Source: Chloroflexus aggregans DSM 9485 | GTDB lineage: Bacteria > Chloroflexota > Chloroflexia > Chloroflexales > Chloroflexaceae | Assembly: GCF_000021945.1 (NCBI RefSeq) | Contig: NC_011831.1 | Coordinates: forward strand, 2,121,353 to 2,185,352 | DNA length: 64,000 nucleotides | Direction of reading: 5' to 3' | Shown here: one piece after another, positions 1 to 64,000 of the stretch | How the letters are laid out: every line of letters begins with the position of its first letter | Position numbering within the stretch: the first letter of the stretch is position 1 | Notes under the pieces: generated by a model | Databases searched by the model: none | The model's input: the letters and a program-made list of their open reading frames with translations, nothing else | Told to the model about the DNA's origin: nothing | Made by a program: the position numbers and the translations under genes

Positions 1-654
1 CGCGTGTGATTGGTAAGGTGTGAGTTCGAGATACGCCACCTGCGCTTCACTATCAATGTAGAGAACACGCGCACCGCTCAACAACCGACACGCATAAGGG
101 CGCGGCTGTAGTGGTGTATCCGGCGGTAGTACGGTCGGTGTCCGCCCCTCGGCAACACTACGTGCCCGATCGCAAACATCTGCGGCGCCACTCGGATCGT
201 TGAACCCGATGTTCACCCGATCATGGTGGGTCAACGGGCCGATAGTTTCGGTACTGAACGGTACCGGCACCATTCCCGGTGTTAAGGTTTCACCGTTGGG
301 ATAGACCGGCTGAGCCGGCGATTGCGCCGTCACCATTGATGGCTGAAGCAAATCATTGGCCGAAAGATTACGGGCAGCATACTGGCCGATAACCTGCGCC
401 GGCGAAGCAATACCGGTCAATTGTATTGGACGATGACGCGGCAGTAATACCACTGTCAGATCATCAGCACTGAGTTGATGACCATACGGAACATCACGGG
501 CGAGTATCACCACCGGTTCGCTTTGACCGGCCTCAAGAAAGGCGATCACCGTAAATACCGCCGTCACGATTAAGCCTAAACCGATCAGAATAGCCGGTAG
601 TGGATTACTACGCCGACGGGTGAGGGCCTGATTGAGCGTGCCAAGGGCCGACAT
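1..654 (-). CDS. cpaB: CpaB/RcpC-type Flp pilus assembly protein, partial
   Basis: The reading frame starts at an ATG at 654-652, preceded by an AAGGAG ribosome binding site, and runs off the left edge, so the C-terminus is missing. About 218 residues are visible. A short basic N-terminus is followed by one membrane segment (about residues 17-43) and then a SAF-like domain (about 48-110, with the PVVILARDVPYG stretch), the layout of CpaB/RcpC proteins that assemble the outer parts of Tad/Flp pili. It lies 22 bp downstream of a TadE-like gene on the same strand, which supports a Tad pilus role. The family call rests on architecture and context; the distal part cannot be judged. Confidence 0.8.
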   Translation of the reverse strand, partial: MSALGTLNQALTRRRSNPLPAILIGLGLIVTAVFTVIAFLEAGQSEPVVILARDVPYGHQLSADDLTVVLLPRHRPIQLTGIASPAQVIGQYAARNLSANDLLQPSMVTAQSPAQPVYPNGETLTPGMVPVPFSTETIGPLTHHDRVNIGFNDPSGAADVCDRARSVAEGRTPTVLPPDTPLQPRPYACRLLSGARVLYIDSEAQVAYLELTPYQSHA

Positions 655-676
655 ACAAACTCTCCTTTCGCTACAG

Positions 677-1189
677 TTATGGTCGTTCCAACCGATCAAC
701 CGTATCTGCCGCACGAATACGTGGTCGGACTTCGCCTAACCCAAACAATCCGCGCAATACCGGTTGCACTTCTGCGCAAAGCAATGGTGTGGTGGTACTG
801 ATCGAACCACACACGCCTCCCTGAGGCAGAACCGTCCAGCGCGTATTGGCCGCCAAAACAACCGGATCAACTCCACCGAGATGGGCTTGCTGCAAATTCA
901 CGAGCAAGAATTGGTGTGCTACTTGCACAAGAGCGGCACATTGGCCGGGCGACTGGATCGTTACCGACTGACATACCCGATTACCACGCAGAGCCTGACC
1001 ATTCCGCGCTAAAACGGCATAATCGATCTGTTGTACTGCCGAACGAGTAGCCTGTTGCAATGCGTCTTCGAGTTTGGCAACGGCGAGCCAGAGATTGGCA
1101 AGCTCGATCACCACTAACACGAAGAGGGTGAGTATCGGCAGCATCAAAGCTACCAGTGGCAAGGCCTGACCATGAACGCGGTACACCAT
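677..1189 (-). CDS. TadE/TadG-like pseudopilin
   Basis: A 170-residue protein with a short N-terminus and one hydrophobic segment at about residues 9-32 containing Q-A-L-P-L-V-A-L and a following E-L-A-N, the typical TadE/TadG membrane anchor. The rest is predicted to be outside the membrane and carries two cysteine pairs (CQS/CAAL and CGS/LLCAE) that could form disulfides. TadE-like proteins are minor pseudopilins of Tad/Flp pili. The start is supported by AGGAG six bases upstream. It sits 9 bp after another TadE-like gene and 22 bp before cpaB, so the three form one operon. Confidence 0.78.
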   Translation of the reverse strand: MVYRVHGQALPLVALMLPILTLFVLVVIELANLWLAVAKLEDALQQATRSAVQQIDYAVLARNGQALRGNRVCQSVTIQSPGQCAALVQVAHQFLLVNLQQAHLGGVDPVVLAANTRWTVLPQGGVCGSISTTTPLLCAEVQPVLRGLFGLGEVRPRIRAADTVDRLERP

Positions 1190-1198
1190 CGACAGCTC

Positions 1199-1600
1199 CT
1201 ACTGTTGATCGCGCTCGGCAGCACGAGTAGCATTGGCCCGCACGACAAGCTCATCCCCGAACGGTAAGAGGGCAATTGGTATCCACAATGCTGCGCGATA
1301 CCGTACTTCAACAGTGATCGGGTCATAACGCCGACACGGACGACGAGGGCACGCTATGACTACTTCGCTGTTTGACGGCGTTACCCACGCACTTCCGGCA
1401 AGTGCTTGCCGAGCGGCAGTCTCGGTTGCGGTACGGTCACCACCGGTCAATGCAGCTTGATGTGCTGCCGCTCGCGCCGCTTGATTAACGGCATAGTGTG
1501 TGAGGAGAAGCTGACCGACGCTAAAGAGACCAACCACGAGCGTGAGCAAAATCGGTAACGCAAGTGCCATCTCGATAAGCGTTTGACCTTCTTTTCGCAT
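1199..1600 (-). CDS. tadE: TadE-family pilus assembly protein
   Basis: A 133-residue TadE-type protein. The ATG at 1600 is preferred because AGGAG lies seven bases upstream; an ATG six codons earlier (1618) has no good site. The N-terminus MRKEGQTLIEMALALPILL is the classic TadE pattern: a basic residue, G-Q-x-x-I-E, then one membrane helix (about residues 12-32). The outside part contains C-P-R-R-P-C-R-R. TadE pseudopilins help build Tad/Flp pili used for attachment. It is followed at once by a second TadE/G-like gene and by cpaB. The prepilin peptidase and the secretion ATPase are not in the window. Confidence 0.85.
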   Translation of the reverse strand: MRKEGQTLIEMALALPILLTLVVGLFSVGQLLLTHYAVNQAARAAAHQAALTGGDRTATETAARQALAGSAWVTPSNSEVVIACPRRPCRRYDPITVEVRYRAALWIPIALLPFGDELVVRANATRAAERDQQ

Positions 1601-1692
1601 GAAGAAACTCCTTTCCATGTATCAACCGAATAACGCACGAACGACGGCGGTGAACGGCTCTGATGTCTTGGCATAAATCTCACCAGTTGAAG

Positions 1693-4600
1693 TTAATTAC
1701 CGGGTGCCACGAGTGAACGAGGCACAAGGAGCGTAATATCAACCTGCTCGGTGATCAGTTGGCGAGCCGGATCGGGTAATGGCACGACCGGTACCGGTGG
1801 CAGTGGTACCCCACCAATACTGCCCGGCGCCTGATTCACAATCTGCACCTCGATTTCGAGCTGGATCGTGAGCTGCACCTGATCGAGCATGTCAGTCGTG
1901 TAGAGATAGACGTCAGAGCGCATTGCCGGCGTCGGCGGTCGTCCCCAATAAAGATGGGCCTGATCGTTGAGATCACGTTCGCGCAAGACGATAGCACGCA
2001 ATTGGTCACGACTCTGTCCGCCGAGATAGCCATAGATGCATCCGGTAAGCAGTTGGGGCTTTAGTGTCGGACGTAACCCCTCGCGACATCCGGCAACCCC
2101 ACGGCTATCAGCCGCACGAGGATCGAACCGTTGCTTCCCAACTTCGATTGTTGCCAAGCTCCAACCCACTACCCGCACCCGATAGGCATACGGCCATGGC
2201 AATGGCTCATCGGCAAAGGTCACGTTTGCTAATTGGGGAGTCAGATCGAGCACCTCGCCGGCAGGCCACGCAATGGCAGCGCCTTCCGAAAGGTAGACAC
2301 CGTTCGTCTGGTTCGCATCATGCATCGCCGGATCGAGAGTCGAGCGGATCGCCACCTGTAATTCGCCGGTAGCCCGACCGATCGTTGATGGCGGCGGTAC
2401 CACAGAGACGGTTAGCGTCGCCACGTTATCGACCGGATCATCTGCCGGAGTTACCGTCGAAATCCGCGCTGTCGCCGGCAATACCGTACCGGCGGGAACG
2501 TTCGTCTGGACGACTACCTCAATTCGTCCGGCGGTTTGCGGGTTCAGCGTACCGAGATGCCAACGAAGCCGCTGACCGTTGCGCGTCGAGGGGGAAAGGC
2601 TTGCACCGACGAATTGCACATCAGCCGGCAATTCTAGTTCGAGAACCGTATTGGCAGCAGCACGGGTCTGAGTTGGCCGGCGATGGTAGCGGTTACCATA
2701 ATCGATAGTGTAGGCAAAAACACTGCCTTGTCCGACAATACTCGCCGGGCCACGCAACAGGACAAACGGATTAGGACGAACGATTGCCACGGTAGCATTG
2801 GCGGTATTATCACCTTGCGCGGTGCTCAATTCAGGTGTAGCAGTAGCAATCACAGCTTGAGCCGTCAATTGATCAAGCGCAATCGTCGCCGGTAGCGTAA
2901 AACCGATCCGCAACTCACCACTCGTTGCCGGTGCAACATCGCCGAGCGCACACACGAATTGTTGGGCATTACGCTGGCAAACCGACGGCACAGTAGTGAT
3001 AGTGATTGCTGTCGGCAGATCAATAGTCAGCACCATCGCCCGTGCCATACCGCTACCGTTGTTTCGGTAGCTCACGAGCAAACTGTTTGCCTCACCGGCA
3101 GCAGCCGGCGTTGGCGTAAAAGCCACACTCACGGCCAGATCAGGCCGCACATGCACCGTTCTCGTGGTAGCGACGTTATCAAGCGGTATATCACCCGCCG
3201 TCGTTGTCATGACCGTCACTCGATTATCAAGCCGATCGGCGGCATTCGGTCGGGGTCGTGTGAGAATACTAACGGTCACTTCCTGATTGGGACTAAGGCC
3301 GGCAAGGGTACAGCGTACCGTTCGCTGAATACCTTCGTAGCGACATGCTCCGGCCGGTGCCTGCAAGAAGCTGACAAAATCAACTTGTGACGGTAACGGA
3401 TCGGTAACAACAACATCGTTTGCGACCGCACTACCACGATTAACCACACGCAGGGTATAGAGCAACTCATCACCACTCAGCACCACCGCCGGCGCACTTT
3501 TACTCACACTCACTTCCGCCCGCGTCAACTGAGTTATCTGCTGCGCGCGGTTGTTGGTAGTGTTATCGTCGGCAGGCGTCGCACTAACTGTCGCGATTGC
3601 CGTTACCGTTTGAACAAGATTATTACCAATAGAGGTAGGGGCGCGCACACGCACGTTTATCGTACCGGTGGAACCTTGGCTCAGACGTGGCAACTGCCAG
3701 ATAAGCCGTGTTCCATCTTGACGAGTCGGCGGTTGATCGGCGGTGAGCAACGTTGCCCCAACAGGCATCTCGAGCTGAATAACGACATTATTGGCGATGC
3801 GTTGACCGGTATGGCGATAGGTCATCATGTACTGTAGTTCATCGCCAACTACCGCCACGGTGGGAGCACGCAAATCGATGCTCAGATCCATTTGTGGCTG
3901 CAATCGGACCAAGCCAACATCAATATCAGTACGCATCTCTCCGTGTCCCAGCACAATCACCGAACTAAAGCTCGTTCGTTCATCAATATCACTATCCCGC
4001 TGCGGATCTCCACCAATTGTTAGGGGCGCAAAAGCGTGGCCGTCAGGCAACGTCACAAACACCCGGTAGCGCCCCGGTTCGAGACCGGCAAACGAGTAGG
4101 ATCCCTGAGCATCGCTAAATGTTGTTCGTGGATAGGAAGTGACTTGTGGAGCCGAGCCGGGTAATCGTTCGAGCCGCAATGACACACCGGCAACACCGGC
4201 TTCGTTATTGTCTTGCAGACCGTTCCGATTCTGATCCAGCCACACTCGATCACCGATCGCGGCGGGTTGGAACTGGCGTGTTAAACCAATATCGACGTTG
4301 CGAACCGATTCTTCCCGTAGCGGTAATGGCAAAGCAGTACCGGTCACCCCATAACCGGTATGCCGTCCGGCAAACTCAACGACTCCAAAGGTAGGATGCG
4401 CATCACTATCGCGCGTATCATCGCCACCGACATTCACCGGTGCATAGACCATACCGGCCAATGGGCGACCGGGAGCAAATTCGGCAGGTGCGACTCGTAC
4501 ATGCAATGCACGGTTAGGCGGCACAGCAACGGTATAGTTTCCACTGTCATCGGTTACCACCTCACCCAATGGAGTTGATTGATCGGGTGCCATTACTTGC

Positions 4601-6252
4601 AGTGTTACACCGTTGAGCGGCGGCTCAGTAGCTTCCCGAATACCGTTACCGTTGACATCATGCCAAAGCTGACCGCTGATAAAGGCGTATGTGCAGAGTA
4701 GTTCAAGATCACCTAATGCCGTTGATTTGTTACTACCGGGCGGAATAAGGGTAATTGCACGGAAGGGATGTGGTTGATTCCTATGATAGGCCATTAACCC
4801 TGACGAATTATATCCTAACAAAGACGTAACAACTATCTGCTCAGAGCCGTTTGGATGGGGAATTGCCAGTAAGCTCCCCATGTGATTTTCGACATGGGAC
4901 GGTGTATCGCCGGAATAGCCATGGAGGTGATCGTTCAGCCAGTCAGAGCGATTAGCGAGATACACACGGCTAGGGTCATTGATGTCAACCTGATCTCTTC
5001 GCGAAATGGCTGACAATTCGAGTTGCCACTGCCCGTTTATGAACCGGTAATTAAGCGTATCACCCTGCGCAATTGTTGTGTAATCATCCGCCGGTGGTGG
5101 CCCGAAGAAGGTAAGATCACCAACCCGATCTCGCAATCCCAGGCGTAGTTCTTGACCATCAGGACTAAATTCAATATCGGTGAGAAAAGGCTGAGGATGA
5201 AAGATAGCACGCGAAGGATTATAAATTTGAAGTTTCTCAAGTTGTTCATTCCATGCATTCCAACCAGTTATACTGTCTTTCGCCTTCTTTATCTGAATAG
5301 CCCAGAGGTAAGTCGAACTATGAAATCGTTCATTAAATACAGAAGTTACAAGTGGTTGTGCGATCACGCGCTGCCAAGAGTCAGTATTAACGATCCATTC
5401 TAAGACATACGCATTTGGTTCGCCGTTGGGCGAAGCCGTATCGGTAACACCGACAAACAAGCGCGAATTACCGGTAACCAAATCGGGTGTAGGGGCAAAC
5501 TCAAGGGCGAAAGGGCGTAAATTGTTTAACGTTTGCTGATTCGATGTGATCATCGAATACTTAATCGATAATGGTTCAAGTCGTTGTGGCGTAGGTTGCG
5601 TAATATCGTAGCGCTCAATCCGACGCGCAGCGAGGTTCATAATGTATAGTGTTGTCCCATCAGGGCTAATCTCCATATCGCCGAGACCGGTTCTGCCCAC
5701 ATATGCCAAAATCGCTTTGTCCTTTCGGTCGGGAACCGAACGCTCCTGACCTGCATCTGGCACGGTAAACGACTCATACCACTGACCGTCATCAAATCGG
5801 TACTCATACACGCCGCCGACACCCAACGGGCCAAAACTGGTAAATCGTCGGGTAAAGGCAGCAGCAAATAACCGTCGAATCCCACTGATAGAGCCATCGT
5901 CGTAAGCCAAACCGTATACCGAACCAATACCACTATGTCGCGCTATCCGCTGACTATGACCACCCTGTATCGTCCCAATCGGCACAAGCGGTTGTTTGGC
6001 GCCACTGAGTGTTACGCGCACAAGGGCCGGATCGCTAGCCGGCACCGGCGCAAAGATTGTGTCGGCGAAACAGGTGGTAGCAATGGCTACATCTCCGCTC
6101 AAACACGCAACGGCACTCGCAAAACCGCGATCACCGGTTTGTGCAGCAATAGGTCCCGGTAATGTCAGCAACGGTATGAACACGAAGAGCATAACAAATG
6201 CCCAGCCGATCAATCGGTATGCCGATTGGTAGAAGCGAGTATGAGCGGTCAT
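1693..6252 (-). CDS. large secreted surface protein with SdrD B-like and DUF11 repeats
   Basis: A 1519-residue exported protein with a signal peptide (about 1-38, ending in P-I-A-A-Q). Residues about 40-515 look like a beta-propeller-like region without recognised catalytic motifs. Two SdrD/Cna-B-like domains follow (about 521-640 and 664-765), each with the W-x-D-x-N-x-N-G-x-x-x-x-x-E calcium-loop pattern. Then come about four DUF11 repeats (starting near 789, 914, 1036 and 1160), marked by V-x-x-G-D/Q-x-x-x-Y and N-x-A-x/V-D-N. The last 240 residues are unassigned. No sortase motif is visible. The start is supported by AAGGAG five bases upstream. It precedes the TadE genes by 92 bp, so it may be part of the same surface programme. 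A structural or adhesive role is inferred, not shown. Confidence 0.8.
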   Translation of the reverse strand: MTAHTRFYQSAYRLIGWAFVMLFVFIPLLTLPGPIAAQTGDRGFASAVACLSGDVAIATTCFADTIFAPVPASDPALVRVTLSGAKQPLVPIGTIQGGHSQRIARHSGIGSVYGLAYDDGSISGIRRLFAAAFTRRFTSFGPLGVGGVYEYRFDDGQWYESFTVPDAGQERSVPDRKDKAILAYVGRTGLGDMEISPDGTTLYIMNLAARRIERYDITQPTPQRLEPLSIKYSMITSNQQTLNNLRPFALEFAPTPDLVTGNSRLFVGVTDTASPNGEPNAYVLEWIVNTDSWQRVIAQPLVTSVFNERFHSSTYLWAIQIKKAKDSITGWNAWNEQLEKLQIYNPSRAIFHPQPFLTDIEFSPDGQELRLGLRDRVGDLTFFGPPPADDYTTIAQGDTLNYRFINGQWQLELSAISRRDQVDINDPSRVYLANRSDWLNDHLHGYSGDTPSHVENHMGSLLAIPHPNGSEQIVVTSLLGYNSSGLMAYHRNQPHPFRAITLIPPGSNKSTALGDLELLCTYAFISGQLWHDVNGNGIREATEPPLNGVTLQVMAPDQSTPLGEVVTDDSGNYTVAVPPNRALHVRVAPAEFAPGRPLAGMVYAPVNVGGDDTRDSDAHPTFGVVEFAGRHTGYGVTGTALPLPLREESVRNVDIGLTRQFQPAAIGDRVWLDQNRNGLQDNNEAGVAGVSLRLERLPGSAPQVTSYPRTTFSDAQGSYSFAGLEPGRYRVFVTLPDGHAFAPLTIGGDPQRDSDIDERTSFSSVIVLGHGEMRTDIDVGLVRLQPQMDLSIDLRAPTVAVVGDELQYMMTYRHTGQRIANNVVIQLEMPVGATLLTADQPPTRQDGTRLIWQLPRLSQGSTGTINVRVRAPTSIGNNLVQTVTAIATVSATPADDNTTNNRAQQITQLTRAEVSVSKSAPAVVLSGDELLYTLRVVNRGSAVANDVVVTDPLPSQVDFVSFLQAPAGACRYEGIQRTVRCTLAGLSPNQEVTVSILTRPRPNAADRLDNRVTVMTTTAGDIPLDNVATTRTVHVRPDLAVSVAFTPTPAAAGEANSLLVSYRNNGSGMARAMVLTIDLPTAITITTVPSVCQRNAQQFVCALGDVAPATSGELRIGFTLPATIALDQLTAQAVIATATPELSTAQGDNTANATVAIVRPNPFVLLRGPASIVGQGSVFAYTIDYGNRYHRRPTQTRAAANTVLELELPADVQFVGASLSPSTRNGQRLRWHLGTLNPQTAGRIEVVVQTNVPAGTVLPATARISTVTPADDPVDNVATLTVSVVPPPSTIGRATGELQVAIRSTLDPAMHDANQTNGVYLSEGAAIAWPAGEVLDLTPQLANVTFADEPLPWPYAYRVRVVGWSLATIEVGKQRFDPRAADSRGVAGCREGLRPTLKPQLLTGCIYGYLGGQSRDQLRAIVLRERDLNDQAHLYWGRPPTPAMRSDVYLYTTDMLDQVQLTIQLEIEVQIVNQAPGSIGGVPLPPVPVVPLPDPARQLITEQVDITLLVPRSLVAPGN

Positions 6253-6292
6253 GGCAGCTCCTTACGGTAGTTTGGCGCATGCACTCACCCAA

Positions 6293-6314
6293 GGCGACAC
6301 CTATCGGTGTCACC
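6293..6314. other. stem-loop between two surface-protein genes
   Basis: GGCGACACC and GGTGTCACC form a 9-bp stem with one mismatch around a TATC loop, in the 96-bp gap between the gene ending at 6349 and the gene starting at 6252. There is no T-run on the minus strand, so it is a weak terminator or mRNA-processing candidate at best. Confidence 0.4.
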
Positions 6315-6348
6315 GGTGAGTACATTTGGTTTGCACAAACGAGCGAGA

Positions 6349-7407
6349 CTAGCGACTGACGAGAGGCACGTACACGGTGTGTACCGTCGGTGGAGTAGTA
6401 AACATCATCGGTTCGCTGGTTTGACCGTTACCGGCCCGATCGAAGAGCTTAAAACTGATACCAGCAGCTTGAGCGGGGACAGTTTCAACGCCGATAGTGA
6501 TTTGGAACGGCGTTGCAGCAGTGGCAAGACGCACTGTTTCCGGTAATCGCACTTCACTTTCGCGCAGTATATGGAACACCGGATCGTTGATTGATGCTCC
6601 TGTGTGATCGATAAATTGCCATTCAATCGCCCACGGGAGTTGAGCATAGGTATCGGTAAATTGCCCGATCATGGTCAACTGATGACCATGATCGGCTGGC
6701 CCAATCGTTGCTGCAATTGCAGATAGTACAGGTGGTGTAGTGTCGCGAATGATCTCAATTTGACGGAACTCACGATTGTTTGCTCGATCGACAAATTCAA
6801 AATAGAGCGTTATTGGGCCCTCGTTGAAGGGTAGCCTGTACGTATAGTATTCATCGGTAAGGGGAATGTCATAACCCACCAACATATCACTCGTTATACC
6901 CGCCGATATAATACCGGTACATTCTTGATCGTCGAGTACTTTGAGCTTAATGGTATCTTGATTGGTATAACCAACTATTGCACGCGATGACCATAAGAGA
7001 TCAACATCTACATCAACCGACCGATCGATTGCGAACGGTGAACTCAACACAAACGTACTCCCATCCTGCTTGCGTAACTCAGCATAGAATGTGTGGTGCT
7101 GACATAAGGGGTTGCCGGTATCTGGTGGTGGTGATACATATTGAAATGCAAAACCATTCCCAACCGGTAACTCCTCCCACGCCTCATCATCTGCCGGCAG
7201 TTCATTCCAACGCCAACGTAATTCCTGTGTCGTTGGCGGAAGATAGGAAAAGTCCACGGCAACTTTACCGATCTGGTCTACGTAATTGCTGAGGTACATC
7301 AACGGTGTCGGGGTATGAGTTTGAGCAACGACCCGATGTGGAATTAATCCAACAGACACGAGCAAGCTAACCAGTACAATGAATACGATCTGCCGACGAA
7401 GACTCAT
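6349..7407 (-). CDS. secreted protein of unknown function with C-terminal PLVSR tail
   Basis: A 352-residue protein with an N-terminal signal peptide (about 1-28, ending V-V-A-Q). I do not recognise an enzyme family. The body reads like Ig-like or beta-sandwich segments: 'DTTPPVLSAI' at about 230 is a phrase typical of Ig-like repeats in secreted proteins, and 'FKLFDRAGNGQTS' near the end resembles Big-type domains. The last residues, VYVPLVSR, match a tail also seen near the end of the protein at 42701-46213. The ATG at 7407 has GAGGAG seven bases upstream. It lies 20 bp after the haloperoxidase-like lipoprotein gene, so the two are probably cotranscribed. Confidence 0.7.
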   Translation of the reverse strand: MSLRRQIVFIVLVSLLVSVGLIPHRVVAQTHTPTPLMYLSNYVDQIGKVAVDFSYLPPTTQELRWRWNELPADDEAWEELPVGNGFAFQYVSPPPDTGNPLCQHHTFYAELRKQDGSTFVLSSPFAIDRSVDVDVDLLWSSRAIVGYTNQDTIKLKVLDDQECTGIISAGITSDMLVGYDIPLTDEYYTYRLPFNEGPITLYFEFVDRANNREFRQIEIIRDTTPPVLSAIAATIGPADHGHQLTMIGQFTDTYAQLPWAIEWQFIDHTGASINDPVFHILRESEVRLPETVRLATAATPFQITIGVETVPAQAAGISFKLFDRAGNGQTSEPMMFTTPPTVHTVYVPLVSR

Positions 7408-7427
7408 TGTTCAACTCCTCTTAAACG

Positions 7428-8723
7428 TTAGCGCGTGAGCACGTAAATAACCACATCACGTCCCAATGCCATTCCTTGCGCTCCATCCATCACCCAATGC
7501 ACGCCACCAACAATCCGCGAGCGCGTCGCATCGTCGGCAAATTGGGCAAACACCTCACGATGTTGCGGAAAGGCAGCGATCAGGATAGACGCGGCTGCCG
7601 AACTTAAGGAAGCATGGCCTGACGGATACGAGGGATGCGGCGGTGTCGGTAGTTCTGGTTGCCATGAAGAATCGAGCGTTGCCATCCACTGCTCTGGACG
7701 AATAAAACCGTAGTGATACTTGTTGTTCCAACACGCTACCATCGTGTCATGCATTGCTACCCCCAGATGAGCGAATAACGACGTTATCTGCATCTGATCG
7801 AGATTGCTCAGAAGCGCTGTTGTGATTGCCGTCTTAAACCAGATACCGGCAGGAGTGACCGTACCGATGTCCGCATGCCAACGCCATGCCAATTCTCGAT
7901 GCTCATCGGTAATCGTCTGTTGGGCACTGTAAAAGACCTTACGCTCCTCCTCCATCTGATCGCTATCCCACGCCGGTGGTGGCGGGAGAATGATGGTATC
8001 GCCGGCAGGCAAGGCTACCGTTTTCACCTCACCCCAATGCGGATCAAGTGCCAATTTATCCGTCTGCCAGCCACCGGTCATCGGTAATGACACCTCGACA
8101 AAAGCGTCACTACCATCCTGCTTGGCCCACGCTACGATCTCATCACCTACAACGCGCCCAATTTGAAAACTGTATTCGAGTTGTTCTGGCGAAACCGGAT
8201 CGCGCAACCACAAACTCTGCCAACGTGCCTCTTGCACGTACTGGTCGATCAGATCGCTGTGCTGCGGATGTAGGTAGCGCAAAACAGACCAAGCAGCACC
8301 GGCGAGCAACGCCGGTTGATCGACCGGTTCGGCGGTACCGGCCTCGTGCCCGATGATCATGGCATCGTTCAACGCAACCGATACCAACATTAATTCGCGA
8401 GCAGCCCGATTGGGAGTCACGCCGTCTTGCGCAATCCATTCCAACAATTGCCGTAACCATTCGCTGGAAGATGTCACGGCTAGTCCTCGAAATGGCTCCG
8501 TCGGCGGTTCAGGGCTAACGCTGTTGGCCCGTGCGGCCGACAGTACCGCCGACGGATCGGTGACGAGCCAGAGACGTGGGATCAGTGGACTGGTTAATTT
8601 CCCCTGTGGTGGCCTACCGTGCATCGGTGTTGCACCGGGTACAGACAACGCCGGCGCATTCGTCAGTGGTGCCGAACAAGCGGTGAGCATAATAAGAAGA
8701 AGGAGCAAGTTCATAAGACGCAT
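7428..8723 (-). CDS. vanadium-dependent haloperoxidase/PAP2-like lipoprotein
   Basis: About 431 residues from the ATG at 8723. That start gives a clean lipoprotein signal (hydrophobic LLLLLIM followed by lipobox LTAC, Cys16); starting at 8816 would bury it. The PAP2/vanadium-haloperoxidase active-site blocks are present: K-Y-H-Y-x-F-I-R-P, then S-Y-P-S-G-H-A-S near residue 366 and R-x-V-G-G-V-H-W-x-x-D near 407. Members of this family are vanadate-dependent haloperoxidases or acid phosphatases; the sequence does not decide between them. Lipidation would place it outside the cytoplasmic membrane. It heads the minus-strand run that ends in the Tad genes. Confidence 0.82.
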   Translation of the reverse strand: MRLMNLLLLLIMLTACSAPLTNAPALSVPGATPMHGRPPQGKLTSPLIPRLWLVTDPSAVLSAARANSVSPEPPTEPFRGLAVTSSSEWLRQLLEWIAQDGVTPNRAARELMLVSVALNDAMIIGHEAGTAEPVDQPALLAGAAWSVLRYLHPQHSDLIDQYVQEARWQSLWLRDPVSPEQLEYSFQIGRVVGDEIVAWAKQDGSDAFVEVSLPMTGGWQTDKLALDPHWGEVKTVALPAGDTIILPPPPAWDSDQMEEERKVFYSAQQTITDEHRELAWRWHADIGTVTPAGIWFKTAITTALLSNLDQMQITSLFAHLGVAMHDTMVACWNNKYHYGFIRPEQWMATLDSSWQPELPTPPHPSYPSGHASLSSAAASILIAAFPQHREVFAQFADDATRSRIVGGVHWVMDGAQGMALGRDVVIYVLTR

Positions 8724-8884
8724 GGAACACCTCGGCGGTTCAAAACGTGTGCTCATATATAAACCGCACGAGATGACAAAAAGATGCGCGGAAAATTGCG
8801 CAAATTGTAAAGACACCGTGGAATCGGTTGGTGCCGGCTATGTGTACGGCCTGGGAGCTGACACGAGTGAGATGAGCTGACACT

Positions 8885-8905
8885 CCCACGGCTAAAGCCT
8901 GTGGG
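8885..8905 (-). repeat. right-end hairpin of IS copy 1
   Basis: On the minus strand CCCAC-A-GGC, TTTA loop, GCC-GTGGG forms the imperfect palindrome found at the right end of all three copies. In IS605-type elements such a hairpin is the single-strand recognition site of TnpA and lies within the 3' guide-RNA (omega RNA) region of tnpB. The tnpB stop codon falls in its loop. Confidence 0.75.
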
Positions 8906-10033
8906 GTTCTCGGTTCTGCGGCCCGCCCAACGGCAAAGCCTCCCCGAAGGCGGTGCCCCCGCCCTTCTTTAGGATGTTAAGCGCAGCATTATGATCGCGG
9001 TGCAATTCACAACCACAATACGGGCAGGAGTGCCAGCGAACGGCAAGCCGTTTGGGAACGGACTCGCCACAGCGCGCGCATATGTGCGACGTTCCGGCAG
9101 GGTTGACTTCCACACGACTCGCCCAGCACGTGCAGCCTTGGCGAGCAGGATATTCAGAACGATGCCCCATCCGGCGTCGGAGATCGATTTGGCAAGGGGA
9201 TGGTTCCGTACCATCCCCCGAATGTTCAGTTTCTCAACCACAATATGGTCATCCTCATTGACCGGTGCGCGGGCGATTGTGTGAGCAAAGTCCCGTCGCG
9301 CCCGCTTGACCTTCAGGTGAGCGTTCGCAAGCAACGTGCGTGCCTTACGGGAGCGATTGCTGCCCTTCACGCGACGAGAAAGCCGCCGTTGTGCTTGTTT
9401 CAGCTTACGTTCGGCGGTGCGATAGGAGCGCGGGTTGGCAATCTGCACGCCGTTCGACAGCGTTGCAAACGACTCACGTCCAACATCAATCCCTACCGAC
9501 CTGCCAGGTGGCGGGAGTGGTGATGGTGCAACAGCACACACGATGTGTGCGTACCATCCATCCGCGTTGCGAACGATGATACAGATGTTTGGCGTACCCT
9601 CAACCGGGCGATCGTTGTGCAGCCGGAGAGCGCCGATTTTGGAGAGAACGAGCCGTCCCTGCTCCCGCTTGACGCCGTTGCCCCACCGGGGATAGGTGAA
9701 GCTATCGTACCGGCCCCGCCCTTTGCAGCGCGGATACCCCGCCTTTTCACCGGCGTTCACCCGCCGAACGAACGCTTGAAACGCGCGGTCTCCTCGACGC
9801 ACGACATCCTGCACCACTTGGGAGTGGACACGCTGCAGATGCGGTACCTCCCGTTTCAGCATAGGCAGGCTGGCGCATTGGCGCGCAAAGCCGATGGACT
9901 CGCCACGCTCCCGATAGGCGGTCTTGCGCTCGCTTAGAGCGTGATTATAGCGTTGGCGGCAGGTTTCCACCGTCTCAGAAAGACAAGCCACTTGAGCAGG
10001 TGTCGGACGCAACTTGGAGACGAACGTTTTCAT
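8892..10033 (-). pseudogene. tnpB: tnpB (RNA-guided nuclease), frameshifted
   Basis: Related over its whole length to the TnpB genes at 23219-24334 and 34676-35818. The frame from 10033 is intact through the RuvC-I aspartate (V-G-I-D-V-G) and the RuvC-II glutamate (V-V-E-K-L-N), then breaks near 9112, where one base of a CCACCACG run has been lost. The remaining C-terminus (zinc finger C-x-x-C...C-x-x-C and RuvC-III H-R-D-H-N) continues in another frame to 8892. The product would therefore lack the zinc finger and the third catalytic residue. Its start overlaps the tnpA stop by four bases, as in intact elements. Confidence 0.9.
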
Positions 10034-10275
10034 CCGCGTGTGCGCTGCGCTTCGATTTGCGGCGTTGCCGAAACAACCAGAGGGAGATGGTCAGGCATGA
10101 TTTCAAGCGCCACCATCGCACACGCCAGCTCTGGCGCCGTCTCACGAATTAGTTTTTCCAGGCGTGTTGTTCGGGGGCCACCTACCATCTTCCGTCGCCG
10201 CTTGGGGCACCAGACTAGGTGGGAGTTGATGAGCAACACGCACGGATCGTTGGAGAGGAGGATCGGTTCCATCAA
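10030..10275 (-). pseudogene. tnpA: tnpA (Y1 HUH transposase) remnant with internal deletion
   Basis: An 81-codon remnant. Residues from about 17 to 74 match the N-terminal half of the 132-residue TnpA of the other two copies, then the frame jumps from S-A-T-P directly to the last E-A-Q-R-T-R-G. About 156 bp are missing, including the helix with the catalytic tyrosine (R-R-Y-S). The HUH motif reads H-L-P instead of H-x-H, as in the other copies. The first residues differ from those copies, so the 5' end has been replaced or truncated. It cannot be a working transposase. Confidence 0.88.
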
Positions 10276-10310
10276 TGAGGGGAATATCAGGCTACTTCTC
10301 TGCGTTAGAG

Positions 10311-10345
10311 GGAGGTGTAGTTAGCTGCATACTACCTACACCTCC
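10311..10345. repeat. 14-bp inverted repeat, perfect but for one base
   Basis: GGAGGTGTAGTTAG and CTACCTACACCTCC pair over 14 positions with one mismatch around a 7-base loop. It lies between the pyrG stop (10409) and the truncated left side of IS copy 1. No T-run follows on the minus strand. It may act as a pyrG terminator or be a relic of another small element; the sequence does not say which. Confidence 0.55.
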
Positions 10346-10408
10346 ACCACAAAACCCTACATAGCAACGCGCGTCGCAGGATACCACGCAATCCCCGTTG
10401 CTAGCGAG

Positions 10409-12117
<1,709 letters not shown>

Positions 12118-12274
12118 ACTGGTACCGGTTTATCTTGTCCTAAAAACGATTGCATGCTTCACAATCGCAGACGATGAATGTGTAAGAATTACCTCGCCTA
12201 CACGCAGTGGCTGCCGGTTGCCACTTGTTTTTGCACTTCAACCGTTAAGTATACCACATGGAATGGAGAGCGCA

Positions 12275-12946
12275 CTAACCATTCATCGGACGTAACATCA
12301 CAATCCGTGTCTGCTCGTCGTCGTCGGGTAATGCGTTGGCATTGATAACCAGCTTCTCCTCTAGCGTATACTCTTTAAGACCCATTTCACTGACAAACTT
12401 CTCAAGCGGAGCCAGTGGTGGGTCAAAATCAACTTGTCCCATTGCATAATGCATCGGTATCACAAAACGCGGCTCGATCTGGCTAATCACATTACTTGCC
12501 ACAGCCGGCCCGATGGTCTCACCACCACCAACCGGTACAAATAATACATCAACGTTTGAGCCGATCTCCTCAAGTTGACCGGTTGTTAATTCGTGACCGA
12601 GATCACCAAGGTGGCAGAAGACGAGATCATCAAGATGAATAATATAGACCGTGTTAAAGCCACGCTCAGCGCCTTTGACGTTATCGTGAAAGGTTCGCAC
12701 GCCGGTAATCAATACACCGCCAATCTCATACTCACCGGGACCATCGACGACGAACACCCGATCACGCAACGGACGTACCGCCGCAGCGTTATTGTGATCG
12801 GGATGATGGTGACTTATAGTCACAATTGTCGCTGTTGGACGACCAAGGTCAAAACCAATTGAGCGATGGTAGGGATCACAAACGATAGTACCATCGCGAC
12901 CACGCAAACGAAAGCATGCATGACCTAGATATTGTACTTCTACCAT
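12275..12946 (-). CDS. metallo-beta-lactamase-fold metal-dependent hydrolase (UlaG-like)
   Basis: A 223-residue single-domain protein from the ATG at 12946, chosen because AAGGAA lies just upstream and the family usually starts at 'M-x-x-x-Y-L-G-H-A'. The metal-binding motif T-I-S-H-H-H-P-D-H-N is at about residues 46-55, followed by G-P-G-E-Y, a C-H-L-G-D-L-G-H block and a late V-I-P-M-H-Y histidine. This is the UlaG/RomA-like 'L-ascorbate lactonase-like' branch of the metallo-beta-lactamase superfamily; the true substrate is not predictable. Upstream of pyrG on the same strand, but 222 bp away with a hairpin in between, so probably separately transcribed. Confidence 0.85.
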   Translation of the reverse strand: MVEVQYLGHACFRLRGRDGTIVCDPYHRSIGFDLGRPTATIVTISHHHPDHNNAAAVRPLRDRVFVVDGPGEYEIGGVLITGVRTFHDNVKGAERGFNTVYIIHLDDLVFCHLGDLGHELTTGQLEEIGSNVDVLFVPVGGGETIGPAVASNVISQIEPRFVIPMHYAMGQVDFDPPLAPLEKFVSEMGLKEYTLEEKLVINANALPDDDEQTRIVMLRPMNG

Positions 12947-13030
12947 TGTCGCGTTCCTTATGATGACGGACTTGTGCCCGTGAGTCAAACTCTCTGTGGT
13001 ATACCCGATTTATGATCGTACTGGTCACCA

Positions 13031-13568
13031 CCTACGCTATCCTGCGCACCGGCCCACCCGCGTGGCGTACCGGGTATCGAGCACCCAACCGCATACGTTC
13101 ATTTCTCCACACTGTGCCGAGCACCGCCCGCCTACGCCATCCTGCGCACCGGCCCACCCGCGTGGCGTACCGGGCATCGAGCACCCAACCGCATACGTTC
13201 ATTTCCCCACGCTGTGCCGGACACCGCTCACCTACGCCATCCTGCGCACCCATCCACGCGCACGCCGTGCCGGGCACCGCCCGCCTACGCCATCCTGCGC
13301 ACCGGCCCACCCGCGTGGCGTACCGGGCATCGAGCACCCAACCGCATACGTTCATTTCCCCACGCTGTGCCGGACACCGCTCACCTACGCCATCCTGCGC
13401 ACCCATCCGCGCGCACGCCGTGCCGGGCACCGCCCGCCTACGCCATCCTATGCACCGGCCCACCCGCGTGGCGTACCGGGCATCGAGCACCCAACCGCAT
13501 ACGTTCATTTCCCCACGCTGTGCCGGACACCGCTCACCTACGCCATCCTGCGCACCGGCCCACCCGTA
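13031..13568. repeat. modular tandem array of 100-bp and 53-bp units (A-A-B-A-B-A-partial)
   Basis: A 20-bp anchor, CCTACGCCATCCTGCGCACC or a one-base variant, starts at 13031, 13131, 13231, 13284, 13384, 13437 and 13537, giving steps of 100, 100, 53, 100, 53 and 100 bp. The 100-bp module A continues with GGCCCACCCGCGTGGCGTACC and later CGTTCATTT. The 53-bp module B continues with CATCC and CGCGCACGCCGTGCC. Both modules end in a similar GTGCCGRRCACCGCYC stretch. Copies are nearly identical. Open frames cross it on both strands because the unit lengths do not force stops, but their products are low-complexity Pro/Arg/His-rich repeats without ribosome sites, so I do not call a gene. The surrounding 12947-13762 holds nothing else I can support. 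Confidence 0.9.
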
Positions 13569-13762
13569 TGCTCATGCGCATCACATCATAGCGTTCTGCG
13601 GCCTAAGCCTTTATGAACAACGGAGCGTAGACCGAACGTTCGTCTACGTCTTCAGCTAAAGATTGCAGTACAACAACGAATGGAGTCTAACGACCTCAGC
13701 ACGAGTCTGCGCTCACCACAGGTACGACTGCAATCAGGCCAGCACGATTCTTTGCCCCACAC

Positions 13763-14428
13763 TCACTCCGGGATCTCATCTGACGGGTGCAATTCACGCC
13801 AAAGCAATCTGAGAATAGGACGAACAATCTCGCCGGTGAAGCCCCGTCGGAGCAAATAACCACCGAGTCGGCGTTGAAAGACGGCCCAATCGGTGAGTGC
13901 TGCATAGCGTACTAAGACAGAACGGGCAACGGCGATAGCCCGTTCACGCTCACCAACCCCATCATCCTCCGCGGCCAACGCTGTCTCGATAACTTCCGGG
14001 TCAACTCCCTTCTGACGCAACTCAGCACGTAACACACGCTCACCGCGTGGCCGCAAAGCGCGACGGTTGGCGATCCAACGTGCAGCAAACTCAATATCAT
14101 TAAGTAGACCCAACTCTTGCAAGCGCGCAATAGTCTGAGTGCATACCTCTTCACCAAAACCCTTACGTTGCAAATAGCGGTAAAGCTCGACAGTAGAACG
14201 CGGACGTCGTTCAAGTTGCTGTAAAGCCTTTTGCAACGCTTGATCGGACTGTTCGCTGGTAACCAGTCGCTGCCAACCCTCCTCATCAACGACAACCCCA
14301 ACTGCCAAACGCTCACGTACAAGGGTATTGAGGCTGATCCCAAGGGCAAACTCGCCGTCAATAAAAATAGTAACACGCTGTGGATCGTTCGTTTGTTGCC
14401 GAATAGCAGTAATGGTACCGGTAGGCAT
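13763..14428 (-). CDS. recX: RecX regulatory protein
   Basis: A 221-residue RecX-family protein. It consists of a short N-terminal segment (I-F-I-D-G-E-F-A-L-G-I at about 23-33) and three-helix repeats typical of RecX (for example L-x-R-R-P-R-S-T-V-E-L and L-R-P-R-G-E-R-V-L-R-A-E-L-R-Q-K-G-V). RecX binds RecA filaments and limits recombinase activity. The gene starts 88 bp downstream of the recA stop on the same strand, the usual arrangement. The ATG at 14428 fits the family; the frame stays open to 14500, but that extension has no family resemblance and no good ribosome site. Confidence 0.92.
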   Translation of the reverse strand: MPTGTITAIRQQTNDPQRVTIFIDGEFALGISLNTLVRERLAVGVVVDEEGWQRLVTSEQSDQALQKALQQLERRPRSTVELYRYLQRKGFGEEVCTQTIARLQELGLLNDIEFAARWIANRRALRPRGERVLRAELRQKGVDPEVIETALAAEDDGVGERERAIAVARSVLVRYAALTDWAVFQRRLGGYLLRRGFTGEIVRPILRLLWRELHPSDEIPE

Positions 14429-14516
14429 AGCGCTGCCTGTAATGACGGGCACGTCACAATGAGGCAGAATCGGAGCACCGTTATGAGAACGGCGCTCCAC
14501 ATTCCTGGGGTATTAT

Positions 14517-15602
14517 CTACTCCTCGAAGACACCATCGTCATCGCCAATGTCGGCACTCGGTGCAATTGCGGATGGATTAGTTAACGCTTGCGCTTTAAT
14601 CAGGCGCTCGATTTCATCCGTCAGCGCCGGATTATTCTTGAGAAACTCGCGCACATTTTCGCGCCCCTGTCCGAGACGATCCTCACCGAGGTAAAACCAT
14701 GCGCCACTCTTGCGGATGATCCCCAACTCGGTACCGATATCGATGATGTTACCCTCGCGCGAGATACCTTCGTTCGCCAGAATATCGAATTCGGCCTGCC
14801 GGAAGGGAGGAGCGACTTTGTTTTTGATCACCTTAACGCGAACCCGTGAGCCGATCGCCTCTTGGCCTTGTTTGAGCGTTTCAATCCGCCGAATATCAAG
14901 CCGTACCGATGCGTAAAACTTCAGTGCCTGACCACCGGTAGTAGTTTCCGGTGAACCGAACATGACACCGATCTTCATCCGCAACTGGTTGATAAAAATG
15001 ACGACGGCACGACTTTTACTGATGGCACCGGAGAGCTTACGCAAGGCTTGACTCATCAGACGCGCCTGCATACCGGGCATCGAGTCGCCCATGTCGCCCT
15101 CGATTTCGGCCCGCGGCACGAGGGCGGCAACCGAGTCAATCACGATCACGTCGACCGCATTCGAGCGAACCAGCATTTCACAGATTTCGAGTGCTTGTTC
15201 GCCGGTGTCGGGTTGTGATACCAACAGATCACTGATGTTGACACCACAACGGGCAGCGTACACTGGATCAAAGGCATGCTCGGCGTCGATGAAGGCACCT
15301 ACTCCGCCCATCTTTTGTGCTTCGGCGATGATGTGTTGGGCAAGAGTGGTTTTGCCGCTGCTCTCGGGGCCAAAGATTTCGATCACACGCCCACGCGGTA
15401 CACCACCAATGCCAAGCGCAATGTCCAGTGCAATCGAACCGGTGGGAATAGCTTCGATAGCCAGCCGACCCCCAACCTCCCCCATCTTCATGATGGAGCC
15501 TTTACCAAATTTGCGATCGATCTGCGCCATCGCCGCCGCGAGTGCCTTTTCTTTTTCCGGGGTAATTGCCATCGCGGGCGCTCCTCCATTGTTCGTACTC
15601 AC
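14517..15602 (-). CDS. recA: recombinase RecA
   Basis: A 361-residue RecA, the ATP-dependent strand-exchange protein of homologous recombination and the SOS co-protease. Visible are the Walker A G-P-E-S-S-G-K-T (residues 78-85), I-D-A-E-H-A-F-D-P, the Walker [11 protein letters not shown], the L1/L2 DNA-binding loops (for example [20 protein letters not shown]) and an acidic C-terminus ([11 protein letters not shown]). The start is the GTG at 15602, with AGAGGAGA seven bases upstream; an in-frame ATG ten codons later also has GGAGG upstream and is an alternative. recX follows. A promoter and a large dyad lie upstream. Confidence 0.97.
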
Positions 15603-15620
15603 ACGTGTTCTCCTCTTGCT

Positions 15621-15649
15621 ACTCTAATCGATGGGGAGGGTACTGTCAA
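15621..15649 (-). promoter_or_regulatory. sigma-70-like promoter of recA
   Basis: On the minus strand TTGACA (15649-15644) and TAGAGT (15626-15621) are separated by exactly 17 bases, ending about 18 bp upstream of the recA GTG. The -35 box is a full consensus match. Confidence 0.75.
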
Positions 15650-15665
15650 CGCCGTTGCCTACCCC

Positions 15666-15696
15666 GTACATATGTGCTATAATAGCACAAGTGTAC
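15666..15696. promoter_or_regulatory. 31-bp dyad upstream of recA, candidate operator with divergent promoter
   Basis: The arrangement GTACA-N2-TGTGCTAT-N-ATAGCACA-N2-TGTAC is perfectly symmetric about 15681. It starts 17 bp upstream of the recA -35 box. On the plus strand its centre contains TATAAT (15678-15683), 17 bases after TTGCCT (15655-15660), so it may also hold a divergent promoter. A repressor such as LexA would be the usual regulator of recA, but the site does not match any LexA box I can name for this phylum. Confidence 0.6.
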
Positions 15697-15961
15697 GACT
15701 ATTGCAAGAGGGGCGTATTTTTCTCCCTATTAGTATACCGCTAGACGTACCATTTTGATGCGCGCAGAGCAGAAATCTCATTTTTCATCAGTATATTCCT
15801 TTCGATGATGTACACCGATATGCCGCACGTCAATATGTTCTCGATCCCCCTACCTAAGCGTTCAGTGCTCATGCATCCCTTAGCTTTTCGTCACACGAAT
15901 AAACCGGCAAAATCATGGTATAGTGCAACTAGTCCAATTCCGATACCGCACGAGGTTTGCT
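15697..15961. other. spacer between the recA control region and the DUF427 gene
   Basis: No gene is supported here. Short plus-strand frames lack ribosome sites and family resemblance. The only further signal is an extended -10 element, TG-G-TATAGT (15916-15924), about 38 bp upstream of the DUF427 start, which probably drives that gene. Confidence 0.5.
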
Positions 15962-16453
15962 ATGGCACGACGTATTCCACCGGGACCCGGCCAAGAATCG
16001 GTGTGGGATTACCCGCGACCACCTCGTCTGGAACCGACTACACGCCGAATCCGGGTTGTTTTTGCCGGTATCACCCTTGTTGATAGTCGGCGAGCACTGC
16101 GAGTGCTTGAGACGAGCCATCCACCGGTTTACTACGTGCCGCCAGAAGATGTGCAGATGACGTTTCTGCGGCCTAATCCCGCCCGTTCTTTTTGCGAATT
16201 TAAGGGTGTAGCCATGTATTACGATGTCGTGGTCGGTGAACGGATTGCGCGTGAAGCTGCATGGTCGTATCCCGATCCAACACCGGCGTTTACCCCCCTC
16301 CGCGGGTACCTCGCGTTCTACGCCGGCCCGATGGATGCCTGCTACGTCGATGATGAGTTGGTCACGCCGCAACCGGGCGGGTTTTACGGCGGTTGGATCA
16401 CCTCTGATATTGTCGGGCCATTTAAAGGCGGACCGGGTACATGGGGGTGGTAG
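15962..16453 (+). CDS. DUF427 domain-containing protein
   Basis: A 163-residue cytosolic protein of the DUF427 family. The start ATG at 15962 gives MARRIPPGPGQESVWDYPRPP, the usual opening of this family. The single domain contains the conserved V-x-x-A-x-S-x-x-A-x-x-V/L-x-E-x-x-H-P-P-V-Y-Y-x-P-x-x-D-V-type segment (residues about 30-65) and the late A-F-Y-x-G-P-M-D-A-C-Y-V-D-D-E block. The biochemical role is unknown. It stands alone between recA and the ABC operon, with its own extended -10 promoter and a GAGG ribosome site. Confidence 0.85.
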   Translation: MARRIPPGPGQESVWDYPRPPRLEPTTRRIRVVFAGITLVDSRRALRVLETSHPPVYYVPPEDVQMTFLRPNPARSFCEFKGVAMYYDVVVGERIAREAAWSYPDPTPAFTPLRGYLAFYAGPMDACYVDDELVTPQPGGFYGGWITSDIVGPFKGGPGTWGW

Positions 16454-16540
16454 TATAGAACGACCGGCAGGCTCTGCACTATGAGCACTATGAGATGTGG
16501 TTAGACGGAGCGACCACCCTTTACGCAGAAAGGAACCTCA

Positions 16541-18157
16541 ATGCATGGATCAGATGAACGATTACAGATATTGCACATGGCCCGATCTGAGGTATTGGCC
16601 GGACGCATGAGCCGGCGCGCTTTTTTACGGCTTGGGCTGGCACTTGGTCTCTCGGCAGGAGCAACGGCATTAGTAGCATGTAGTAACCCTTCACCCACAC
16701 CCACACCTGTTCAATCTGCACCGACTCCTACCGGAGCTGGTGGTCGTTTGCGTGTCGCTACAGAGATTCCCGTACAACTCGACCCGGCATTCGCGTCTTC
16801 CGATGCCGAAATCCTGATTTTGAATCATGTGTATGATTACCTGGTCGATATCGATGCCAACAATGCCATTACACCTCGCCTTGCCCGCGAGTGGACGGTT
16901 AGCGATGATGGTTTGCGCTATCGCTTCACCCTTCACGACGGGGTAACATTTCACGACGGCAGTCGCCTGACCGCCGCCGATGTGGTATGGACGTTTAATC
17001 GCCTGCGCGATCCCGCTCTCCAATTGCCAACTGCCGATCTCTACGCCAATATTGCCGATATCGCTGAGGAAAACGAAACTACGGTTGCTTTTACCTTGTC
17101 AGAACCCAACCCCTTCTTCCTCTACGATCTATCGGATAATCACGCCCTCATTCTGCGTGCCGGAACGACAAATGCAGCAACGTCGTTCAATGGGACCGGC
17201 CCCTTCAAGGTCGTCGAATATCGCACCGAGAATCGGATCGATCTGGTTGCAGCCACACCCTATTTTCAGGCCGGTAAGCCTCTCGTCTCTGCGCTAGAGA
17301 TTATCTTCTTTGCCGATCAAGCAGCGGCCGTTGATGCGTTGCGTGGCGGGCAGGTCGATCTGGTGCTGCGGATGCCAACGCCGTTGTTCCAAACGCTGCA
17401 ACAAACCACCGGCATTGTCACCGTACAAACGCCAACTAACGGTTTTGATCTGGTGCGATTACGATCTGACCGTGAACCGGGTAATAAACCAGAGGTGATC
17501 CGTGCGCTCAAACTGGCGACCGACCGGCAAGCTATCTTCCAACAGGTGAAGGCCGGGTTGGGTGCTGTTGGACGCGATAGCCCGATCGGACCGCTCTTTA
17601 GCGCGTACTATTCGGAAGAGACGCCGTTGCCACCGCGCGATCCGGCGGCAGCCCGCGCGTTACTCGAAACAGCCGGTTATCGTGATGGCTTGAAGCTCGA
17701 TCTCCATGTACCCGATTCAGGTGACCGGCCTGATCTGGCAGTGGTGCTGAAGGAGCAATGGGCCGAAGCCGGGATTGATGTTAACGTGATCGTCGAACCC
17801 GAAAGTGTCTACTATGGCGATGATCGGTGGCTCGAAGTCGATCTCGGGATTACCGGCTGGGGTTCACGTCCGGTACCACAATTTTATCTCGATGTGATGC
17901 TGGTCAGCGGAGCAATTTGGAACGAGAGCCACTTTAGCGATGCCGAATTCGATGCACTCGCAGCTCTTGCCCGCACTACGCTCAACGAGGACGAACGTGT
18001 CCGGGCGTATCGGGAGATCCAGCGGATTCTGATCGAGCGCGGGCCGATTATTATTCCCTATTTCTTTGCTCAGCTTAGTGCGCATCGCGAAGGTCTGCGC
18101 GGATATGTTGCGAAAGCTTTTCCCGGTCGCACCGATTTGGCAAGTATTGCTGTTTAG
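16541..18157 (+). CDS. ABC transporter substrate-binding lipoprotein (peptide/nickel family, SBP_bac_5)
   Basis: A 538-residue family 5 solute-binding protein. The N-terminus has a twin-arginine-like motif, S-R-R-A-F-L-R-L, before the hydrophobic segment and a lipobox, L-V-A-C, at about residue 46, so it should be exported and lipid-anchored. A Ser/Pro/Thr-rich linker follows, then the SBP_bac_5 domain (about 65-535), recognisable by 'L-A-x-x-W-x-V-S-D-D-G-L-x-Y-x-F-T-L-H-D-G-V-x-F-H-D-G' at about 110-135. It would capture a peptide or similar ligand for the transporter encoded just downstream. The start has AAAGGAA six bases upstream. It is the first gene of a four-gene operon. Confidence 0.93.
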   Translation: MHGSDERLQILHMARSEVLAGRMSRRAFLRLGLALGLSAGATALVACSNPSPTPTPVQSAPTPTGAGGRLRVATEIPVQLDPAFASSDAEILILNHVYDYLVDIDANNAITPRLAREWTVSDDGLRYRFTLHDGVTFHDGSRLTAADVVWTFNRLRDPALQLPTADLYANIADIAEENETTVAFTLSEPNPFFLYDLSDNHALILRAGTTNAATSFNGTGPFKVVEYRTENRIDLVAATPYFQAGKPLVSALEIIFFADQAAAVDALRGGQVDLVLRMPTPLFQTLQQTTGIVTVQTPTNGFDLVRLRSDREPGNKPEVIRALKLATDRQAIFQQVKAGLGAVGRDSPIGPLFSAYYSEETPLPPRDPAAARALLETAGYRDGLKLDLHVPDSGDRPDLAVVLKEQWAEAGIDVNVIVEPESVYYGDDRWLEVDLGITGWGSRPVPQFYLDVMLVSGAIWNESHFSDAEFDALAALARTTLNEDERVRAYREIQRILIERGPIIIPYFFAQLSAHREGLRGYVAKAFPGRTDLASIAV

Positions 18158-18166
18158 ACACGAACC

Positions 18167-18197
18167 CATCGTTACACAGCATGCCTGTGCGACGATG
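18167..18197 (+). promoter_or_regulatory. stem-loop between the binding-protein and permease genes
   Basis: CATCGT-TA-CACAG, loop CATGC, CTGTG-CG-ACGATG: two perfect stems of 6 and 5 bp with a 2x2 internal loop. It sits 10 bp after the stop of the binding-protein gene and 35 bp before the permease start. In many importer operons such a hairpin protects the 5' message or partly terminates it, so that the binding protein is made in excess. Confidence 0.6.
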
Positions 18198-18231
18198 ATA
18201 GTCCATTGTCTAGACAGTTGTGACAAGAGCT

Positions 18232-19056
18232 ATGAACGTTCGACAAGTTGGCCGCGCCTTTTTTGCCGATCCGGCAACTGCGGCCGGTACCATCATTGTG
18301 ATAGCTTTTCTCGTGCTGGCGCTCTTTGGACCGATCATTGCACCGTACAGTCCAACCAAACAGCAGATAAACGCTATCCGCCAACCACCATCACTTAACC
18401 ATCTCTTCGGCACCGACCGCCTCGGTCGCGATCTGTTCGGTCGTGTGGTGTATGGAGCACGCGATATTCTGGCGTTGGCCGGTGGTGGTACAGCGCTTGC
18501 CGTAGTATTGGGTACGCTCATTGGCGTCAGCACCACCTACCTCGGCGGTTGGATCGAAGAGCTGGTATTCCGCTTATTCGACGGTATCCTTGCTCTGCCG
18601 GCACTGTTACTGGCACTGCTCCTGCTCGGCGCTGTGGGACCATCACGTACCGGTGTCCTGTTCGTCATCGTTGTTGTCTATACACCCATTGTCGCCCGTG
18701 TGGTGCGTAGTGTAGTCCTGTCGCTCAAACCGCGTGGTTTTATCGAAGCGGCCCGTATGCGCAACGAGCGGCTGAGTTATATTCTGTGGCGCGAATTGTT
18801 GCCTCTGGTTGCCCCAACTCTTGCCGTCGAGGCTGCACTACGCTTTTCATACGCAATTTTTTTGGTGGCGTCGCTTGGTTTTCTTGGCATCGGGGTACAG
18901 CCACCAAACCCTGATTGGGGTCTGATGGTGCTCGAAGCGCGTAACGAAGCTGTTCTCGCCCCTTGGTCGCTTTACGTGCCGGCAACAGCTATTTCCCTTT
19001 TAGTGATCGGGGTGAATCTGATGGCCGAGGGGGTGCGGCGAGCACTGAATACCTGA
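18232..19056 (+). CDS. ABC transporter permease (DppC-like)
   Basis: About 274 residues with roughly six membrane segments and an N-terminal extension typical of DppC/OppC permeases (G-T-D-x-L-G-R-D-x-F-x-R-x-x-Y-G-A-R at about 59-76). The cytoplasmic coupling loop that contacts the ATPases is near 175-205 (E-A-A-R-x-x-x-x-x-x-x-x-I-L-W-R-x-x-L-P). It should form the channel together with the permease at 21101-22060. The ATG at 18232 is preferred; a GTG four codons upstream is possible. Confidence 0.9.
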   Translation: MNVRQVGRAFFADPATAAGTIIVIAFLVLALFGPIIAPYSPTKQQINAIRQPPSLNHLFGTDRLGRDLFGRVVYGARDILALAGGGTALAVVLGTLIGVSTTYLGGWIEELVFRLFDGILALPALLLALLLLGAVGPSRTGVLFVIVVVYTPIVARVVRSVVLSLKPRGFIEAARMRNERLSYILWRELLPLVAPTLAVEAALRFSYAIFLVASLGFLGIGVQPPNPDWGLMVLEARNEAVLAPWSLYVPATAISLLVIGVNLMAEGVRRALNT

Positions 19057-19074
19057 TTGTCTGTGATCTTACGT

Positions 19075-21084
19075 ATGACAACATCGACACTCGAAGTTCA
19101 GCAACTTTCAGTGGTTTACCACATCAATGGACGCATGCTACCGGTCGTGCGCGACGTGAATTTCACCGCTGCCGCCGGTGAAGTCATTGGCATCGTCGGC
19201 GAGAGTGGCAGTGGTAAGAGCACACTTGGGTTAGCCCTCTTACGCGCTTTGCCGGCAAACGGTCAGGTCAGGAGTGGTCGGGTGTTGCTCGATGACATCG
19301 ATCTCTACCAGATGGAAGGATCCGCGTTACGTGCTCTCTGGAAACACTCACTGCGACTGGTGCCACAAAACCCGCTAGCGGCACTTAATCCAACGCTGCC
19401 CATCGGGACACAGTTGATTGAAGCGATTGGCGGTAATCGGAGAGAAGCCGAACAGCAGGCCATTGCACTCTTGACGCGCGTGCAAATTAACGACCCCAAG
19501 CGCGTCATGCGCAGCTATCCGCATGAGCTGAGCGGTGGTATGCAGCAGAGGGTAATGATCGCGATGGCGTTGCACGGTACCCCCCGCCTCCTGGTGCTCG
19601 ATGAACCGACAACCAGTCTTGATGTCACCACGGAAGCGGCTGTAGTCGACCTGCTGGCAGAACTGATCCGTGAACGACAACCGGTTTCCTTGTTCATCTC
19701 GCACAATCTCGGTCTGGTAGCCCGCATTGCAACACGCACGGCGGTGCTGTACGCCGGTGAATTGGTCGAAGTTGCACCGACAGCAGTGTTGTTTGACCAG
19801 CCCCGCCATCCCTACACGCAAGCCCTACTACGGAGCCTGCCGCGACCGGGCTTGCGCTACGATCAACACCCATTACAACCGATTGAAGGATCGATTCCGC
19901 AACCCGGTGAGCTGACGACGGGATGTGTCTTTGCTCCACGCTGCCCACTGGCCGATACTCGATGTTGGCAAGAACGACCACCGCCGATCGCACTGACCGC
20001 TGATCACGCGACGCGCTGCCACTACTGGTCACACGTGACCGCTGAATCGGATAATCCATCGTTTGCCATACCATCAACGAGTACCGACAATGAGCCACTC
20101 TTGACCACGGTCAATCTCACAAAAACCATAACCCAACGTCGTACCCTCACCGATCTGTTTTGGGTCAACAAGACGCCGAACGTCGTTGCGTTAGCCGGTG
20201 TCGATCTCACCATCCATCGCAATCGCACGCTCGGTATTGTTGGTGAGAGTGGCAGTGGCAAAACAACACTGGCCCGCTGCATCATCGGATTAACTCCTCC
20301 ATCGGGAGGCAGCATCGAACTGCTCGACATACCACTCGCCCCGCTGATCCAGCAGCGAACACGCGAGCAAATACGACGCTTGCAGATGGTTCTGCAAAAC
20401 CCGCAAGAGGCGCTCAACCCGGCCCTCACGATTGGTGAAACACTCAGCCGACCGTTAATCCGGTTAGGGGGGATGGATCCACAGACGGCTCATCGTCGGG
20501 TTCCCGATCTCTTACGGTTGGTGAAACTTCCGCCTGAGTATGCCACACGCCGCCCTGCCCAACTGAGCGGTGGCGAGAAACAGCGCGTCGCGATCGCCCG
20601 TGCGTTGGCAGCAACCCCCGACATACTCGTGCTCGATGAAGCAGTCTCGGCCCTTGATGTATCGGTGCAGGCGGCAGTGCTCAACCTTCTCGCTGAAGTG
20701 AAAACTCAAACCGGCATTGCTTATCTCTTCATCACCCACGACTTGGCCGTCGTGAGCTACCTGGCCGACGATATCGTGGTGATGTACCGCGGGCACATTA
20801 TCGAGCATGGCCCGGTGCATGCAGTGCTGGCCCCACCGTTGCATCCTTATACCGAAGCACTCCTCGCCGCAACCGAGCCACACGGCATTCGCATCGGTGA
20901 AGCAGAGACGACCATACCGGAACACGGTTGTCCGTTCCAGCCCCGCTGCCCGCGTGTGATTGGCGAAATCTGCGTGAGTACGCCGCCACCATGGCGTGAT
21001 GCCGGTAATGGTCATCGGATTCGTTGTCATATTCCATTAGAAGCGTTACGGGATGCTCGGCAACCTGAATTGATTGAGCGTTAA
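19075..21084 (+). CDS. fused dual ATPase of a peptide-type ABC importer (DppD-DppF fusion)
   Basis: About 669 residues holding two complete nucleotide-binding domains in one chain, where many systems use two proteins. The first (about 1-320) has Walker A G-E-S-G-S-G-K-S-T, signature L-S-G-G-M-Q-Q-R and Walker B L-L-V-L-D-E-P. The second (about 345-660) has G-E-S-G-S-G-K-T-T, L-S-G-G-E-K-Q-R and I-L-V-L-D-E-A. Each ends with the oligopeptide-transporter C-terminal motif rich in cysteines (F-A-P-R-C-P and F-Q-P-R-C-P), which in relatives can bind an iron-sulfur cluster. It powers the permeases encoded on either side. The ATG at 19075 is preferred over a TTG six codons earlier. Confidence 0.93.
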   Translation: MTTSTLEVQQLSVVYHINGRMLPVVRDVNFTAAAGEVIGIVGESGSGKSTLGLALLRALPANGQVRSGRVLLDDIDLYQMEGSALRALWKHSLRLVPQNPLAALNPTLPIGTQLIEAIGGNRREAEQQAIALLTRVQINDPKRVMRSYPHELSGGMQQRVMIAMALHGTPRLLVLDEPTTSLDVTTEAAVVDLLAELIRERQPVSLFISHNLGLVARIATRTAVLYAGELVEVAPTAVLFDQPRHPYTQALLRSLPRPGLRYDQHPLQPIEGSIPQPGELTTGCVFAPRCPLADTRCWQERPPPIALTADHATRCHYWSHVTAESDNPSFAIPSTSTDNEPLLTTVNLTKTITQRRTLTDLFWVNKTPNVVALAGVDLTIHRNRTLGIVGESGSGKTTLARCIIGLTPPSGGSIELLDIPLAPLIQQRTREQIRRLQMVLQNPQEALNPALTIGETLSRPLIRLGGMDPQTAHRRVPDLLRLVKLPPEYATRRPAQLSGGEKQRVAIARALAATPDILVLDEAVSALDVSVQAAVLNLLAEVKTQTGIAYLFITHDLAVVSYLADDIVVMYRGHIIEHGPVHAVLAPPLHPYTEALLAATEPHGIRIGEAETTIPEHGCPFQPRCPRVIGEICVSTPPPWRDAGNGHRIRCHIPLEALRDARQPELIER

Positions 21085-21100
21085 TCTGGTTATACGACGT

Positions 21101-22060
21101 ATGGTTCGTTATCTGATTCGGCGAATAGTCTTACTCGGAGTGACGTTTCTGATCAGTTCGTTGATCATCTTTCTCATCTGCCGGCTCTTACCCGGCGATG
21201 TGGCACGGGTATTGTTAGGGCGCGAAGCCGGCGAGGCAGCCCTCGCCGGACTACGCGCCGAACTAGGCCTCGACCGCCCATTGCCCATTCAGTATCTCGA
21301 TTGGCTACGCGGCTTTTTCAGCGGTGATTGGGGTATCTCGTACAGTACCCGCCAGCCGATTCGTCCTCTCGTGCTTGAGCGGCTAGGCAATTCACTACTC
21401 CTTGCCGGTGTTACCCTCACCCTCGCCTTACCCCTCGGTATTGGGCTGGGCGTTTGGGCCGGCTGGCGGGCCGGAAAACCCGACGATACGATGATTAGTG
21501 TCGCGACCCTCGCCGTGACCGGTTTACCGGAGTTCGTCACCGGCTTATTACTGATCGACATCTTCGCATTCCGTCTGCGGTGGCTGCCTGCCAATTCCTC
21601 CATTCGGCCCGATGCAACTCTGCTCGACATTGTTCCCCAACTGATCTTGCCCGCTATTACCGCTACACTCGTTTTGCTCGCCTACATTGCCCGCCTTACG
21701 CGCACCGGGGTTGTCACCGAATTAGGGCAAGAGTATGTCCGCACTGCGATGCTCAAGGGTCTCACTCCGCTATCGATCTTGAGCCGTCACGTGTTACGCA
21801 ATGCTCTCCTGCCTACAATCACGGTGATTGCGATCAGTTTTGGCTGGTTGATCAGCGGATTGATCGTGGTGGAAAATGTGTACAACTATCCCGGCATCGG
21901 TCGTTTGCTCACGTTCGCAATCGACCGCCGAGATCTGATCTTGCTCCAAGCAGTTGCAATGGTTACCGTCATGATCTTTGCGGTAGCAAACCTTGTGGCC
22001 GATCTGCTCTATGCGTTCCTCGATCCTCGTATCCGGCTGGGACAGGAAACAGAATACTAG
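21101..22060 (+). CDS. ABC transporter permease (DppB-like)
   Basis: About 319 residues, six predicted membrane helices. The N-terminus (V-R-Y-L-I-R-R-I, then a first helix, then L-L-P-G-D) and the later coupling loop R-T-A-x-x-K-G-L-x-x-x-x-I-L-x-R-H-V-L-R-N-A-L-L-P (about 222-246) are diagnostic of DppB/OppB permeases. It pairs with the DppC-like permease. Having this gene last in the operon, after the fused ATPase, is less usual than a B-C-D-F order. The ATG at 21101 gives the conserved start; the frame is open nine codons upstream, overlapping the ATPase gene. Confidence 0.92.
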   Translation: MVRYLIRRIVLLGVTFLISSLIIFLICRLLPGDVARVLLGREAGEAALAGLRAELGLDRPLPIQYLDWLRGFFSGDWGISYSTRQPIRPLVLERLGNSLLLAGVTLTLALPLGIGLGVWAGWRAGKPDDTMISVATLAVTGLPEFVTGLLLIDIFAFRLRWLPANSSIRPDATLLDIVPQLILPAITATLVLLAYIARLTRTGVVTELGQEYVRTAMLKGLTPLSILSRHVLRNALLPTITVIAISFGWLISGLIVVENVYNYPGIGRLLTFAIDRRDLILLQAVAMVTVMIFAVANLVADLLYAFLDPRIRLGQETEY

Positions 22061-22097
22061 TTATCGGAGTACTGCCTTGCCCGTTACGAAAGCAGAA

Positions 22098-22120
22098 GGG
22101 GTGAGCGCGTTCCTCACCCC
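22098..22120. terminator. hairpin between convergent genes, possible terminator
   Basis: GGGGTGAG and CTCACCCC form a perfect 8-bp stem around a 7-base loop, 38 bp after the last gene of the ABC operon and 44 bp before the stop of the minus-strand gene at 22164. There is no T-run on either side, so an intrinsic terminator is only possible. Confidence 0.5.
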
Positions 22121-22163
22121 ACCGTACTATGCCAAAACGAGAGCGCTCCATCGTGTGGAATGC

Positions 22164-22466
22164 TCAATGCACCAGAAACTGATCGAGCAGCGCCACCACT
22201 TGTTGACGATACTGTGCCCAAGCCCGCCGGCCGATTAATCCCTCAAGCACGTGTTCAAGACCGTCACGATTACTGAAATACGCCTCCAGGCCATCAGCAG
22301 GACGCAACACATGCCCACTCCAAGGTTTTGCCCCATCGAAGATAATCCGCAATGCCTGATCGGCGACAAAGAGACGGTACTGCAGAGGATTATCACTTTC
22401 ACGTTTGTATGTCATCATCGCATGCGTATTGGGTGAGCGATGCGAAGTTTCAAGACAGAACAACAT
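22164..22466 (-). CDS. small protein of unknown function
   Basis: A 100-residue protein I do not recognise. The ATG at 22466 is chosen because GGAGG lies six bases upstream. It has no signal peptide or membrane helix. Notable features are an F-V-A-D-Q-A-L-R-I-I-F-D-G-A-K-P-W-S-G-H stretch and a C-terminal R-R-A-W-A-Q-Y-R-Q-Q-V-V-A-L-L-D helix. The good ribosome site and even composition argue for a real gene. It is convergent with the ABC operon and stands upstream of IS copy 2. A long-armed inverted repeat (22507-22548) lies in its 5' region. Confidence 0.6.
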   Translation of the reverse strand: MLFCLETSHRSPNTHAMMTYKRESDNPLQYRLFVADQALRIIFDGAKPWSGHVLRPADGLEAYFSNRDGLEHVLEGLIGRRAWAQYRQQVVALLDQFLVH

Positions 22467-22506
22467 CATCAGCCTCCATCTATGTCCGTATATCATTGCG
22501 ATTCAA

Positions 22507-22548
22507 AAACACCTGAACATTTGCCAAGGCCGACAAGTGTCAGGTGTT
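22507..22548. repeat. inverted repeat upstream of the small gene
   Basis: AACACCTGAACA and TGTCAGGTGTT pair over 11 of 12 positions, separated by about 19 bases that include the complementary GCCAAGGC. The pair lies 40-80 bp upstream of the start at 22466 on the minus strand, so it could be a leader structure or an operator. The remaining 22549-22704 shows nothing I can support. Confidence 0.4.
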
Positions 22549-22722
22549 AGTCGAGGCGCTGGAGGTCAGCTCAGCGCACATACACTGTACCACAGCACAA
22601 AGCGCAAACATACCAACCGAGGGTGGATCAATGGGTGGAATAGAAGGTGGATTGAACGCTGGGTCGCAGATCATCCTCGTTTACGCAACGGAGTGAGCAG
22701 TTACAGAACAGGTGCGCGAAAG

Positions 22723-22743
22723 CCCACACCCTTTAGGGGTGGG
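22723..22743 (+). repeat. left-end hairpin of IS copy 2
   Basis: CCCACACCC, TTTA, GGGGTGGG: imperfect palindrome near the left end, the expected TnpA recognition hairpin. The same structure lies at 34180-34200 in copy 3 and is absent from copy 1. Confidence 0.7.
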
Positions 22744-22823
22744 ATGAAGCGCGATACTGATGTGTAGATACACATTGCACACCCACACAACATCATCTAC
22801 ACAATCTATGATATCCTGTTGCT

Positions 22824-23222
22824 ATGAAACAGATGGACCACTCCAACGATACGTGCGTGTCGCTCATCAACTCCCACCTGGTCTGGTGCCCCAAGCGGCG
22901 ACGGAAGATGGTAGGTGGCCGCCTAAAAACACGTTTAGAAGACCTGATTCGTGAGACGGCGCCAGAGCTGGGGTGTGAGATGGTGGCGCTTGAAATCATG
23001 CCTGACCATCTCCCTCCGGTTGTTTCGGCAACGCCGCACTGGGTACCCAACCACATCGTTGGGCGGTTCAAGGGCAAAACCAGCCGCATCCTGCGACAGG
23101 AGTTTCCTTTCCTGCAACGCATGCCGTCCTTGGGGTCTCGTTCGTATGTCTGGTCAACGACCGGACACGTTTCCGCCGATACCATCCGGCGGTATAGCGA
23201 AGCGCAGCGCACACGCGGATGA
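22824..23222 (+). CDS. tnpA: TnpA, Y1-type HUH transposase with altered HUH motif
   Basis: A 132-residue IS200/IS605 transposase of normal length. The opening S-L-I-N-S-H-L-V-W-C-P-K-R-R-R-K, the G-R-F-K-G-K-T-S-R block and the C-terminal helix with the putative catalytic tyrosine (T-I-R-R-Y-S-E) are present. The metal-binding HUH motif should read H-hydrophobic-H; here it reads M-P-D-H62-L-P64, so the second histidine is proline. This should impair or abolish single-strand cleavage. In working elements TnpA excises and inserts the element as single-stranded DNA circles. The stop overlaps the tnpB start (ATGA). Confidence 0.88.
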   Translation: MKQMDHSNDTCVSLINSHLVWCPKRRRKMVGGRLKTRLEDLIRETAPELGCEMVALEIMPDHLPPVVSATPHWVPNHIVGRFKGKTSRILRQEFPFLQRMPSLGSRSYVWSTTGHVSADTIRRYSEAQRTRG

Positions 23223-24334
23223 AGACATTTGTCTCCAAGTTGCGTCCGACACCTGCTCAAGTGGCTTGTCTTTCTGAGACGGTCGAAACCTGCCGCCAAC
23301 GCTACAATCACGCTTTGAGCGAGCGCAAGACCGCCTATCGGGAACGTGGCGAGTCCATCGGCTTTGCGCGCCAATGCGCCAGCCTGCCTATGCTGAAACG
23401 GGAGGTGCCGCATCTGCAGCGTGTCCACTCCCAAGTGGTGCAGGATGTCGTGCGTCGAGGAGACCGCGCGTTTCAAGCGTTCGTTCGGCGGGTGAACGCC
23501 GGCGAAAAGGCGGGGTATCCGCGCTGCAAAGGGCGGGACCGGTACGATAGCTTCACCTATCCCCGGTGGGGCAACGGCGTCAAGCGGGAGCAGGGACGGC
23601 TCGTCCTCTCCAAAATCGGCGCTCTCCGGCTGCACAACGATCGCCCGGTTGAGGGCACACCAAACATCTGTATCATCGTTCGCAACGCGGATGGATGGTA
23701 TGCACACATCGTGTGTGACGTTGCACCGTCGCCACTCCCGCCAACCGGCAGGTCGTTTGCAACGCTGTCGAGCGGCGTGCAGATTGCCAACCCGCGCTCC
23801 TATCGTGTCGCCGAACGCACGCTGAAACAGGCACAACGACGGCTCGCTCGTCGCGTGAAGGGTAGCAATCGCTCCCGTAAGGCACGCACGTTGCTTGCGA
23901 ACGCTCACCTGAAGGTCAAGCGGGCGCGACGGGACTTTGCTCACACAATCGCCCGCGCACCGGTCAATGAGGATGACCATATTGTGGTTGAGAAACTGAA
24001 CATTCGGGGGATGGTACGGAACCGTCCCCTTGCCAAATCGATCTCCGACGCCGGATGGGGTATCGTTCTGAATATCCTGCTCGCCAAGGCTGCACGTGCT
24101 GGGCGAGTCGTGGTGGCAGTCAACCCTGCCGGAACGTCGCACGTATGCGCGCACTGTGGCGAGTCCGTTCCCAAACGGCTTGCCGTTCGCTGGCACTCCT
24201 GCCCGTATTGTGGTTGTGAATTGCACCGCGATCATAATGCTGCGCTTACTATCCTAAAGAAGGGCGGGGGCACCGCCTTCGGGGAGGCTTTGCCGTTGGG
24301 CGGGCCGCAGAACCGAGAACCCCACAGGCTTTAG
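23219..24334 (+). CDS. tnpB: TnpB with RuvC-I catalytic aspartate deleted
   Basis: A 371-residue TnpB, open from start to stop. TnpB is the RNA-guided endonuclease of IS605-type elements and the ancestor of Cas12. Compared with copy 3 it lacks nine residues at 23752-23755, where V-G-I-D-V-G should give the RuvC-I aspartate; the sequence runs P-T-G-R-S-F-A-T-L. The 27-bp loss lies between two GTCG repeats, as expected for slippage. The RuvC-II glutamate (V-V-E-K-L-N), the zinc finger (C-A-H-C...C-P-Y-C) and the RuvC-III aspartate (H-R-D-H-N) remain. It is predicted to be unable to cut DNA but may still bind it. The guide RNA region would span the 3' end and run into the promoter region of the next operon. 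Confidence 0.9.
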   Translation: MKTFVSKLRPTPAQVACLSETVETCRQRYNHALSERKTAYRERGESIGFARQCASLPMLKREVPHLQRVHSQVVQDVVRRGDRAFQAFVRRVNAGEKAGYPRCKGRDRYDSFTYPRWGNGVKREQGRLVLSKIGALRLHNDRPVEGTPNICIIVRNADGWYAHIVCDVAPSPLPPTGRSFATLSSGVQIANPRSYRVAERTLKQAQRRLARRVKGSNRSRKARTLLANAHLKVKRARRDFAHTIARAPVNEDDHIVVEKLNIRGMVRNRPLAKSISDAGWGIVLNILLAKAARAGRVVVAVNPAGTSHVCAHCGESVPKRLAVRWHSCPYCGCELHRDHNAALTILKKGGGTAFGEALPLGGPQNREPHRL

Positions 24335-24341
24335 CCGTGGG
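24321..24341 (+). repeat. right-end hairpin of IS copy 2
   Basis: CCCAC-A-GGC, TTTA, GCC-GTGGG, eight bases before the TCAG end. It is identical to the hairpins of copy 1 (8885-8905) and copy 3 (35805-35825) and overlaps the tnpB stop. Confidence 0.75.
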
Positions 24342-24367
24342 AGTGTCAGCAAGAAGCACTGTGCAAG

Positions 24368-24376
24368 TGGTATAAT
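24368..24376 (+). promoter_or_regulatory. extended -10 promoter of the hydrogenase-like operon
   Basis: TG-G-TATAAT: a perfect -10 box with the TGn extension, 25 bp upstream of the first start codon. There is no good -35 box at 16-18 bp; that position falls in the 22 bp between the end of IS copy 2 and the -10 box. An AGGAGG ribosome site follows at 24391-24396. Confidence 0.7.
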
Positions 24377-24400
24377 GCGGCGCGACAGAGAGGAGGGCGC

Positions 24401-25498
24401 TTGAAATATCAACTGACCCTACACCCCGTTGCCGGAGCATGGCACAGCGAGCAGCTTACGCTTACGGTCGAGGGTGAATACATTCGTGATGTTGAATACC
24501 GACCGGCTACCGGTGATGGTGCGTATGCCCAACGCCTTCTCCAAGGTGGTGGAGAGAGCGCAGTACGGGCAGCGGCACAAGTCTGTCCATATTGTAGTGT
24601 TGCTCATACCCTTGCGTTAAGTTTGGCGCTCGAAGCACTAGCCGAGATCACAGCACCATTACGCGCGCAAGCGATACGGGTTATTGTAGCCGAACTTGAA
24701 CGTGCTGCATCGCATATGAATACGTTGGCGGCTCTTATAGCCGCCTTAGGCCTGAACAGCGCAACACGCCTGAGTCAACTGGAAACCCGCATTCGTTCAA
24801 TCTTACTGGCGCTCTTAGGCCACCACGAGGCTGCGTATATCCGGCCGGGTGGATTAGCCGAACCGCCCGACGAAGCACGCTTAGCTGACACCGAACGAGC
24901 TATCAACGAGCTACTACCACATATGATTGAACTTGCCGAGCAAACCATTCCGCGGCGCACGTTGGTAGCACGAATGGTAGACATCGGCGTACTCACCACC
25001 GAAGCTGCCCGACAATTTGGTCTAGCCGGTCCATTAGGACGAGCCAGCGACATCACAACCGATCAACGCATCGATGCGCCTTACGCCGGTTATACCGTAC
25101 TCACACCGGCTCTGGTCGTTGAACAAGGTGGTGATGTCCATGCCAGAGCAGTAGTCTTATTAATCGAAGCGATTGAATCCTTGCGATTGGCAGTACGTTG
25201 GTTGCATAACCTACCCATTGGCGAAACGTACACCGCATTTACGCTGAGGTTAGGTGAAGGGACGGCAACCGTTGAAGCACCACGCGGACCGTTGCGCTAT
25301 ACTGTGCGTAGTGATGGTCAACGATTGACGGCGGTGGAGATCGGGATTGCGCCACAACTAGATCGGTTACTGGCCCGCACACTCTTGCAAAACGCCGCAG
25401 TGGATGATACGTTGCTGATCGCTATCTCGACCGATCCTTGTACTGCTTGCTGGCGCGCAGCAACCTCTGTGATTGGACGTGAGCATCTACCATTGTAA
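24401..25498 (+). CDS. [NiFe]-hydrogenase-like large subunit / NuoD homologue (Ech/Hyf type)
   Basis: A 365-residue protein, about the size of Ech hydrogenase large subunits and shorter than HycE. The TTG at 24401 follows an AGGAGG site. An N-terminal V-C62-P-Y-C65-S-V-A-H69 block stands where hydrogenases have R-x-C-G-x-C-x-x-x-H, and D-P-C347-T-A-C350 near the C-terminus matches the D-P-C-x-x-C motif. Complex I NuoD lacks these cysteines, so the four possible Ni-Fe ligands point to the hydrogenase side. However, the usual Arg and Gly of the first motif are replaced, so activity is open. About 15 residues follow the last cysteine. The next four genes encode membrane subunits. No small subunit (NuoB/HycG-like), ferredoxin or maturation gene is adjacent. 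Confidence 0.8.
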   Translation: MKYQLTLHPVAGAWHSEQLTLTVEGEYIRDVEYRPATGDGAYAQRLLQGGGESAVRAAAQVCPYCSVAHTLALSLALEALAEITAPLRAQAIRVIVAELERAASHMNTLAALIAALGLNSATRLSQLETRIRSILLALLGHHEAAYIRPGGLAEPPDEARLADTERAINELLPHMIELAEQTIPRRTLVARMVDIGVLTTEAARQFGLAGPLGRASDITTDQRIDAPYAGYTVLTPALVVEQGGDVHARAVVLLIEAIESLRLAVRWLHNLPIGETYTAFTLRLGEGTATVEAPRGPLRYTVRSDGQRLTAVEIGIAPQLDRLLARTLLQNAAVDDTLLIAISTDPCTACWRAATSVIGREHLPL

Positions 25499-25565
25499 CC
25501 TTCGTCGAGACGACAGAGAGGGATACCGATCTGCACCGTCGCCATAATCCACGGATAGAAGTTTC

Positions 25566-27263
25566 ATGGGTGTCACAATCTGCCTGATCGGCCTGTTAGC
25601 GGCAGCGGTAATGTGCTTTTTACTGACCACAACCGGTCTTACCCGCCGGATGGGGTTATTTGCTGCGTTGGTCGCAGGACTAGCAACCGTCGGCGTCGCG
25701 CTTGACCCAGTGGTTCTGGCTCCTACCGACCCGTTGCTGACTATCGGGTCAATCCCGCTAACTTTACCATCAGCGGTTGCCCTGAGCGAGCGGGTCATCG
25801 TCGTTGCCGTCTTGCTGAGCGGAACCGTTGGGTTACTAGCGCTCGCCTTGACGGCTCCGCCATCAACAATCGGTTTTGGGGCTTTATTTGGCTGGCTCCT
25901 CCTCAGTCTGGCGGCAGCGTTATTGAGTTGGATTATTCCTCCGCTGAGCTTTCTTACCCCACTGAGTTGGGTACTAGCAGTGGTATCAGTACATGGAAGT
26001 TTACTCGCTGCCGGTACGCAGCATGAGCCAGATCGCTTACCGGGCTATCTCATCGCCGGAGCAGTAGCCGTCGTGGCGGTAAGTAGTCTGATCGCGACGA
26101 CCGCCCTCCAATCACCAGACACCTTACCGGCGCCGGTGATTGTAGTCATTGCTATCATCGGCGCCTTAACCCTCGCCGGAGCACCACCTTTTGCCGGTAC
26201 ACGCCTCGATGCGGTCGGCGCACCGCCATTGATCGGCACATTGACCGTTGGCGTAATCTTACCATCGATTGGTTTAGGCTTTATCGCGCGCATCTTACCC
26301 CAATTACCGCCGCTGCCCGATCTTGCGAGTGCTGTGCTGGCAGCTACCGGTACGCTCGGAGCATTGGGCGCTGCGTTCGGCGCATTACGGTCAACATCGG
26401 GCCGCGAACTCGTCTTTTGGCAAGGGGCAATGCAGGCAGGCTTGGTGGTCTGCGCCTCAGCAATCAACGACCCCCTGGCCGGCTTAGCCGCATCGGCGTT
26501 GTTGTTGGTCATACCACTTCATGCGGTGACCGGCGGTTTGGTGGTAGCCGCGATCGAACGGCATCAAGGCAGCGATACGCTGGATGGTACACCGGCTCAG
26601 GTTCGCTTACCACTCACCGGAGTGCTCTGGATTGTGATTACGGCAACGGCTACCGGCTTCCCCGTCAGTTGGAGCTTTTGGGGTTGGCGCTGGCTGAGCG
26701 AAGCACTCGTCACTCGACTTGTGTGGGCCATACCACCCCTGATTGCGGCAGCAGTGATAGGGTTGGCGGCCGGCCTCCCGCTCCTCTTCCGCTGTTGGTA
26801 CGGCCGTTCCGGCGTCAGCGATCGTGGTCACGAGCAGATTCTCGGCGGTCTCGTGCTCGCACCACTGGTGCTAGCGGGCATAGTTCCGTGGCTAGCGTGG
26901 CCGCTCTGGCTCAGTTGGTCACCCTTTGCTCCGCCAATCTTACCCGCTGAGCCGATTGCGTGGCCATTTGTCGGCCTTGCCCTGGCTATCGGGATTGGTG
27001 GGTGGTTTCTCGCGCGGCATGCAGTCTCGTCACCGTCGCTCAACACCGGTGAGGCAGTCATTCCAACGTGGCAAGGTATGGGAGAGATACTCGGTTGGCC
27101 GGTCGAAGTTGCCAACGCGCGCACCATACTTACTCTGATCGGGCGCGGCCTTGATCGGGTAGCGACGCTGCTGCATACGGTGATGATCATCTTCGAGCAG
27201 CGCTACTATCTGTTTGGCGTGATCGTTGCACTGATCGCTATCCTCGTGTTGATGGCACAGTGA
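25566..27263 (+). CDS. NuoL/HyfB-like antiporter-type membrane subunit
   Basis: A 565-residue, strongly hydrophobic protein with about 14 membrane segments, of the size of HyfB/NuoL/Mrp-antiporter subunits that form the ion-pumping arm of complex I-related enzymes. The characteristic central block is diverged, so the call relies on length, hydropathy, weak motif likeness (A-G-A-P-P-F-A-G, L-L-V-I-P-L-H-A-V-T-G) and the gene context. The start is an ATG 67 bp after the large-subunit gene. The end overlaps or nearly abuts the next gene. Confidence 0.7.
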   Translation: MGVTICLIGLLAAAVMCFLLTTTGLTRRMGLFAALVAGLATVGVALDPVVLAPTDPLLTIGSIPLTLPSAVALSERVIVVAVLLSGTVGLLALALTAPPSTIGFGALFGWLLLSLAAALLSWIIPPLSFLTPLSWVLAVVSVHGSLLAAGTQHEPDRLPGYLIAGAVAVVAVSSLIATTALQSPDTLPAPVIVVIAIIGALTLAGAPPFAGTRLDAVGAPPLIGTLTVGVILPSIGLGFIARILPQLPPLPDLASAVLAATGTLGALGAAFGALRSTSGRELVFWQGAMQAGLVVCASAINDPLAGLAASALLLVIPLHAVTGGLVVAAIERHQGSDTLDGTPAQVRLPLTGVLWIVITATATGFPVSWSFWGWRWLSEALVTRLVWAIPPLIAAAVIGLAAGLPLLFRCWYGRSGVSDRGHEQILGGLVLAPLVLAGIVPWLAWPLWLSWSPFAPPILPAEPIAWPFVGLALAIGIGGWFLARHAVSSPSLNTGEAVIPTWQGMGEILGWPVEVANARTILTLIGRGLDRVATLLHTVMIIFEQRYYLFGVIVALIAILVLMAQ

Positions 27264-27274
27264 GCAGGAACGAT

Positions 27275-27997
27275 ATGACGATTGATATTTGGATCATTCT
27301 GCTTAGCATCTCAGCAGGTGGAATCCTGTTGCTACGCGATTGGCGGCTCACCGTTGGGCTGTTACTCTTGAATTATGTGGCATTAGCCGGCTTGCTGAAC
27401 CAACAATCGTTTATTCCACCCGATCTTGGTCTGTTTGGGCTGAGTTCATTAGCCGTGATAAAAGTGCTGACCGGCCTTTGCGCCACTTCCATCCTTGCCG
27501 TAACAGCACTGACCTTTTCTCGTGACTACGGCCTTGAAGACCTTGACGAATTCGGGCAAGCGGAGTTACGACGCGCCTTGCGGGCAGCAGTTCGCCAACG
27601 CTCAACCGAAACGTTTCGTCTCATCGATTATATGCTACCTTTTGGATCAGGCCTTGCAGCGCTTGGCACAAGCATCCTCTTACCACTTATCTACCCAATC
27701 GCGCCTAGCCCGGTCCTCGATTTCGCGTGGTACTGGCTCGCCTTTAGTGGCGTCTTGACCATCGCCACGGCAAGCGATGTCTTGAAGATTGGGCTAGGAA
27801 TGTTACTTTGTACCGGCGGCATCGATCTGCTTTACAGCACCGTGATCAGCGCACCGGCGGCAAGTGGCTTGAAGATTGTACCGCTATCACTACTCAGTAT
27901 AGTGCAAATCTTGCTCGCCTTAGCCATTGCTTATCTCGCCGGCCTGGTCTACGGTCGCCTCAAGACACTCGCCATCAGCGAACTGTTCCGCGGATAA
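27275..27997 (+). CDS. HyfE-like (NuoK-related) membrane subunit
   Basis: About 240 residues. Three N-terminal membrane segments are followed by a charged loop (G-L-E-D-L-D-E-F-G-Q-A-E-L-R-R) and four or more C-terminal segments. The K-I-G-L-G-M-L-L-C-T-G-G-I-D-L-L-Y segment near residues 175-192 resembles the conserved NuoK/HyfE helix I-G-L-E-x-M-L. HyfE-type subunits combine a NuoK-like part with extra helices, matching this length. The ATG at 27275 has AGGA upstream; a GTG at 27260 overlapping the previous stop is an alternative. Two bases separate it from the next start. Confidence 0.65.
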   Translation: MTIDIWIILLSISAGGILLLRDWRLTVGLLLLNYVALAGLLNQQSFIPPDLGLFGLSSLAVIKVLTGLCATSILAVTALTFSRDYGLEDLDEFGQAELRRALRAAVRQRSTETFRLIDYMLPFGSGLAALGTSILLPLIYPIAPSPVLDFAWYWLAFSGVLTIATASDVLKIGLGMLLCTGGIDLLYSTVISAPAASGLKIVPLSLLSIVQILLALAIAYLAGLVYGRLKTLAISELFRG

Positions 27998-27999
27998 CC

Positions 28000-29451
28000 A
28001 TGCTGTACCTATTACTCATCTTCTTCCCGATCAGTATGGCGTTCACCACCTTCCTCTTGCGCCGTCGATCGCGGACCGCCATCGGATTGGCTATCGGCAC
28101 CCTGATAACCGAACTCTTGCTTGCGATGCAAGTGCGAGTTGACGATCCGATCCGGGTGCTGGGCGTGACATTCCTCCTCAGCCCATTACATCAGATTTTT
28201 CTCTTTCTCTTTCTTGGAGTAGGCATCGTCACCCTTATCGCTGCACTGATCCTGCCTCACGGGGAAAATCTCAGCGCGATTGGCTTGCTTACGATCGGGC
28301 AGACCATCGCCATTCTGGTCATGCAAGACTCGTTTGTCACCGCACTCGTGCTCGTGTCGATTGGTCTCACCACCGTGCTGGCGATTGTCGATCTGCCGGT
28401 CGGTGCGGGGGTTTTGGTGAGTCGGCAAGTCTTAGCGGCGGCACTTAAATATCTGGTTCTGATGGTTATCAGTGGGATTTTGCTCTACATCGCATATGTG
28501 CTCACCGACATCTTCCGACCGGGCGAACTGCCGGGACGAATCTCGCCGGCCCGTTTCATTTTGGCGCTGCTGGCTGCCGGTTTTGCGTTGCGGATGGCGT
28601 TGACTCCGTTCCATTCATGGCTGGTTGATCTCGTCTCATATAGCGGTTCTCTAGCCGGTATCTTGTTGATCGCACTACCGGCGCCGGCCAGTCTGCTCAT
28701 CTTCCTGCTTACCCTCCAGAGTTTTCCCACGCTGATCTTTGAAGGTGGGCAGGCGCTCAACGTCTTGCGCACCGGAGCTGCAATCAGTGCCGTACTTGCG
28801 AGTGCTTTGGCGTTAACTGCGGGGTCACTACGTGGGCGAATCGCTTACCTTATCGCAGGACACTGCGGAATCATCTTCTACAGTTTTGCCTCATTATCAC
28901 TGCCCGGTCTGAGTGGGGCTATCTTGGGCAGTATCAACCTGGCCTTAGGCGTAACCGCAGTGCTCCTCAGTTTAGCGCTGATCGAATATCCCGACGAACA
29001 ATTAGCGGCAACAACACGCAGTGATCTGTTTTGGCAGCGCCCGATGGCCGGCGCGGGTCTACTCGGTGGTGGGCTGGCACTCATCGGATGGTTCCCGTTT
29101 CCGGGCGGCACGAGCTATCTCCTTGCATTACAGGCGGCGGCGGCCATCAACTGGATCGAAGTACTGGTTTTGGCAACAGCGATGGCACTTGCCGCTCTCA
29201 CCCTGGTACAATTGACGATCCAGTATTTGCTAGGGCCACGTGAATCATCACCCGCTGCGGAAACTCCACTGCTTGAGGAATCTGACCTGAACCTGTTAGC
29301 ACCACCGCGTCATGTTGGCGAACCGATAGGGGTCGGTGGGCTAATCGGGGTATTGCTGGTGGTCATCATTGTGATAGGTCTCTTTCCCAACCTTCTCTTA
29401 CCAACTATCGAGGCCGCAGTGCGTAGCTTGGCGGTGCTGTCGGCCTCATAG
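28000..29451 (+). CDS. HyfF/NuoN-like antiporter-type membrane subunit
   Basis: 483 residues with about 13-14 membrane segments, second antiporter-like subunit of the operon. Within the membrane part, L-R-M-A-L-T-P-F-H-S-W-L-V-D (about 190-203) is the well-known NuoL/M/N signature (L-x-K-x-x-x-x-P-x-H-x-W-L-x-x-A), which makes the family call firm. Here the usual lysine position carries Arg, and the final alanine is Asp. Having two antiporter-like subunits beside one NuoK-like subunit is typical of Hyf-type complexes. The ATG at 28000 follows the previous stop by two bases; the same frame is open back to 27808, but that part overlaps the previous gene. Confidence 0.8.
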   Translation: MLYLLLIFFPISMAFTTFLLRRRSRTAIGLAIGTLITELLLAMQVRVDDPIRVLGVTFLLSPLHQIFLFLFLGVGIVTLIAALILPHGENLSAIGLLTIGQTIAILVMQDSFVTALVLVSIGLTTVLAIVDLPVGAGVLVSRQVLAAALKYLVLMVISGILLYIAYVLTDIFRPGELPGRISPARFILALLAAGFALRMALTPFHSWLVDLVSYSGSLAGILLIALPAPASLLIFLLTLQSFPTLIFEGGQALNVLRTGAAISAVLASALALTAGSLRGRIAYLIAGHCGIIFYSFASLSLPGLSGAILGSINLALGVTAVLLSLALIEYPDEQLAATTRSDLFWQRPMAGAGLLGGGLALIGWFPFPGGTSYLLALQAAAAINWIEVLVLATAMALAALTLVQLTIQYLLGPRESSPAAETPLLEESDLNLLAPPRHVGEPIGVGGLIGVLLVVIIVIGLFPNLLLPTIEAAVRSLAVLSAS

Positions 29452-29568
29452 CGCTGTTCGACGGTCATGACACCCCGAGTTACGATAGACGAAGAGAACG
29501 GGGCAATTGTACGAATGCCGATAGGATACTACCCGTTTGCACCATGACCCATCGGCGTATACTGCACA

Positions 29569-30390
29569 ATGAAAGGGTTTGGACCGTTTATGTGGATAGC
29601 TGAGTTGCTAGCGCTCTTGATCTATCCGGGTGGTTTGTGGGCGTTTGGGCTAGGGATCGGGTATCGCGTGCTCACCACATGGCAACTACCAACCAACGGC
29701 CAATTACGCTTTGCAACCGATCGACCTGGTTGGATAGCACTCGCCACGCTCATCTGCGTTGCCGGTGGGCTTACCGGTCTACCGTGGCCGTGGCATCCGT
29801 CGCCACACGCATTTGGCTGGTTAGGGGCGTGGGCCTTGCTCGAGGTAGCGGCATGGCTGCCACTGTGGCCGACCTTAACGGCGGGAACTTCTCGTATCGT
29901 CCGTGCTGCTATGCGCGAGGCACAGATAAGCCTGCTCGGTCGCGCATTACTGTGGGGCGTAGCAGCGATAGGCTTCAGCAACGACAATACGCTGACCGGA
30001 GCAGCGCTTGCCGGCCATGGGCTGATGTTGGTGAGCGGCCTCCTGAGCCTCCCGGCGGCGATCAATTGGGGGCCATTCGGTCCAGAACCGTCACTCGGTC
30101 CACACGGTATTGTCGAAGGACAGTCGGCCAAGATGGCTGCTGCTATAACCTTCGCCCGTGATCTGGTAGCCGCGGCACTGATTACGGTCGTCTGGCAAGC
30201 CGGTTTACCACTCGCCAGCTTGCCGGCGTGGGTAGCAGCAATGGCGATCATTGCGGGGAGTGTGGTCACGATTCTCAGCCTACGCTGGCTACAAGGCCGT
30301 GTACCCCGTTTTAGCGTACCGGTCGCACTGCGCTTTACACTGGGTTGGGCCGGCAGTATAGCCTTGTTGGCAGTGATAATGTTAAGATAA
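29569..30390 (+). CDS. HyfC/NuoH-like membrane subunit
   Basis: 273 residues with about seven membrane segments. The NuoH-like features are the loop A-A-M-R-E-A-Q-I-S-L-L-G-R-A (about 112-125), corresponding to the complex I sequence before the quinone cavity; G-I-V-E-G-Q-S-A-K (about 181-189); and near the end R-V-P-R-F-S-V-P, equivalent to R-x-P-R-x-R-x-D-Q. It would join the soluble arm to the pumping arm. A 117-bp gap precedes it, with a possible -10 TATACT only 6 bp from the ATG, so an almost leaderless secondary transcript is conceivable. In enteric Hyf operons this gene sits near the front; here it is last. Confidence 0.72.
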   Translation: MKGFGPFMWIAELLALLIYPGGLWAFGLGIGYRVLTTWQLPTNGQLRFATDRPGWIALATLICVAGGLTGLPWPWHPSPHAFGWLGAWALLEVAAWLPLWPTLTAGTSRIVRAAMREAQISLLGRALLWGVAAIGFSNDNTLTGAALAGHGLMLVSGLLSLPAAINWGPFGPEPSLGPHGIVEGQSAKMAAAITFARDLVAAALITVVWQAGLPLASLPAWVAAMAIIAGSVVTILSLRWLQGRVPRFSVPVALRFTLGWAGSIALLAVIMLR

Positions 30391-30451
30391 AATAGCAATA
30401 CCTGAGATTCGGTAGCCAGGTCACAACGGCGATCACGTTTGGAGCATCATC

Positions 30452-31504
30452 ATGACCGAAGTCATCGTAGTTGAAGGTCTCACAAAGCGTTACGGTCATG
30501 TCTCGGTATTACGCGGAGTCAATCTGCGTGTGGTCGCCGGTGAAGTCTACGGACTAATAGGTCCGAATGGTGCCGGCAAATCGACTCTTATCCATCTTTT
30601 ATTAGGGTTTTTGTATCCCGATAGTGGGCGCATTCGCATACTCGGCAGCGCCGATCTCGACGCGCAGCGCCGCTTAATCGGATATGTTCCCGAACGTCAG
30701 CGTTATCATACGCACTACACAGCCCTTGAATACCTCACCTTTCTCGGCCAATTCGACGGTATTCCGCTTGAACGCTTACGTCAGCGTATCGACGAGCTGC
30801 TCGAATTAACCGGCCTCACCGCGATGGCCAATCGTTATCTGCGCACGTTCTCGAAGGGGATGTTGCAACGGCTCGGCATCGCCCAAGCCCTGTTAACCGA
30901 CCCTGACTTGTTACTGATCGACGAACCGACCAGCGGGCTTGATCTCGACGGTCAGCGAGAATTGCTCACCCTTCTCAAGGATGTGCGACAGCGCGGTCAC
31001 ACGGTCTTGCTCTGCACCCACCGACTGGCCGAAGTGGAATACCTTTGCGACCGCGTCGGTATCCTCACCGAAGGCAAAATAATGCGCGAAGTGAACGTAC
31101 CTGAGGTACGCCAACTCCCCGGCAGTATGGTTATTCAGACGGGACCGCTCGACCTCGCGCTGCGCCAACGGCTTGAAATGATCGGGCCAGAGGTGCAAAC
31201 CGATGAACAAACCGTACTGATTAGCCCTCATACACCGGAGCTACAAGCAAAGGTACTGCACATACTGCTGGAAGCGAATATTTCCATCAACGTACTGGAA
31301 CCGCAGATGAGTCATTTAATGCAGATCTATTTGCGCACCGTTAGCGGTCAACCAACAGACAACCTGGGCGCATCTCCTGTAACGCGAATCTCGCTCCGTG
31401 ACACGCCACAACCACCACCAACCGATGAGATAGACCCGATACTGAAACGTCTTTTACAAAGTGGCGGTATCAATTCCACCGGTTCTAAGGATGGTAAACA
31501 ATGA
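30452..31504 (+). CDS. ABC-2-type exporter ATP-binding protein
   Basis: 350 residues. The nucleotide-binding domain (about 5-225) has Walker A G-P-N-G-A-G-K-S-T, signature F-S-K-G-M-L-Q-R-L-G-I and Walker B L-L-L-I-D-E-P-T-S-G-L-D, followed by the H-loop L-L-C-T-H-R. The C-terminal extension (about 225-350) resembles regulatory tails of CcmA/DrrA-like exporters and ends in a Pro-rich linker. The S-K-G-M-x-Q-R form is typical of exporters. The gene overlaps the permease gene by ATGA, so the pair should be translated together. It follows the hydrogenase-like operon by 61 bp; a shared function is not evident. Confidence 0.92.
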   Translation: MTEVIVVEGLTKRYGHVSVLRGVNLRVVAGEVYGLIGPNGAGKSTLIHLLLGFLYPDSGRIRILGSADLDAQRRLIGYVPERQRYHTHYTALEYLTFLGQFDGIPLERLRQRIDELLELTGLTAMANRYLRTFSKGMLQRLGIAQALLTDPDLLLIDEPTSGLDLDGQRELLTLLKDVRQRGHTVLLCTHRLAEVEYLCDRVGILTEGKIMREVNVPEVRQLPGSMVIQTGPLDLALRQRLEMIGPEVQTDEQTVLISPHTPELQAKVLHILLEANISINVLEPQMSHLMQIYLRTVSGQPTDNLGASPVTRISLRDTPQPPPTDEIDPILKRLLQSGGINSTGSKDGKQ

Positions 31505-32280
31505 AACAGACCCTCGCACAAGCAACGCGATTAGTTCGGTTTAACTTGCTTGAGTACTTACGCTCTGGTCGGATCTTTTTTGAACTGGTGGCGACGGTTG
31601 CCTGCTATGCAGCTTTGCTTCGCCCGACCGGTACCCCGATGAATGCCGGCTATCTGTTTACCGTGCTTGGGCTGTTCGGGCCACTGATGGCGATGATCAC
31701 CACCGGTTTTATGATCGGGCTTGTTGACCGCCCTCAGGGGTACATCGTCTTGGCCCACAACGTTAGTCGTAGTGCTTACTTACTGGGTGTATTCTTCACG
31801 TCCATTACGGTCGCGACGACAATGTACGGTATTCTCAGTCTGCTCGTTGCCATCCTCAATCGGGCAATTGACCTTGATCTGATAGGCTGGGGTCTCGCCA
31901 CCTTACCCCTCTTCCTCAATATGTGCCTCGGCGCAGCTCTCGTCCTGCTGCTATCACCACTGGTAGTGCAAACCGGGTGGCGTCTCTTTATCCTGGCACT
32001 GGTGGCCGTTGCGTTATCGAGTAACGTGATTGGTGGGCCGATCATCAACCAAATTACTGCAATAAATCCTGTATTAGTCGACGTGCTGCGGGCAGTACAG
32101 ACGATACTGAGTAGCCCACTCGTGCCGGCGATGTACGGCTACCACCTGAGTATTACCCGTACCTTCTCGAATATCACGGCGTGGTCGAACCTACTCGCTC
32201 AGTGTTCTCTCTTGCTCGCATTTCTCGGACTGGCGCACTACGCTTTCAAACGACGCGACCTGATCTTTAGCGCGTCGTAG
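31501..32280 (+). CDS. ABC-2-type transporter permease
   Basis: 259 residues with six predicted membrane helices, the basic layout of an ABC-2 permease: a short cytoplasmic start, helix 1 near 25-45, and a large membrane part. It has no conserved catalytic residues. Its partner is the ATPase gene overlapping by four bases. The substrate cannot be predicted; relatives export antibiotics, lipids or polysaccharides, or act in gliding. The 3' end overlaps the convergent M23 peptidase gene by 14 bp. Confidence 0.85.
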   Translation: MKQTLAQATRLVRFNLLEYLRSGRIFFELVATVACYAALLRPTGTPMNAGYLFTVLGLFGPLMAMITTGFMIGLVDRPQGYIVLAHNVSRSAYLLGVFFTSITVATTMYGILSLLVAILNRAIDLDLIGWGLATLPLFLNMCLGAALVLLLSPLVVQTGWRLFILALVAVALSSNVIGGPIINQITAINPVLVDVLRAVQTILSSPLVPAMYGYHLSITRTFSNITAWSNLLAQCSLLLAFLGLAHYAFKRRDLIFSAS

Positions 32281-34066
32281 TATCGGTCACCGGTACAAAG
32301 GCGATTGCATCTGCCCAAATCCCCCGCCGACGATCACCGGCCAGCGTTCCGGTGGCGACCAACGGTGTGCTTGTTGGATCAAATTGATACACCCCTAAAT
32401 CGGCCCACCAATTCCGCTCAGCTTCTAGATCAACCGTCACTACCGTTTCACCATCGTGGTGACGGATGAGAAACCGCGCCTCTCGTGAGTCATCGTAGCC
32501 GTTGAGGGCAAATGGCACATACGCCAATACCCGATAGGTGCCGGCGATAGGTAATTCCGGTTGCCAGACTGCGACGCGCGGTGCAGCGAAATCACTCATC
32601 CGCCACGGACGCAATGTGCTAACTGCCAATTGTGACGGAGCAAACTGCGCGCTCCCGCCGTAGCCCATTGCTATTGTTTGCCATTCACCACTCGTGCGAA
32701 AACCAGGATCGCCGTCATCAACGACGATCACGTTTGGCGGCGGCGGTCCACAGGGCGAGGGCATATCAGCCCATAGCCAAACGCTGATCTGACCCACCGG
32801 ATTCACAGCCCACGGATCAGGATCGGCACCGCACCAACCGTATGGATCGACATCACGGCCTAGATACTGAACCTGAAAGTGCAGATGCGCACCACGCGCA
32901 CAACCGGTATCGCCGGCAATACCGATCACCGCGCCACGTTCCACGACATCACCGGACGTCACAAAGACGCGATCCAGATGCCAATACAGAGTTCGGTACC
33001 CGTTACCGTGCTCAATAATCACCGCACCCGCCGGTGTTGCACACCCATCATCGGAATAGCCGGCAAAGACAACCCGACCAGGTGCAGCGGCCAGTACCCG
33101 ATCGGGCGGTCCCATAGCATAATCCCAACCGGTATGTCCATCGTAGGCAAACGCACGATCGGTTTCGGCCCGGCCCCAGTAGGTATGCAACGAACCGTTG
33201 GCCCGCAAAAATGGACTATCGTGGTCGAAAAACGAGGTCACAGGCACGTTGTGTTCTGCCGGACGCGAGAGAAACGGTACCGCCGGCGGTGGCCAGTCGA
33301 GCGGGGCAAGACGCGGATCAAGATCAAACAGGCGCTGATAGGTCGGGGCTACCGCCCAGAGTAACCCATCGATCTGATCCGGAGTAGTCGTCGGGGCGAG
33401 CGCTCGACTGAGCACATACCGACTAAGATCGGTTGGCGCTCCGATCTGACTCCCATCAGCAAAGGTCAACGGTGGTAACTCGGTCGGACCAAGCAGAGCG
33501 TAATCACGCAAAGCTGCCCGCAGCTCGCGGGTCAGCCAGCGTAACTGGTTAAACAACCCTCGCCGGTTGCCGTTATCGCCGCGAAAGCCGGCAGCCCACG
33601 CCAACTGCCCGTCACTCGGATTAGGAGTACTAAGCAGACCACTCTGTAGTTCCATCAGGCTAAGCAACAGACGGGGGCTGATACTGTACAAATTGCTCAA
33701 CACGACCAACACATCGGTAAACGAATGGCTGCGCCCACCGACCACCGTGCGGATGGTAGCCAGCGGACTATTACGTGCTTCTAGAAACGCTTGAATCTCA
33801 GGCCCACTAAATTGGTAATCGTAACTGAGCCGTTGGGGATCGAACAAAGGATGGACGGCAGGGGCAGGTGTGGGGGTCGCAACCGGTGGCTGGGTTGGTG
33901 TGATCGTTGGGAAGACGGTGGGGAGTGATGTGGGTAGCACAGTCGCAGTTGCCGGTTGGGAGCCGATGACCGTCGGGGTTAGCGGCAGTGGTGACGGAGT
34001 CACCGGCGGTAACGGGGCCGTGCAGGCAGTCAGGCAGATCAGTGCGATCAGCAACAAGCGATGCAT
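32267..34066 (-). CDS. M23-family peptidase lipoprotein
   Basis: A 599-residue lipoprotein with lipobox L-T-A-C at about residue 15, followed by a Pro/Thr/Val-rich linker (about 20-75). An alpha-helical region (about 80-270) precedes an M23 (LytM-type) domain at about 300-410, with H-T-G-W-D-Y, W-H-L-D-R and the zinc-binding H-L-H-F. The first histidine of the usual H-x-x-x-D zinc site is seen as G-H-T-G-W-D. M23 enzymes cut peptide cross-links of peptidoglycan. A C-terminal part (about 445-599) looks like a carbohydrate-binding or beta-sandwich domain of the golvesin-C-like type (T-Y-R-V-L-A-Y-V-P). It is convergent with the ABC exporter genes. Confidence 0.85.
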   Translation of the reverse strand: MHRLLLIALICLTACTAPLPPVTPSPLPLTPTVIGSQPATATVLPTSLPTVFPTITPTQPPVATPTPAPAVHPLFDPQRLSYDYQFSGPEIQAFLEARNSPLATIRTVVGGRSHSFTDVLVVLSNLYSISPRLLLSLMELQSGLLSTPNPSDGQLAWAAGFRGDNGNRRGLFNQLRWLTRELRAALRDYALLGPTELPPLTFADGSQIGAPTDLSRYVLSRALAPTTTPDQIDGLLWAVAPTYQRLFDLDPRLAPLDWPPPAVPFLSRPAEHNVPVTSFFDHDSPFLRANGSLHTYWGRAETDRAFAYDGHTGWDYAMGPPDRVLAAAPGRVVFAGYSDDGCATPAGAVIIEHGNGYRTLYWHLDRVFVTSGDVVERGAVIGIAGDTGCARGAHLHFQVQYLGRDVDPYGWCGADPDPWAVNPVGQISVWLWADMPSPCGPPPPNVIVVDDGDPGFRTSGEWQTIAMGYGGSAQFAPSQLAVSTLRPWRMSDFAAPRVAVWQPELPIAGTYRVLAYVPFALNGYDDSREARFLIRHHDGETVVTVDLEAERNWWADLGVYQFDPTSTPLVATGTLAGDRRRGIWADAIAFVPVTDTTTR

Positions 34067-34280
34067 AGTGCGATAAAGATAGCCGAAAGTGAGGGAACGG
34101 TCAAGTGCGGGAGCGAGAGTGTAACACCGGCTATCGATACAATCGGCGGTACATCACTTACAGGACAGGCGCGCGAAAGCCCACACCCTTTAGGGGTGGG
34201 ATGAAGCGCGATACTGATGTGTAGATACACATTGCACACCCACACAACATCATCTACACAATCTATGATATCCTGTTGCT

Positions 34281-34679
34281 ATGAAACAGATGGACCACTC
34301 CAACGATACGTGCGTGTCGCTCATCAACTCCCACCTGGTCTGGTGCCCCAAGCGGCGACGGAAGATGGTAGGTGGCCGCCTAAAAACACGTTTAGAAGAC
34401 CTGATTCGTGAGACGGCGCCAGAGCTGGAGTGTGCGATGGTGGCGCTTGAAATCATGCCTGACCATCTCCCTCCGGTTGTTTCGGCAACGCCGCACTGGG
34501 TACCCAACCACATCGTTGGGCGGTTCAAGGGCAAAACCAGCCGCATCGTGCGACAGGAGTTTCCTTTCCTGCAACGCATGCCGTCCTTGGGGTCTCGTTC
34601 GTATGTCTGGTCAACGACCGGACACGTTTCCGCCGATACCATCCGGCGGTATAGCGAAGCGCAGCGCACACGCGGATGA
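34281..34679 (+). CDS. tnpA: TnpA, Y1-type HUH transposase with altered HUH motif
   Basis: 132 residues, differing from the copy 2 protein at only a few positions (for example E-C-A instead of G-C-E in the middle, and I-V-R instead of I-L-R). The catalytic-tyrosine helix (T-I-R-R-Y-S-E) is present. The HUH motif again reads H62-L-P64 (34464-34472), with proline in place of the second metal-binding histidine. It overlaps the tnpB start by four bases. It is full length, but predicted to be impaired. Confidence 0.88.
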   Translation: MKQMDHSNDTCVSLINSHLVWCPKRRRKMVGGRLKTRLEDLIRETAPELECAMVALEIMPDHLPPVVSATPHWVPNHIVGRFKGKTSRIVRQEFPFLQRMPSLGSRSYVWSTTGHVSADTIRRYSEAQRTRG

Positions 34680-35818
34680 AGACGTTTTTCTCCAAGTTAC
34701 GTCCGACACTTGCTCAAGGAGCGTGTCTTTCTGAGACGGTCGAAACCTGCCGCCAACGCTACAACCACGCTCTGAGCGAGCGCAAGACTGCCTATCGGGA
34801 ACGTGGCGAGTCCATCGGCTTTGTGCGCCAATGCGCCAGCCTGCCTATGCTGAAACGGGAGGTGCCGTATCTGCAGCGTGTCCACTCCCAAGTGGTACAG
34901 GATGTCGTGCGTCGAGGAGACCGCGCGTTTCAAGCGTTCGTTCGGCGGGTGAACGCCGGTGAAAAGGCGGGGTATCCGCGCTGCAAAGGGCGGGGCCGGT
35001 ACGATAGCTTCACCTATCCCCGGTGAGGCAACGGCGTCAAGCGGGAGCAGGGACGGCTCGTCCTCTCCAAAATCGGCGCTATTCGGCTGCACAACGATCG
35101 CCCGGTTGAGGGCACGCCAAACATCTGTATCATCGTTCGCAACGCGGATGGATGGTATGCACACATCGTGTGTGACGTTGCACCGTCGCCACTCCCGCCA
35201 ACCGGTAAGTCGGTAGGGATTGATGTTGGGCTTGAGTCGTTTGCAACGCTGTCGAACGGCGTACAGATTGCCAACCCACGCCACTATCGCGCCGCCGAAC
35301 GCACGCTGAAACAGGCGCAACGACGGCTCGCTCGTCGCGTGAAGGGTAGCAATCGCTCCCGTAAGGCACGCACGTTGCTTGCGAACGCTCACCTGAAGGT
35401 CAAGCGGGCGCGATGGGATTTCGCCCACACAATCGCCCGCGCACCGGTCAATGAGGATGACCATATTGTGGTTGAGAAACTGAACATTCGGGGGATGGTA
35501 CGGAACCGTCCCCTTGCCAAATCGATCTCCGACGCCGGATGGGGTATCGTTCTGAATATCCTGCTCGCCAAGGCTGCACGTGCTGGGCGAGTCGTGGTGG
35601 CAGTCAACCCTGCCGGAACGTCGCACATATGCGCGCGCTGTGGCGAGTCCGTTCCCAAACGGCTTGCCGTTCGCTGGCACTCCTGCCCGTATTGTGGTTG
35701 TGCGTTGCACCGCGATCATAATGCTGCGCTTAACATCCTAAAGAAGGGCGGGGGCACCGCCTTCGGGGAGGCTCAGCCGTTGGGCGGGCCGCAGAACCGA
35801 GAACCCCACAGGCTTTAG
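34676..35818 (+). pseudogene. tnpB: tnpB with in-frame nonsense codon
   Basis: The frame holds 380 codons from 34676 to 35818 but is interrupted by TGA at 35024-35026, where copies 1 and 2 have TGG (Trp). The first 116 residues can be made. The rest is intact in frame and keeps all expected nuclease residues: RuvC-I V-G-I-D-V-G (Asp at codon 183), RuvC-II V-V-E-K-L-N, zinc finger C-A-R-C...C-P-Y-C and RuvC-III H-R-D-H-N. A GTG/ATG restart downstream of the stop is conceivable but would lack the N-terminal target-recognition part. Reversion of one base would restore a full-length protein. Confidence 0.92.
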
Positions 35819-35825
35819 CCGTGGG
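35805..35825 (+). repeat. right-end hairpin of IS copy 3
   Basis: Same imperfect palindrome as in the other copies (CCCAC-A-GGC, TTTA, GCC-GTGGG), eight bases before the element end. Confidence 0.75.
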
Positions 35826-35863
35826 AGTGTCAGAAGACACAGCCGGACCGTGGGCATACCGAT

Positions 35864-35894
35864 AAAAAAGGAGGGGCTTACTCTAGCACCTCCT
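35864..35894 (-). terminator. intrinsic terminator of purF
   Basis: On the minus strand AGGAGG-T-GCT, loop AGAGTA, AGC-C-CCTCCT is followed directly by TTTTTT. The stem has nine pairs plus one mismatch. It lies 78 bp after the purF stop and is the clearest intrinsic terminator in the window. Confidence 0.85.
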
Positions 35895-35971
35895 CCACAG
35901 CAAAAACCACGGACGAAATAACGTAAGTGAACTCCTAAACGGATTAAAGCGAAGCAACTACCGATTGGTGT

Positions 35972-37438
35972 TCACCGCAACTCGAACACCTCTTTATCAA
36001 CCGGCTCAATCTCAACCGGATAATGGCCGGTAAAACAGCCGGTACAGAAAGTCGCCGGGTCACGACCGGTCGAGCGGATCAAACCTTCAAGGCTCAGATA
36101 AGCCAGACTATCAGCACCGAGATGCTGGCGAATACCTTCAATTGACATCCGGTGTGCGATCAGTTCCGGGTAGGTAGCCATATCAACACCGAGGAAGCAC
36201 GGATGCCGGATCGGCGGTGATGAAACACGGACGTGTACTTCTTTTGCCCCCGCCTCACGGAGCATCCGCACAATCGGGCCGCTGGTATTACCGCGCACAA
36301 TACTATCATCAACCAGAACGACCCGCTTACTGGCCAGATTATCGGAGAGTGCATTAAACTTAAGCGCGATACCCAACTTACGCAGCCGGTCGTCGGGCTG
36401 GATGAAGGTACGACCGATATAACGGTTCTTGATCAAACCCTCCGAGTAGGGGATGCCCGACTCTTGGGCATAGCCGATAGCAGCCGGTGTTGCACTATCG
36501 GGCACGGCAATCACCACATCGGCATCACACGGCGCTTCGCGGGCCAATTCGCGCCCTTGTGCCACCCGCATCGCATGGAGCACCTTTCCGTGCAACACGC
36601 TATCAGGGCGGGCAAAGTAGATGTATTCAAACAGACAAGCTGCAATCCGCGGCGAGGGCTGGTGTGAGATCACCTGCGGGCCATCGAGGGTGATTTTGAG
36701 AATTTCACCCGGCTCTATCTCACGCACAAACTCGGCTCCAATCGTACCAAGCGCACAGCTTTCCGAGGCAACTACCCACCCCTGTTCACCCAACCGACCG
36801 AGACAGAGCGGATGCAGCCCCCACGGATCACGCACGGCGTAGAGCGCATCACGGGTCAGCACGGTCAGACAGTAGGCACCTTGGGCGCGCACCATAAACA
36901 CTTTGAGCTTCTCTTCCCACGTGCGCCCCTCGCCACCCGCCAGCATTTGGGTGATCACCTCGCTATCGCTACTGCTGGTTAGACCCACACCACGTTGGAG
37001 GAGTTCGCGACGCAGTGAAGCAGCATTGGTTAGATTACCGTTGTGGCCGACGGCCAATGGCCCCAACGCACTCTCGACGACAAACGGTTGTGCATTTTCG
37101 AGTTTCGACGAACCGGTGGTCGAGTAGCGTGTATGGCCGATGGCCAAATAGCCACTGAGTGGCCGTAGTTTATCTTCATCGAAAACTTGGGCAACTAGAC
37201 CCATGTTTTTATAGTAGCGAATACTGCGACCGTTACTTACTGCGATACCGGCGCTCTCTTGGCCGCGATGTTGGAGGGCGTAGAGACCAAAAAAGGTCAA
37301 CCGGGCGACATCCGCATCGGCAGCAACAATACCGAACACCCCACACTCATGACCCGGTTTGTCTTGGATGGAGAGTGCATCTTCCGGTATATCGGTGATG
37401 GTATCATAAGACGTAACTACGTCTGAGAGCGATTGCAT
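35972..37438 (-). CDS. purF: amidophosphoribosyltransferase
   Basis: 488 residues from the ATG at 37438, chosen because AGGAGGAA lies upstream. PurF transfers glutamine amide nitrogen to PRPP, the first committed step of purine synthesis. The N-terminal glutamine amidotransferase has its nucleophile in H-E-C32-G-V-F-G, so 31 residues should be cleaved off, as in the Bacillus-type enzyme. The PRPP-binding motif V-V-L-V-D-D-S-I-V-R-G-N-T near residue 370 marks the transferase domain. Cysteines in A-C-L-F-E-Y, H-P-C-F-L-G and F-C-T-G-C match the [4Fe-4S] ligands of the Bacillus type. No other pur genes are adjacent. Confidence 0.97.
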   Translation of the reverse strand: MQSLSDVVTSYDTITDIPEDALSIQDKPGHECGVFGIVAADADVARLTFFGLYALQHRGQESAGIAVSNGRSIRYYKNMGLVAQVFDEDKLRPLSGYLAIGHTRYSTTGSSKLENAQPFVVESALGPLAVGHNGNLTNAASLRRELLQRGVGLTSSSDSEVITQMLAGGEGRTWEEKLKVFMVRAQGAYCLTVLTRDALYAVRDPWGLHPLCLGRLGEQGWVVASESCALGTIGAEFVREIEPGEILKITLDGPQVISHQPSPRIAACLFEYIYFARPDSVLHGKVLHAMRVAQGRELAREAPCDADVVIAVPDSATPAAIGYAQESGIPYSEGLIKNRYIGRTFIQPDDRLRKLGIALKFNALSDNLASKRVVLVDDSIVRGNTSGPIVRMLREAGAKEVHVRVSSPPIRHPCFLGVDMATYPELIAHRMSIEGIRQHLGADSLAYLSLEGLIRSTGRDPATFCTGCFTGHYPVEIEPVDKEVFELR

Positions 37439-37515
37439 GATAAGAGGTTCCTCCTGCGCGCAGGTTAGGAGACGGCATTGCGGCATTGCGATCTATAGAA
37501 AGTATAACACGGATT

Positions 37516-39837
37516 ATGACCATACCATTCGACAGTACGCCTCCCCGCAATAGCATCTCATGGGCCAAAGGCTGCGCACTGACGTCGATTCTCGGCATTG
37601 GATTAGGCATCAATGCCATCTTGCGATTGGTGGAAATCGGCGTAACCCTCTTCGCCAGCGGCGATACAGGGCGCATGATCGTCATCTGGATTAGCTTGGT
37701 TATCGGTACCGCGATATTTGGGCTGTGGGTCTGGATCGGCAGTGGAGCCGTGCGGACAGCAGCACTTCGCTGGTTGGCTGCCTTACCATTACCGGCAATG
37801 CTGGCCCTGACCATTATGATTCCCTCTGCCGAGAGCCAATTGCTGATGGTTACTCAACTCGGACTAAGCCTGATCTACACACTGGTTTTGGCATGGCTGA
37901 TACGTCGTCCGCTACAATGGCAGACAACTCCAATCCTCTTCAGTGCAGGGGCGTTCCTCGCGTTGCCGTGGCTAGCTATCGGCACGCCCGGTTCGTGGGT
38001 CGACGTAGGCCTCGCCTTAGCACTCGGTGCGACAATAGGCTGGGCTGGCGGTCAATTACTCGCATGGCGACCACCGCTCAGTTGGGTACACGGTGAGGTA
38101 CCGATGAGGGTCTGGCTCGGCGAAGGGGCTGCGCTCAGTCTCCTTCTGCTTGTGCTGAGTCGTGCGCTCGGCCCGAACGGTGCAGCCCTGTTATTCTTCT
38201 GTTGCGCGCCGGTCGGGGGCTGGTTATGGTTGGCAATTGGGCGGCACGTCGATGTGAAGGCCATCGTTCCCCTCTCGGCCCTATTTGGTCTCTTCTTTTT
38301 TGGGGTGCCACTCGTCCTGACGGATTCCGACGCATTAGTGCCATTGTTATTATTTGGCAGCTTCCCAGAGGGTTTTCATCTAGCCTTGCTGGCCGCTCTT
38401 GGGCAGGCACTGCTAGCCTTACTGGTCATACCATTAGTCCTTTTGCTCCCCAATCGTCTGCTCCATACTGCCGGTGCAGCACTTGTGGCAGTGGCCGGGC
38501 TGACGCTGCTCATCGGAGGTGGACGAGCAACACCGGCGGGGGATCGCTGGTTCGTGGTGTTGCGCGATCAAGCAGATGTGAGCGACCTCACGACCATCAC
38601 CGATTACCAAACCCGTCGCAGCGCCGTGTATCGCCGTCTAACCGATCATGCCATCGCAACGCAAGCCGATCTTCGAACAGCGCTTGACGGCTTAGGTGTG
38701 CGCTACACACCCTACTATCTCGTCAACGCCTTAGAAGTTGAAGGTGATCTCCCACTGCGTGTTTGGTTGGCAAACCGGCCCGAAGTGGCCGAGGTGATGC
38801 CATCACCATTTTTACGCCCGTTACCGCTACCAATCCAAACAGCGCGTGGCGACGAACCACCACCTGATGAAACACCCACCAATCTCACCGTTATCGGTGT
38901 ACCGGAGGTCTGGGCATTAGGAGTGCGTGGCGCCGGCATTCTCGTCGGCCAAGCCGATTCGGGCGTCGATGCCGAACATCCTGAATTGAGCGATGCGTAT
39001 GCCGGTCAGACGGAAAACGGGGTCGTCCACGCTTATCACTGGCTCGATCCGTGGACGGGTGCAGCAGCACCGTATGATCACAGTGGGCACGGCACCCACA
39101 CCCTCGCGACAATCTTGGGAAATCGGGTCGGAGTCGCACCGGATGCGCAATGGATCGGGTGCGTCAATCTGGCCCGTAACCTCGGCAACGCACCGCGCTA
39201 TCTCGACTGTATGCAATTCCTGTTTGCGCCGTACCCACCGGGTGGCGACCCTTTACGCGACGGCGACCCAACACGAGGTGCGCACATCCTCAACAACTCA
39301 TGGGGCTGCCCGCAAGACCTCGAAGGCTGCACGCCCACATCACTCCAACCGGTGGTCCGTGCGCTCCGTGCCGCCAGCGTCTTTGTGGTTGTGAGTGCCG
39401 GCAATGACGGACCGACATGCAGTTCACTCAACACTCCGCTCGCCATCTATGACGAAGTGATGACGGTCGGCGCCGTGAATAACGAGGGTCGCCTGGCACC
39501 TTTCAGCAGTGTCGGCCCGGTTGTCAGTGATGGTAGCCTCCGCCCTAAACCCGACCTGCTCGCACCGGGGGTAGAGGTGTTATCGGCGTTTCCCAATACT
39601 ACCTATTATCGAGCGAGCGGCACGTCGATGGCCGGCCCACACGTGGCCGGAGCAGTAGCCCTCCTCTGGTCAGCAAACCCCGCTCTGATCGGAAACATTG
39701 ACGCGACCGAGCAGATACTCCGCGATACTGCCCGTCCCTATCCCTTCGACGATGGCGACCGGTGTGGTGCAGGGAATGGCACCGGAGCCGGTATTCTCGA
39801 TGTTGCATCCGCAGTACGGCGAGCACTGACACGATAA
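37516..39837 (+). CDS. polytopic membrane protein fused to a subtilisin-like (S8) protease
   Basis: 773 residues from the ATG at 37516 (the frame is open ten codons earlier, from a TTG). Residues about 15-340 hold roughly ten membrane helices. Next is an I9-like propeptide domain (about 345-440: G-D-R-W-F-V-V-L-R-D and N-A-L-E-V-E-G), then a full S8 catalytic domain with Asp481 (A-D-S-G-V-D), His525 (G-H-G-T-H), oxyanion Asn (N-N-S-W-G) and Ser704 (G-T-S-M-A-G-P-H-V). All catalytic residues are present. An even number of helices would put propeptide and protease on the same side as the N-terminus; an odd number puts them outside. The membrane part is not a recognised family. It is divergent from purF and precedes the NarL-type two-component genes. 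Confidence 0.85.
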   Translation: MTIPFDSTPPRNSISWAKGCALTSILGIGLGINAILRLVEIGVTLFASGDTGRMIVIWISLVIGTAIFGLWVWIGSGAVRTAALRWLAALPLPAMLALTIMIPSAESQLLMVTQLGLSLIYTLVLAWLIRRPLQWQTTPILFSAGAFLALPWLAIGTPGSWVDVGLALALGATIGWAGGQLLAWRPPLSWVHGEVPMRVWLGEGAALSLLLLVLSRALGPNGAALLFFCCAPVGGWLWLAIGRHVDVKAIVPLSALFGLFFFGVPLVLTDSDALVPLLLFGSFPEGFHLALLAALGQALLALLVIPLVLLLPNRLLHTAGAALVAVAGLTLLIGGGRATPAGDRWFVVLRDQADVSDLTTITDYQTRRSAVYRRLTDHAIATQADLRTALDGLGVRYTPYYLVNALEVEGDLPLRVWLANRPEVAEVMPSPFLRPLPLPIQTARGDEPPPDETPTNLTVIGVPEVWALGVRGAGILVGQADSGVDAEHPELSDAYAGQTENGVVHAYHWLDPWTGAAAPYDHSGHGTHTLATILGNRVGVAPDAQWIGCVNLARNLGNAPRYLDCMQFLFAPYPPGGDPLRDGDPTRGAHILNNSWGCPQDLEGCTPTSLQPVVRALRAASVFVVVSAGNDGPTCSSLNTPLAIYDEVMTVGAVNNEGRLAPFSSVGPVVSDGSLRPKPDLLAPGVEVLSAFPNTTYYRASGTSMAGPHVAGAVALLWSANPALIGNIDATEQILRDTARPYPFDDGDRCGAGNGTGAGILDVASAVRRALTR

Positions 39838-39968
39838 GCACGAACGATCATCGGATAGGAGACGTAAGCATACTGCGATAGTCCCCCCCGATCTTGTCGT
39901 CTAACCGACAGATGTATGCCCGTTCCGCCTATGATCACGCCGTGCGCTCAATGTGATACACTTTACGT

Positions 39969-42002
39969 ATGAGATCGCGTCAATTGTCACCTATCAAAAC
40001 TATGGCACGCTACCAACGGACTGCGCTCGCGTTTCTCGGTCTGCTCTCAATAGTAACCCTGATCGCTGCGCTCAGCACGGTCGGTGATGCAACGTTGCGC
40101 AACGACTGGCCACGATTGGCCGGGATGTTAGCGTGTCTTGGCGTAATGCTCGGTTTGGCGTGGCTGACACCGCTCCGACTGCTGAAGGTTGGCGGGCGAT
40201 TAACGCTGATCGTCATTGAATTGGCCGCCGCTGCAGGTGCCCAACTACTCACTGCAGCACCGTTAATCGACTATATCTATCTCGTACTCGTCCTGCAGGG
40301 AATCATCCTCTTCAGGCCATGGTTGTGGGCATTGATGGCGGTGAGTGTGTGGATCATTTGGGCGATTGTACGCTATCAACTCTCGAACGATCTATTGATC
40401 TGGCTACAAAGCAACCTTGCGATTGCCTTTCCCGCGGTTTGCGCCATTATTGCAGCGTGTATCTATGCACGCCACGTTCACCGTAGCGAGCAGATGCAGC
40501 AGATGCTCCAACAGATGCAGCAACGCTATACGTCGCTATCGACATTATTACGTGATGTACAGCAGCGTGTCGCGCGGGAGGAACGTCAGCGGCTGTTGAA
40601 CCGGCTCATCAGTGAGGTACAGCAGACATTGGTCTATGCGGAGCAAGGGCTGACTACAGCCTTGGCGATGGCTCAATCAAACCTTAACCGTTTACAAACC
40701 GCACTTGATGTACCACGAACGGCAACGGCAACGGCGATTGCCCGACTACGGGCGACCGTGCAGACGCTCCGCTACGTGCCAAATGACCCAAAACCGACAC
40801 CGTATGGAATGCTGGCCGGGGTGTTTGATGAAGGGCTGATCTCGCCGTTGCCCAACAATATACTGGCTTGGTTGCTGCCATCTCTCTTTGTAAGCCTATC
40901 TTTAGGGCTGGTATTACTCCAATCCTGGCCGCCCTCGCTACCGATACTGCGCTGGCTCGTAGTACTAGGCGGTCTATTGATCGTTACCAGTGCCTGCACA
41001 CAGTACGTCCGTCGTTCCGTCTTCATCCAGCTCGGCCTAGTAGTACAAACAATTACGATAACCCTCATGGCCGCCCTCACCAACCTGCTTCCCCTGTTGT
41101 GGGGGCTGTTGTTGGTCGCCTGGCAGATGACCAGTCGCCTCTCACGGTGGCAACTGCTCCTTTTCAGCGGAATATGGCTCCTGTTGCTAACGGTGATCGT
41201 CATCATCCAGCCAATCTTTCTCGACCTTACGACCATCCTCAGCTTATTGGTGGCGATGCTACTCGTCAGTGGCCCATTGTTGTTGGCTCGACGCCAATTA
41301 CGTCGTCGCCAGCAGGTCGCACAGCAGGTTCAGTTGCTTGAAACCGAAATAAAACAGCAAACCGACGAGGTGCAGCGGATTACCATCGCCGCCGAACGTT
41401 TGCGTCTTGCCCGCGAAGTACACGACGATCTCGGTTCCAAACTCGTGTTAATGAATCTTGAACTGCAACTCGCCACCGAACTGGCCGGCGAAGATCCGGC
41501 TAAGGCGCGTGACCATTTAGCGAACAGTCGCGAATTGTTGCATAGCGCATGGCGCAGTTTGTTGGCAGTGGCCGACGCTGAGTTACCGTTTCAACCGGCA
41601 ACGCTAGTCCCAGCGCTACACCGGCTAACCCAACAATGCGCACAGAGCACCCAGGCTACCGTGACTATCGACATTGAAGGCGATATGGCGCAATTACCGT
41701 CACAGGTAGCGCATTGTATCTACCGCACGGTGCAAGAGGGGTTGACCAACGCCTGCAAACACGCCCGCGCTGCCACCATGCATGTCCAGGTGCGTGCAGC
41801 CGACGGCTACGTGGTAGTTACCGTCACCAACGATAACCGTCCACACCAAGTATTACCCCCTGTTGATTTGGGAAATGGCAGTTTTGGTCTATTAGGTCTG
41901 CGTGAACGGGCTGAGGCCCTCGGTGGCGGGTTAGAGGCGGGACCACTCGCCGAGGGTGGCTGGCGACTACGGCTGGTATTACCCTACGAAGGTGAGGAAT
42001 AG
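39969..42002 (+). CDS. NarL-type sensor histidine kinase with two membrane regions
   Basis: 677 residues. A first group of about four to five helices (about 15-160) is followed by a Gln-rich coiled coil with repeated Q-Q-M (about 165-195), a soluble segment, a second group of about five helices (about 290-430), another coiled coil, a HisKA_3 dimerisation domain with the phospho-acceptor in R-E-V-H485-D-D-L-G and a HATPase_c domain with N-A-C-K-H-A and G-F-G-L-L-G-L-R-E-R. No extracellular sensor domain is visible, so the stimulus may be sensed in the membrane. It precedes its response regulator by two bases. The start has no clear ribosome site, but a -10-like element lies just upstream. Confidence 0.9.
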   Translation: MRSRQLSPIKTMARYQRTALAFLGLLSIVTLIAALSTVGDATLRNDWPRLAGMLACLGVMLGLAWLTPLRLLKVGGRLTLIVIELAAAAGAQLLTAAPLIDYIYLVLVLQGIILFRPWLWALMAVSVWIIWAIVRYQLSNDLLIWLQSNLAIAFPAVCAIIAACIYARHVHRSEQMQQMLQQMQQRYTSLSTLLRDVQQRVAREERQRLLNRLISEVQQTLVYAEQGLTTALAMAQSNLNRLQTALDVPRTATATAIARLRATVQTLRYVPNDPKPTPYGMLAGVFDEGLISPLPNNILAWLLPSLFVSLSLGLVLLQSWPPSLPILRWLVVLGGLLIVTSACTQYVRRSVFIQLGLVVQTITITLMAALTNLLPLLWGLLLVAWQMTSRLSRWQLLLFSGIWLLLLTVIVIIQPIFLDLTTILSLLVAMLLVSGPLLLARRQLRRRQQVAQQVQLLETEIKQQTDEVQRITIAAERLRLAREVHDDLGSKLVLMNLELQLATELAGEDPAKARDHLANSRELLHSAWRSLLAVADAELPFQPATLVPALHRLTQQCAQSTQATVTIDIEGDMAQLPSQVAHCIYRTVQEGLTNACKHARAATMHVQVRAADGYVVVTVTNDNRPHQVLPPVDLGNGSFGLLGLRERAEALGGGLEAGPLAEGGWRLRLVLPYEGEE

Positions 42003-42004
42003 CG

Positions 42005-42664
42005 ATGGCAATCCGAGTGCTCATTGTTGATGATCAAGCGTTGATTCGCACCGGTATTGCGACGTTACTGGCACGCAAGCCGGATATTGAAGTCGTAGGG
42101 CAGGCCGGCAATGGCCGCGAGGCGTTGAACCTCGTAGCCCAGCTTGATCCGGACATTGTCCTGATGGATGTCATGATGCCGGAGATGGATGGGGTTGAAG
42201 CAACCCGACATCTGAGCGCACGCGGCCCACGCCCGGCAGTCATTATGCTCACGACCTTCCCCGATGATGAACGTGTGTTACAGTCGATTGCCGCCGGTGC
42301 CCGCGGCTACCTCCTCAAAGACGTTGATCACCGTGTATTAGCCGATAGCATCCGTACCGTCGCCGGCGGTGGTGCGCTGATCCATCCGCAAATCACTGCT
42401 CAACTCTTACCACGTCTCAGTCAATTGGCGACACCGACCACTTCACTCCCCACTCCCTCAGCCGAACCGTCCATCGCGTTGACCCCTCGTGAACGAGACA
42501 TTCTTCGCCTACTGGCACAAGGCTACACGAATCAAGAGATTGGCGAAGCATTAGCACTGAGTATTGGAACCGTCAAAAACCATCTCAGTGTGATCTTCGC
42601 CAAACTCGCCGTGCGCGACCGGACTCAAGCCGCTTTGTGGGCACGCGAGCATTTACGGTCGTGA
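42005..42664 (+). CDS. NarL/FixJ-type response regulator
   Basis: 219 residues. The receiver domain (about 1-120) has the acidic pair D-D near residue 9-10, the phosphorylated Asp in V-L-M-D-V-M-M-P near residue 54-58 and the conserved Lys in L-L-K-D. A LuxR-type helix-turn-helix (about 150-215) starts L-T-P-R-E-R-D-I-L-R-L-L-A-Q-G and contains T-V-K-N-H-L-S-V-I-F. It is translated directly after the kinase gene, with GAGG upstream of the ATG, so the two form a pair. Its targets cannot be seen; the nearest candidates are the flanking protease and surface-protein genes. It is convergent with the C25-like gene. Confidence 0.95.
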   Translation: MAIRVLIVDDQALIRTGIATLLARKPDIEVVGQAGNGREALNLVAQLDPDIVLMDVMMPEMDGVEATRHLSARGPRPAVIMLTTFPDDERVLQSIAAGARGYLLKDVDHRVLADSIRTVAGGGALIHPQITAQLLPRLSQLATPTTSLPTPSAEPSIALTPRERDILRLLAQGYTNQEIGEALALSIGTVKNHLSVIFAKLAVRDRTQAALWAREHLRS

Positions 42665-42678
42665 ACATTATCACGACC
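42657..42678. terminator. hairpin between convergent genes, possible bidirectional terminator
   Basis: GGTCGTGA and TCACGACC form a perfect 8-bp stem around ACATTA; the left arm contains the stop codon of the response regulator. It lies 22 bp beyond the stop of the convergent gene at 42701. No T-run follows on either strand, so the role is inferred from position. Confidence 0.55.
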
Positions 42679-42700
42679 CACCCGCTGCCGGTTGCTCGCC

Positions 42701-45700
42701 CTATGAATTTGTGCAATTCTCGTTGACAATCGTCATGCTACACGGCAGCAAGCCCGATGAACTCGCACTCGAGCGGATAACCACCGGCAACATAACCTGG
42801 TACGTCGGTGGCGCAAGTAATCCCTTGGCCGTGTACATCACCGAGTTACCGGCTTGGTCTACTGCTGTGATGATCAAGCGAACATCCGGCCAATTGCGCG
42901 GCACCAATGCTCGCCAGAGACGCAGATCGGTAGTGTCTTGGGTGAAGGTTAGCGGAGTCCATGTCACATTATCGTCAGCAAGATAGACGGCCGTCACCGT
43001 TACTTGCGGGTTGGTTGGGTGATCAGGATCGCCGATCACGACTTCAACCGGTGTCGATACACTTTGCGGAATAATATCTTGACCGGCGATACGTACCCGC
43101 TCGATCACCGGCGGATTCTGATCGGCAAGTGCCGTCTCTGCGCCAGATGCTGCCGGATCGGTATAGATGACTTGGAAGACGAGCTGAGTATAGGTGCGCA
43201 ATGTACCGGTGACACCGTCGGTAGTGCGAAAGACGGCGGCTGTGCTGATCAACGTATCACGCTGGTCTGCGCCATCACCGAGGCGGCTATGACCAAAAAA
43301 CCGGTCTGGTAGCCAGAAACCGATGCCGGCACTAAAGTCGGGTTCGATGGTGGTCGTGATGAGCGGTTCAAACGTCTCGGTCACAATTTGGGTGACAGTC
43401 GGGTTAAAGTTGTCAACCGTATTGTACTGTCCACCGCGGAAAATCACATCTCGCACCACTAACGGTACGCGGTTATCATCATCATCACTCCCCGAAAGCG
43501 CCGTAATATCGTATGCAAAGGCAGGTAAACTCGGCATCCCGATCTGGTTATAGTCAAAGACGGTAACGGTAGGTGTGATGTTAAAGGTACTGTTAAGCAA
43601 GAAGGTATCGCTAATCGTCACATTGCTCGCGCGGAGGCGGACGACTGAACCGGTACGACTAGGTTGGAGATAGTTTGGATCGTAGTTGATCGTAAATGTG
43701 ATGGTACGGGTCAACTGACTGCTTCCGATTGGTTCTGGTGCCGTGCGATCGTTGTTGGGCAGTTCAGCATTGAGGTCTTCAACCGGCGCATTCAACGGAT
43801 TATCGACGAAGACTCGCTTCCATGGTAAGCCATAGAGGGTGGTGATCGACAGTACCTTATAATCGTAAGCGTTCAAACCAAACGTTGTTCGTAAATAGCG
43901 GACCTTGGCGTTGACCAACGCTTCACCGATACTGCGGCCAACGTAAGTGAAACCTTCAGAGGCACCCGAATCGGGGCGTGTCTCATTCCGTAGCAGCTCT
44001 TGCGTCAATAACACCGCCAGCCGCTCACTGTAATCAACCCCGTCGAGGGTACCATAGCCATAGCCGGTGTTACCGATCCAGTTGCCGGCATGTCGGTTGA
44101 AGGCTTGGGGAAAGTCGGCAGCATACCGACTGACCGGGATCGTCGCCGGTGATTGGAGGATCGCATTGTACGGTACGTTATAACCGCTATGACAACCGAC
44201 CGAATAGTAGATGGTGTTGTAAAAAAAGCCGGGGCACAGATCTGGGTAACTATCGCACGTCGAAGCCGGCCCACTGCCACCATACTGCACCGCTAGAATC
44301 CGCTCGGCAGGAAAGTCAGGATCGGCACCGCTTCTGATCGCCGGAAGGAGCTGCCAGTGGTCGAAGTGGGCATTCAGTGAACTCAGCAGCGTTTGGGTAT
44401 GCGAATAAACGTCAAGTGGAGTGGTAAAGAAGCCGGTCGCGTCAAGTGGTTGTTCAAGCCACACATTCTCAAAAGCAGTTCGATCCCACGTATTCGTGAT
44501 TAACAGTCGCGTATCAATACTACCTGCCGTCGCTTGGCCGATAGTATTGGAAATGGCCGTCACCCCGTCGATTAAGAAATCGTAACCGGTTAGCGAAAGC
44601 ATTGGCGTGTCGAACGAATCGGCCCGTAGATCGATTGCGCTATACCCCCACGGTACATTCCGACGCAAAAAATCGGCGATCTCCGAAGGTCGTTCTACAA
44701 TCCGGCCTACCGCCAGGTCTGGAACAAACAGGGGAAAGCCGTAGAACCGGTAGGGTCGGTCGGTACCGTAGGGATTATCGCTGAGGAGCATGCGATTACG
44801 AAGGGCCGCGCCCAAGGGATTATCAGGTGAGATCAGACTATTCCTGCCACTGTTTGGATCAATCGTCTCTAAATACTTTAGGTAATCAGCCTCGTTCGCA
44901 AGCGTCGTCAGATCGGGCAAGCGGAAAAATGGGATAACCTCATCACTCCCGATCAGCACAATATTGCGCACATTAGGATACGGCGTTGCTAGAACATTCT
45001 CGTCACCTGGTGAGACATTGTTGTTCACAGCAATCTGGTAATCTAACCGCACCTCACCCGACCGACCATTGCCTGTTGGATCGATCATCGCCTCGATCAC
45101 ATGGTCGATAATGCTGGCGAGATAGTTAGCATACAATGGGTTACGCTGGTTGCCAGGTTGAACCCAATCCTGTAACAATTGGCTCAACGGAGTTGCACCA
45201 CTGCCCGTGACAACGGTGAGATCGGCCAAATCGATCACAGCTCCTTTTTCTTGAATAAGTGGGTTTTCATAACCACCCCACACCAATGTCACTTGGCTCG
45301 TATAGTTCTGAAGGGAACTACTTATCACAGAAATGCTGCTTAGCTCATCTGGATATACTTCTTGCATCCGGGCAGAATTGATGATGTAAAGCGTAGTCAC
45401 ATCAGGATCGGGCACATCGGTGAGTACCTGAACGTGAGGAGCCGGGCCGAGTGGTTGGAGCGTACTCCGATTGAGCGTGATCGTCAGTCGGTAGGGAGTC
45501 GGACTCGTCACGCCAGCACTTGCCGGTGCAACCGCGACAAAATAACGCCCCGGTTGCCAGACGACGGTTTCGATCTGTTCGTCGCGTGTTCCCGGATTAA
45601 CGCTAATCGAGGTAATTTGTCCACCGATTGACGTGATCTGCCCACCAATTGACGTAATCTGCCCACCGATCGAAGTGATCTGTCCGCCAATTGACGTAAT

Positions 45701-46213
45701 CTGCCCGCCGATCGAGGTGATCTGTCCGCCAATTGACGTAATCTGCCCGCCGATCGAGGTGATCTGCCCCCCGATTTGCGTTACATCTTCCAGACCGCTT
45801 TTTCCAGGATCGAACTCAAAACTCTCAGTAGCACCTCCCTGTCCGGTCACAGGATCGACTCCGCCACCAAAAACGAGGTCGTAATCGGCTTGTAAATTCG
45901 TCAACGTCACCGTAACCAATGAGCCGGGCGCATCGATAGTGAAAGCAAAATAATCAATATCACTCGATGACGCGATCACACCCTCAATCGGTTGACGCCA
46001 GCTATCAGTACGGCCGACGGCAATGGGTTGCGCAGTAACACCAGGTGGCGTGATGCTACCGTTCGGTTCGCTTTCGCCAACGAGGGGCAATTCGGTCACA
46101 GTCGAGAGCCGGATCGGAACTTCAGCAGCCGTTGCCGGGATCGATGTCGGGGCGAAGGCAAGTGGTGCTACCAGCAGACTCAGAATACTGACAACAAACC
46201 AGATACGTGACAT
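42701..46213 (-). CDS. secreted gingipain-like (peptidase C25-type) protein with PPC domain and heptapeptide repeats
   Basis: About 1170 residues from the ATG at 46213, with AGGAG nine bases upstream. A signal peptide (about 1-30) is followed by a bacterial pre-peptidase-like (PPC) beta domain (S-E-P-N-G near 47; F-A-F-T-I-D near 90), which is split by eight identical G-G-Q-I-T-S-I units. The central region (about 270-800) resembles gingipain-type caspase-fold peptidases: V-L-I-G-S-D-E-V-I-P-F, then H-F-D-H-W as the probable histidine site and Y-Y-S-V-G-C-H-S-G as the probable cysteine site, then G-N-W-I-G-N-T-G-Y-G-Y. The C-terminal part is beta-rich and includes Y-Q-V-M-L-P-V-V-I-R, related to the tail at 6349. 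Proteolysis is likely but not certain. It is cotranscribed with the upstream regulator gene (15-bp gap). Confidence 0.78.
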   Translation of the reverse strand: MSRIWFVVSILSLLVAPLAFAPTSIPATAAEVPIRLSTVTELPLVGESEPNGSITPPGVTAQPIAVGRTDSWRQPIEGVIASSSDIDYFAFTIDAPGSLVTVTLTNLQADYDLVFGGGVDPVTGQGGATESFEFDPGKSGLEDVTQIGGQITSIGGQITSIGGQITSIGGQITSIGGQITSIGGQITSIGGQITSIGGQITSISVNPGTRDEQIETVVWQPGRYFVAVAPASAGVTSPTPYRLTITLNRSTLQPLGPAPHVQVLTDVPDPDVTTLYIINSARMQEVYPDELSSISVISSSLQNYTSQVTLVWGGYENPLIQEKGAVIDLADLTVVTGSGATPLSQLLQDWVQPGNQRNPLYANYLASIIDHVIEAMIDPTGNGRSGEVRLDYQIAVNNNVSPGDENVLATPYPNVRNIVLIGSDEVIPFFRLPDLTTLANEADYLKYLETIDPNSGRNSLISPDNPLGAALRNRMLLSDNPYGTDRPYRFYGFPLFVPDLAVGRIVERPSEIADFLRRNVPWGYSAIDLRADSFDTPMLSLTGYDFLIDGVTAISNTIGQATAGSIDTRLLITNTWDRTAFENVWLEQPLDATGFFTTPLDVYSHTQTLLSSLNAHFDHWQLLPAIRSGADPDFPAERILAVQYGGSGPASTCDSYPDLCPGFFYNTIYYSVGCHSGYNVPYNAILQSPATIPVSRYAADFPQAFNRHAGNWIGNTGYGYGTLDGVDYSERLAVLLTQELLRNETRPDSGASEGFTYVGRSIGEALVNAKVRYLRTTFGLNAYDYKVLSITTLYGLPWKRVFVDNPLNAPVEDLNAELPNNDRTAPEPIGSSQLTRTITFTINYDPNYLQPSRTGSVVRLRASNVTISDTFLLNSTFNITPTVTVFDYNQIGMPSLPAFAYDITALSGSDDDDNRVPLVVRDVIFRGGQYNTVDNFNPTVTQIVTETFEPLITTTIEPDFSAGIGFWLPDRFFGHSRLGDGADQRDTLISTAAVFRTTDGVTGTLRTYTQLVFQVIYTDPAASGAETALADQNPPVIERVRIAGQDIIPQSVSTPVEVVIGDPDHPTNPQVTVTAVYLADDNVTWTPLTFTQDTTDLRLWRALVPRNWPDVRLIITAVDQAGNSVMYTAKGLLAPPTYQVMLPVVIRSSASSSGLLPCSMTIVNENCTNS
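45605..45772 (-). repeat. eight tandem 21-bp repeats encoding G-G-Q-I-T-S-I
   Basis: Eight copies of a 21-bp unit in frame within the coding region. The protein units are identical, while the DNA units vary at synonymous sites (for example GATCGA/AATTGA and GTGATC/GTAATC), and the variants alternate along the array. The pattern points to expansion of a two-unit (42-bp) block plus selection on the protein. Confidence 0.95.
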
Positions 46214-46228
46214 TGTCTTCAACTCCTA

Positions 46229-49200
46229 CTAGATCGGCAAGGCCTGCGCGAGTGCTAAATCGCGCTGCGCATCGAGATCGACAAAGATACCGATTGCCTC
46301 CACACGCGCCGCAACTGCTGCTGATATATCACCACAAGCAAGCGCTAAACGGGCTTGGTGATAACGAACTTTACCCAACTCATAACGATTTTCAAGCTGG
46401 ATCAGCATTGCGCTGCTCTGCTCAAACAGTTCGGCAGCAATCGCCAGATCACCGGCAGCCAGTGCAATCTCGCCCAGTACCCGATACGCGATTGCTGCAT
46501 CATCGGCTTGACCCAGTTCTTCAGCAATTGCCAACGACCGCTTCACCTCAGCACGGGCACGTTCCAGATCACCGAGTGCCAATGCTGCAAGCGCTGTTAA
46601 TCGCAACACTTCAGGTAAAAAGCTGCGCGCATTAATCGCTTCAAGTTCGCCGATCGCGGTAGCGAAGAGTTCATCGGCCTCAGCGGCTCGCCCTTGATAG
46701 AGCAGCACTTCGCCCCGATTGTAGCTCGTCACCGCTACCCCCAACCGTGAACCGAGACGCGCAAAGAGATCGCCCGCCAGCCGATAGAGTTCATCGGCCC
46801 GTGCAAGTTGATTACGACCGACCAGCACCACGGCGAGATTGTTGGCCGTCCGCGCCGTAGCCAGTACATCACCGATGCTCTCCGATAATGCCATTGATTG
46901 CTCAAACACGGCAATCGTCTCGACCCACCGCCCGGCCTGGGTATAGATCCGACCGAGATCGTTGAGGACATCACACAAACCGGCCGGTAGGTTCGCCTGT
47001 TCGTACAGCAGACGAGCCTGATTGAGCGCCTCAATTGCTTGTTGGCGGTCGCCTTGATAACCGGCAATGTTGCCGATGATCTTAAGCGCACGCGCCTGGT
47101 CGGTGATCTGCCCGGTGGTCACGGCCAGGTTGTATCCGATCCGTGCCCATTCCATCGCGTGGACATAATCACCGGTACGATAAGCAATGCCGGCGCCGAG
47201 GATATAACACCGCGCTGTCTCGGCCTGTAACGCGCGATGCGCACGCGCCATACCCGTCGTCAGCAACTCGAAGGCGGCTTGGTAACGCGACCGGCGCTCT
47301 TCAACGGTTGCCAGCATACGGTGCATCCGCAACCAGCGCTCACTTACCGGTTCATCGCCTACCGGTAAGCTAAGTTGGAGCGCTTCGCGAAAGTGATGCT
47401 CAGCTTGTTCGTAGTCACCCAACACAAGATAGAGATCACCGATTGCTTCGTGAATACCGGCAACCTGTTCGATCAATTGCGCCGGTGGCAACGCGGTGGT
47501 CAAACGTGGAGCCAGATTGAGCGCCGTTGTATACAACGCCAACGCATCACGATTGGCAAAACGGCGACGTGCCCGCTCTGCGGCGCGCAGATGATAGTCC
47601 AACGCCGATTGCCACTCCTCAGCTTGCAGAAAGTGCCACGCAAGCACGGCATATTGCTCTTCAAGCTGATTGGCAGCAATCTCCTCGATCCGACGCGCCA
47701 CCCGCGCGTGTAACATCCGCCGGCGCGCGTAGAGGATACCTTCGTAAGCCACATCACGCAATAGCGCATGGCGGAAGATATAGGCCAAAATCTGCTCCTG
47801 CTGATCGGCTTGGATCAGTTCACTCTCGATCAGACGTTGCAAGCCCTCGTCCAAGGCCGACGGATTGGAATAGACCCCTTCAACGACCGGACGAGGGAAG
47901 CGTCGTCCAATCACCGCTGCCACCTGTACCAATTCTTGACGCGGTTCATCAAGCCGGTCAAGCCGGGCAATGAGAAGACCTTCGATACTGCGCGGTACCT
48001 CGATCGTTTCCAACGGACGGGTCAGTTGCCATACCCCATCGGATTCACGGCGTACAAGCAGCCGATCGCGTACCAAGGCCCGCACCAGTTCTTCGATGAA
48101 AAAGGGATTGCCTTGTGTGCGTTCGAGCAGCGGCAACATCTCAGACGGTGGGGTACCGTCAAGTAAGGCGGACAGCAACCGGTAGCTATCATCAGCAGAC
48201 AACTCGCTCAGCTCAATACGCACCGTTCCCGGTAACCCATCCCATGGCATTGGCATCACCATTTCGGGTCGGTACGTCACCACCAAAGCCAACGTTCGTC
48301 CCTCGAGCATCTTGCTCAACCGTTCGAGTACCTCCAGCGAAGCTGTATCCGCCCAATGGCAATCTTCGAGAACGAGTAACAACGGCTCACGGGCTGCCGT
48401 TGCCAGGAGTATCTCGACCAGTAATTCTTGGAGTCGGTCATGGCGTTGTTGGGGTGACAACCCGGCGGTCAGCGTCATCTCGGGCAACGGCACGCCCAAC
48501 GCATCGCGCAACAGCGGGATAAATCGGCTGAGCGCCGGTACAAGCCGCTTAACACGCACCGTAATGTCGGTAACCAACTGTTCCGGCGCAGTCCGTAAAT
48601 CGAGGCCTAACGCACTCAAGATAGGGTTGCGGAGCGCCGCGTAGGGCATACGCTGCTCGTAACTCTGGCAATCCCCAAACAGAATGGTGAACGGTGGCAC
48701 TTCCTCTTCGGTCACGTGTTGCTCGGTTGAGGCAATCACCAGTTGTTGAATGACCTCCTCCGCCAAGCGCGACTTCCCCGAACCGGCTTCACCAACCACG
48801 GCAATCGTGGTCCCACGACCTTTCAAGGCAGCCCGTGCTGCAACCAACATTGCCGCCATCTCACGATCACGACCGATGAGCGGTGCTACAGCAAGGTTCG
48901 CATCATTCTGACGTGTAGCAACCGCCGCGATCTTTACCACCCGTACCGGTATCACCGGCTCGTGAAAACCCTTGAGTTGTAACGGTGTCCCCGGTTCGAG
49001 GACAAACTGACCCTCAACTGCGGTTTGGGTGCTCGGCGACAGATAGATAGCATCTTCAGGCGCTGCTGCCATCAACCGAGCCGCCAAATTCACCGCCGAC
49101 CCCATCACGGTATACTCGTAGCGGGTTGCGCCACCGACCCGCCCGGCAAAGACCGTGCCGGTATTAATACCAATCTTCTGGGCAAGGGGTGGCGCTGCAA

Positions 49201-50440
49201 TCCCCAGCAATTCGGCAATCTCTTGATTCGCTTCAGACAACACCTCACGCAATTCGAGCGCACACCGAACTGCGCGCGTGGGGTCATCTTCATGGGCAGT
49301 CGGCGCTCCGAACAATCCCATCAGCTTATCACCGTGGGTGTACATATCTACTTTGTTGACGATACCATCATAACGATGGACAACCGCCTGGGCCCGTCGG
49401 TAATAAGCGTTGAACACGGCAGCAGCCCGTTCCGGTTCGAGCTGCAACGTATTCAGATAGATCGAAAAATCATAGACGTTGGCAAAGAGCACCGTCACCG
49501 GGCGAAACTCACCCAATCCACCCGCAGCCGGATCGAGAAAGCGACGCGGTAAGCGATGGACGAGGTACGGTTGGAGTGCAGCCAACTGGCCCGCCAAGCG
49601 ATTGAGCGTCGCCAGATCGTTTGGCCCCGCTAACGGTAACGGTAACGGTGCCGAGATCGAGCTGGTGGTAGCAGCTAAGCTCAACAGACGATAAAAACCC
49701 TTGCTACGCGCTTCAACCTGATATGCATCCAACAAACGCAGCGTCTGTTCGGTAATGACCACCTCGCCCGGCGCAGCAATCTCTTGCGCCAATGCAACTC
49801 GATTCACTTCCGAGCCGGTCACGACCAATTCGATATGACTCTGATCACCGACTTCAGCCGCAAACACCTGCCCAGAATGGACACCAACCCGCAGCCGTAG
49901 CGTAAACCGTCCGGCGCGCGTCTCCAGATTGGCAAACTCTGCCATCCGTGCTTGCATCGCCAATGCGGTAGCGCAAGCAGCAATGGCATGCAGATCACCC
50001 AAGGTGGTAGCATCAAAGAAAACGGTCAACGCATCGCCACCAAACTTAAGCAAGGCGCCATTACGTGTGCGGACTTCGTGCAAGAGCGTGTCAAACAGCC
50101 GGCTGACAACTGCCGATACCTCTTCGGCGCCCTGCCGGCCTAATACCGACAGCCGTTCTGACAACGCAGTAAAGCCGGAGAGGTCGGCAAAGAGCAATGA
50201 GCCTTCCCAAAACGCGCCGGTAGTACGACCGGGTTGCGGATTGATGAGTTGGCGTTGCACGATTTGCGCCGGAATATACGCTGCACACGCCACGAGTTGG
50301 GCACGCAAACTCTGCCCAATGCGCATCCGCACTGAGGCCGATAGCGTACCGGTAGCAGCAAGTTCGGCTGCCTGATGAGGATCGAGATAGTTCATCAAGT
50401 CACGCCATTTGGTGGACGAACCGGTCATAACGGCTTCCAT
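46229..50440 (-). CDS. giant signalling protein: two class III cyclase domains, AAA/STAND ATPase and TPR repeats
   Basis: 1403 residues from the ATG at 50440 (GGAGG five bases upstream; the frame is open 123 codons further without support). The order is: a short N-terminal region; cyclase homology domain 1 (about 75-260) with F-A-D-L-S-G-F-T and K-F-G-G-D-A, both metal aspartates present; cyclase domain 2 (about 310-500), where the first Asp is Asn (F-A-N-V-Y-D-F) but G-D-K and the later G-x-N-x-G-x-V are kept; a P-loop ATPase domain (G-E-A-G-S-G-K-S near 548; L-L-L-V-L-E-D-C-H-W-A-D) and about 12 TPR-like repeats (870-1403). Proteins of this layout are signalling hubs; cAMP synthesis by domain 1 is possible. 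It is the first gene of an operon with the C25-like gene and is divergent from nadA. Confidence 0.9.
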   Translation of the reverse strand: MEAVMTGSSTKWRDLMNYLDPHQAAELAATGTLSASVRMRIGQSLRAQLVACAAYIPAQIVQRQLINPQPGRTTGAFWEGSLLFADLSGFTALSERLSVLGRQGAEEVSAVVSRLFDTLLHEVRTRNGALLKFGGDALTVFFDATTLGDLHAIAACATALAMQARMAEFANLETRAGRFTLRLRVGVHSGQVFAAEVGDQSHIELVVTGSEVNRVALAQEIAAPGEVVITEQTLRLLDAYQVEARSKGFYRLLSLAATTSSISAPLPLPLAGPNDLATLNRLAGQLAALQPYLVHRLPRRFLDPAAGGLGEFRPVTVLFANVYDFSIYLNTLQLEPERAAAVFNAYYRRAQAVVHRYDGIVNKVDMYTHGDKLMGLFGAPTAHEDDPTRAVRCALELREVLSEANQEIAELLGIAAPPLAQKIGINTGTVFAGRVGGATRYEYTVMGSAVNLAARLMAAAPEDAIYLSPSTQTAVEGQFVLEPGTPLQLKGFHEPVIPVRVVKIAAVATRQNDANLAVAPLIGRDREMAAMLVAARAALKGRGTTIAVVGEAGSGKSRLAEEVIQQLVIASTEQHVTEEEVPPFTILFGDCQSYEQRMPYAALRNPILSALGLDLRTAPEQLVTDITVRVKRLVPALSRFIPLLRDALGVPLPEMTLTAGLSPQQRHDRLQELLVEILLATAAREPLLLVLEDCHWADTASLEVLERLSKMLEGRTLALVVTYRPEMVMPMPWDGLPGTVRIELSELSADDSYRLLSALLDGTPPSEMLPLLERTQGNPFFIEELVRALVRDRLLVRRESDGVWQLTRPLETIEVPRSIEGLLIARLDRLDEPRQELVQVAAVIGRRFPRPVVEGVYSNPSALDEGLQRLIESELIQADQQEQILAYIFRHALLRDVAYEGILYARRRMLHARVARRIEEIAANQLEEQYAVLAWHFLQAEEWQSALDYHLRAAERARRRFANRDALALYTTALNLAPRLTTALPPAQLIEQVAGIHEAIGDLYLVLGDYEQAEHHFREALQLSLPVGDEPVSERWLRMHRMLATVEERRSRYQAAFELLTTGMARAHRALQAETARCYILGAGIAYRTGDYVHAMEWARIGYNLAVTTGQITDQARALKIIGNIAGYQGDRQQAIEALNQARLLYEQANLPAGLCDVLNDLGRIYTQAGRWVETIAVFEQSMALSESIGDVLATARTANNLAVVLVGRNQLARADELYRLAGDLFARLGSRLGVAVTSYNRGEVLLYQGRAAEADELFATAIGELEAINARSFLPEVLRLTALAALALGDLERARAEVKRSLAIAEELGQADDAAIAYRVLGEIALAAGDLAIAAELFEQSSAMLIQLENRYELGKVRYHQARLALACGDISAAVAARVEAIGIFVDLDAQRDLALAQALPI

Positions 50441-50668
50441 TGGTTCCTCCGGCGAACGGGAACAAGCATCTATACATTGTAAACGTTTCGTCGCCGGAGA
50501 TTGGCTCGTGGTTACGCCCTGCCGAACTAACGCGATGATTACAAGTGACGAACAAGATCGATGACCAGACGTGAGCGTGAGATCACTAATAACCTTATTG
50601 TGCAGCGAAAAAGGTAAAAAAAGAAGGGGGTAAACCGAGCGACTCGATGAAAAATTTTTAGTGACCTC
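50441..50668. other. leader side of the divergent region between the cyclase gene and nadA
   Basis: About 230 bp without a supported gene, running from the cyclase start to the nadA -35 box. The stretch near 50580-50660 is A/T-rich (runs such as AAAAAAGAAGGGGG and AAAAATTTTT), which may help promoter opening. No clear promoter for the minus-strand gene was found. Confidence 0.5.
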
Positions 50669-50697
50669 TTGACAATATCTCGTCAGAGGTGTATACT
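50669..50697 (+). promoter_or_regulatory. sigma-70-like promoter of nadABC
   Basis: TTGACA (50669-50674) and TATACT (50692-50697) with exactly 17 bases between them, 51 bp upstream of the nadA ATG. This is the best promoter match in the window. Confidence 0.85.
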
Positions 50698-50701
50698 CGT
50701 C

Positions 50702-50731
50702 ACACTTACTAAAAAGTGTAACAATAACACT
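50702..50731 (+). promoter_or_regulatory. overlapping inverted repeats at the nadA transcription start, candidate operator
   Basis: ACACTT-N6-AAGTGT (50702-50719) overlaps the expected start of transcription, and AGTGT-N7-ACACT (50715-50731) follows at once, sharing an arm. A repressor bound there would block the promoter. NAD synthesis operons are commonly controlled by NiaR, NrtR or NadR/NadQ-type repressors; I cannot assign this motif to one of them. Confidence 0.6.
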
Positions 50732-50747
50732 AATTAAGGAAAAACCC

Positions 50748-51719
50748 ATGCTCGGCCAACTATACGAAACTACCGGCGACACCGCCGCTACCCTCATCGC
50801 AGAGATCAATGACCTACGCCGTCAGCGCAATGCCATCATTCTAGCTCACAACTACGAGTACGGCGAAATCCAAGAGATCGCCGATTATGTCGGCGACTCG
50901 CTCGGTATGGCACAGGCTGCAGCGCGCACCAATGCTGATGTCATTGTGGTATGCGGCGTCTACTTCATGGCCGAAACGGCGGCCATTCTCAACCCACAAC
51001 GCACCGTCCTGATCCCTGACGCCAATGCCGGTTGCTCGCTGGCCGATTCCATCACGGTCGAGCAGTTGCGCGCGTGGAAAGCGGCAAACCCAGGCGCAGT
51101 TGTTGTCAGTTATGTCAATACCAGTGCTGCCGTGAAAGCCGAGAGTGACTATTGCTGCACCTCAGGCAACGCCGAGCGTGTGATCAATGCCATCCCCGCC
51201 GACAAGACCATTCTTTTTCTGCCCGATATGTTTCTCGGCAGTTACTTGCGCCAAAAGACCGGGCGCCCACTGAAGATTTGGGCCGGCGAGTGCCACGTGC
51301 ATGCTGCTATTCGCCCTGATATGATCGAACAGAAGCGGGCAGCAATGCCCGATGCCGAATTCCTCATTCACCCTGAATGCGGTTGTGTGAGCAGTGCAAT
51401 GGATTATCTGGCCAGTGGCGCGATTGATCGGCGTGGTACCCATATTCTCTCAACCGAAGGCATGATTGCTCACGTCAACCGATCGTCGGCTAGCCGTTTC
51501 GTCGTTGCGACCGAGATCGGTGTCTTACACCGCATGTGTAAGGCCAATCCCAACAAGCAGTTTGTCCCGATTGATGATTCGATCAGTTGTCGCTATATGA
51601 AGCTGATCACGCTGGAAAAAGTGCGCAATAGCTTGCGCGATTTACGTGAACCGGTGACGGTACCACCAGAGATTGCCGCGCGAGCACGGGTGGCTATCGA
51701 GCGTATGTTGGCGCTATGA
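50748..51719 (+). CDS. nadA: quinolinate synthase
   Basis: 323 residues, the short NadA type. It condenses iminoaspartate with dihydroxyacetone phosphate to quinolinate, in NAD synthesis. The three [4Fe-4S] cysteines are seen in V-C-G-V-Y-F-M-A-E-T, G-E-C-H-V-H-A and P-E-C-G-C-V. The A-H-N-Y-E substrate motif is at about residues 35-39. The ATG at 50748 follows an AAGGAAAAA site and lies 51 bp from the promoter. nadB and nadC follow on the same strand. The cluster is oxygen-sensitive in known enzymes. Confidence 0.97.
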   Translation: MLGQLYETTGDTAATLIAEINDLRRQRNAIILAHNYEYGEIQEIADYVGDSLGMAQAAARTNADVIVVCGVYFMAETAAILNPQRTVLIPDANAGCSLADSITVEQLRAWKAANPGAVVVSYVNTSAAVKAESDYCCTSGNAERVINAIPADKTILFLPDMFLGSYLRQKTGRPLKIWAGECHVHAAIRPDMIEQKRAAMPDAEFLIHPECGCVSSAMDYLASGAIDRRGTHILSTEGMIAHVNRSSASRFVVATEIGVLHRMCKANPNKQFVPIDDSISCRYMKLITLEKVRNSLRDLREPVTVPPEIAARARVAIERMLAL

Positions 51720-51761
51720 CCGTGTTGATGCGTTATGGATAAACAAGCTGCGGAGTACTCT

Positions 51762-53432
51762 ATGGATCCCATCCCAGCCCCACGCAGTGCAGTATCGTTC
51801 GTGCCTCCTGCCTGTGATCGACAGTTTGACGTGTTGGTAATTGGCGCCGGTGCTGCCGGTCTCACAGCAGCGTTAGCGGCAGCAGCAGCCGGCGCACGGG
51901 TTCTCGTCTTGGCCCGCGGGACGTTGCCCGAAAGTAATTCAGCGTGGGCACAAGGAGGGATCGCTGCTGCCCTCGATCCCACCGACTCACCACATCTCCA
52001 CATTGCCGATACGCTGGCTGCCGGCGCCGGGTTATGTGATGTAGCCGCGGTGACGACGCTTGCCCACGAAGCACCGACGTTAATGCGTGAATTAGCCGCT
52101 CTCGGTGTACCCTTCGAGCGCGACGCCGATCGGTTTGCGTTGGGGCTAGAAGGCGGTCACTCCCGTCGGCGCATCGTTCACGTTGGTGATGCAACCGGCT
52201 GGGCGGTAACGCGCGTTTTGATCGACCGCGTCCGAGCCACCCCTCGAATGACCGTGCGTGAACAAGCCCAAGCAATAGAGTTGCTCACCGCCGGGAAGCG
52301 CGTGGTTGGCGCCCTCGTCAGACTGGCCGATGGGACGTGGTGGCGGGTGTTAGCCGCAGCTACAGTGTTGGCAACCGGCGGAGCCGGCGCCTTGTACGGC
52401 CTCACCAGTAACCAACCGATTGCGCTTGGTGAAGGCATCGCGTTAGCTTACCGTGCCGGCGCAGAAGTCGCCGATATGGAGTTTGTGCAGTTTCACCCTA
52501 CCGTCTATCGTACCCGTGATGGGCATGGCTTCCTCATTACCGAAGCCGCACGTGGTGAAGGGGGCCGTCTCTATACACCGTCAGGCCGGCGCTTTATGCC
52601 CGACTACGATCCGCGTGCCGAACTGGCCCCGCGTGATGTAGTGACGCGCGGGATTATGGCGGCGATGCAAGCCGAGGGGTGTGATTATGTCTTGCTCGAT
52701 CTGACCCATCTCCCCGCCGACCATATCGAGCACCATTTTCCTACAATTGTTGCACGCTTGCGCGCCGATGGGATCGACCCGGTGCGCGATCCGATCCCGG
52801 TTGCGCCGGCAGCGCACTATCTGATGGGCGGGGTTCGCACCGACCTCAACGGTGCGACGAATCTCCCCGGTTTGTTTGCTGCCGGCGAAGTGGCTTGTAC
52901 CGGTGTACACGGCGCAAACCGGCTGGCAAGTAATTCGTTGCTCGAATGTCTGGTGTTTGGTCGGCGAGCCGGTGAAGCAGCAGCAACGTGGCGCCGCATA
53001 CCGTTGCCGTTGCCCGATCCGCTCCCGGTGAATCTGACAACTACCGCGGTACCGGTAGCGTGGCGGGCACACCTGGCAACGATCATGCGTGCCGCCGGCC
53101 CCCTGCGCCATGGCGATACGTTGCGTCAGGCATTGATCGAATTAGAGTCGTGGCCGATGATCGCCGATCCGTTCGATCCCGAAGCGATCACCGCAGTGAA
53201 TGCCGGGCTGACCGCACGCCTGATCGTGGCTTCAGCCCTGCTCCGCACCGAAAGTCGCGGTGGTCATTTTCGCCAAGATTACCCCCAAAGCGATGAAGCC
53301 TGGCGCAAACACACCATCCTTCGCCATCACACCCCACCGTGCTTTGCCCCAACAATTGCTCCACCTCCAGAGCGGGGCCGCGATGAGCGAGCCATACCAC
53401 AAGTCGCGACGATAGTGGAGCAAATTCGGTAG
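51762..53432 (+). CDS. nadB: L-aspartate oxidase
   Basis: About 556 residues. NadB oxidises aspartate to iminoaspartate for NadA. The FAD-binding start V-I-G-A-G-A-A-G is near residue 25, followed by N-S-x-W-A-Q-G-G-I-A-A-A near 62 and the active-site region H-G-A-N-R-L-A-S-N-S-L-L-E near 380. The C-terminal helical domain includes E-S-R-G-G-H-F-R, typical of the succinate dehydrogenase/fumarate reductase flavoprotein family. The ATG at 51762 has GGAG six bases upstream; one at 51735 gives nine more residues but has no ribosome site. It lies 42 bp after nadA and 36 bp before nadC. Confidence 0.95.
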   Translation: MDPIPAPRSAVSFVPPACDRQFDVLVIGAGAAGLTAALAAAAAGARVLVLARGTLPESNSAWAQGGIAAALDPTDSPHLHIADTLAAGAGLCDVAAVTTLAHEAPTLMRELAALGVPFERDADRFALGLEGGHSRRRIVHVGDATGWAVTRVLIDRVRATPRMTVREQAQAIELLTAGKRVVGALVRLADGTWWRVLAAATVLATGGAGALYGLTSNQPIALGEGIALAYRAGAEVADMEFVQFHPTVYRTRDGHGFLITEAARGEGGRLYTPSGRRFMPDYDPRAELAPRDVVTRGIMAAMQAEGCDYVLLDLTHLPADHIEHHFPTIVARLRADGIDPVRDPIPVAPAAHYLMGGVRTDLNGATNLPGLFAAGEVACTGVHGANRLASNSLLECLVFGRRAGEAAATWRRIPLPLPDPLPVNLTTTAVPVAWRAHLATIMRAAGPLRHGDTLRQALIELESWPMIADPFDPEAITAVNAGLTARLIVASALLRTESRGGHFRQDYPQSDEAWRKHTILRHHTPPCFAPTIAPPPERGRDERAIPQVATIVEQIR

Positions 53433-53468
53433 CGGAAGACGGCATAGCTTGAGACGCAAGGATAGATT

Positions 53469-54332
53469 ATGGATATACAACTGCACCTGATCGACACCAT
53501 TGTCAGCCAGGCGCTCGCTGAAGACATCGGGAACGGTGACATTACCACCCTGGCTGCCATTCCGGCCAATATCGCAACCACAGCCTACATTGTAACGCGC
53601 GAAGCCGGTGTTATTGCCGGCCTACCCCTCGTTGAAGCAGTTTTCCGAAAGCTCGATCCGACGGTACGGCTCACGTGCCATATCACCGACGGTACCGCCG
53701 TCTCCGCCGGCACGCCAGTTGCAACCCTCACCGGATCGGCCCGTACCATTCTCAGTGGTGAACGGGTAGCCCTCAATCTGCTGCAACGACTAAGCGGGAT
53801 CGCCACCCTTACCGCCCAATATGTGGCAGCCGTCGCCGGTACCCGCGCGCAGATCATTGACACCCGCAAAACAACCCCCGGTCTGCGGGTGCTCGAAAAG
53901 TATGCAGTACGAATGGGGGGTGGGCGCAATCACCGCTTCGGTCTATACGACGGTGTGATGCTGAAAGATAATCATCTGGCGATCCTTGCCGCACACGGGG
54001 TTGATTTAGCGACTGCGATCGCCCGTGTACGTGCTCAGATCGGGCCAATGGTACGACTCGAAGTTGAGGTGGAGTGCGTGGCCGATGCGATTGTTGCCGC
54101 CGAAGCCGGAGCCGATCTGATCCTACTCGACAACATGCCACTCGATCAACTCAGAGCAGCGGTAGACGCGGTTGGTGGACGGGCGCAAACCGAAGCCAGC
54201 GGTGGCGTCACTTTACAGACCGTGCGCGCGATTGCTGAAACCGGTGTTGATTACATCTCGGTGGGAGCATTGACCCATTCAGTGCGAGCACTCGACATCG
54301 GGTTGGATTGTGCCGAGGAGCAACGAGGATAG
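53469..54332 (+). CDS. nadC: nicotinate-nucleotide pyrophosphorylase (carboxylating)
   Basis: 287 residues, normal length for quinolinate phosphoribosyltransferase, which turns quinolinate and PRPP into nicotinate mononucleotide. The conserved blocks are E-D-I-G-N-G-D-I-T-T (residues about 17-26), R-K-T-T-P-G-L-R (about 137-144), the basic G-G-G-R-N-H-R stretch and D-G-V-M-L-K-D-N-H. The late E-A-S-G-G-V motif closes the barrel. It is the last gene of nadABC; AAGGAT precedes the ATG. It is convergent with the gene at 54345 (12-bp gap), so a terminator must overlap coding sequence or be absent. Confidence 0.97.
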   Translation: MDIQLHLIDTIVSQALAEDIGNGDITTLAAIPANIATTAYIVTREAGVIAGLPLVEAVFRKLDPTVRLTCHITDGTAVSAGTPVATLTGSARTILSGERVALNLLQRLSGIATLTAQYVAAVAGTRAQIIDTRKTTPGLRVLEKYAVRMGGGRNHRFGLYDGVMLKDNHLAILAAHGVDLATAIARVRAQIGPMVRLEVEVECVADAIVAAEAGADLILLDNMPLDQLRAAVDAVGGRAQTEASGGVTLQTVRAIAETGVDYISVGALTHSVRALDIGLDCAEEQRG

Positions 54333-54344
54333 CCGTATACACCG

Positions 54345-55418
54345 TTACTCTTCGGCCAGATGCTGGACCCGCAATTGCCAGAGCAGCCCTCCGAGCGCCG
54401 GGCCAAACCGTTCAATTAGTCGTTGGCGAGTACGGCCCTCATTATAGCGCTGACGAGCGAAGCTTTGAATTTCCTGCTCATTATTACCGATACGGAGCGT
54501 TTGCATAAGCTGGAACGAGGCATCGTTAAGCCCTAGTGTGGCCGCAACATCAACCAGACGACCGATCGACTCGTATGGCGGCTCAAGCAACACCGTCGCG
54601 TGAGTATAGATACCCTGGTCACGGATCGCTGCGATCAGTTTACGCATCTGGGCACGACTATTCGCCGAATCAAAGACACTCGTCGCCGTCAACACAAAGG
54701 TGAGCGCCTCACAACCGGCTCGTACTAACTTCTGAATCTGCGCTTCACCAAGCTCAACGATCGATACTGCGGCCTGCCATTTAACCGGTACGTTAGCACA
54801 GGCGAGGTAGTCAACAAATTCCGCGAACCATTGCGTATCAAGGGTCAGTTCCGGTTCATAAAACAGAACGTGGCGAATACCTAGCTCTTCACTCAGCGTG
54901 CGTAGCTCTTGAGCGATCTGTCGTGGCTCACGCAGATACCACCGTCCGTGGAGGCGCCAACCGATCACGACCGGTGTTTGTACTTCGCCACCCGGCGCAC
55001 GTAATGCGTAGTGTTCGAGCGAAAGGAGATGACGAGCGGGATAGACCGGCTCATCAGCCGATACCTCAGCCGAGTGATTTGTCCCGTCAAACCATGCAAA
55101 CACACTGGTCACGGCTGCGATCGCTTCACTTCCGGTCCGGCGCACGAAGAGCGGCAACATATCGGGGTAGGTCTGGTGAAGCTGACTAACAGCCTGCTCG
55201 ATGGCGTTCGTATCGTCACCGGCAACGATCACGCGCTGCGGCTGGAATGTCTGGAGACGACGCTGAATATCCTCCCAACTCCCTTGCGGATCGAGGGCAC
55301 GGTCATAGATCCGTACAATCGCACGGCGCTGCTCAAGCATTGCCGCTACATACGCAACGGTTAGCGGTGGTAGATGGTTGTCGTGTGTGCCAGGTAGTGC
55401 AATAATAGCCACTTTCAC
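54345..55418 (-). CDS. B12-binding/radical-SAM-like protein without the radical-SAM cysteines
   Basis: 357 residues. The first 110 look like a cobalamin-binding Rossmann domain of B12-dependent radical SAM proteins (K-V-A-I-I-A-L-P, then P-P-L-T-V-A-Y-V-A-A-M-L), but without D-x-H-x-x-G. Residues about 155-345 resemble the barrel of that family (W-Y-L-R-E-P-R-Q-I-A-Q-E-L...G-I-R-H-V-L-F-Y-E-P-E-L-T-L-D and later A-G-C-E-A-L-T-F). The C-x-x-x-C-x-x-C that should precede it is absent; T-P-V-V-I-G-W-R-L-H-G stands there. It cannot hold the normal [4Fe-4S] cluster. The reading frame is intact, so this looks like a repurposed, not merely broken, protein. It stands alone on this strand, convergent with nadC. 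Confidence 0.75.
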   Translation of the reverse strand: MKVAIIALPGTHDNHLPPLTVAYVAAMLEQRRAIVRIYDRALDPQGSWEDIQRRLQTFQPQRVIVAGDDTNAIEQAVSQLHQTYPDMLPLFVRRTGSEAIAAVTSVFAWFDGTNHSAEVSADEPVYPARHLLSLEHYALRAPGGEVQTPVVIGWRLHGRWYLREPRQIAQELRTLSEELGIRHVLFYEPELTLDTQWFAEFVDYLACANVPVKWQAAVSIVELGEAQIQKLVRAGCEALTFVLTATSVFDSANSRAQMRKLIAAIRDQGIYTHATVLLEPPYESIGRLVDVAATLGLNDASFQLMQTLRIGNNEQEIQSFARQRYNEGRTRQRLIERFGPALGGLLWQLRVQHLAEE

Positions 55419-55696
55419 ACCGACTCTCCTGTCCCAAGATGATGTTTCAGGTAAACATCATATCGTTCCGATACAGAAGCTTTGTGACCACAAACGGTAA
55501 CAACGCAACCATTGGTGAGATACCGTCTTGCCGATTGCTTGCGCTCTACCGGTTTTGACGCCCTCACGTTCAGACTGTAACACCAGTGTAGCACATCGTA
55601 ACTATCTGTTTATGTAACAATTTTGTCAGACGAGGACGCCATTACGTATGGCTCTACACCTACGCCAATGGTCCATTTTCACCGTTCAAGCAAGGA

Positions 55697-57829
55697 TTAC
55701 GACGAGGCGGTACTACCAAAACTACGTTCATATTCCAGCGGCAAGGAAAACGAGAAACGTGTCCCTTTACCAACCTCACTATGCGCAACCCAGATCTTAC
55801 CACCATGAGCTTCGACTAATTGTCGACAGATCGTCAAACCAACTCCCATATTTTCACCGGCCAACATCCCATTACCCCTGCTATAAAAGGGGTCAAAAAT
55901 CTTCTCCCAAAGCTCGGACGCGATACCTTTACCGGTATCGGTGACGTGAATCAGTATCTGATCCTGCTGTTGTTCTGCACTTACAACAATTTTTCCACCG
56001 CGTGGGGTTGCCTTCATCGCATTTTCTATCAAATTGGTCAATACCTGTCTGATCCGATCTTCATCGACGATAACCTGAGGCAACTGATCCGGTATATCTA
56101 TGATCAGCTCGACTTCGGATTCTAGCGCCTTCGATCGTTGTTGGCTACAGGTAGTAACGATAATATCGATGGGGTTCGTGCGCACCGGATTAATAGTGAA
56201 CTGACCTCTTTCTAAGCGATTTAATTCGATCAAGTCGACGATGCGCTTCTTGAGCGTATTGACGCTATTTTCGACTTCTTGCAGCGCCTCAGTCTGCCGT
56301 TCATTGAGATTACCGACCTTATTGCTCTCATTGATCAACAGCTTCAGAAAACCTTGCAATGTGTGTAATGGATTTCGCAATTCATGCGATACTTTAGCCA
56401 TGAAGTCACGTCTTTGTTGTTCTCGCAATTTTTGATCGGTAATATCGTGTAGCACCACCACTGCCAGGCACGTCTCAGGTGACGGATTGACGAGGGTGCC
56501 TTGAATCCGATAATAACGCGCTTGGGCACCATCGACGTCTTTTACTTCTACTTCCTCACTCAGCGACTCGCCGCGTTGGAACAACCGAGCAGCAAATGCA
56601 GCCAGTCGGGTGTGGAGGACACCTTGATGTTCGGCACTATACTGGAGCACACGCCGCGCAACCGCATTGTCGAGATAGACCTTGCCGTGATCGTCATAGA
56701 CGATCAAGCCATCGGCCATGTCGTTCAGGATCGCACTCAACATAGCGCGTTGCTTACTCAATTGGACGTGCAGCTCGGCATTGCGAATAGCGATCATCGC
56801 CTGAATGCTAAACGATATCAGATGGCGCTCTTCGCTTGGTGAGAAGGCCCCTTCTTGCCTGCTCACGATACTCAACGCACCACGCACACAATTAGGGTGA
56901 TCTGGATCAAAGAGGGGGACACTTAGCGCTGAACGGAACTCGTGGGTCGCCAGCGTCGCCCACTCCGGTCGTTGACCTATTTCGTGTGCATCAATCGAGA
57001 CGGTATACCGATTGGCTATCACGGCTCGCGCTAAGGAATCCGCCCAATCGGTGGTATGGCGATCGGCGTATAATGATCGATGTTCGAGTGCATCGCCATG
57101 GATTAAACTCAACGCAGCATCGTCAATTCGCTGCACCCCCACCATATAGCTGAGCGAATCAAGAATCTGGCGTAAGACATCATCAAGGCTCAGCGAACTA
57201 CTAATTGCCCGCAGGCTTTCGCCCAAGGCCTCCATTCGCCGTAAACGATCACGCAGATCGTTGTTCGAGGCCTCGAGATTTGCCACCTGTTGCTTCTGCT
57301 CACGCCGTAGCTGGTCGTGACGTGTCCGCCATTCGCGCGCCGCCTGATTACGCCGATTGCCCAAAAAGAGCACAGCGATCAACATGAGTCCGCTTAGCAA
57401 GATACTGCCAAACGAAAAGAGGACTTCCGGCGAGACGGCAACGAGTGGAGCAGTTACAGATGGGACAAACCCAACACCGATCAGGATCGGGATCAGTGCC
57501 GGCCAAAATGAAACAAACCGGTAACGCCATGCACGTAACGCACCAACACCTTGCACAATGACCAATGCCGGCGTTAAACCGGCTACGCTGACGAACCAGA
57601 TCATTGTTAGCAGATCACCGATTGCCGCACCGATCAGGAGCTTCCCAACATTTCGGGACCCTCGGATGAGCAACCGTAACCAAACGATATTAAACAGCCC
57701 ATATGCGATGATGCCCCACCATAGCAGCGATGAGAGTTCGAGTTGTGTGAGCGCCCAGCCTAAACCTAATGCCGGTAACGGTAGAAGACGACGCAGGAAT
57801 GTTTGTAGTCGTTCGGTATTAGACCACAT
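55697..57829 (-). CDS. membrane sensor histidine kinase (GAF-PAS-HisKA-HATPase)
   Basis: About 710 residues. N-terminal membrane region with about six helices (20-165), a coiled-coil linker (170-215), a GAF domain (about 215-365), a PAS-like domain (about 370-475), HisKA with V-S-H-E-L-R-N-P near residue 480 and a HATPase_c domain (about 585-705: N-L-I-E-N-A-M-K-A, D-T-G-K-G-I, F-D-P-F-Y-S, G-V-G-L-T-I-C). All nucleotide-binding motifs are present. The ATG at 57829 is used; a TTG at 57841 is equally possible. It lies 24 bp downstream of its response regulator. The 278 bp downstream, up to the next gene, show nothing I can support. Confidence 0.92.
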   Translation of the reverse strand: MWSNTERLQTFLRRLLPLPALGLGWALTQLELSSLLWWGIIAYGLFNIVWLRLLIRGSRNVGKLLIGAAIGDLLTMIWFVSVAGLTPALVIVQGVGALRAWRYRFVSFWPALIPILIGVGFVPSVTAPLVAVSPEVLFSFGSILLSGLMLIAVLFLGNRRNQAAREWRTRHDQLRREQKQQVANLEASNNDLRDRLRRMEALGESLRAISSSLSLDDVLRQILDSLSYMVGVQRIDDAALSLIHGDALEHRSLYADRHTTDWADSLARAVIANRYTVSIDAHEIGQRPEWATLATHEFRSALSVPLFDPDHPNCVRGALSIVSRQEGAFSPSEERHLISFSIQAMIAIRNAELHVQLSKQRAMLSAILNDMADGLIVYDDHGKVYLDNAVARRVLQYSAEHQGVLHTRLAAFAARLFQRGESLSEEVEVKDVDGAQARYYRIQGTLVNPSPETCLAVVVLHDITDQKLREQQRRDFMAKVSHELRNPLHTLQGFLKLLINESNKVGNLNERQTEALQEVENSVNTLKKRIVDLIELNRLERGQFTINPVRTNPIDIIVTTCSQQRSKALESEVELIIDIPDQLPQVIVDEDRIRQVLTNLIENAMKATPRGGKIVVSAEQQQDQILIHVTDTGKGIASELWEKIFDPFYSRGNGMLAGENMGVGLTICRQLVEAHGGKIWVAHSEVGKGTRFSFSLPLEYERSFGSTASS

Positions 57830-57853
57830 GGTGTCAATCAAACTACGCTTACC

Positions 57854-58534
57854 TTATGGCTCAAACTTGTAACCAAGATTGCGAACCGTGATTACATGGC
57901 GGGGATTGTTGGGATTTTCCTCGATTTTGGTGCGGAGACGACGAATATACACGGCCACCAGGTTGCTTTCACCTTCGTAGTCGTAGCCCCAGACTTTACT
58001 GAGAATTTGGGAGACATTCAAAATCCGCCCCGCATTTTTCATCAGATAATAGAGTAGGCGAAATTCGAGGGGAGTCAGTTCAACCGTGCGTCCATCGGTA
58101 AAGATAACCTTATGCTCGACGGGATCGAGTGTAATATCACCTTGGCTGAGGCGGGTTGAGGTGTTGAGCACATCGGCATTCCGCCGCCGCAATACCGCTT
58201 CTACACGCGCCAGCAACTCCGACGGTTCGTAAGGTTTGACCAGATAATCATCGCCCCCAATTTGTAAACCCATGACGCGATCCTGCAATTGCGAACGCGC
58301 TGAGAGGAAGATGATTGGTACTTCAGAGCTGCGCCGGATCTGCCGACAGACATCGAAGCCGTCGATCTTGGGCATCATAATGTCAAGCAGGATGAGGTCA
58401 GGATTGTGCTGCTCGATCATCTGCATAATGCTGGTCGCATCATGTGCGCGCAGGACACGGTAGCCTGCCTCTTCGAGAACGTAAGAGGTTAGTTTGGCAC
58501 TTGGAATATCATCATCAACAACTAAAATATTCAT
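57854..58534 (-). CDS. OmpR/PhoB-type response regulator
   Basis: 226 residues from the ATG at 58534 (GAGG eight bases upstream). The receiver domain has D-D-D near residues 7-9, the phosphorylated Asp in L-I-L-L-D-I-M-M-P and the Lys in L-V-K-P-Y. The C-terminal winged helix (about 130-226) contains L-T-P-L-E-F-R-L-L-Y-Y-L and V-A-V-Y-I-R-R-L-R-T-K-I, ending G-Y-K-F-E-P, the PhoB-type effector domain. It is transcribed before the kinase at 55697-57829 and is clearly its partner. The targets cannot be seen. Confidence 0.96.
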   Translation of the reverse strand: MNILVVDDDIPSAKLTSYVLEEAGYRVLRAHDATSIMQMIEQHNPDLILLDIMMPKIDGFDVCRQIRRSSEVPIIFLSARSQLQDRVMGLQIGGDDYLVKPYEPSELLARVEAVLRRRNADVLNTSTRLSQGDITLDPVEHKVIFTDGRTVELTPLEFRLLYYLMKNAGRILNVSQILSKVWGYDYEGESNLVAVYIRRLRTKIEENPNNPRHVITVRNLGYKFEP

Positions 58535-58771
58535 AGGACCATCCTCTTTGACATTATTGGAGACACCGATCAACTCCGCACATTACAGCTTTTTCATTGT
58601 ACCACTCACGACGCGATTTTGGCTAGGGTTAAAAAATTAAAAGCTCGTGTACACCCTACCGAATGCGGTAGCGGTAGACGTAGCGATAGTTTTACTACTT
58701 TTTGTAGTATAAACGTGCCGTTCCGCAGGAACTGTGAAACAAATCTGCTTATTCAAAAGTACCGAAGCAAC

Positions 58772-58807
58772 AAAAAGGGTGGGCCGGACTATGCCTTCCG
58801 ACCCACC
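58772..58807 (-). terminator. intrinsic terminator of the decarboxylase-like gene
   Basis: On the minus strand GGTGGG-T-CGGA, loop AGGCATAG, TCCG-G-CCCACC, then C and TTTTT. The stem holds ten pairs plus one mismatch. It lies 24 bp after the stop at 58831, separating that gene from the response regulator. A smaller hairpin (ACTAC/GTAGT) lies nearer to the response regulator, around 58693-58708. Confidence 0.85.
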
Positions 58808-58830
58808 GACAATTGCAACTGCGACGGCTG

Positions 58831-60348
58831 CTACACCGGTAATACCCGTTCGCGGACCCGCCGCCGAGCCGGTAACACTGCCGGCCGCACCGGTTGACGG
58901 AACGGCAACGGCGTCGGCAGCGCTGTCGGTTGCGGACGATACCCGAGTAACCGCATAATCGTCACCTGATCCTGCTGCGGCGTGAGACGTGAGCTGAGCC
59001 GACCGTTCCGCTCTTCGACGATGAAACGTGCCGCTTCGGGAGTAAGGCAATGGTGCGCACCACCACGTCCCGCGATCATCTGCTGATACGCCCCAATCCC
59101 GAAGATCGCCAAGATCAAACCACCATCGGTTGTCGGCAACCAGAGGGGTGGTTGTTCGGGCCGTGGATAGATGTCATCGCTATCGCAGGTACGCCGACCG
59201 GCTAGCCGTACCGGACGTACCGGCTTGTCCCAATCGGTCAACGGCAAGATCACAAACTCTTGTCCGCTGACAAAGAGCGTGTCAGGGAGCATCACCATCA
59301 GCGAACCGTTGACCAAATACCAATCAGGTTGACCTGCTTGTCCGGCTTTGACAGCACCAACTTCTACCAAATAGGCACTGTGCGTAGCGACCGTGTAGCG
59401 CCCAAACTCACCGATCAACTCAGGGGTCGGTACGTCATATTCAGCACAGAGGTCACGAACAGTAATCATCAGCCGACTCAGAAAGCGCCGGTAATCGAAG
59501 CTGAAGGTCAATTGATACCCCGCTGTTGGCATCCCACCGCCGAAATTGAAGTAGCGCAAGGTTGACACACGCCGACGCAAACGGCAGTAATGTTCCACCG
59601 AGGCACGCAATGTATTCAGAAAATGGTCTTCGTCTTCGATCTGGCTACCAACCATGGCGTGGTACAGCACCAATGTGTGGTGCGTATCGGTGATAAGATC
59701 GGCAGCCTGTTCGATCTCGTCTGCCGTAAGACCGAAGCGGTCGTTGCCGGGGTGACGCCCATCGCGATTACCGGCCGCCCGCTCGCGCACGCCAAACTGA
59801 AGTGTCACCGGCGTATCCAGTAGATCACGCAGTTCGGTAAGATCATCGAGAACCGGGATCACCGTCTCGCAACCGTCAAGACGTATATTGCGGATCGCTT
59901 CACGGTAGGCCGGTTCTTTCGAGCCATTGCAAAAGATAAATCGATCGCGGGGCAAGATCCCTTGCCGCCAGAGGCCATGGGCAATTATCAGATCGGCCGT
60001 CGCGGAGGTTTCGTAGTGAGCACCGGCAGCCAGCGCCGTTTGCACTGCCTCGGCAGCAAAATTGGCTTTCGTGGCATAGGCATAGTGAAACGCTGCCGGA
60101 TACTCGGTTGCAATGCGTGCCTGCGCAGCCCAGTTGAGCATGCGCTGCACCTGCATAGTAATCTGAGGTGTGTACACCACTTCCAGCGGCGCACCGTGTT
60201 GGCGCACCAACCGGTTTAAGTTGAGACGATCGCCGAAGTAGAGCTCACCGTCGTAGCGGCTCACGAAATCGGTCAGGCGGCCCTCACCGGCAAAGCCGGT
60301 CTGCTGTGTAATCAGGTCGGCAAAGGTTAGCGTCTTCAACTGTACCAC
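58831..60348 (-). CDS. arginine-decarboxylase-like PLP enzyme (fold type III)
   Basis: 505 residues. The PLP lysine is in Y-A-T-K94-A-N-F. The sequence F-I-F-C-N-G-S-K-E near 145 resembles the C-N-G-x-K of biosynthetic arginine decarboxylases, followed by F-G-V-R-E-R, G-N-D-R-F-G-L, the glycine-rich N-F-G-G-G-M and E-F-G-R-Y-T. The second-domain cysteine is in R-R-T-C-D-S-D-D, and A-Y-Q-Q closes the active site. Such enzymes start polyamine synthesis by decarboxylating arginine; related ones act on diaminopimelate or carboxynorspermidine. The GTG at 60348 follows GGAGG closely. A Pro/Arg-rich tail is unusual. A terminator follows. Confidence 0.82.
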   Translation of the reverse strand: MVQLKTLTFADLITQQTGFAGEGRLTDFVSRYDGELYFGDRLNLNRLVRQHGAPLEVVYTPQITMQVQRMLNWAAQARIATEYPAAFHYAYATKANFAAEAVQTALAAGAHYETSATADLIIAHGLWRQGILPRDRFIFCNGSKEPAYREAIRNIRLDGCETVIPVLDDLTELRDLLDTPVTLQFGVRERAAGNRDGRHPGNDRFGLTADEIEQAADLITDTHHTLVLYHAMVGSQIEDEDHFLNTLRASVEHYCRLRRRVSTLRYFNFGGGMPTAGYQLTFSFDYRRFLSRLMITVRDLCAEYDVPTPELIGEFGRYTVATHSAYLVEVGAVKAGQAGQPDWYLVNGSLMVMLPDTLFVSGQEFVILPLTDWDKPVRPVRLAGRRTCDSDDIYPRPEQPPLWLPTTDGGLILAIFGIGAYQQMIAGRGGAHHCLTPEAARFIVEERNGRLSSRLTPQQDQVTIMRLLGYRPQPTALPTPLPFRQPVRPAVLPARRRVRERVLPV

Positions 60349-60922
60349 ATTCCTCCATCATAGCGGCGGGCGATAACCCGCAAAGCGAACACACGACAAG
60401 ACGAGATCTTTCCCACCGTTCGCGGGCAAGATCATTGGCACACAGCGGCTACCGTCACCGCAACCACGGTAACGGTCAACCCTTGGATGGCAAGCGATTC
60501 AGCACTTGGGGATCAAAAAAGGCCCTGCACCTGGATGCAGTGGCCGGGGGAGCAGGAGTGCGCAGCGTCACTCGGGTGCGGCTAGCAGGCGATGCCCACC
60601 AATGCGCGGCATGCATGTGTGCAGTTTGGGAAGCGCTGAATCGCGCGTATGTTGTATGCGCCGTCCATACTGCCTCACACTAGCCCACCCGACGCCGTCT
60701 CCCATCCAAGGCGACACTTGTCGCAACGACGACGCTTTCCGCTCGGCGTTCGGTGTTGCGTGTTACGTGTGTCGGGTGCCTTCCCGAAACGCGAAACCCG
60801 TAACCCAAACGTAACGGGGGGCGCGAATGACCCGGTCGATTGGCTCAACCGGATGCGCATTATACATCTGATACGCGGGAACGTCAATAGGACTCATTGC
60901 AACAGTTTTGTCGAAAAGGAGG
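60349..60922. other. gene-free GC-rich stretch
   Basis: About 575 bp with no gene I can support. Several plus-strand frames stay open only because stops are rare; their products are low-complexity and lack ribosome sites. I see scattered short inverted repeats (for example GTTACG...CGTAAC at 60760-60815), but no RNA gene. Confidence 0.55.
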
Positions 60923-60947
60923 GATACCGTGGCATACCGACGGTATC
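60923..60947 (-). terminator. possible terminator of the amidase gene
   Basis: GATACCGT and ACGGTATC form a perfect 8-bp stem around nine bases; on the minus strand it is followed by CCTCCTTTT. It lies 47 bp past the amidase stop. The T-run is short and interrupted. Confidence 0.5.
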
Positions 60948-60993
60948 GTCCGGTAGCACACCATGCGATGCTGCACCCTATCTAAGGTGAGTG

Positions 60994-62574
60994 CTATGCG
61001 GTCACCGTAGGCAGCTCATTATCTCCTTCGAGCCACAGCCGGTACGTTGGTGGGCGACGCCAACGAGTTGCCTGCTCAAAGGCATACGCTAATCTGATCA
61101 GCATTGGTTCCGACCACGCTCCACCGATGAAGTTGATAGCGATAGGTAAACCAAATGCCATCCCTGCCGGCACCGTGACCATCGGGTAGCCGGCTCGTGC
61201 CGCGAGCGAGCTGCTGCCGCCGGGATAGCGATCACCGGCAATGAGATCAATCGGCCAGGCAAGACCTGTCGCCGGCGCGACCAACGCATCAAGCTGCTTT
61301 TCGTAAAGCACGGTATCGAGCGCCTGCCGCACAGTATCACGACTAGCGACTAACGCCTGCTGATACGCCGGATCATTGAGATCACCGACCGCTGCTGCTT
61401 GCAACAACAGCTCTTGGCCAAAGAACCGCAATTCGTGCTCGGCATGCCGCTCATTGAAGACAATCAGTTCGGCCAGCGAATGTGGTGGCGGATCGGTAGC
61501 CTGCGGATCGGGTACACGAGAGGCAAGATACCGGTTGAGCGTATCTTTGAACTCGTAGATGAGTACCGTCAATTCGGCCTCGCCGAAAGCGAGCAGGTCA
61601 TCAGGTAGCGTTACCGGATCAACGATATGCGCGCCGGCGTCAATCATCGCCGTCAATGCGTTCGCAAAGGCCTGTTCAACGTGACGACCAAAGCCGGCAA
61701 AGCGATCGCTGCGCAGCACGCCAATCCGTGCGCCGCGCAACGCATCGGCTTGCAAACAGGTGCGGTAGTCGGGGCGAGCATGGCCGGCTGCTGCCGCCGT
61801 CGCCGGATCACGTGGATCAGGCCCGGCAATGATACCCAGCACCGTTGCCGCATCGGCGACACAACGGGCATGTGGCCCGACGGTATCCTGCGTAAAACTG
61901 ATCGGAACGACCCCGGCACGACTGGTCAGCCCTACCGTCGGCTTAATCCCTACCACTCCGCACAACGCCGACGGGCACGAGATTGAGCCATCGGTCTCGG
62001 TACCGATAGCGACCACACACATACTGGCAGCGACGGCAATTGCCGATCCCGAACTTGAACCACAGGGACTGCGCGAGAGGACATACGGATTACGTGCCTG
62101 CCCGCCGCGCGCACTCCACCCACTTGAGGATGCGGTGCTGCGGAAGTTGGCCCATTCGCTCATGTTCGCTTTGCCCAAAATCACCGCCCCGGCAGCCCGT
62201 AACCGAGACGTAACCGTCGCCTCGGCTGCCGGTCGCGAACCGAGTAGGGCCAACGAACCGGCCGTCGTGGCGGTATCATCGAGCGTGTCAATGTTGTCTT
62301 TCAGGAGGATTGGAATGCCGTGCAATGGACTACGTGGCCCGTGCGCATTACGCTCGGTATCGAGGGCAATCGCCGTTTTGAGCGCCGATGGGCTGATCTC
62401 GATCACCGCATTGAGACACGGTCCCGCCCGATTAAGCGCTTCAATACGTTCGAGACAGGCCATCGTCAAGGCTTCAGCGCTGATCGCGCCGCTATCCATA
62501 GCCGCTTGCAACTGGGCAATGGTCGCTTCATAGGCGAGAGCGCCTATCGCGCTGGTTGGATCTGGGTTGCTCAT
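60994..62574 (-). CDS. amidase of the amidase-signature family
   Basis: 526 residues. The amidase-signature Ser-cisSer-Lys triad is seen: the lysine in I-L-L-K-D-N-I-D near residue 93 and the two serines in the C-G-S-S-S-G-S-A-I-A-V-A block (about 172-184), followed by G-T-E-T-D-G-S-I-S-C-P-S and G-I-K-P-T-V-G. Such enzymes hydrolyse amides; some (GatA) act in glutaminyl-tRNA formation, but no gatB or gatC lies beside it and the layout (long C-terminal half, F-K-D-T-L-N-R-Y-L) fits the peptide-amidase branch better. No signal peptide is visible. The ATG at 62574 is well placed. It is a single-gene unit with a possible terminator downstream. Confidence 0.88.
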   Translation of the reverse strand: MSNPDPTSAIGALAYEATIAQLQAAMDSGAISAEALTMACLERIEALNRAGPCLNAVIEISPSALKTAIALDTERNAHGPRSPLHGIPILLKDNIDTLDDTATTAGSLALLGSRPAAEATVTSRLRAAGAVILGKANMSEWANFRSTASSSGWSARGGQARNPYVLSRSPCGSSSGSAIAVAASMCVVAIGTETDGSISCPSALCGVVGIKPTVGLTSRAGVVPISFTQDTVGPHARCVADAATVLGIIAGPDPRDPATAAAAGHARPDYRTCLQADALRGARIGVLRSDRFAGFGRHVEQAFANALTAMIDAGAHIVDPVTLPDDLLAFGEAELTVLIYEFKDTLNRYLASRVPDPQATDPPPHSLAELIVFNERHAEHELRFFGQELLLQAAAVGDLNDPAYQQALVASRDTVRQALDTVLYEKQLDALVAPATGLAWPIDLIAGDRYPGGSSSLAARAGYPMVTVPAGMAFGLPIAINFIGGAWSEPMLIRLAYAFEQATRWRRPPTYRLWLEGDNELPTVTA

Positions 62575-63190
62575 GGTTTTCTGCTATTCAGAACATGCTG
62601 CGCGACGCCCTTGCCCCGATTGCACAAAGCGATCATCGCTGACAGCCATCGCGTTTCTGCCTCCGAGAGCACCTACTCCTCCCAGAGTGCCCCGTTACTG
62701 GTCAGACGCGCTAGGGAGGGCAGGTGTGGTTGCCAGCCATTTGCGATTGCACGCTACGGTATGGTCGTTCGACCATGAACGGTGCTACACGCCGGGCACC
62801 TCCAGGTTCGACCCTGCACCGTGCGCGCTTCGTTCGTTAGCCCACCGACCGAACACCGGTTGCCCTATGGAGAGAAGCGATCCGCAATACCGAGGTGCGT
62901 CCCGGAGAGCGGTTCGCCGTAGCTTCGCTATGCCCATCGCTCACATCGCTCATTGCCCGTGCGGAGCGACAGCGACGATTGCGGTCCGTTCGTGCAACCG
63001 GTATCAATCGCCCCTCGTGCTCCCATTGTTACCGTGGCGTGGCAGTGACACCGCGCAGCTTCACCGCTTTCTCTATACGCATAATGGGTTCTATGAGTTT
63101 AATGATACCCTAAAACGTACCTTTGTAAAGCCTAGAATCTAGCGCCACTGCCACAAAGCAGAACGGTCGCCGGACCACGGCATAGTAGTA
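62575..63190. other. gene-free stretch between amidase and M16C peptidase genes
   Basis: About 615 bp without a supportable gene. The plus-strand frame across most of it has no ribosome site or family likeness. A T-loop-like GGTTCGACCC near 62806 is not part of a tRNA. The last 100 bp are A/T-richer and border the stop of the minus-strand peptidase gene. Confidence 0.55.
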
Positions 63191-64000
63191 TCACAAGACC
63201 TTGACCGGGTTCAACAGACCGGGTCGTTCACGGTTGGCCGCCTCGATCGCCTCGGCGGAACCCAACACCGCAACGTGACCGTGATCACGCAACGCTGCCG
63301 CAGCTTCGGCGAAGGCAACAAAATCGGCCGGGGTAGTCGCTAACACTTCATCACGAATCTGCTGGCGATACTCGTCGCTTACGCTGGTCAGGTAGCGCAC
63401 CAGGGCGGTGTATCCCTTGGCATCCGGCAACTGGTAAGCATCCATATCGCCGATTGTACCGATAATCGCCCGTTCAACCGTCGCCGGATCGAGCGCCGTC
63501 TCGCGCAAGAAGGTTGCCATCTCGTCGTACACATCGAGCGTGCGCAAGAGGTTGGGATCACGGTACGAGGTAGTAATGAACAGGCCGGTGCTGCGGTCGT
63601 AACTACCGCCGGCGCCATACGCCCCACCCTGAATACGGATGCGGTCGAGCAGATAGTCGATGCGCAGGTGGCGCAACACCACCATTGCCGCGCCGCTAGG
63701 CCGAATGCCGTAGGCATGGAGATTTACCCCTTTGGCAACGTAATTCACCTGTGCCGGAATGATCAACCCCTCACCACCGTCAACACTACTTACCGACCAC
63801 TGCACCGGCGTATAGGGCACATCAGGCAGTTCGGCGAGAAATGCCATCAGCATCGGCATGATCGTCTCTTGCCCACTCGCATCAAGGGTCAGGTTCGCCA
63901 CCAACCCGTGCCGATTGATCAGCGCCGTCCGCACCGCTTCAAGATCGGCCAACACACTCGGCCAATCGTGCTGCACACGCTGCTCAAGCTCGCGCAAGAA
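63191..64000 (-). CDS. M16C-family metallopeptidase (presequence-protease-like), C-terminal part
   Basis: The visible 268 residues are the last part of a gene that continues beyond the right edge. They match the C-terminal M16C region of PreP/Cym1/falcilysin-type peptidases: W-x-x-S-S-V-D-G-G-E-G-L-I-I-P-A-Q-V-N-Y-V-A-K-G near residues 87-110, L-D-R-I-R-I-Q-G-G-A-Y-G-A-G-G-S near 140 and the Y-R-D-P-N-L-x-x-T-L-D-V-Y-D block near 170. The zinc motif H-x-x-E-H is in the N-terminal half, outside the window. These enzymes degrade unstructured peptides. The stop is at 63191. Confidence 0.85.
   Translation of the reverse strand, partial: FLRELEQRVQHDWPSVLADLEAVRTALINRHGLVANLTLDASGQETIMPMLMAFLAELPDVPYTPVQWSVSSVDGGEGLIIPAQVNYVAKGVNLHAYGIRPSGAAMVVLRHLRIDYLLDRIRIQGGAYGAGGSYDRSTGLFITTSYRDPNLLRTLDVYDEMATFLRETALDPATVERAIIGTIGDMDAYQLPDAKGYTALVRYLTSVSDEYRQQIRDEVLATTPADFVAFAEAAAALRDHGHVAVLGSAEAIEAANRERPGLLNPVKVL

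Follow-up and report, generated by a model that had tools for sequence, protein, structure and literature searches.

Arguments about the coupling between redox reactions and proton pumping draw on complex I and the group 4 hydrogenases. Among the closest described systems, the membrane and hydrogenase module of E. coli formate hydrogenlyase (FHL) comprises HycE, HycG, HycC and HycD, while P. furiosus MBH, which retains its NiFe and Fe-S subunits, and MBS are known for their Mrp-like subunits. The redox core of Ehr complexes includes a small subunit. Ehr complexes are described as group 4 relatives without Ni/Fe-coordinating residues (PMC6349859). For model phototrophs such as C. aggregans, passages of the literature list only two nuo sets and two hydrogenases, the latter being counted in C. 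aggregans either as group 2a and 3d alone or as one uptake and one bidirectional enzyme (PMC7784904, PMC8004040). The complex described below, of which no account was found in listings and passages on Chloroflexus, Roseiflexus and Herpetosiphon, would be a third complex-I-like machine in these organisms.

The window, i.e., the whole stretch of 64,000 nucleotides analysed from Chloroflexus aggregans DSM 9485 (contig NC_011831.1, positions 2,121,353 to 2,185,352), contains the following features:

22698..24354, + strand: IS200/IS605 element (TnpA 22824-23222, TnpB 23219-24334), outside the complex
24401..25498, + strand: Lg, group-4-hydrogenase/NuoD-like large subunit of 365 aa with the motifs CPYCSVAH and DPCTAC (profile matches, tree)
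25566..27263, + strand: An1, MrpA/NuoL-like antiporter-type subunit with zero lysines and without the canonical Glu of TM5 and Lys of TM7
27260..27997, + strand: E, HyfE/MrpC/NuoK-like subunit (weak PDB match, good conservation in the family)
28000..29451, + strand: An2, NuoN/MrpD-like subunit with Arg198 at the TM7 Lys site and Tyr373 at the TM12 Lys site
29569..30390, + strand: C, NuoH/HycD-fold subunit (by structure alone)
30452..31504, + strand: ABCa, ABC ATPase (best NCBIfam names DrrA and GldA, both below cut-offs)
31501..32280, + strand: ABCm, membrane protein and putative permease (from its location and an ABC-2 match below threshold, Pfam E 0.34)

The original prediction had placed genes for a large subunit, two antiporter-like, a HyfE-like and a HyfC-like subunit at 24401-30390, and coordinates as well as profile or structure matches agree for all five; the NCBIfam matches shown all lie below cut-off. 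The ABC gene pair (30452-32280), overlooked at that time, represents added members of the row. The IS200/IS605 element ends about 46 bp upstream of Lg, which is thereby split from its old upstream region.

Translation of Lg starts at a TTG codon, and the protein carries C62-P-Y-C65-S-V-A-H69 and D345-P-C347-T-A-C350, with Q and P where the R-x-C-G-x-C pattern of the first motif normally has Arg and Gly, the lack of which had been read earlier. Lg matches Complex1_49kDa (3.4e-26); used as a profile, it finds E. coli HycE as closest match (5.3e-71), followed by P. furiosus MBH alpha (4e-66), and reaches 9e-58 for the best NuoD. In a tree of 37 chosen rows, sampled within Chloroflexota, Lg forms a separate clade among the group-4-like sequences, off the NuoD branch. 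This position, together with its own subunit set, supports the proposed hydrogenase-related complex of a new type. Respiratory complex I belongs to the same superfamily and shares NuoD/H/K/L/N-type subunits, but it combines a NuoB holding cluster N2 with a NuoD devoid of hydrogenase cysteines, whereas the Chloroflexus row has neither NuoB nor, among the window genes, a recognised NADH-module gene.

Across the order, Lg was found in 77 of 82 Chloroflexales genomes, 75 of these loci being mapped (G084 and G107 carry Lg, their surroundings not being fetched; G004 ends within Lg). Of the mapped loci, alignments A1-A6 take 22, 22, 22, 20, 13 and 19 (A4 omits the masked L090, with X, and the partial L108), A7 and A8 hold 41 of 46 and 41 of 57 listed relatives, each plus the window, and A9 holds 19 of 32. 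The gene order, flagged before as unusual, is fixed as Lg-An1-E-An2 in 67/67 loci with all four genes found. Of 47 loci that could be assessed, 42 have ABCa directly after C, and an ABCm homologue occurs in 78 of the 82 genomes. Matches to the ABC pair are weak in genus g11, and in the five f4 genomes the pair lies elsewhere, unlinked from the row. In f2 genomes with a split row, four of five fetched loci have a second half composed of small subunit, C, ABCa and ABCm, in this order; the fifth is truncated at the end of its contig.

The four large-subunit cysteines characteristic of group 4 hydrogenases are present in the window and throughout Chloroflexus (7/7 full-length sequences, i.e., the window and six relatives); order-wide, only 47 of 74 full-length Lg sequences keep all of them. 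Loss of these cysteines in close homologues had been named as refuting the original prediction, and it is partly seen: 27 of the 74 Chloroflexales sequences lack at least one, though none of the full-length Chloroflexus sequences does. Lost ligands are replaced piecemeal by Ala, Ser, Gly, Asn, Asp or His in clades still holding the complex, and G216 and G410 display a complex I-like state, with no ligand cysteine left in Lg yet four in the small subunit. Other residues are more constant: R214 and E256 occur in 75/75 and E98, E100 and R101 in 76/76 sequences, compared to only 55/76 for C65. Lg H105, E256 and R214 align with HycE H284, E437 and R395 (HycE numbering by an offset derived from the alignment).

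A small subunit had been reported missing beside the row, and no partner for Lg was found anywhere in the C. aggregans genome. Each of the four Oxidored_q6 genes has another large subunit next to it, NuoD-like in two cases and a PF00374 hydrogenase in the other two, so the search for an orphan NuoB/HycG-like gene came back empty and an orphan NuoB as partner was rejected. A family-specific profile gave only weak NuoB-type matches, the family small subunit being absent in 8/8 Chloroflexus genomes. Disruption of its gene by the IS element was dismissed as well, since the element lies upstream of Lg and none of the 8 genomes has the gene. In contrast, 44 of 82 Chloroflexales genomes carry the family small subunit: Roseiflexaceae, Herpetosiphon and some Chloroflexaceae retain an MbhJ/HycG-like protein (best match MbhJ, 7.5e-20), encoded between An2 and C in 27 of the 55 loci where both are seen. 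All four cysteines are present in 25 of 28 small subunits read in rows, while none of the four Fe-S ligand cysteines is left in those of G418 and of the Herpetosiphon-type second loci, four of which were fetched; in f2 genomes, where the row is split, the small subunit is encoded elsewhere and lacks its ligand cysteines. A tree of E and An2, holding 63 of 76 loci, places one loss of the small subunit at a 27-row clade including Chloroflexus (fork support 92; inner 26-row fork 100) and a second one in G425; Chloroflexus sits on a long branch in this comparison, and G419 is tagged as lacking the subunit although its contig (L204) ends there. Within Chloroflexales, inheritance of the row is vertical, and the small subunit was lost in the clade holding Chloroflexus.

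HypD, the only hyp gene searched, was indeed found in C. aggregans, at 588,683, with the uptake hydrogenase some 5 kb away. Of 18 loci in which a four-cysteine Lg and a four-cysteine small subunit were both read, 14 belong to genomes without HypD (G282 being entered as HypD-positive by default), or 15 of 22 when genomes with the small subunit on another contig, its cysteines unread, are included. These 14 cases represent few lineages: ten fall in one genus, four genomes are less than 90% complete, and congeners of G432 have HypD. Among f2 genomes, 8 of 9 lack HypD, G418 having it. As HypD is absent from the genomes of 14 of the 18 fullest loci, the cysteine motifs are probably no signal of a NiFe(CN)2CO site. 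The Chloroflexus Lg itself may still hold a metal, given its four cysteines and the presence of HypD.

In the membrane arm, An1 is MrpA/NuoL-like (2.4e-30) and An2 NuoN/MrpD-like (2.7e-30), while E matches MrpC/NuoK weakly (0.0047), including the MrpC-like chain of P. furiosus MBS. C gave no PDB match by sequence and no significant match by hhalign to the genome's own NuoH-like ORFs; its model (pLDDT 90.8) resembles the folds of NuoH, ND1 and HycD (best E 8.4e-5, TM about 0.6). Mapped through remote profile alignments, the An1 pump sites retain TM5 Glu, TM7 Lys and TM8 Lys in 0/73 sequences each, TM12 Arg in 57/73 and TM12 Lys in 1/73. In An2, TM5 Glu is found in 1/67 (a site at which none of the controls aligned), TM7 Lys in 0/67 (Arg in 65), TM8 Lys in 0/67 and TM12 Lys in 27/67, with 0/7 in Chloroflexus. 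As controls for the An1 profile, the genome's own NuoL-like ORF displays Glu or Lys at TM5, TM7 and TM12 and Ala at TM8, and a NuoM-like ORF fits at TM5, TM7 and TM8. Canonical pump residues thus appear largely gone from both antiporter-like subunits. Other intramembrane charges are kept, namely An2 Asp131 (67/67) and Arg198 (65/67) and C Glu92, invariant in 42 rows.

Compared to FHL, in which HycC is also reported to lack one antiporter lysine, the Chloroflexus row has no HycG-like subunit and no recognised HycB, HycF or FdhF, and it has two antiporter-like subunits, an ABC pair and more pump residues lost. Ehr complexes differ from the Chloroflexales family, part of which has lost the small subunit or its Fe-S ligand cysteines, and which retains few pump residues and comes with an ABC transporter; ligand loss in Lg affects part of the family. 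Filing as Ehr was rejected for Chloroflexus, which keeps all four Lg cysteines and in which no small subunit for such a redox core was found. A group 4 [NiFe] hydrogenase was rejected because a small subunit with a [4Fe-4S] cluster was not found in 8/8 Chloroflexus genomes.

With an ABC pair in the row, no small subunit and most pump residues gone, the Chloroflexus complex probably has a function other than making or burning H2. The reading we consider about as probable as all others taken together (roughly 0.5) is a redox-silent complex-I-superfamily module that descended from a group-4-hydrogenase-like complex and works with an ABC exporter; its identity is well supported and its mechanism is what we infer. 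The ancestor would have been a six-subunit complex of Lg, An1, E, An2, small subunit and NuoH-like C, whose membrane-bound descendant would have given up the oxidoreductase role and retained Lg as a cap over C. The Lg His105-Glu256-Arg214 path and buried arm charges (An2 Asp131/Arg198, C Glu92, and E Asp172/Lys175/Asp188 in the numbering of alignment A3) might form a rewired ion path or a conformational relay, and the complex would feed or gate ABC export to the cell envelope in place of redox chemistry. The module would thus probably serve the ABC exporter. More tentatively, and with the odds against it, a complex-I-type machine of NuoD-, NuoH-, NuoK- and NuoL/N-like parts, with neither redox centre nor canonical proton pump, could use a leftover proton path to energise or gate this exporter in nearly all Chloroflexales. 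If true, a superfamily member has turned from oxidoreductase into transport accessory. The order-wide series, losing Ni ligands, Fe-S ligands, small subunit and pump residues in separate lineages with the rest under selection, affords a natural experiment on scaffold roles beyond electron transfer, and it warns that CxxC motifs alone are poor ground for naming such loci hydrogenases.

A redox-free ion translocator, i.e., an Mrp-like antiporter or a regulated leak of protons or sodium that controls pH or pmf, with the ABC genes as mere neighbours, would fit the MrpA-, MrpC- and MrpD-like subunits, the conserved intramembrane charges and the unlinked ABC pair in f4. It is rather unlikely, as An1 and An2 have neither the TM5 Glu nor the TM7 Lys of known antiporter-like subunits, these being absent or replaced, and as the row, instead of a full MrpABCDEFG set, offers A-, C- and D-like members beside retained NuoD- and NuoH-like ones, every gene being assigned and, on a reading of the gene list, none left over for MrpB/E/F/G. 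We regard as unlikely, too, that a new metal (Zn, rubredoxin-like Fe, Fe-S) sits at the CPxC and CxxC pairs of Lg or that these form a quinone pocket, with one [4Fe-4S] cluster serving Lg in small-subunit lineages, as in complex I. Such another redox complex would account for the four cysteines persisting in Chloroflexus despite its long branch and for the state of G216 and G410; against it stand the piecemeal loss of single ligands where the complex persists, the Herpetosiphon-type small subunits read without any ligand cysteine, and the mapped rows themselves, in which no electron-entry gene was recognised on reading.

The suggestion that a [NiFe] hydrogenase borrows NuoB or another small subunit draws on the CxxC pairs and the His that Chloroflexus retains and on a genome with HypD and two other hydrogenases. 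It is not supported and is the least probable of all: every Oxidored_q6 gene is already partnered, the family's own small subunit is lost here or, in Herpetosiphon-type copies, without its four ligand cysteines, most of the fullest loci lie in HypD-less genomes, and two published counts give no further hydrogenase. The best reading is a complex that is not a hydrogenase and borrows no small subunit. A decaying relic without function could also have lost ligands, subunits and pump residues piecemeal, a reading that is very improbable considering the presence of Lg in 77/82 genomes, the invariant non-redox residues and the fixed gene order. The tested row genes, in pairs other than the window's own, are under purifying selection, with dN/dS values of 0.02-0.24 in eight pairs and of 0.02-0.04 in Herpetosiphon.

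All five genes that the original prediction had placed at 24401-30390 are present in the C. aggregans genome, which is assembled as a single contig of 4,684,931 bases, and they are directly followed by an ABC transporter-like pair:

24401-25498, plus strand: large subunit (Lg)
25566-27263, plus strand: antiporter-like subunit (An1)
27260-27997, plus strand: HyfE/MrpC/NuoK-like subunit (E)
28000-29451, plus strand: antiporter-like subunit (An2)
29569-30390, plus strand: NuoH/HycD-fold subunit (C)
30452-32280, plus strand: ABC ATPase (ABCa) and membrane protein (ABCm)

In profile searches, Lg matched HycE (5.3e-71) and MBH alpha (4e-66), both ahead of NuoD (9e-58), while An1 was placed with MrpA/NuoL, An2 with NuoN/MrpD, and E gave a weak match to an MrpC-like chain (0.0047). 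Sequence searches gave no match for C; a structure search of the PDB using its predicted model (pLDDT 90.8) returned NuoH/ND1/HycD folds. ABCm shows a sub-threshold ABC-2 match only (Pfam E 0.34) and is a putative permease by position.

At a threshold of E <= 1e-35, Lg is present in 77 of the 82 Chloroflexales genomes. Loci were mapped for 75 of these 77, many on short contigs, and for L054 from another family of the class; the order Lg-An1-E-An2 was found in all 67 loci showing all four genes. An ABC ATPase directly follows C in 42 of the 47 loci with enough contig to judge (27/27, 1/1, 14/14 and 0/5 in families f1 to f4), and an ABCm homologue occurs in 78/82 genomes, being weak in genus g11. 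Scanning 84,980 species with E, which detects only sequences carrying the DNA patterns, yielded 61 loci, all but four of them with titles that name a Chloroflexales genus or family or a Chloroflexota MAG. The exceptions (titled Singulisphaera, Thermoflexus and twice 'bacterium') appear to be contigs of the genomes G438, G145, G422 and G421. In the E+An2 tree, each of the four families forms a single group. A tree sampling only Chloroflexota unites the large subunits in a single clade (support 99) separate from NuoD; the sampled sequences closest to this clade are L054 and L062. Judged from these sequences, the row is order-wide and vertically inherited in Chloroflexales. L054 (genome G282, 5190-10871) displays the order Lg-An1-E-An2-small subunit outside Chloroflexales, and a search of its genome found no C. 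L062 (genome G090, 5114-10469) is a compact relative with a degenerate first Lg motif (CGSAAHHH), a small subunit and, named by eye, a hydrolase-like, an antiporter-like and a likely NuoH-like gene.

The small subunit of the relatives is MbhJ/HycG-like (7.5e-20 to MbhJ), measures 121-147 aa in the first six read, and is encoded between An2 and C in 27 of the 55 loci holding both genes. Its family profile, matching 44/82 genomes at E <= 1.5e-41 with next matches at 6.6e-17 or weaker, is cleanly separated from NuoB. Although it had been proposed that the complex borrows its small subunit, nothing suggests borrowing in Chloroflexus: the complex's own subunit has been lost, the family profile finding it in none of the eight Chloroflexus genomes. 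The E+An2 tree places this loss at a 27-row clade holding Chloroflexus, Oscillochloris, Chloroploca and Viridilinea (fork support 92; 26 rows inside, support 100), and a second loss in genome G425. Herpetosiphon-type genomes have the row split into [Lg-An1-E-An2] and [small subunit-C-ABCa-ABCm], C being present in all nine searched; four small subunits were read in this group (L196, L197, L200, L203) and, like those of genome G418 and L054, they lack every one of the four cysteines that ligate Fe-S.

The predicted hydrogenase-type cysteines of Lg are indeed all kept in Chloroflexus, which we count against our reading, but they do not appear to be a hydrogenase signature in the Chloroflexales row. 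All four persist in 47 of 74 full-length sequences; elsewhere they were lost piecemeal, replaced by Ala in Chloroploca, by Asp in f2 and by His in f4, and genomes G216 and G410 have none left. [NiFe] hydrogenases need HypD to build their Fe(CN)2CO group, and HypD was found in 50/82 genomes. It is missing from the genomes of 14 of the 18 loci where a four-cysteine Lg and a four-cysteine small subunit were both read, ten of the 14 belonging to one genus and one (G432) being 82% complete with HypD-bearing congeners; ten are at least 90% complete, including G303 (100%). Adding four genomes with the small subunit on another contig, its cysteines unread, makes this 15 of 22. The four HypD-bearing cases each possess an ordinary hydrogenase (1e-233 or better), and in C. 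aggregans about 5 kb separate HypD from the uptake hydrogenase. Two [NiFe] hydrogenases are counted for C. aggregans in excerpts of PMC7784904 and PMC8004040.

Pump residues are depleted at the profile positions of the canonical sites, gaps accounting for at most five rows at any one site. An1 retains TM5 Glu, TM7 Lys and TM8 Lys in 0/73 rows each, TM12 being Arg in 57 and Lys in one, and the window's An1 is devoid of lysine altogether. In An2, TM5 Glu occurs in 1/67, TM7 Lys in 0/67 (Arg in 65), TM8 Lys in 0/67 and TM12 Lys in 27/67, yet in 0/7 Chloroflexus. As controls, two ORFs were aligned under names of our own, the NuoL-like one coming from the genome's second nuo locus. Under the An1 profile, the NuoL-like ORF carries Glu at TM5 and Lys at TM7 and TM12 but has Ala at TM8, and the NuoM-like ORF carries Glu at TM5 followed by Lys at both TM7 and TM8. 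Under the An2 profile, each ORF has Lys at TM7 and one of them also has it at TM12, TM5 aligning in neither. The TM7 and An1 TM5 assignments are therefore firm, those of TM8 and An2 TM5 less so. In the weak alignment of E, another residue stands in place of the MrpC Glu, and Asp in place of an Asn. Charges are retained elsewhere, namely An2 D131 (67/67) and C E92 (invariant, 42 rows).

Selection nevertheless acts on what remains. Lg R214 and E256 are invariant (75/75) and H105 is kept in 72/76, compared with 55/76 for C65, 64/75 for the canopy Arg and 49/75 for the canopy Asp. By a numbering offset that we derived from the alignment, R214/E256 correspond to HycE R395/E437, part of a proposed proton path according to an excerpt of PMC9474812. 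Five f1 pairs gave dN/dS values of 0.055-0.237 for the genes present, and three Herpetosiphon pairs gave 0.023-0.041. Given these invariant residues and low ratios, the complex is maintained in settings where electron transfer looks impossible.

With a probability of about 95%, the complex is not a hydrogenase; it descends from a hydrogenase-like ancestor, and the retained parts are the membrane arm together with the large-subunit cap and an ABC transporter. Our preferred reading is a redox-silent module. More tentatively, with a probability of about one in three, it would support the ABC exporter, either through a modified ion path or by conformational coupling, against which we count the f4 genomes with an unlinked ABC pair.

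IS200/IS605-type copies (92-97% identity) lie at 22698-24354, 34155-35837 and 8876-10255 (reverse). The first separates Lg from its former upstream region, the preceding gene being about 180-570 bp away in relatives; row expression in this strain may therefore differ from that of relatives. Upstream, a small divergent gene (22164-22496, minus strand) is conserved in 8/8 Chloroflexus genomes and recognisable in genomes G348, G401, G405 and G414. Convergent with ABCm, a gene that is M23-type peptidase-like by eye (32267-34066, minus strand) has a homologue in the same place in all six Chloroflexus loci reaching that far. Two nuo clusters are listed for C. aurantiacus in an excerpt of PMC3150298, which assigns Caur_1185 to the second complex I as its nuoF although it lies 800 genes apart; since a C. 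aggregans nuoF homologue is listed inside the bidirectional hydrogenase in an excerpt of PMC8004040, Caur_1185 may instead be hoxF.
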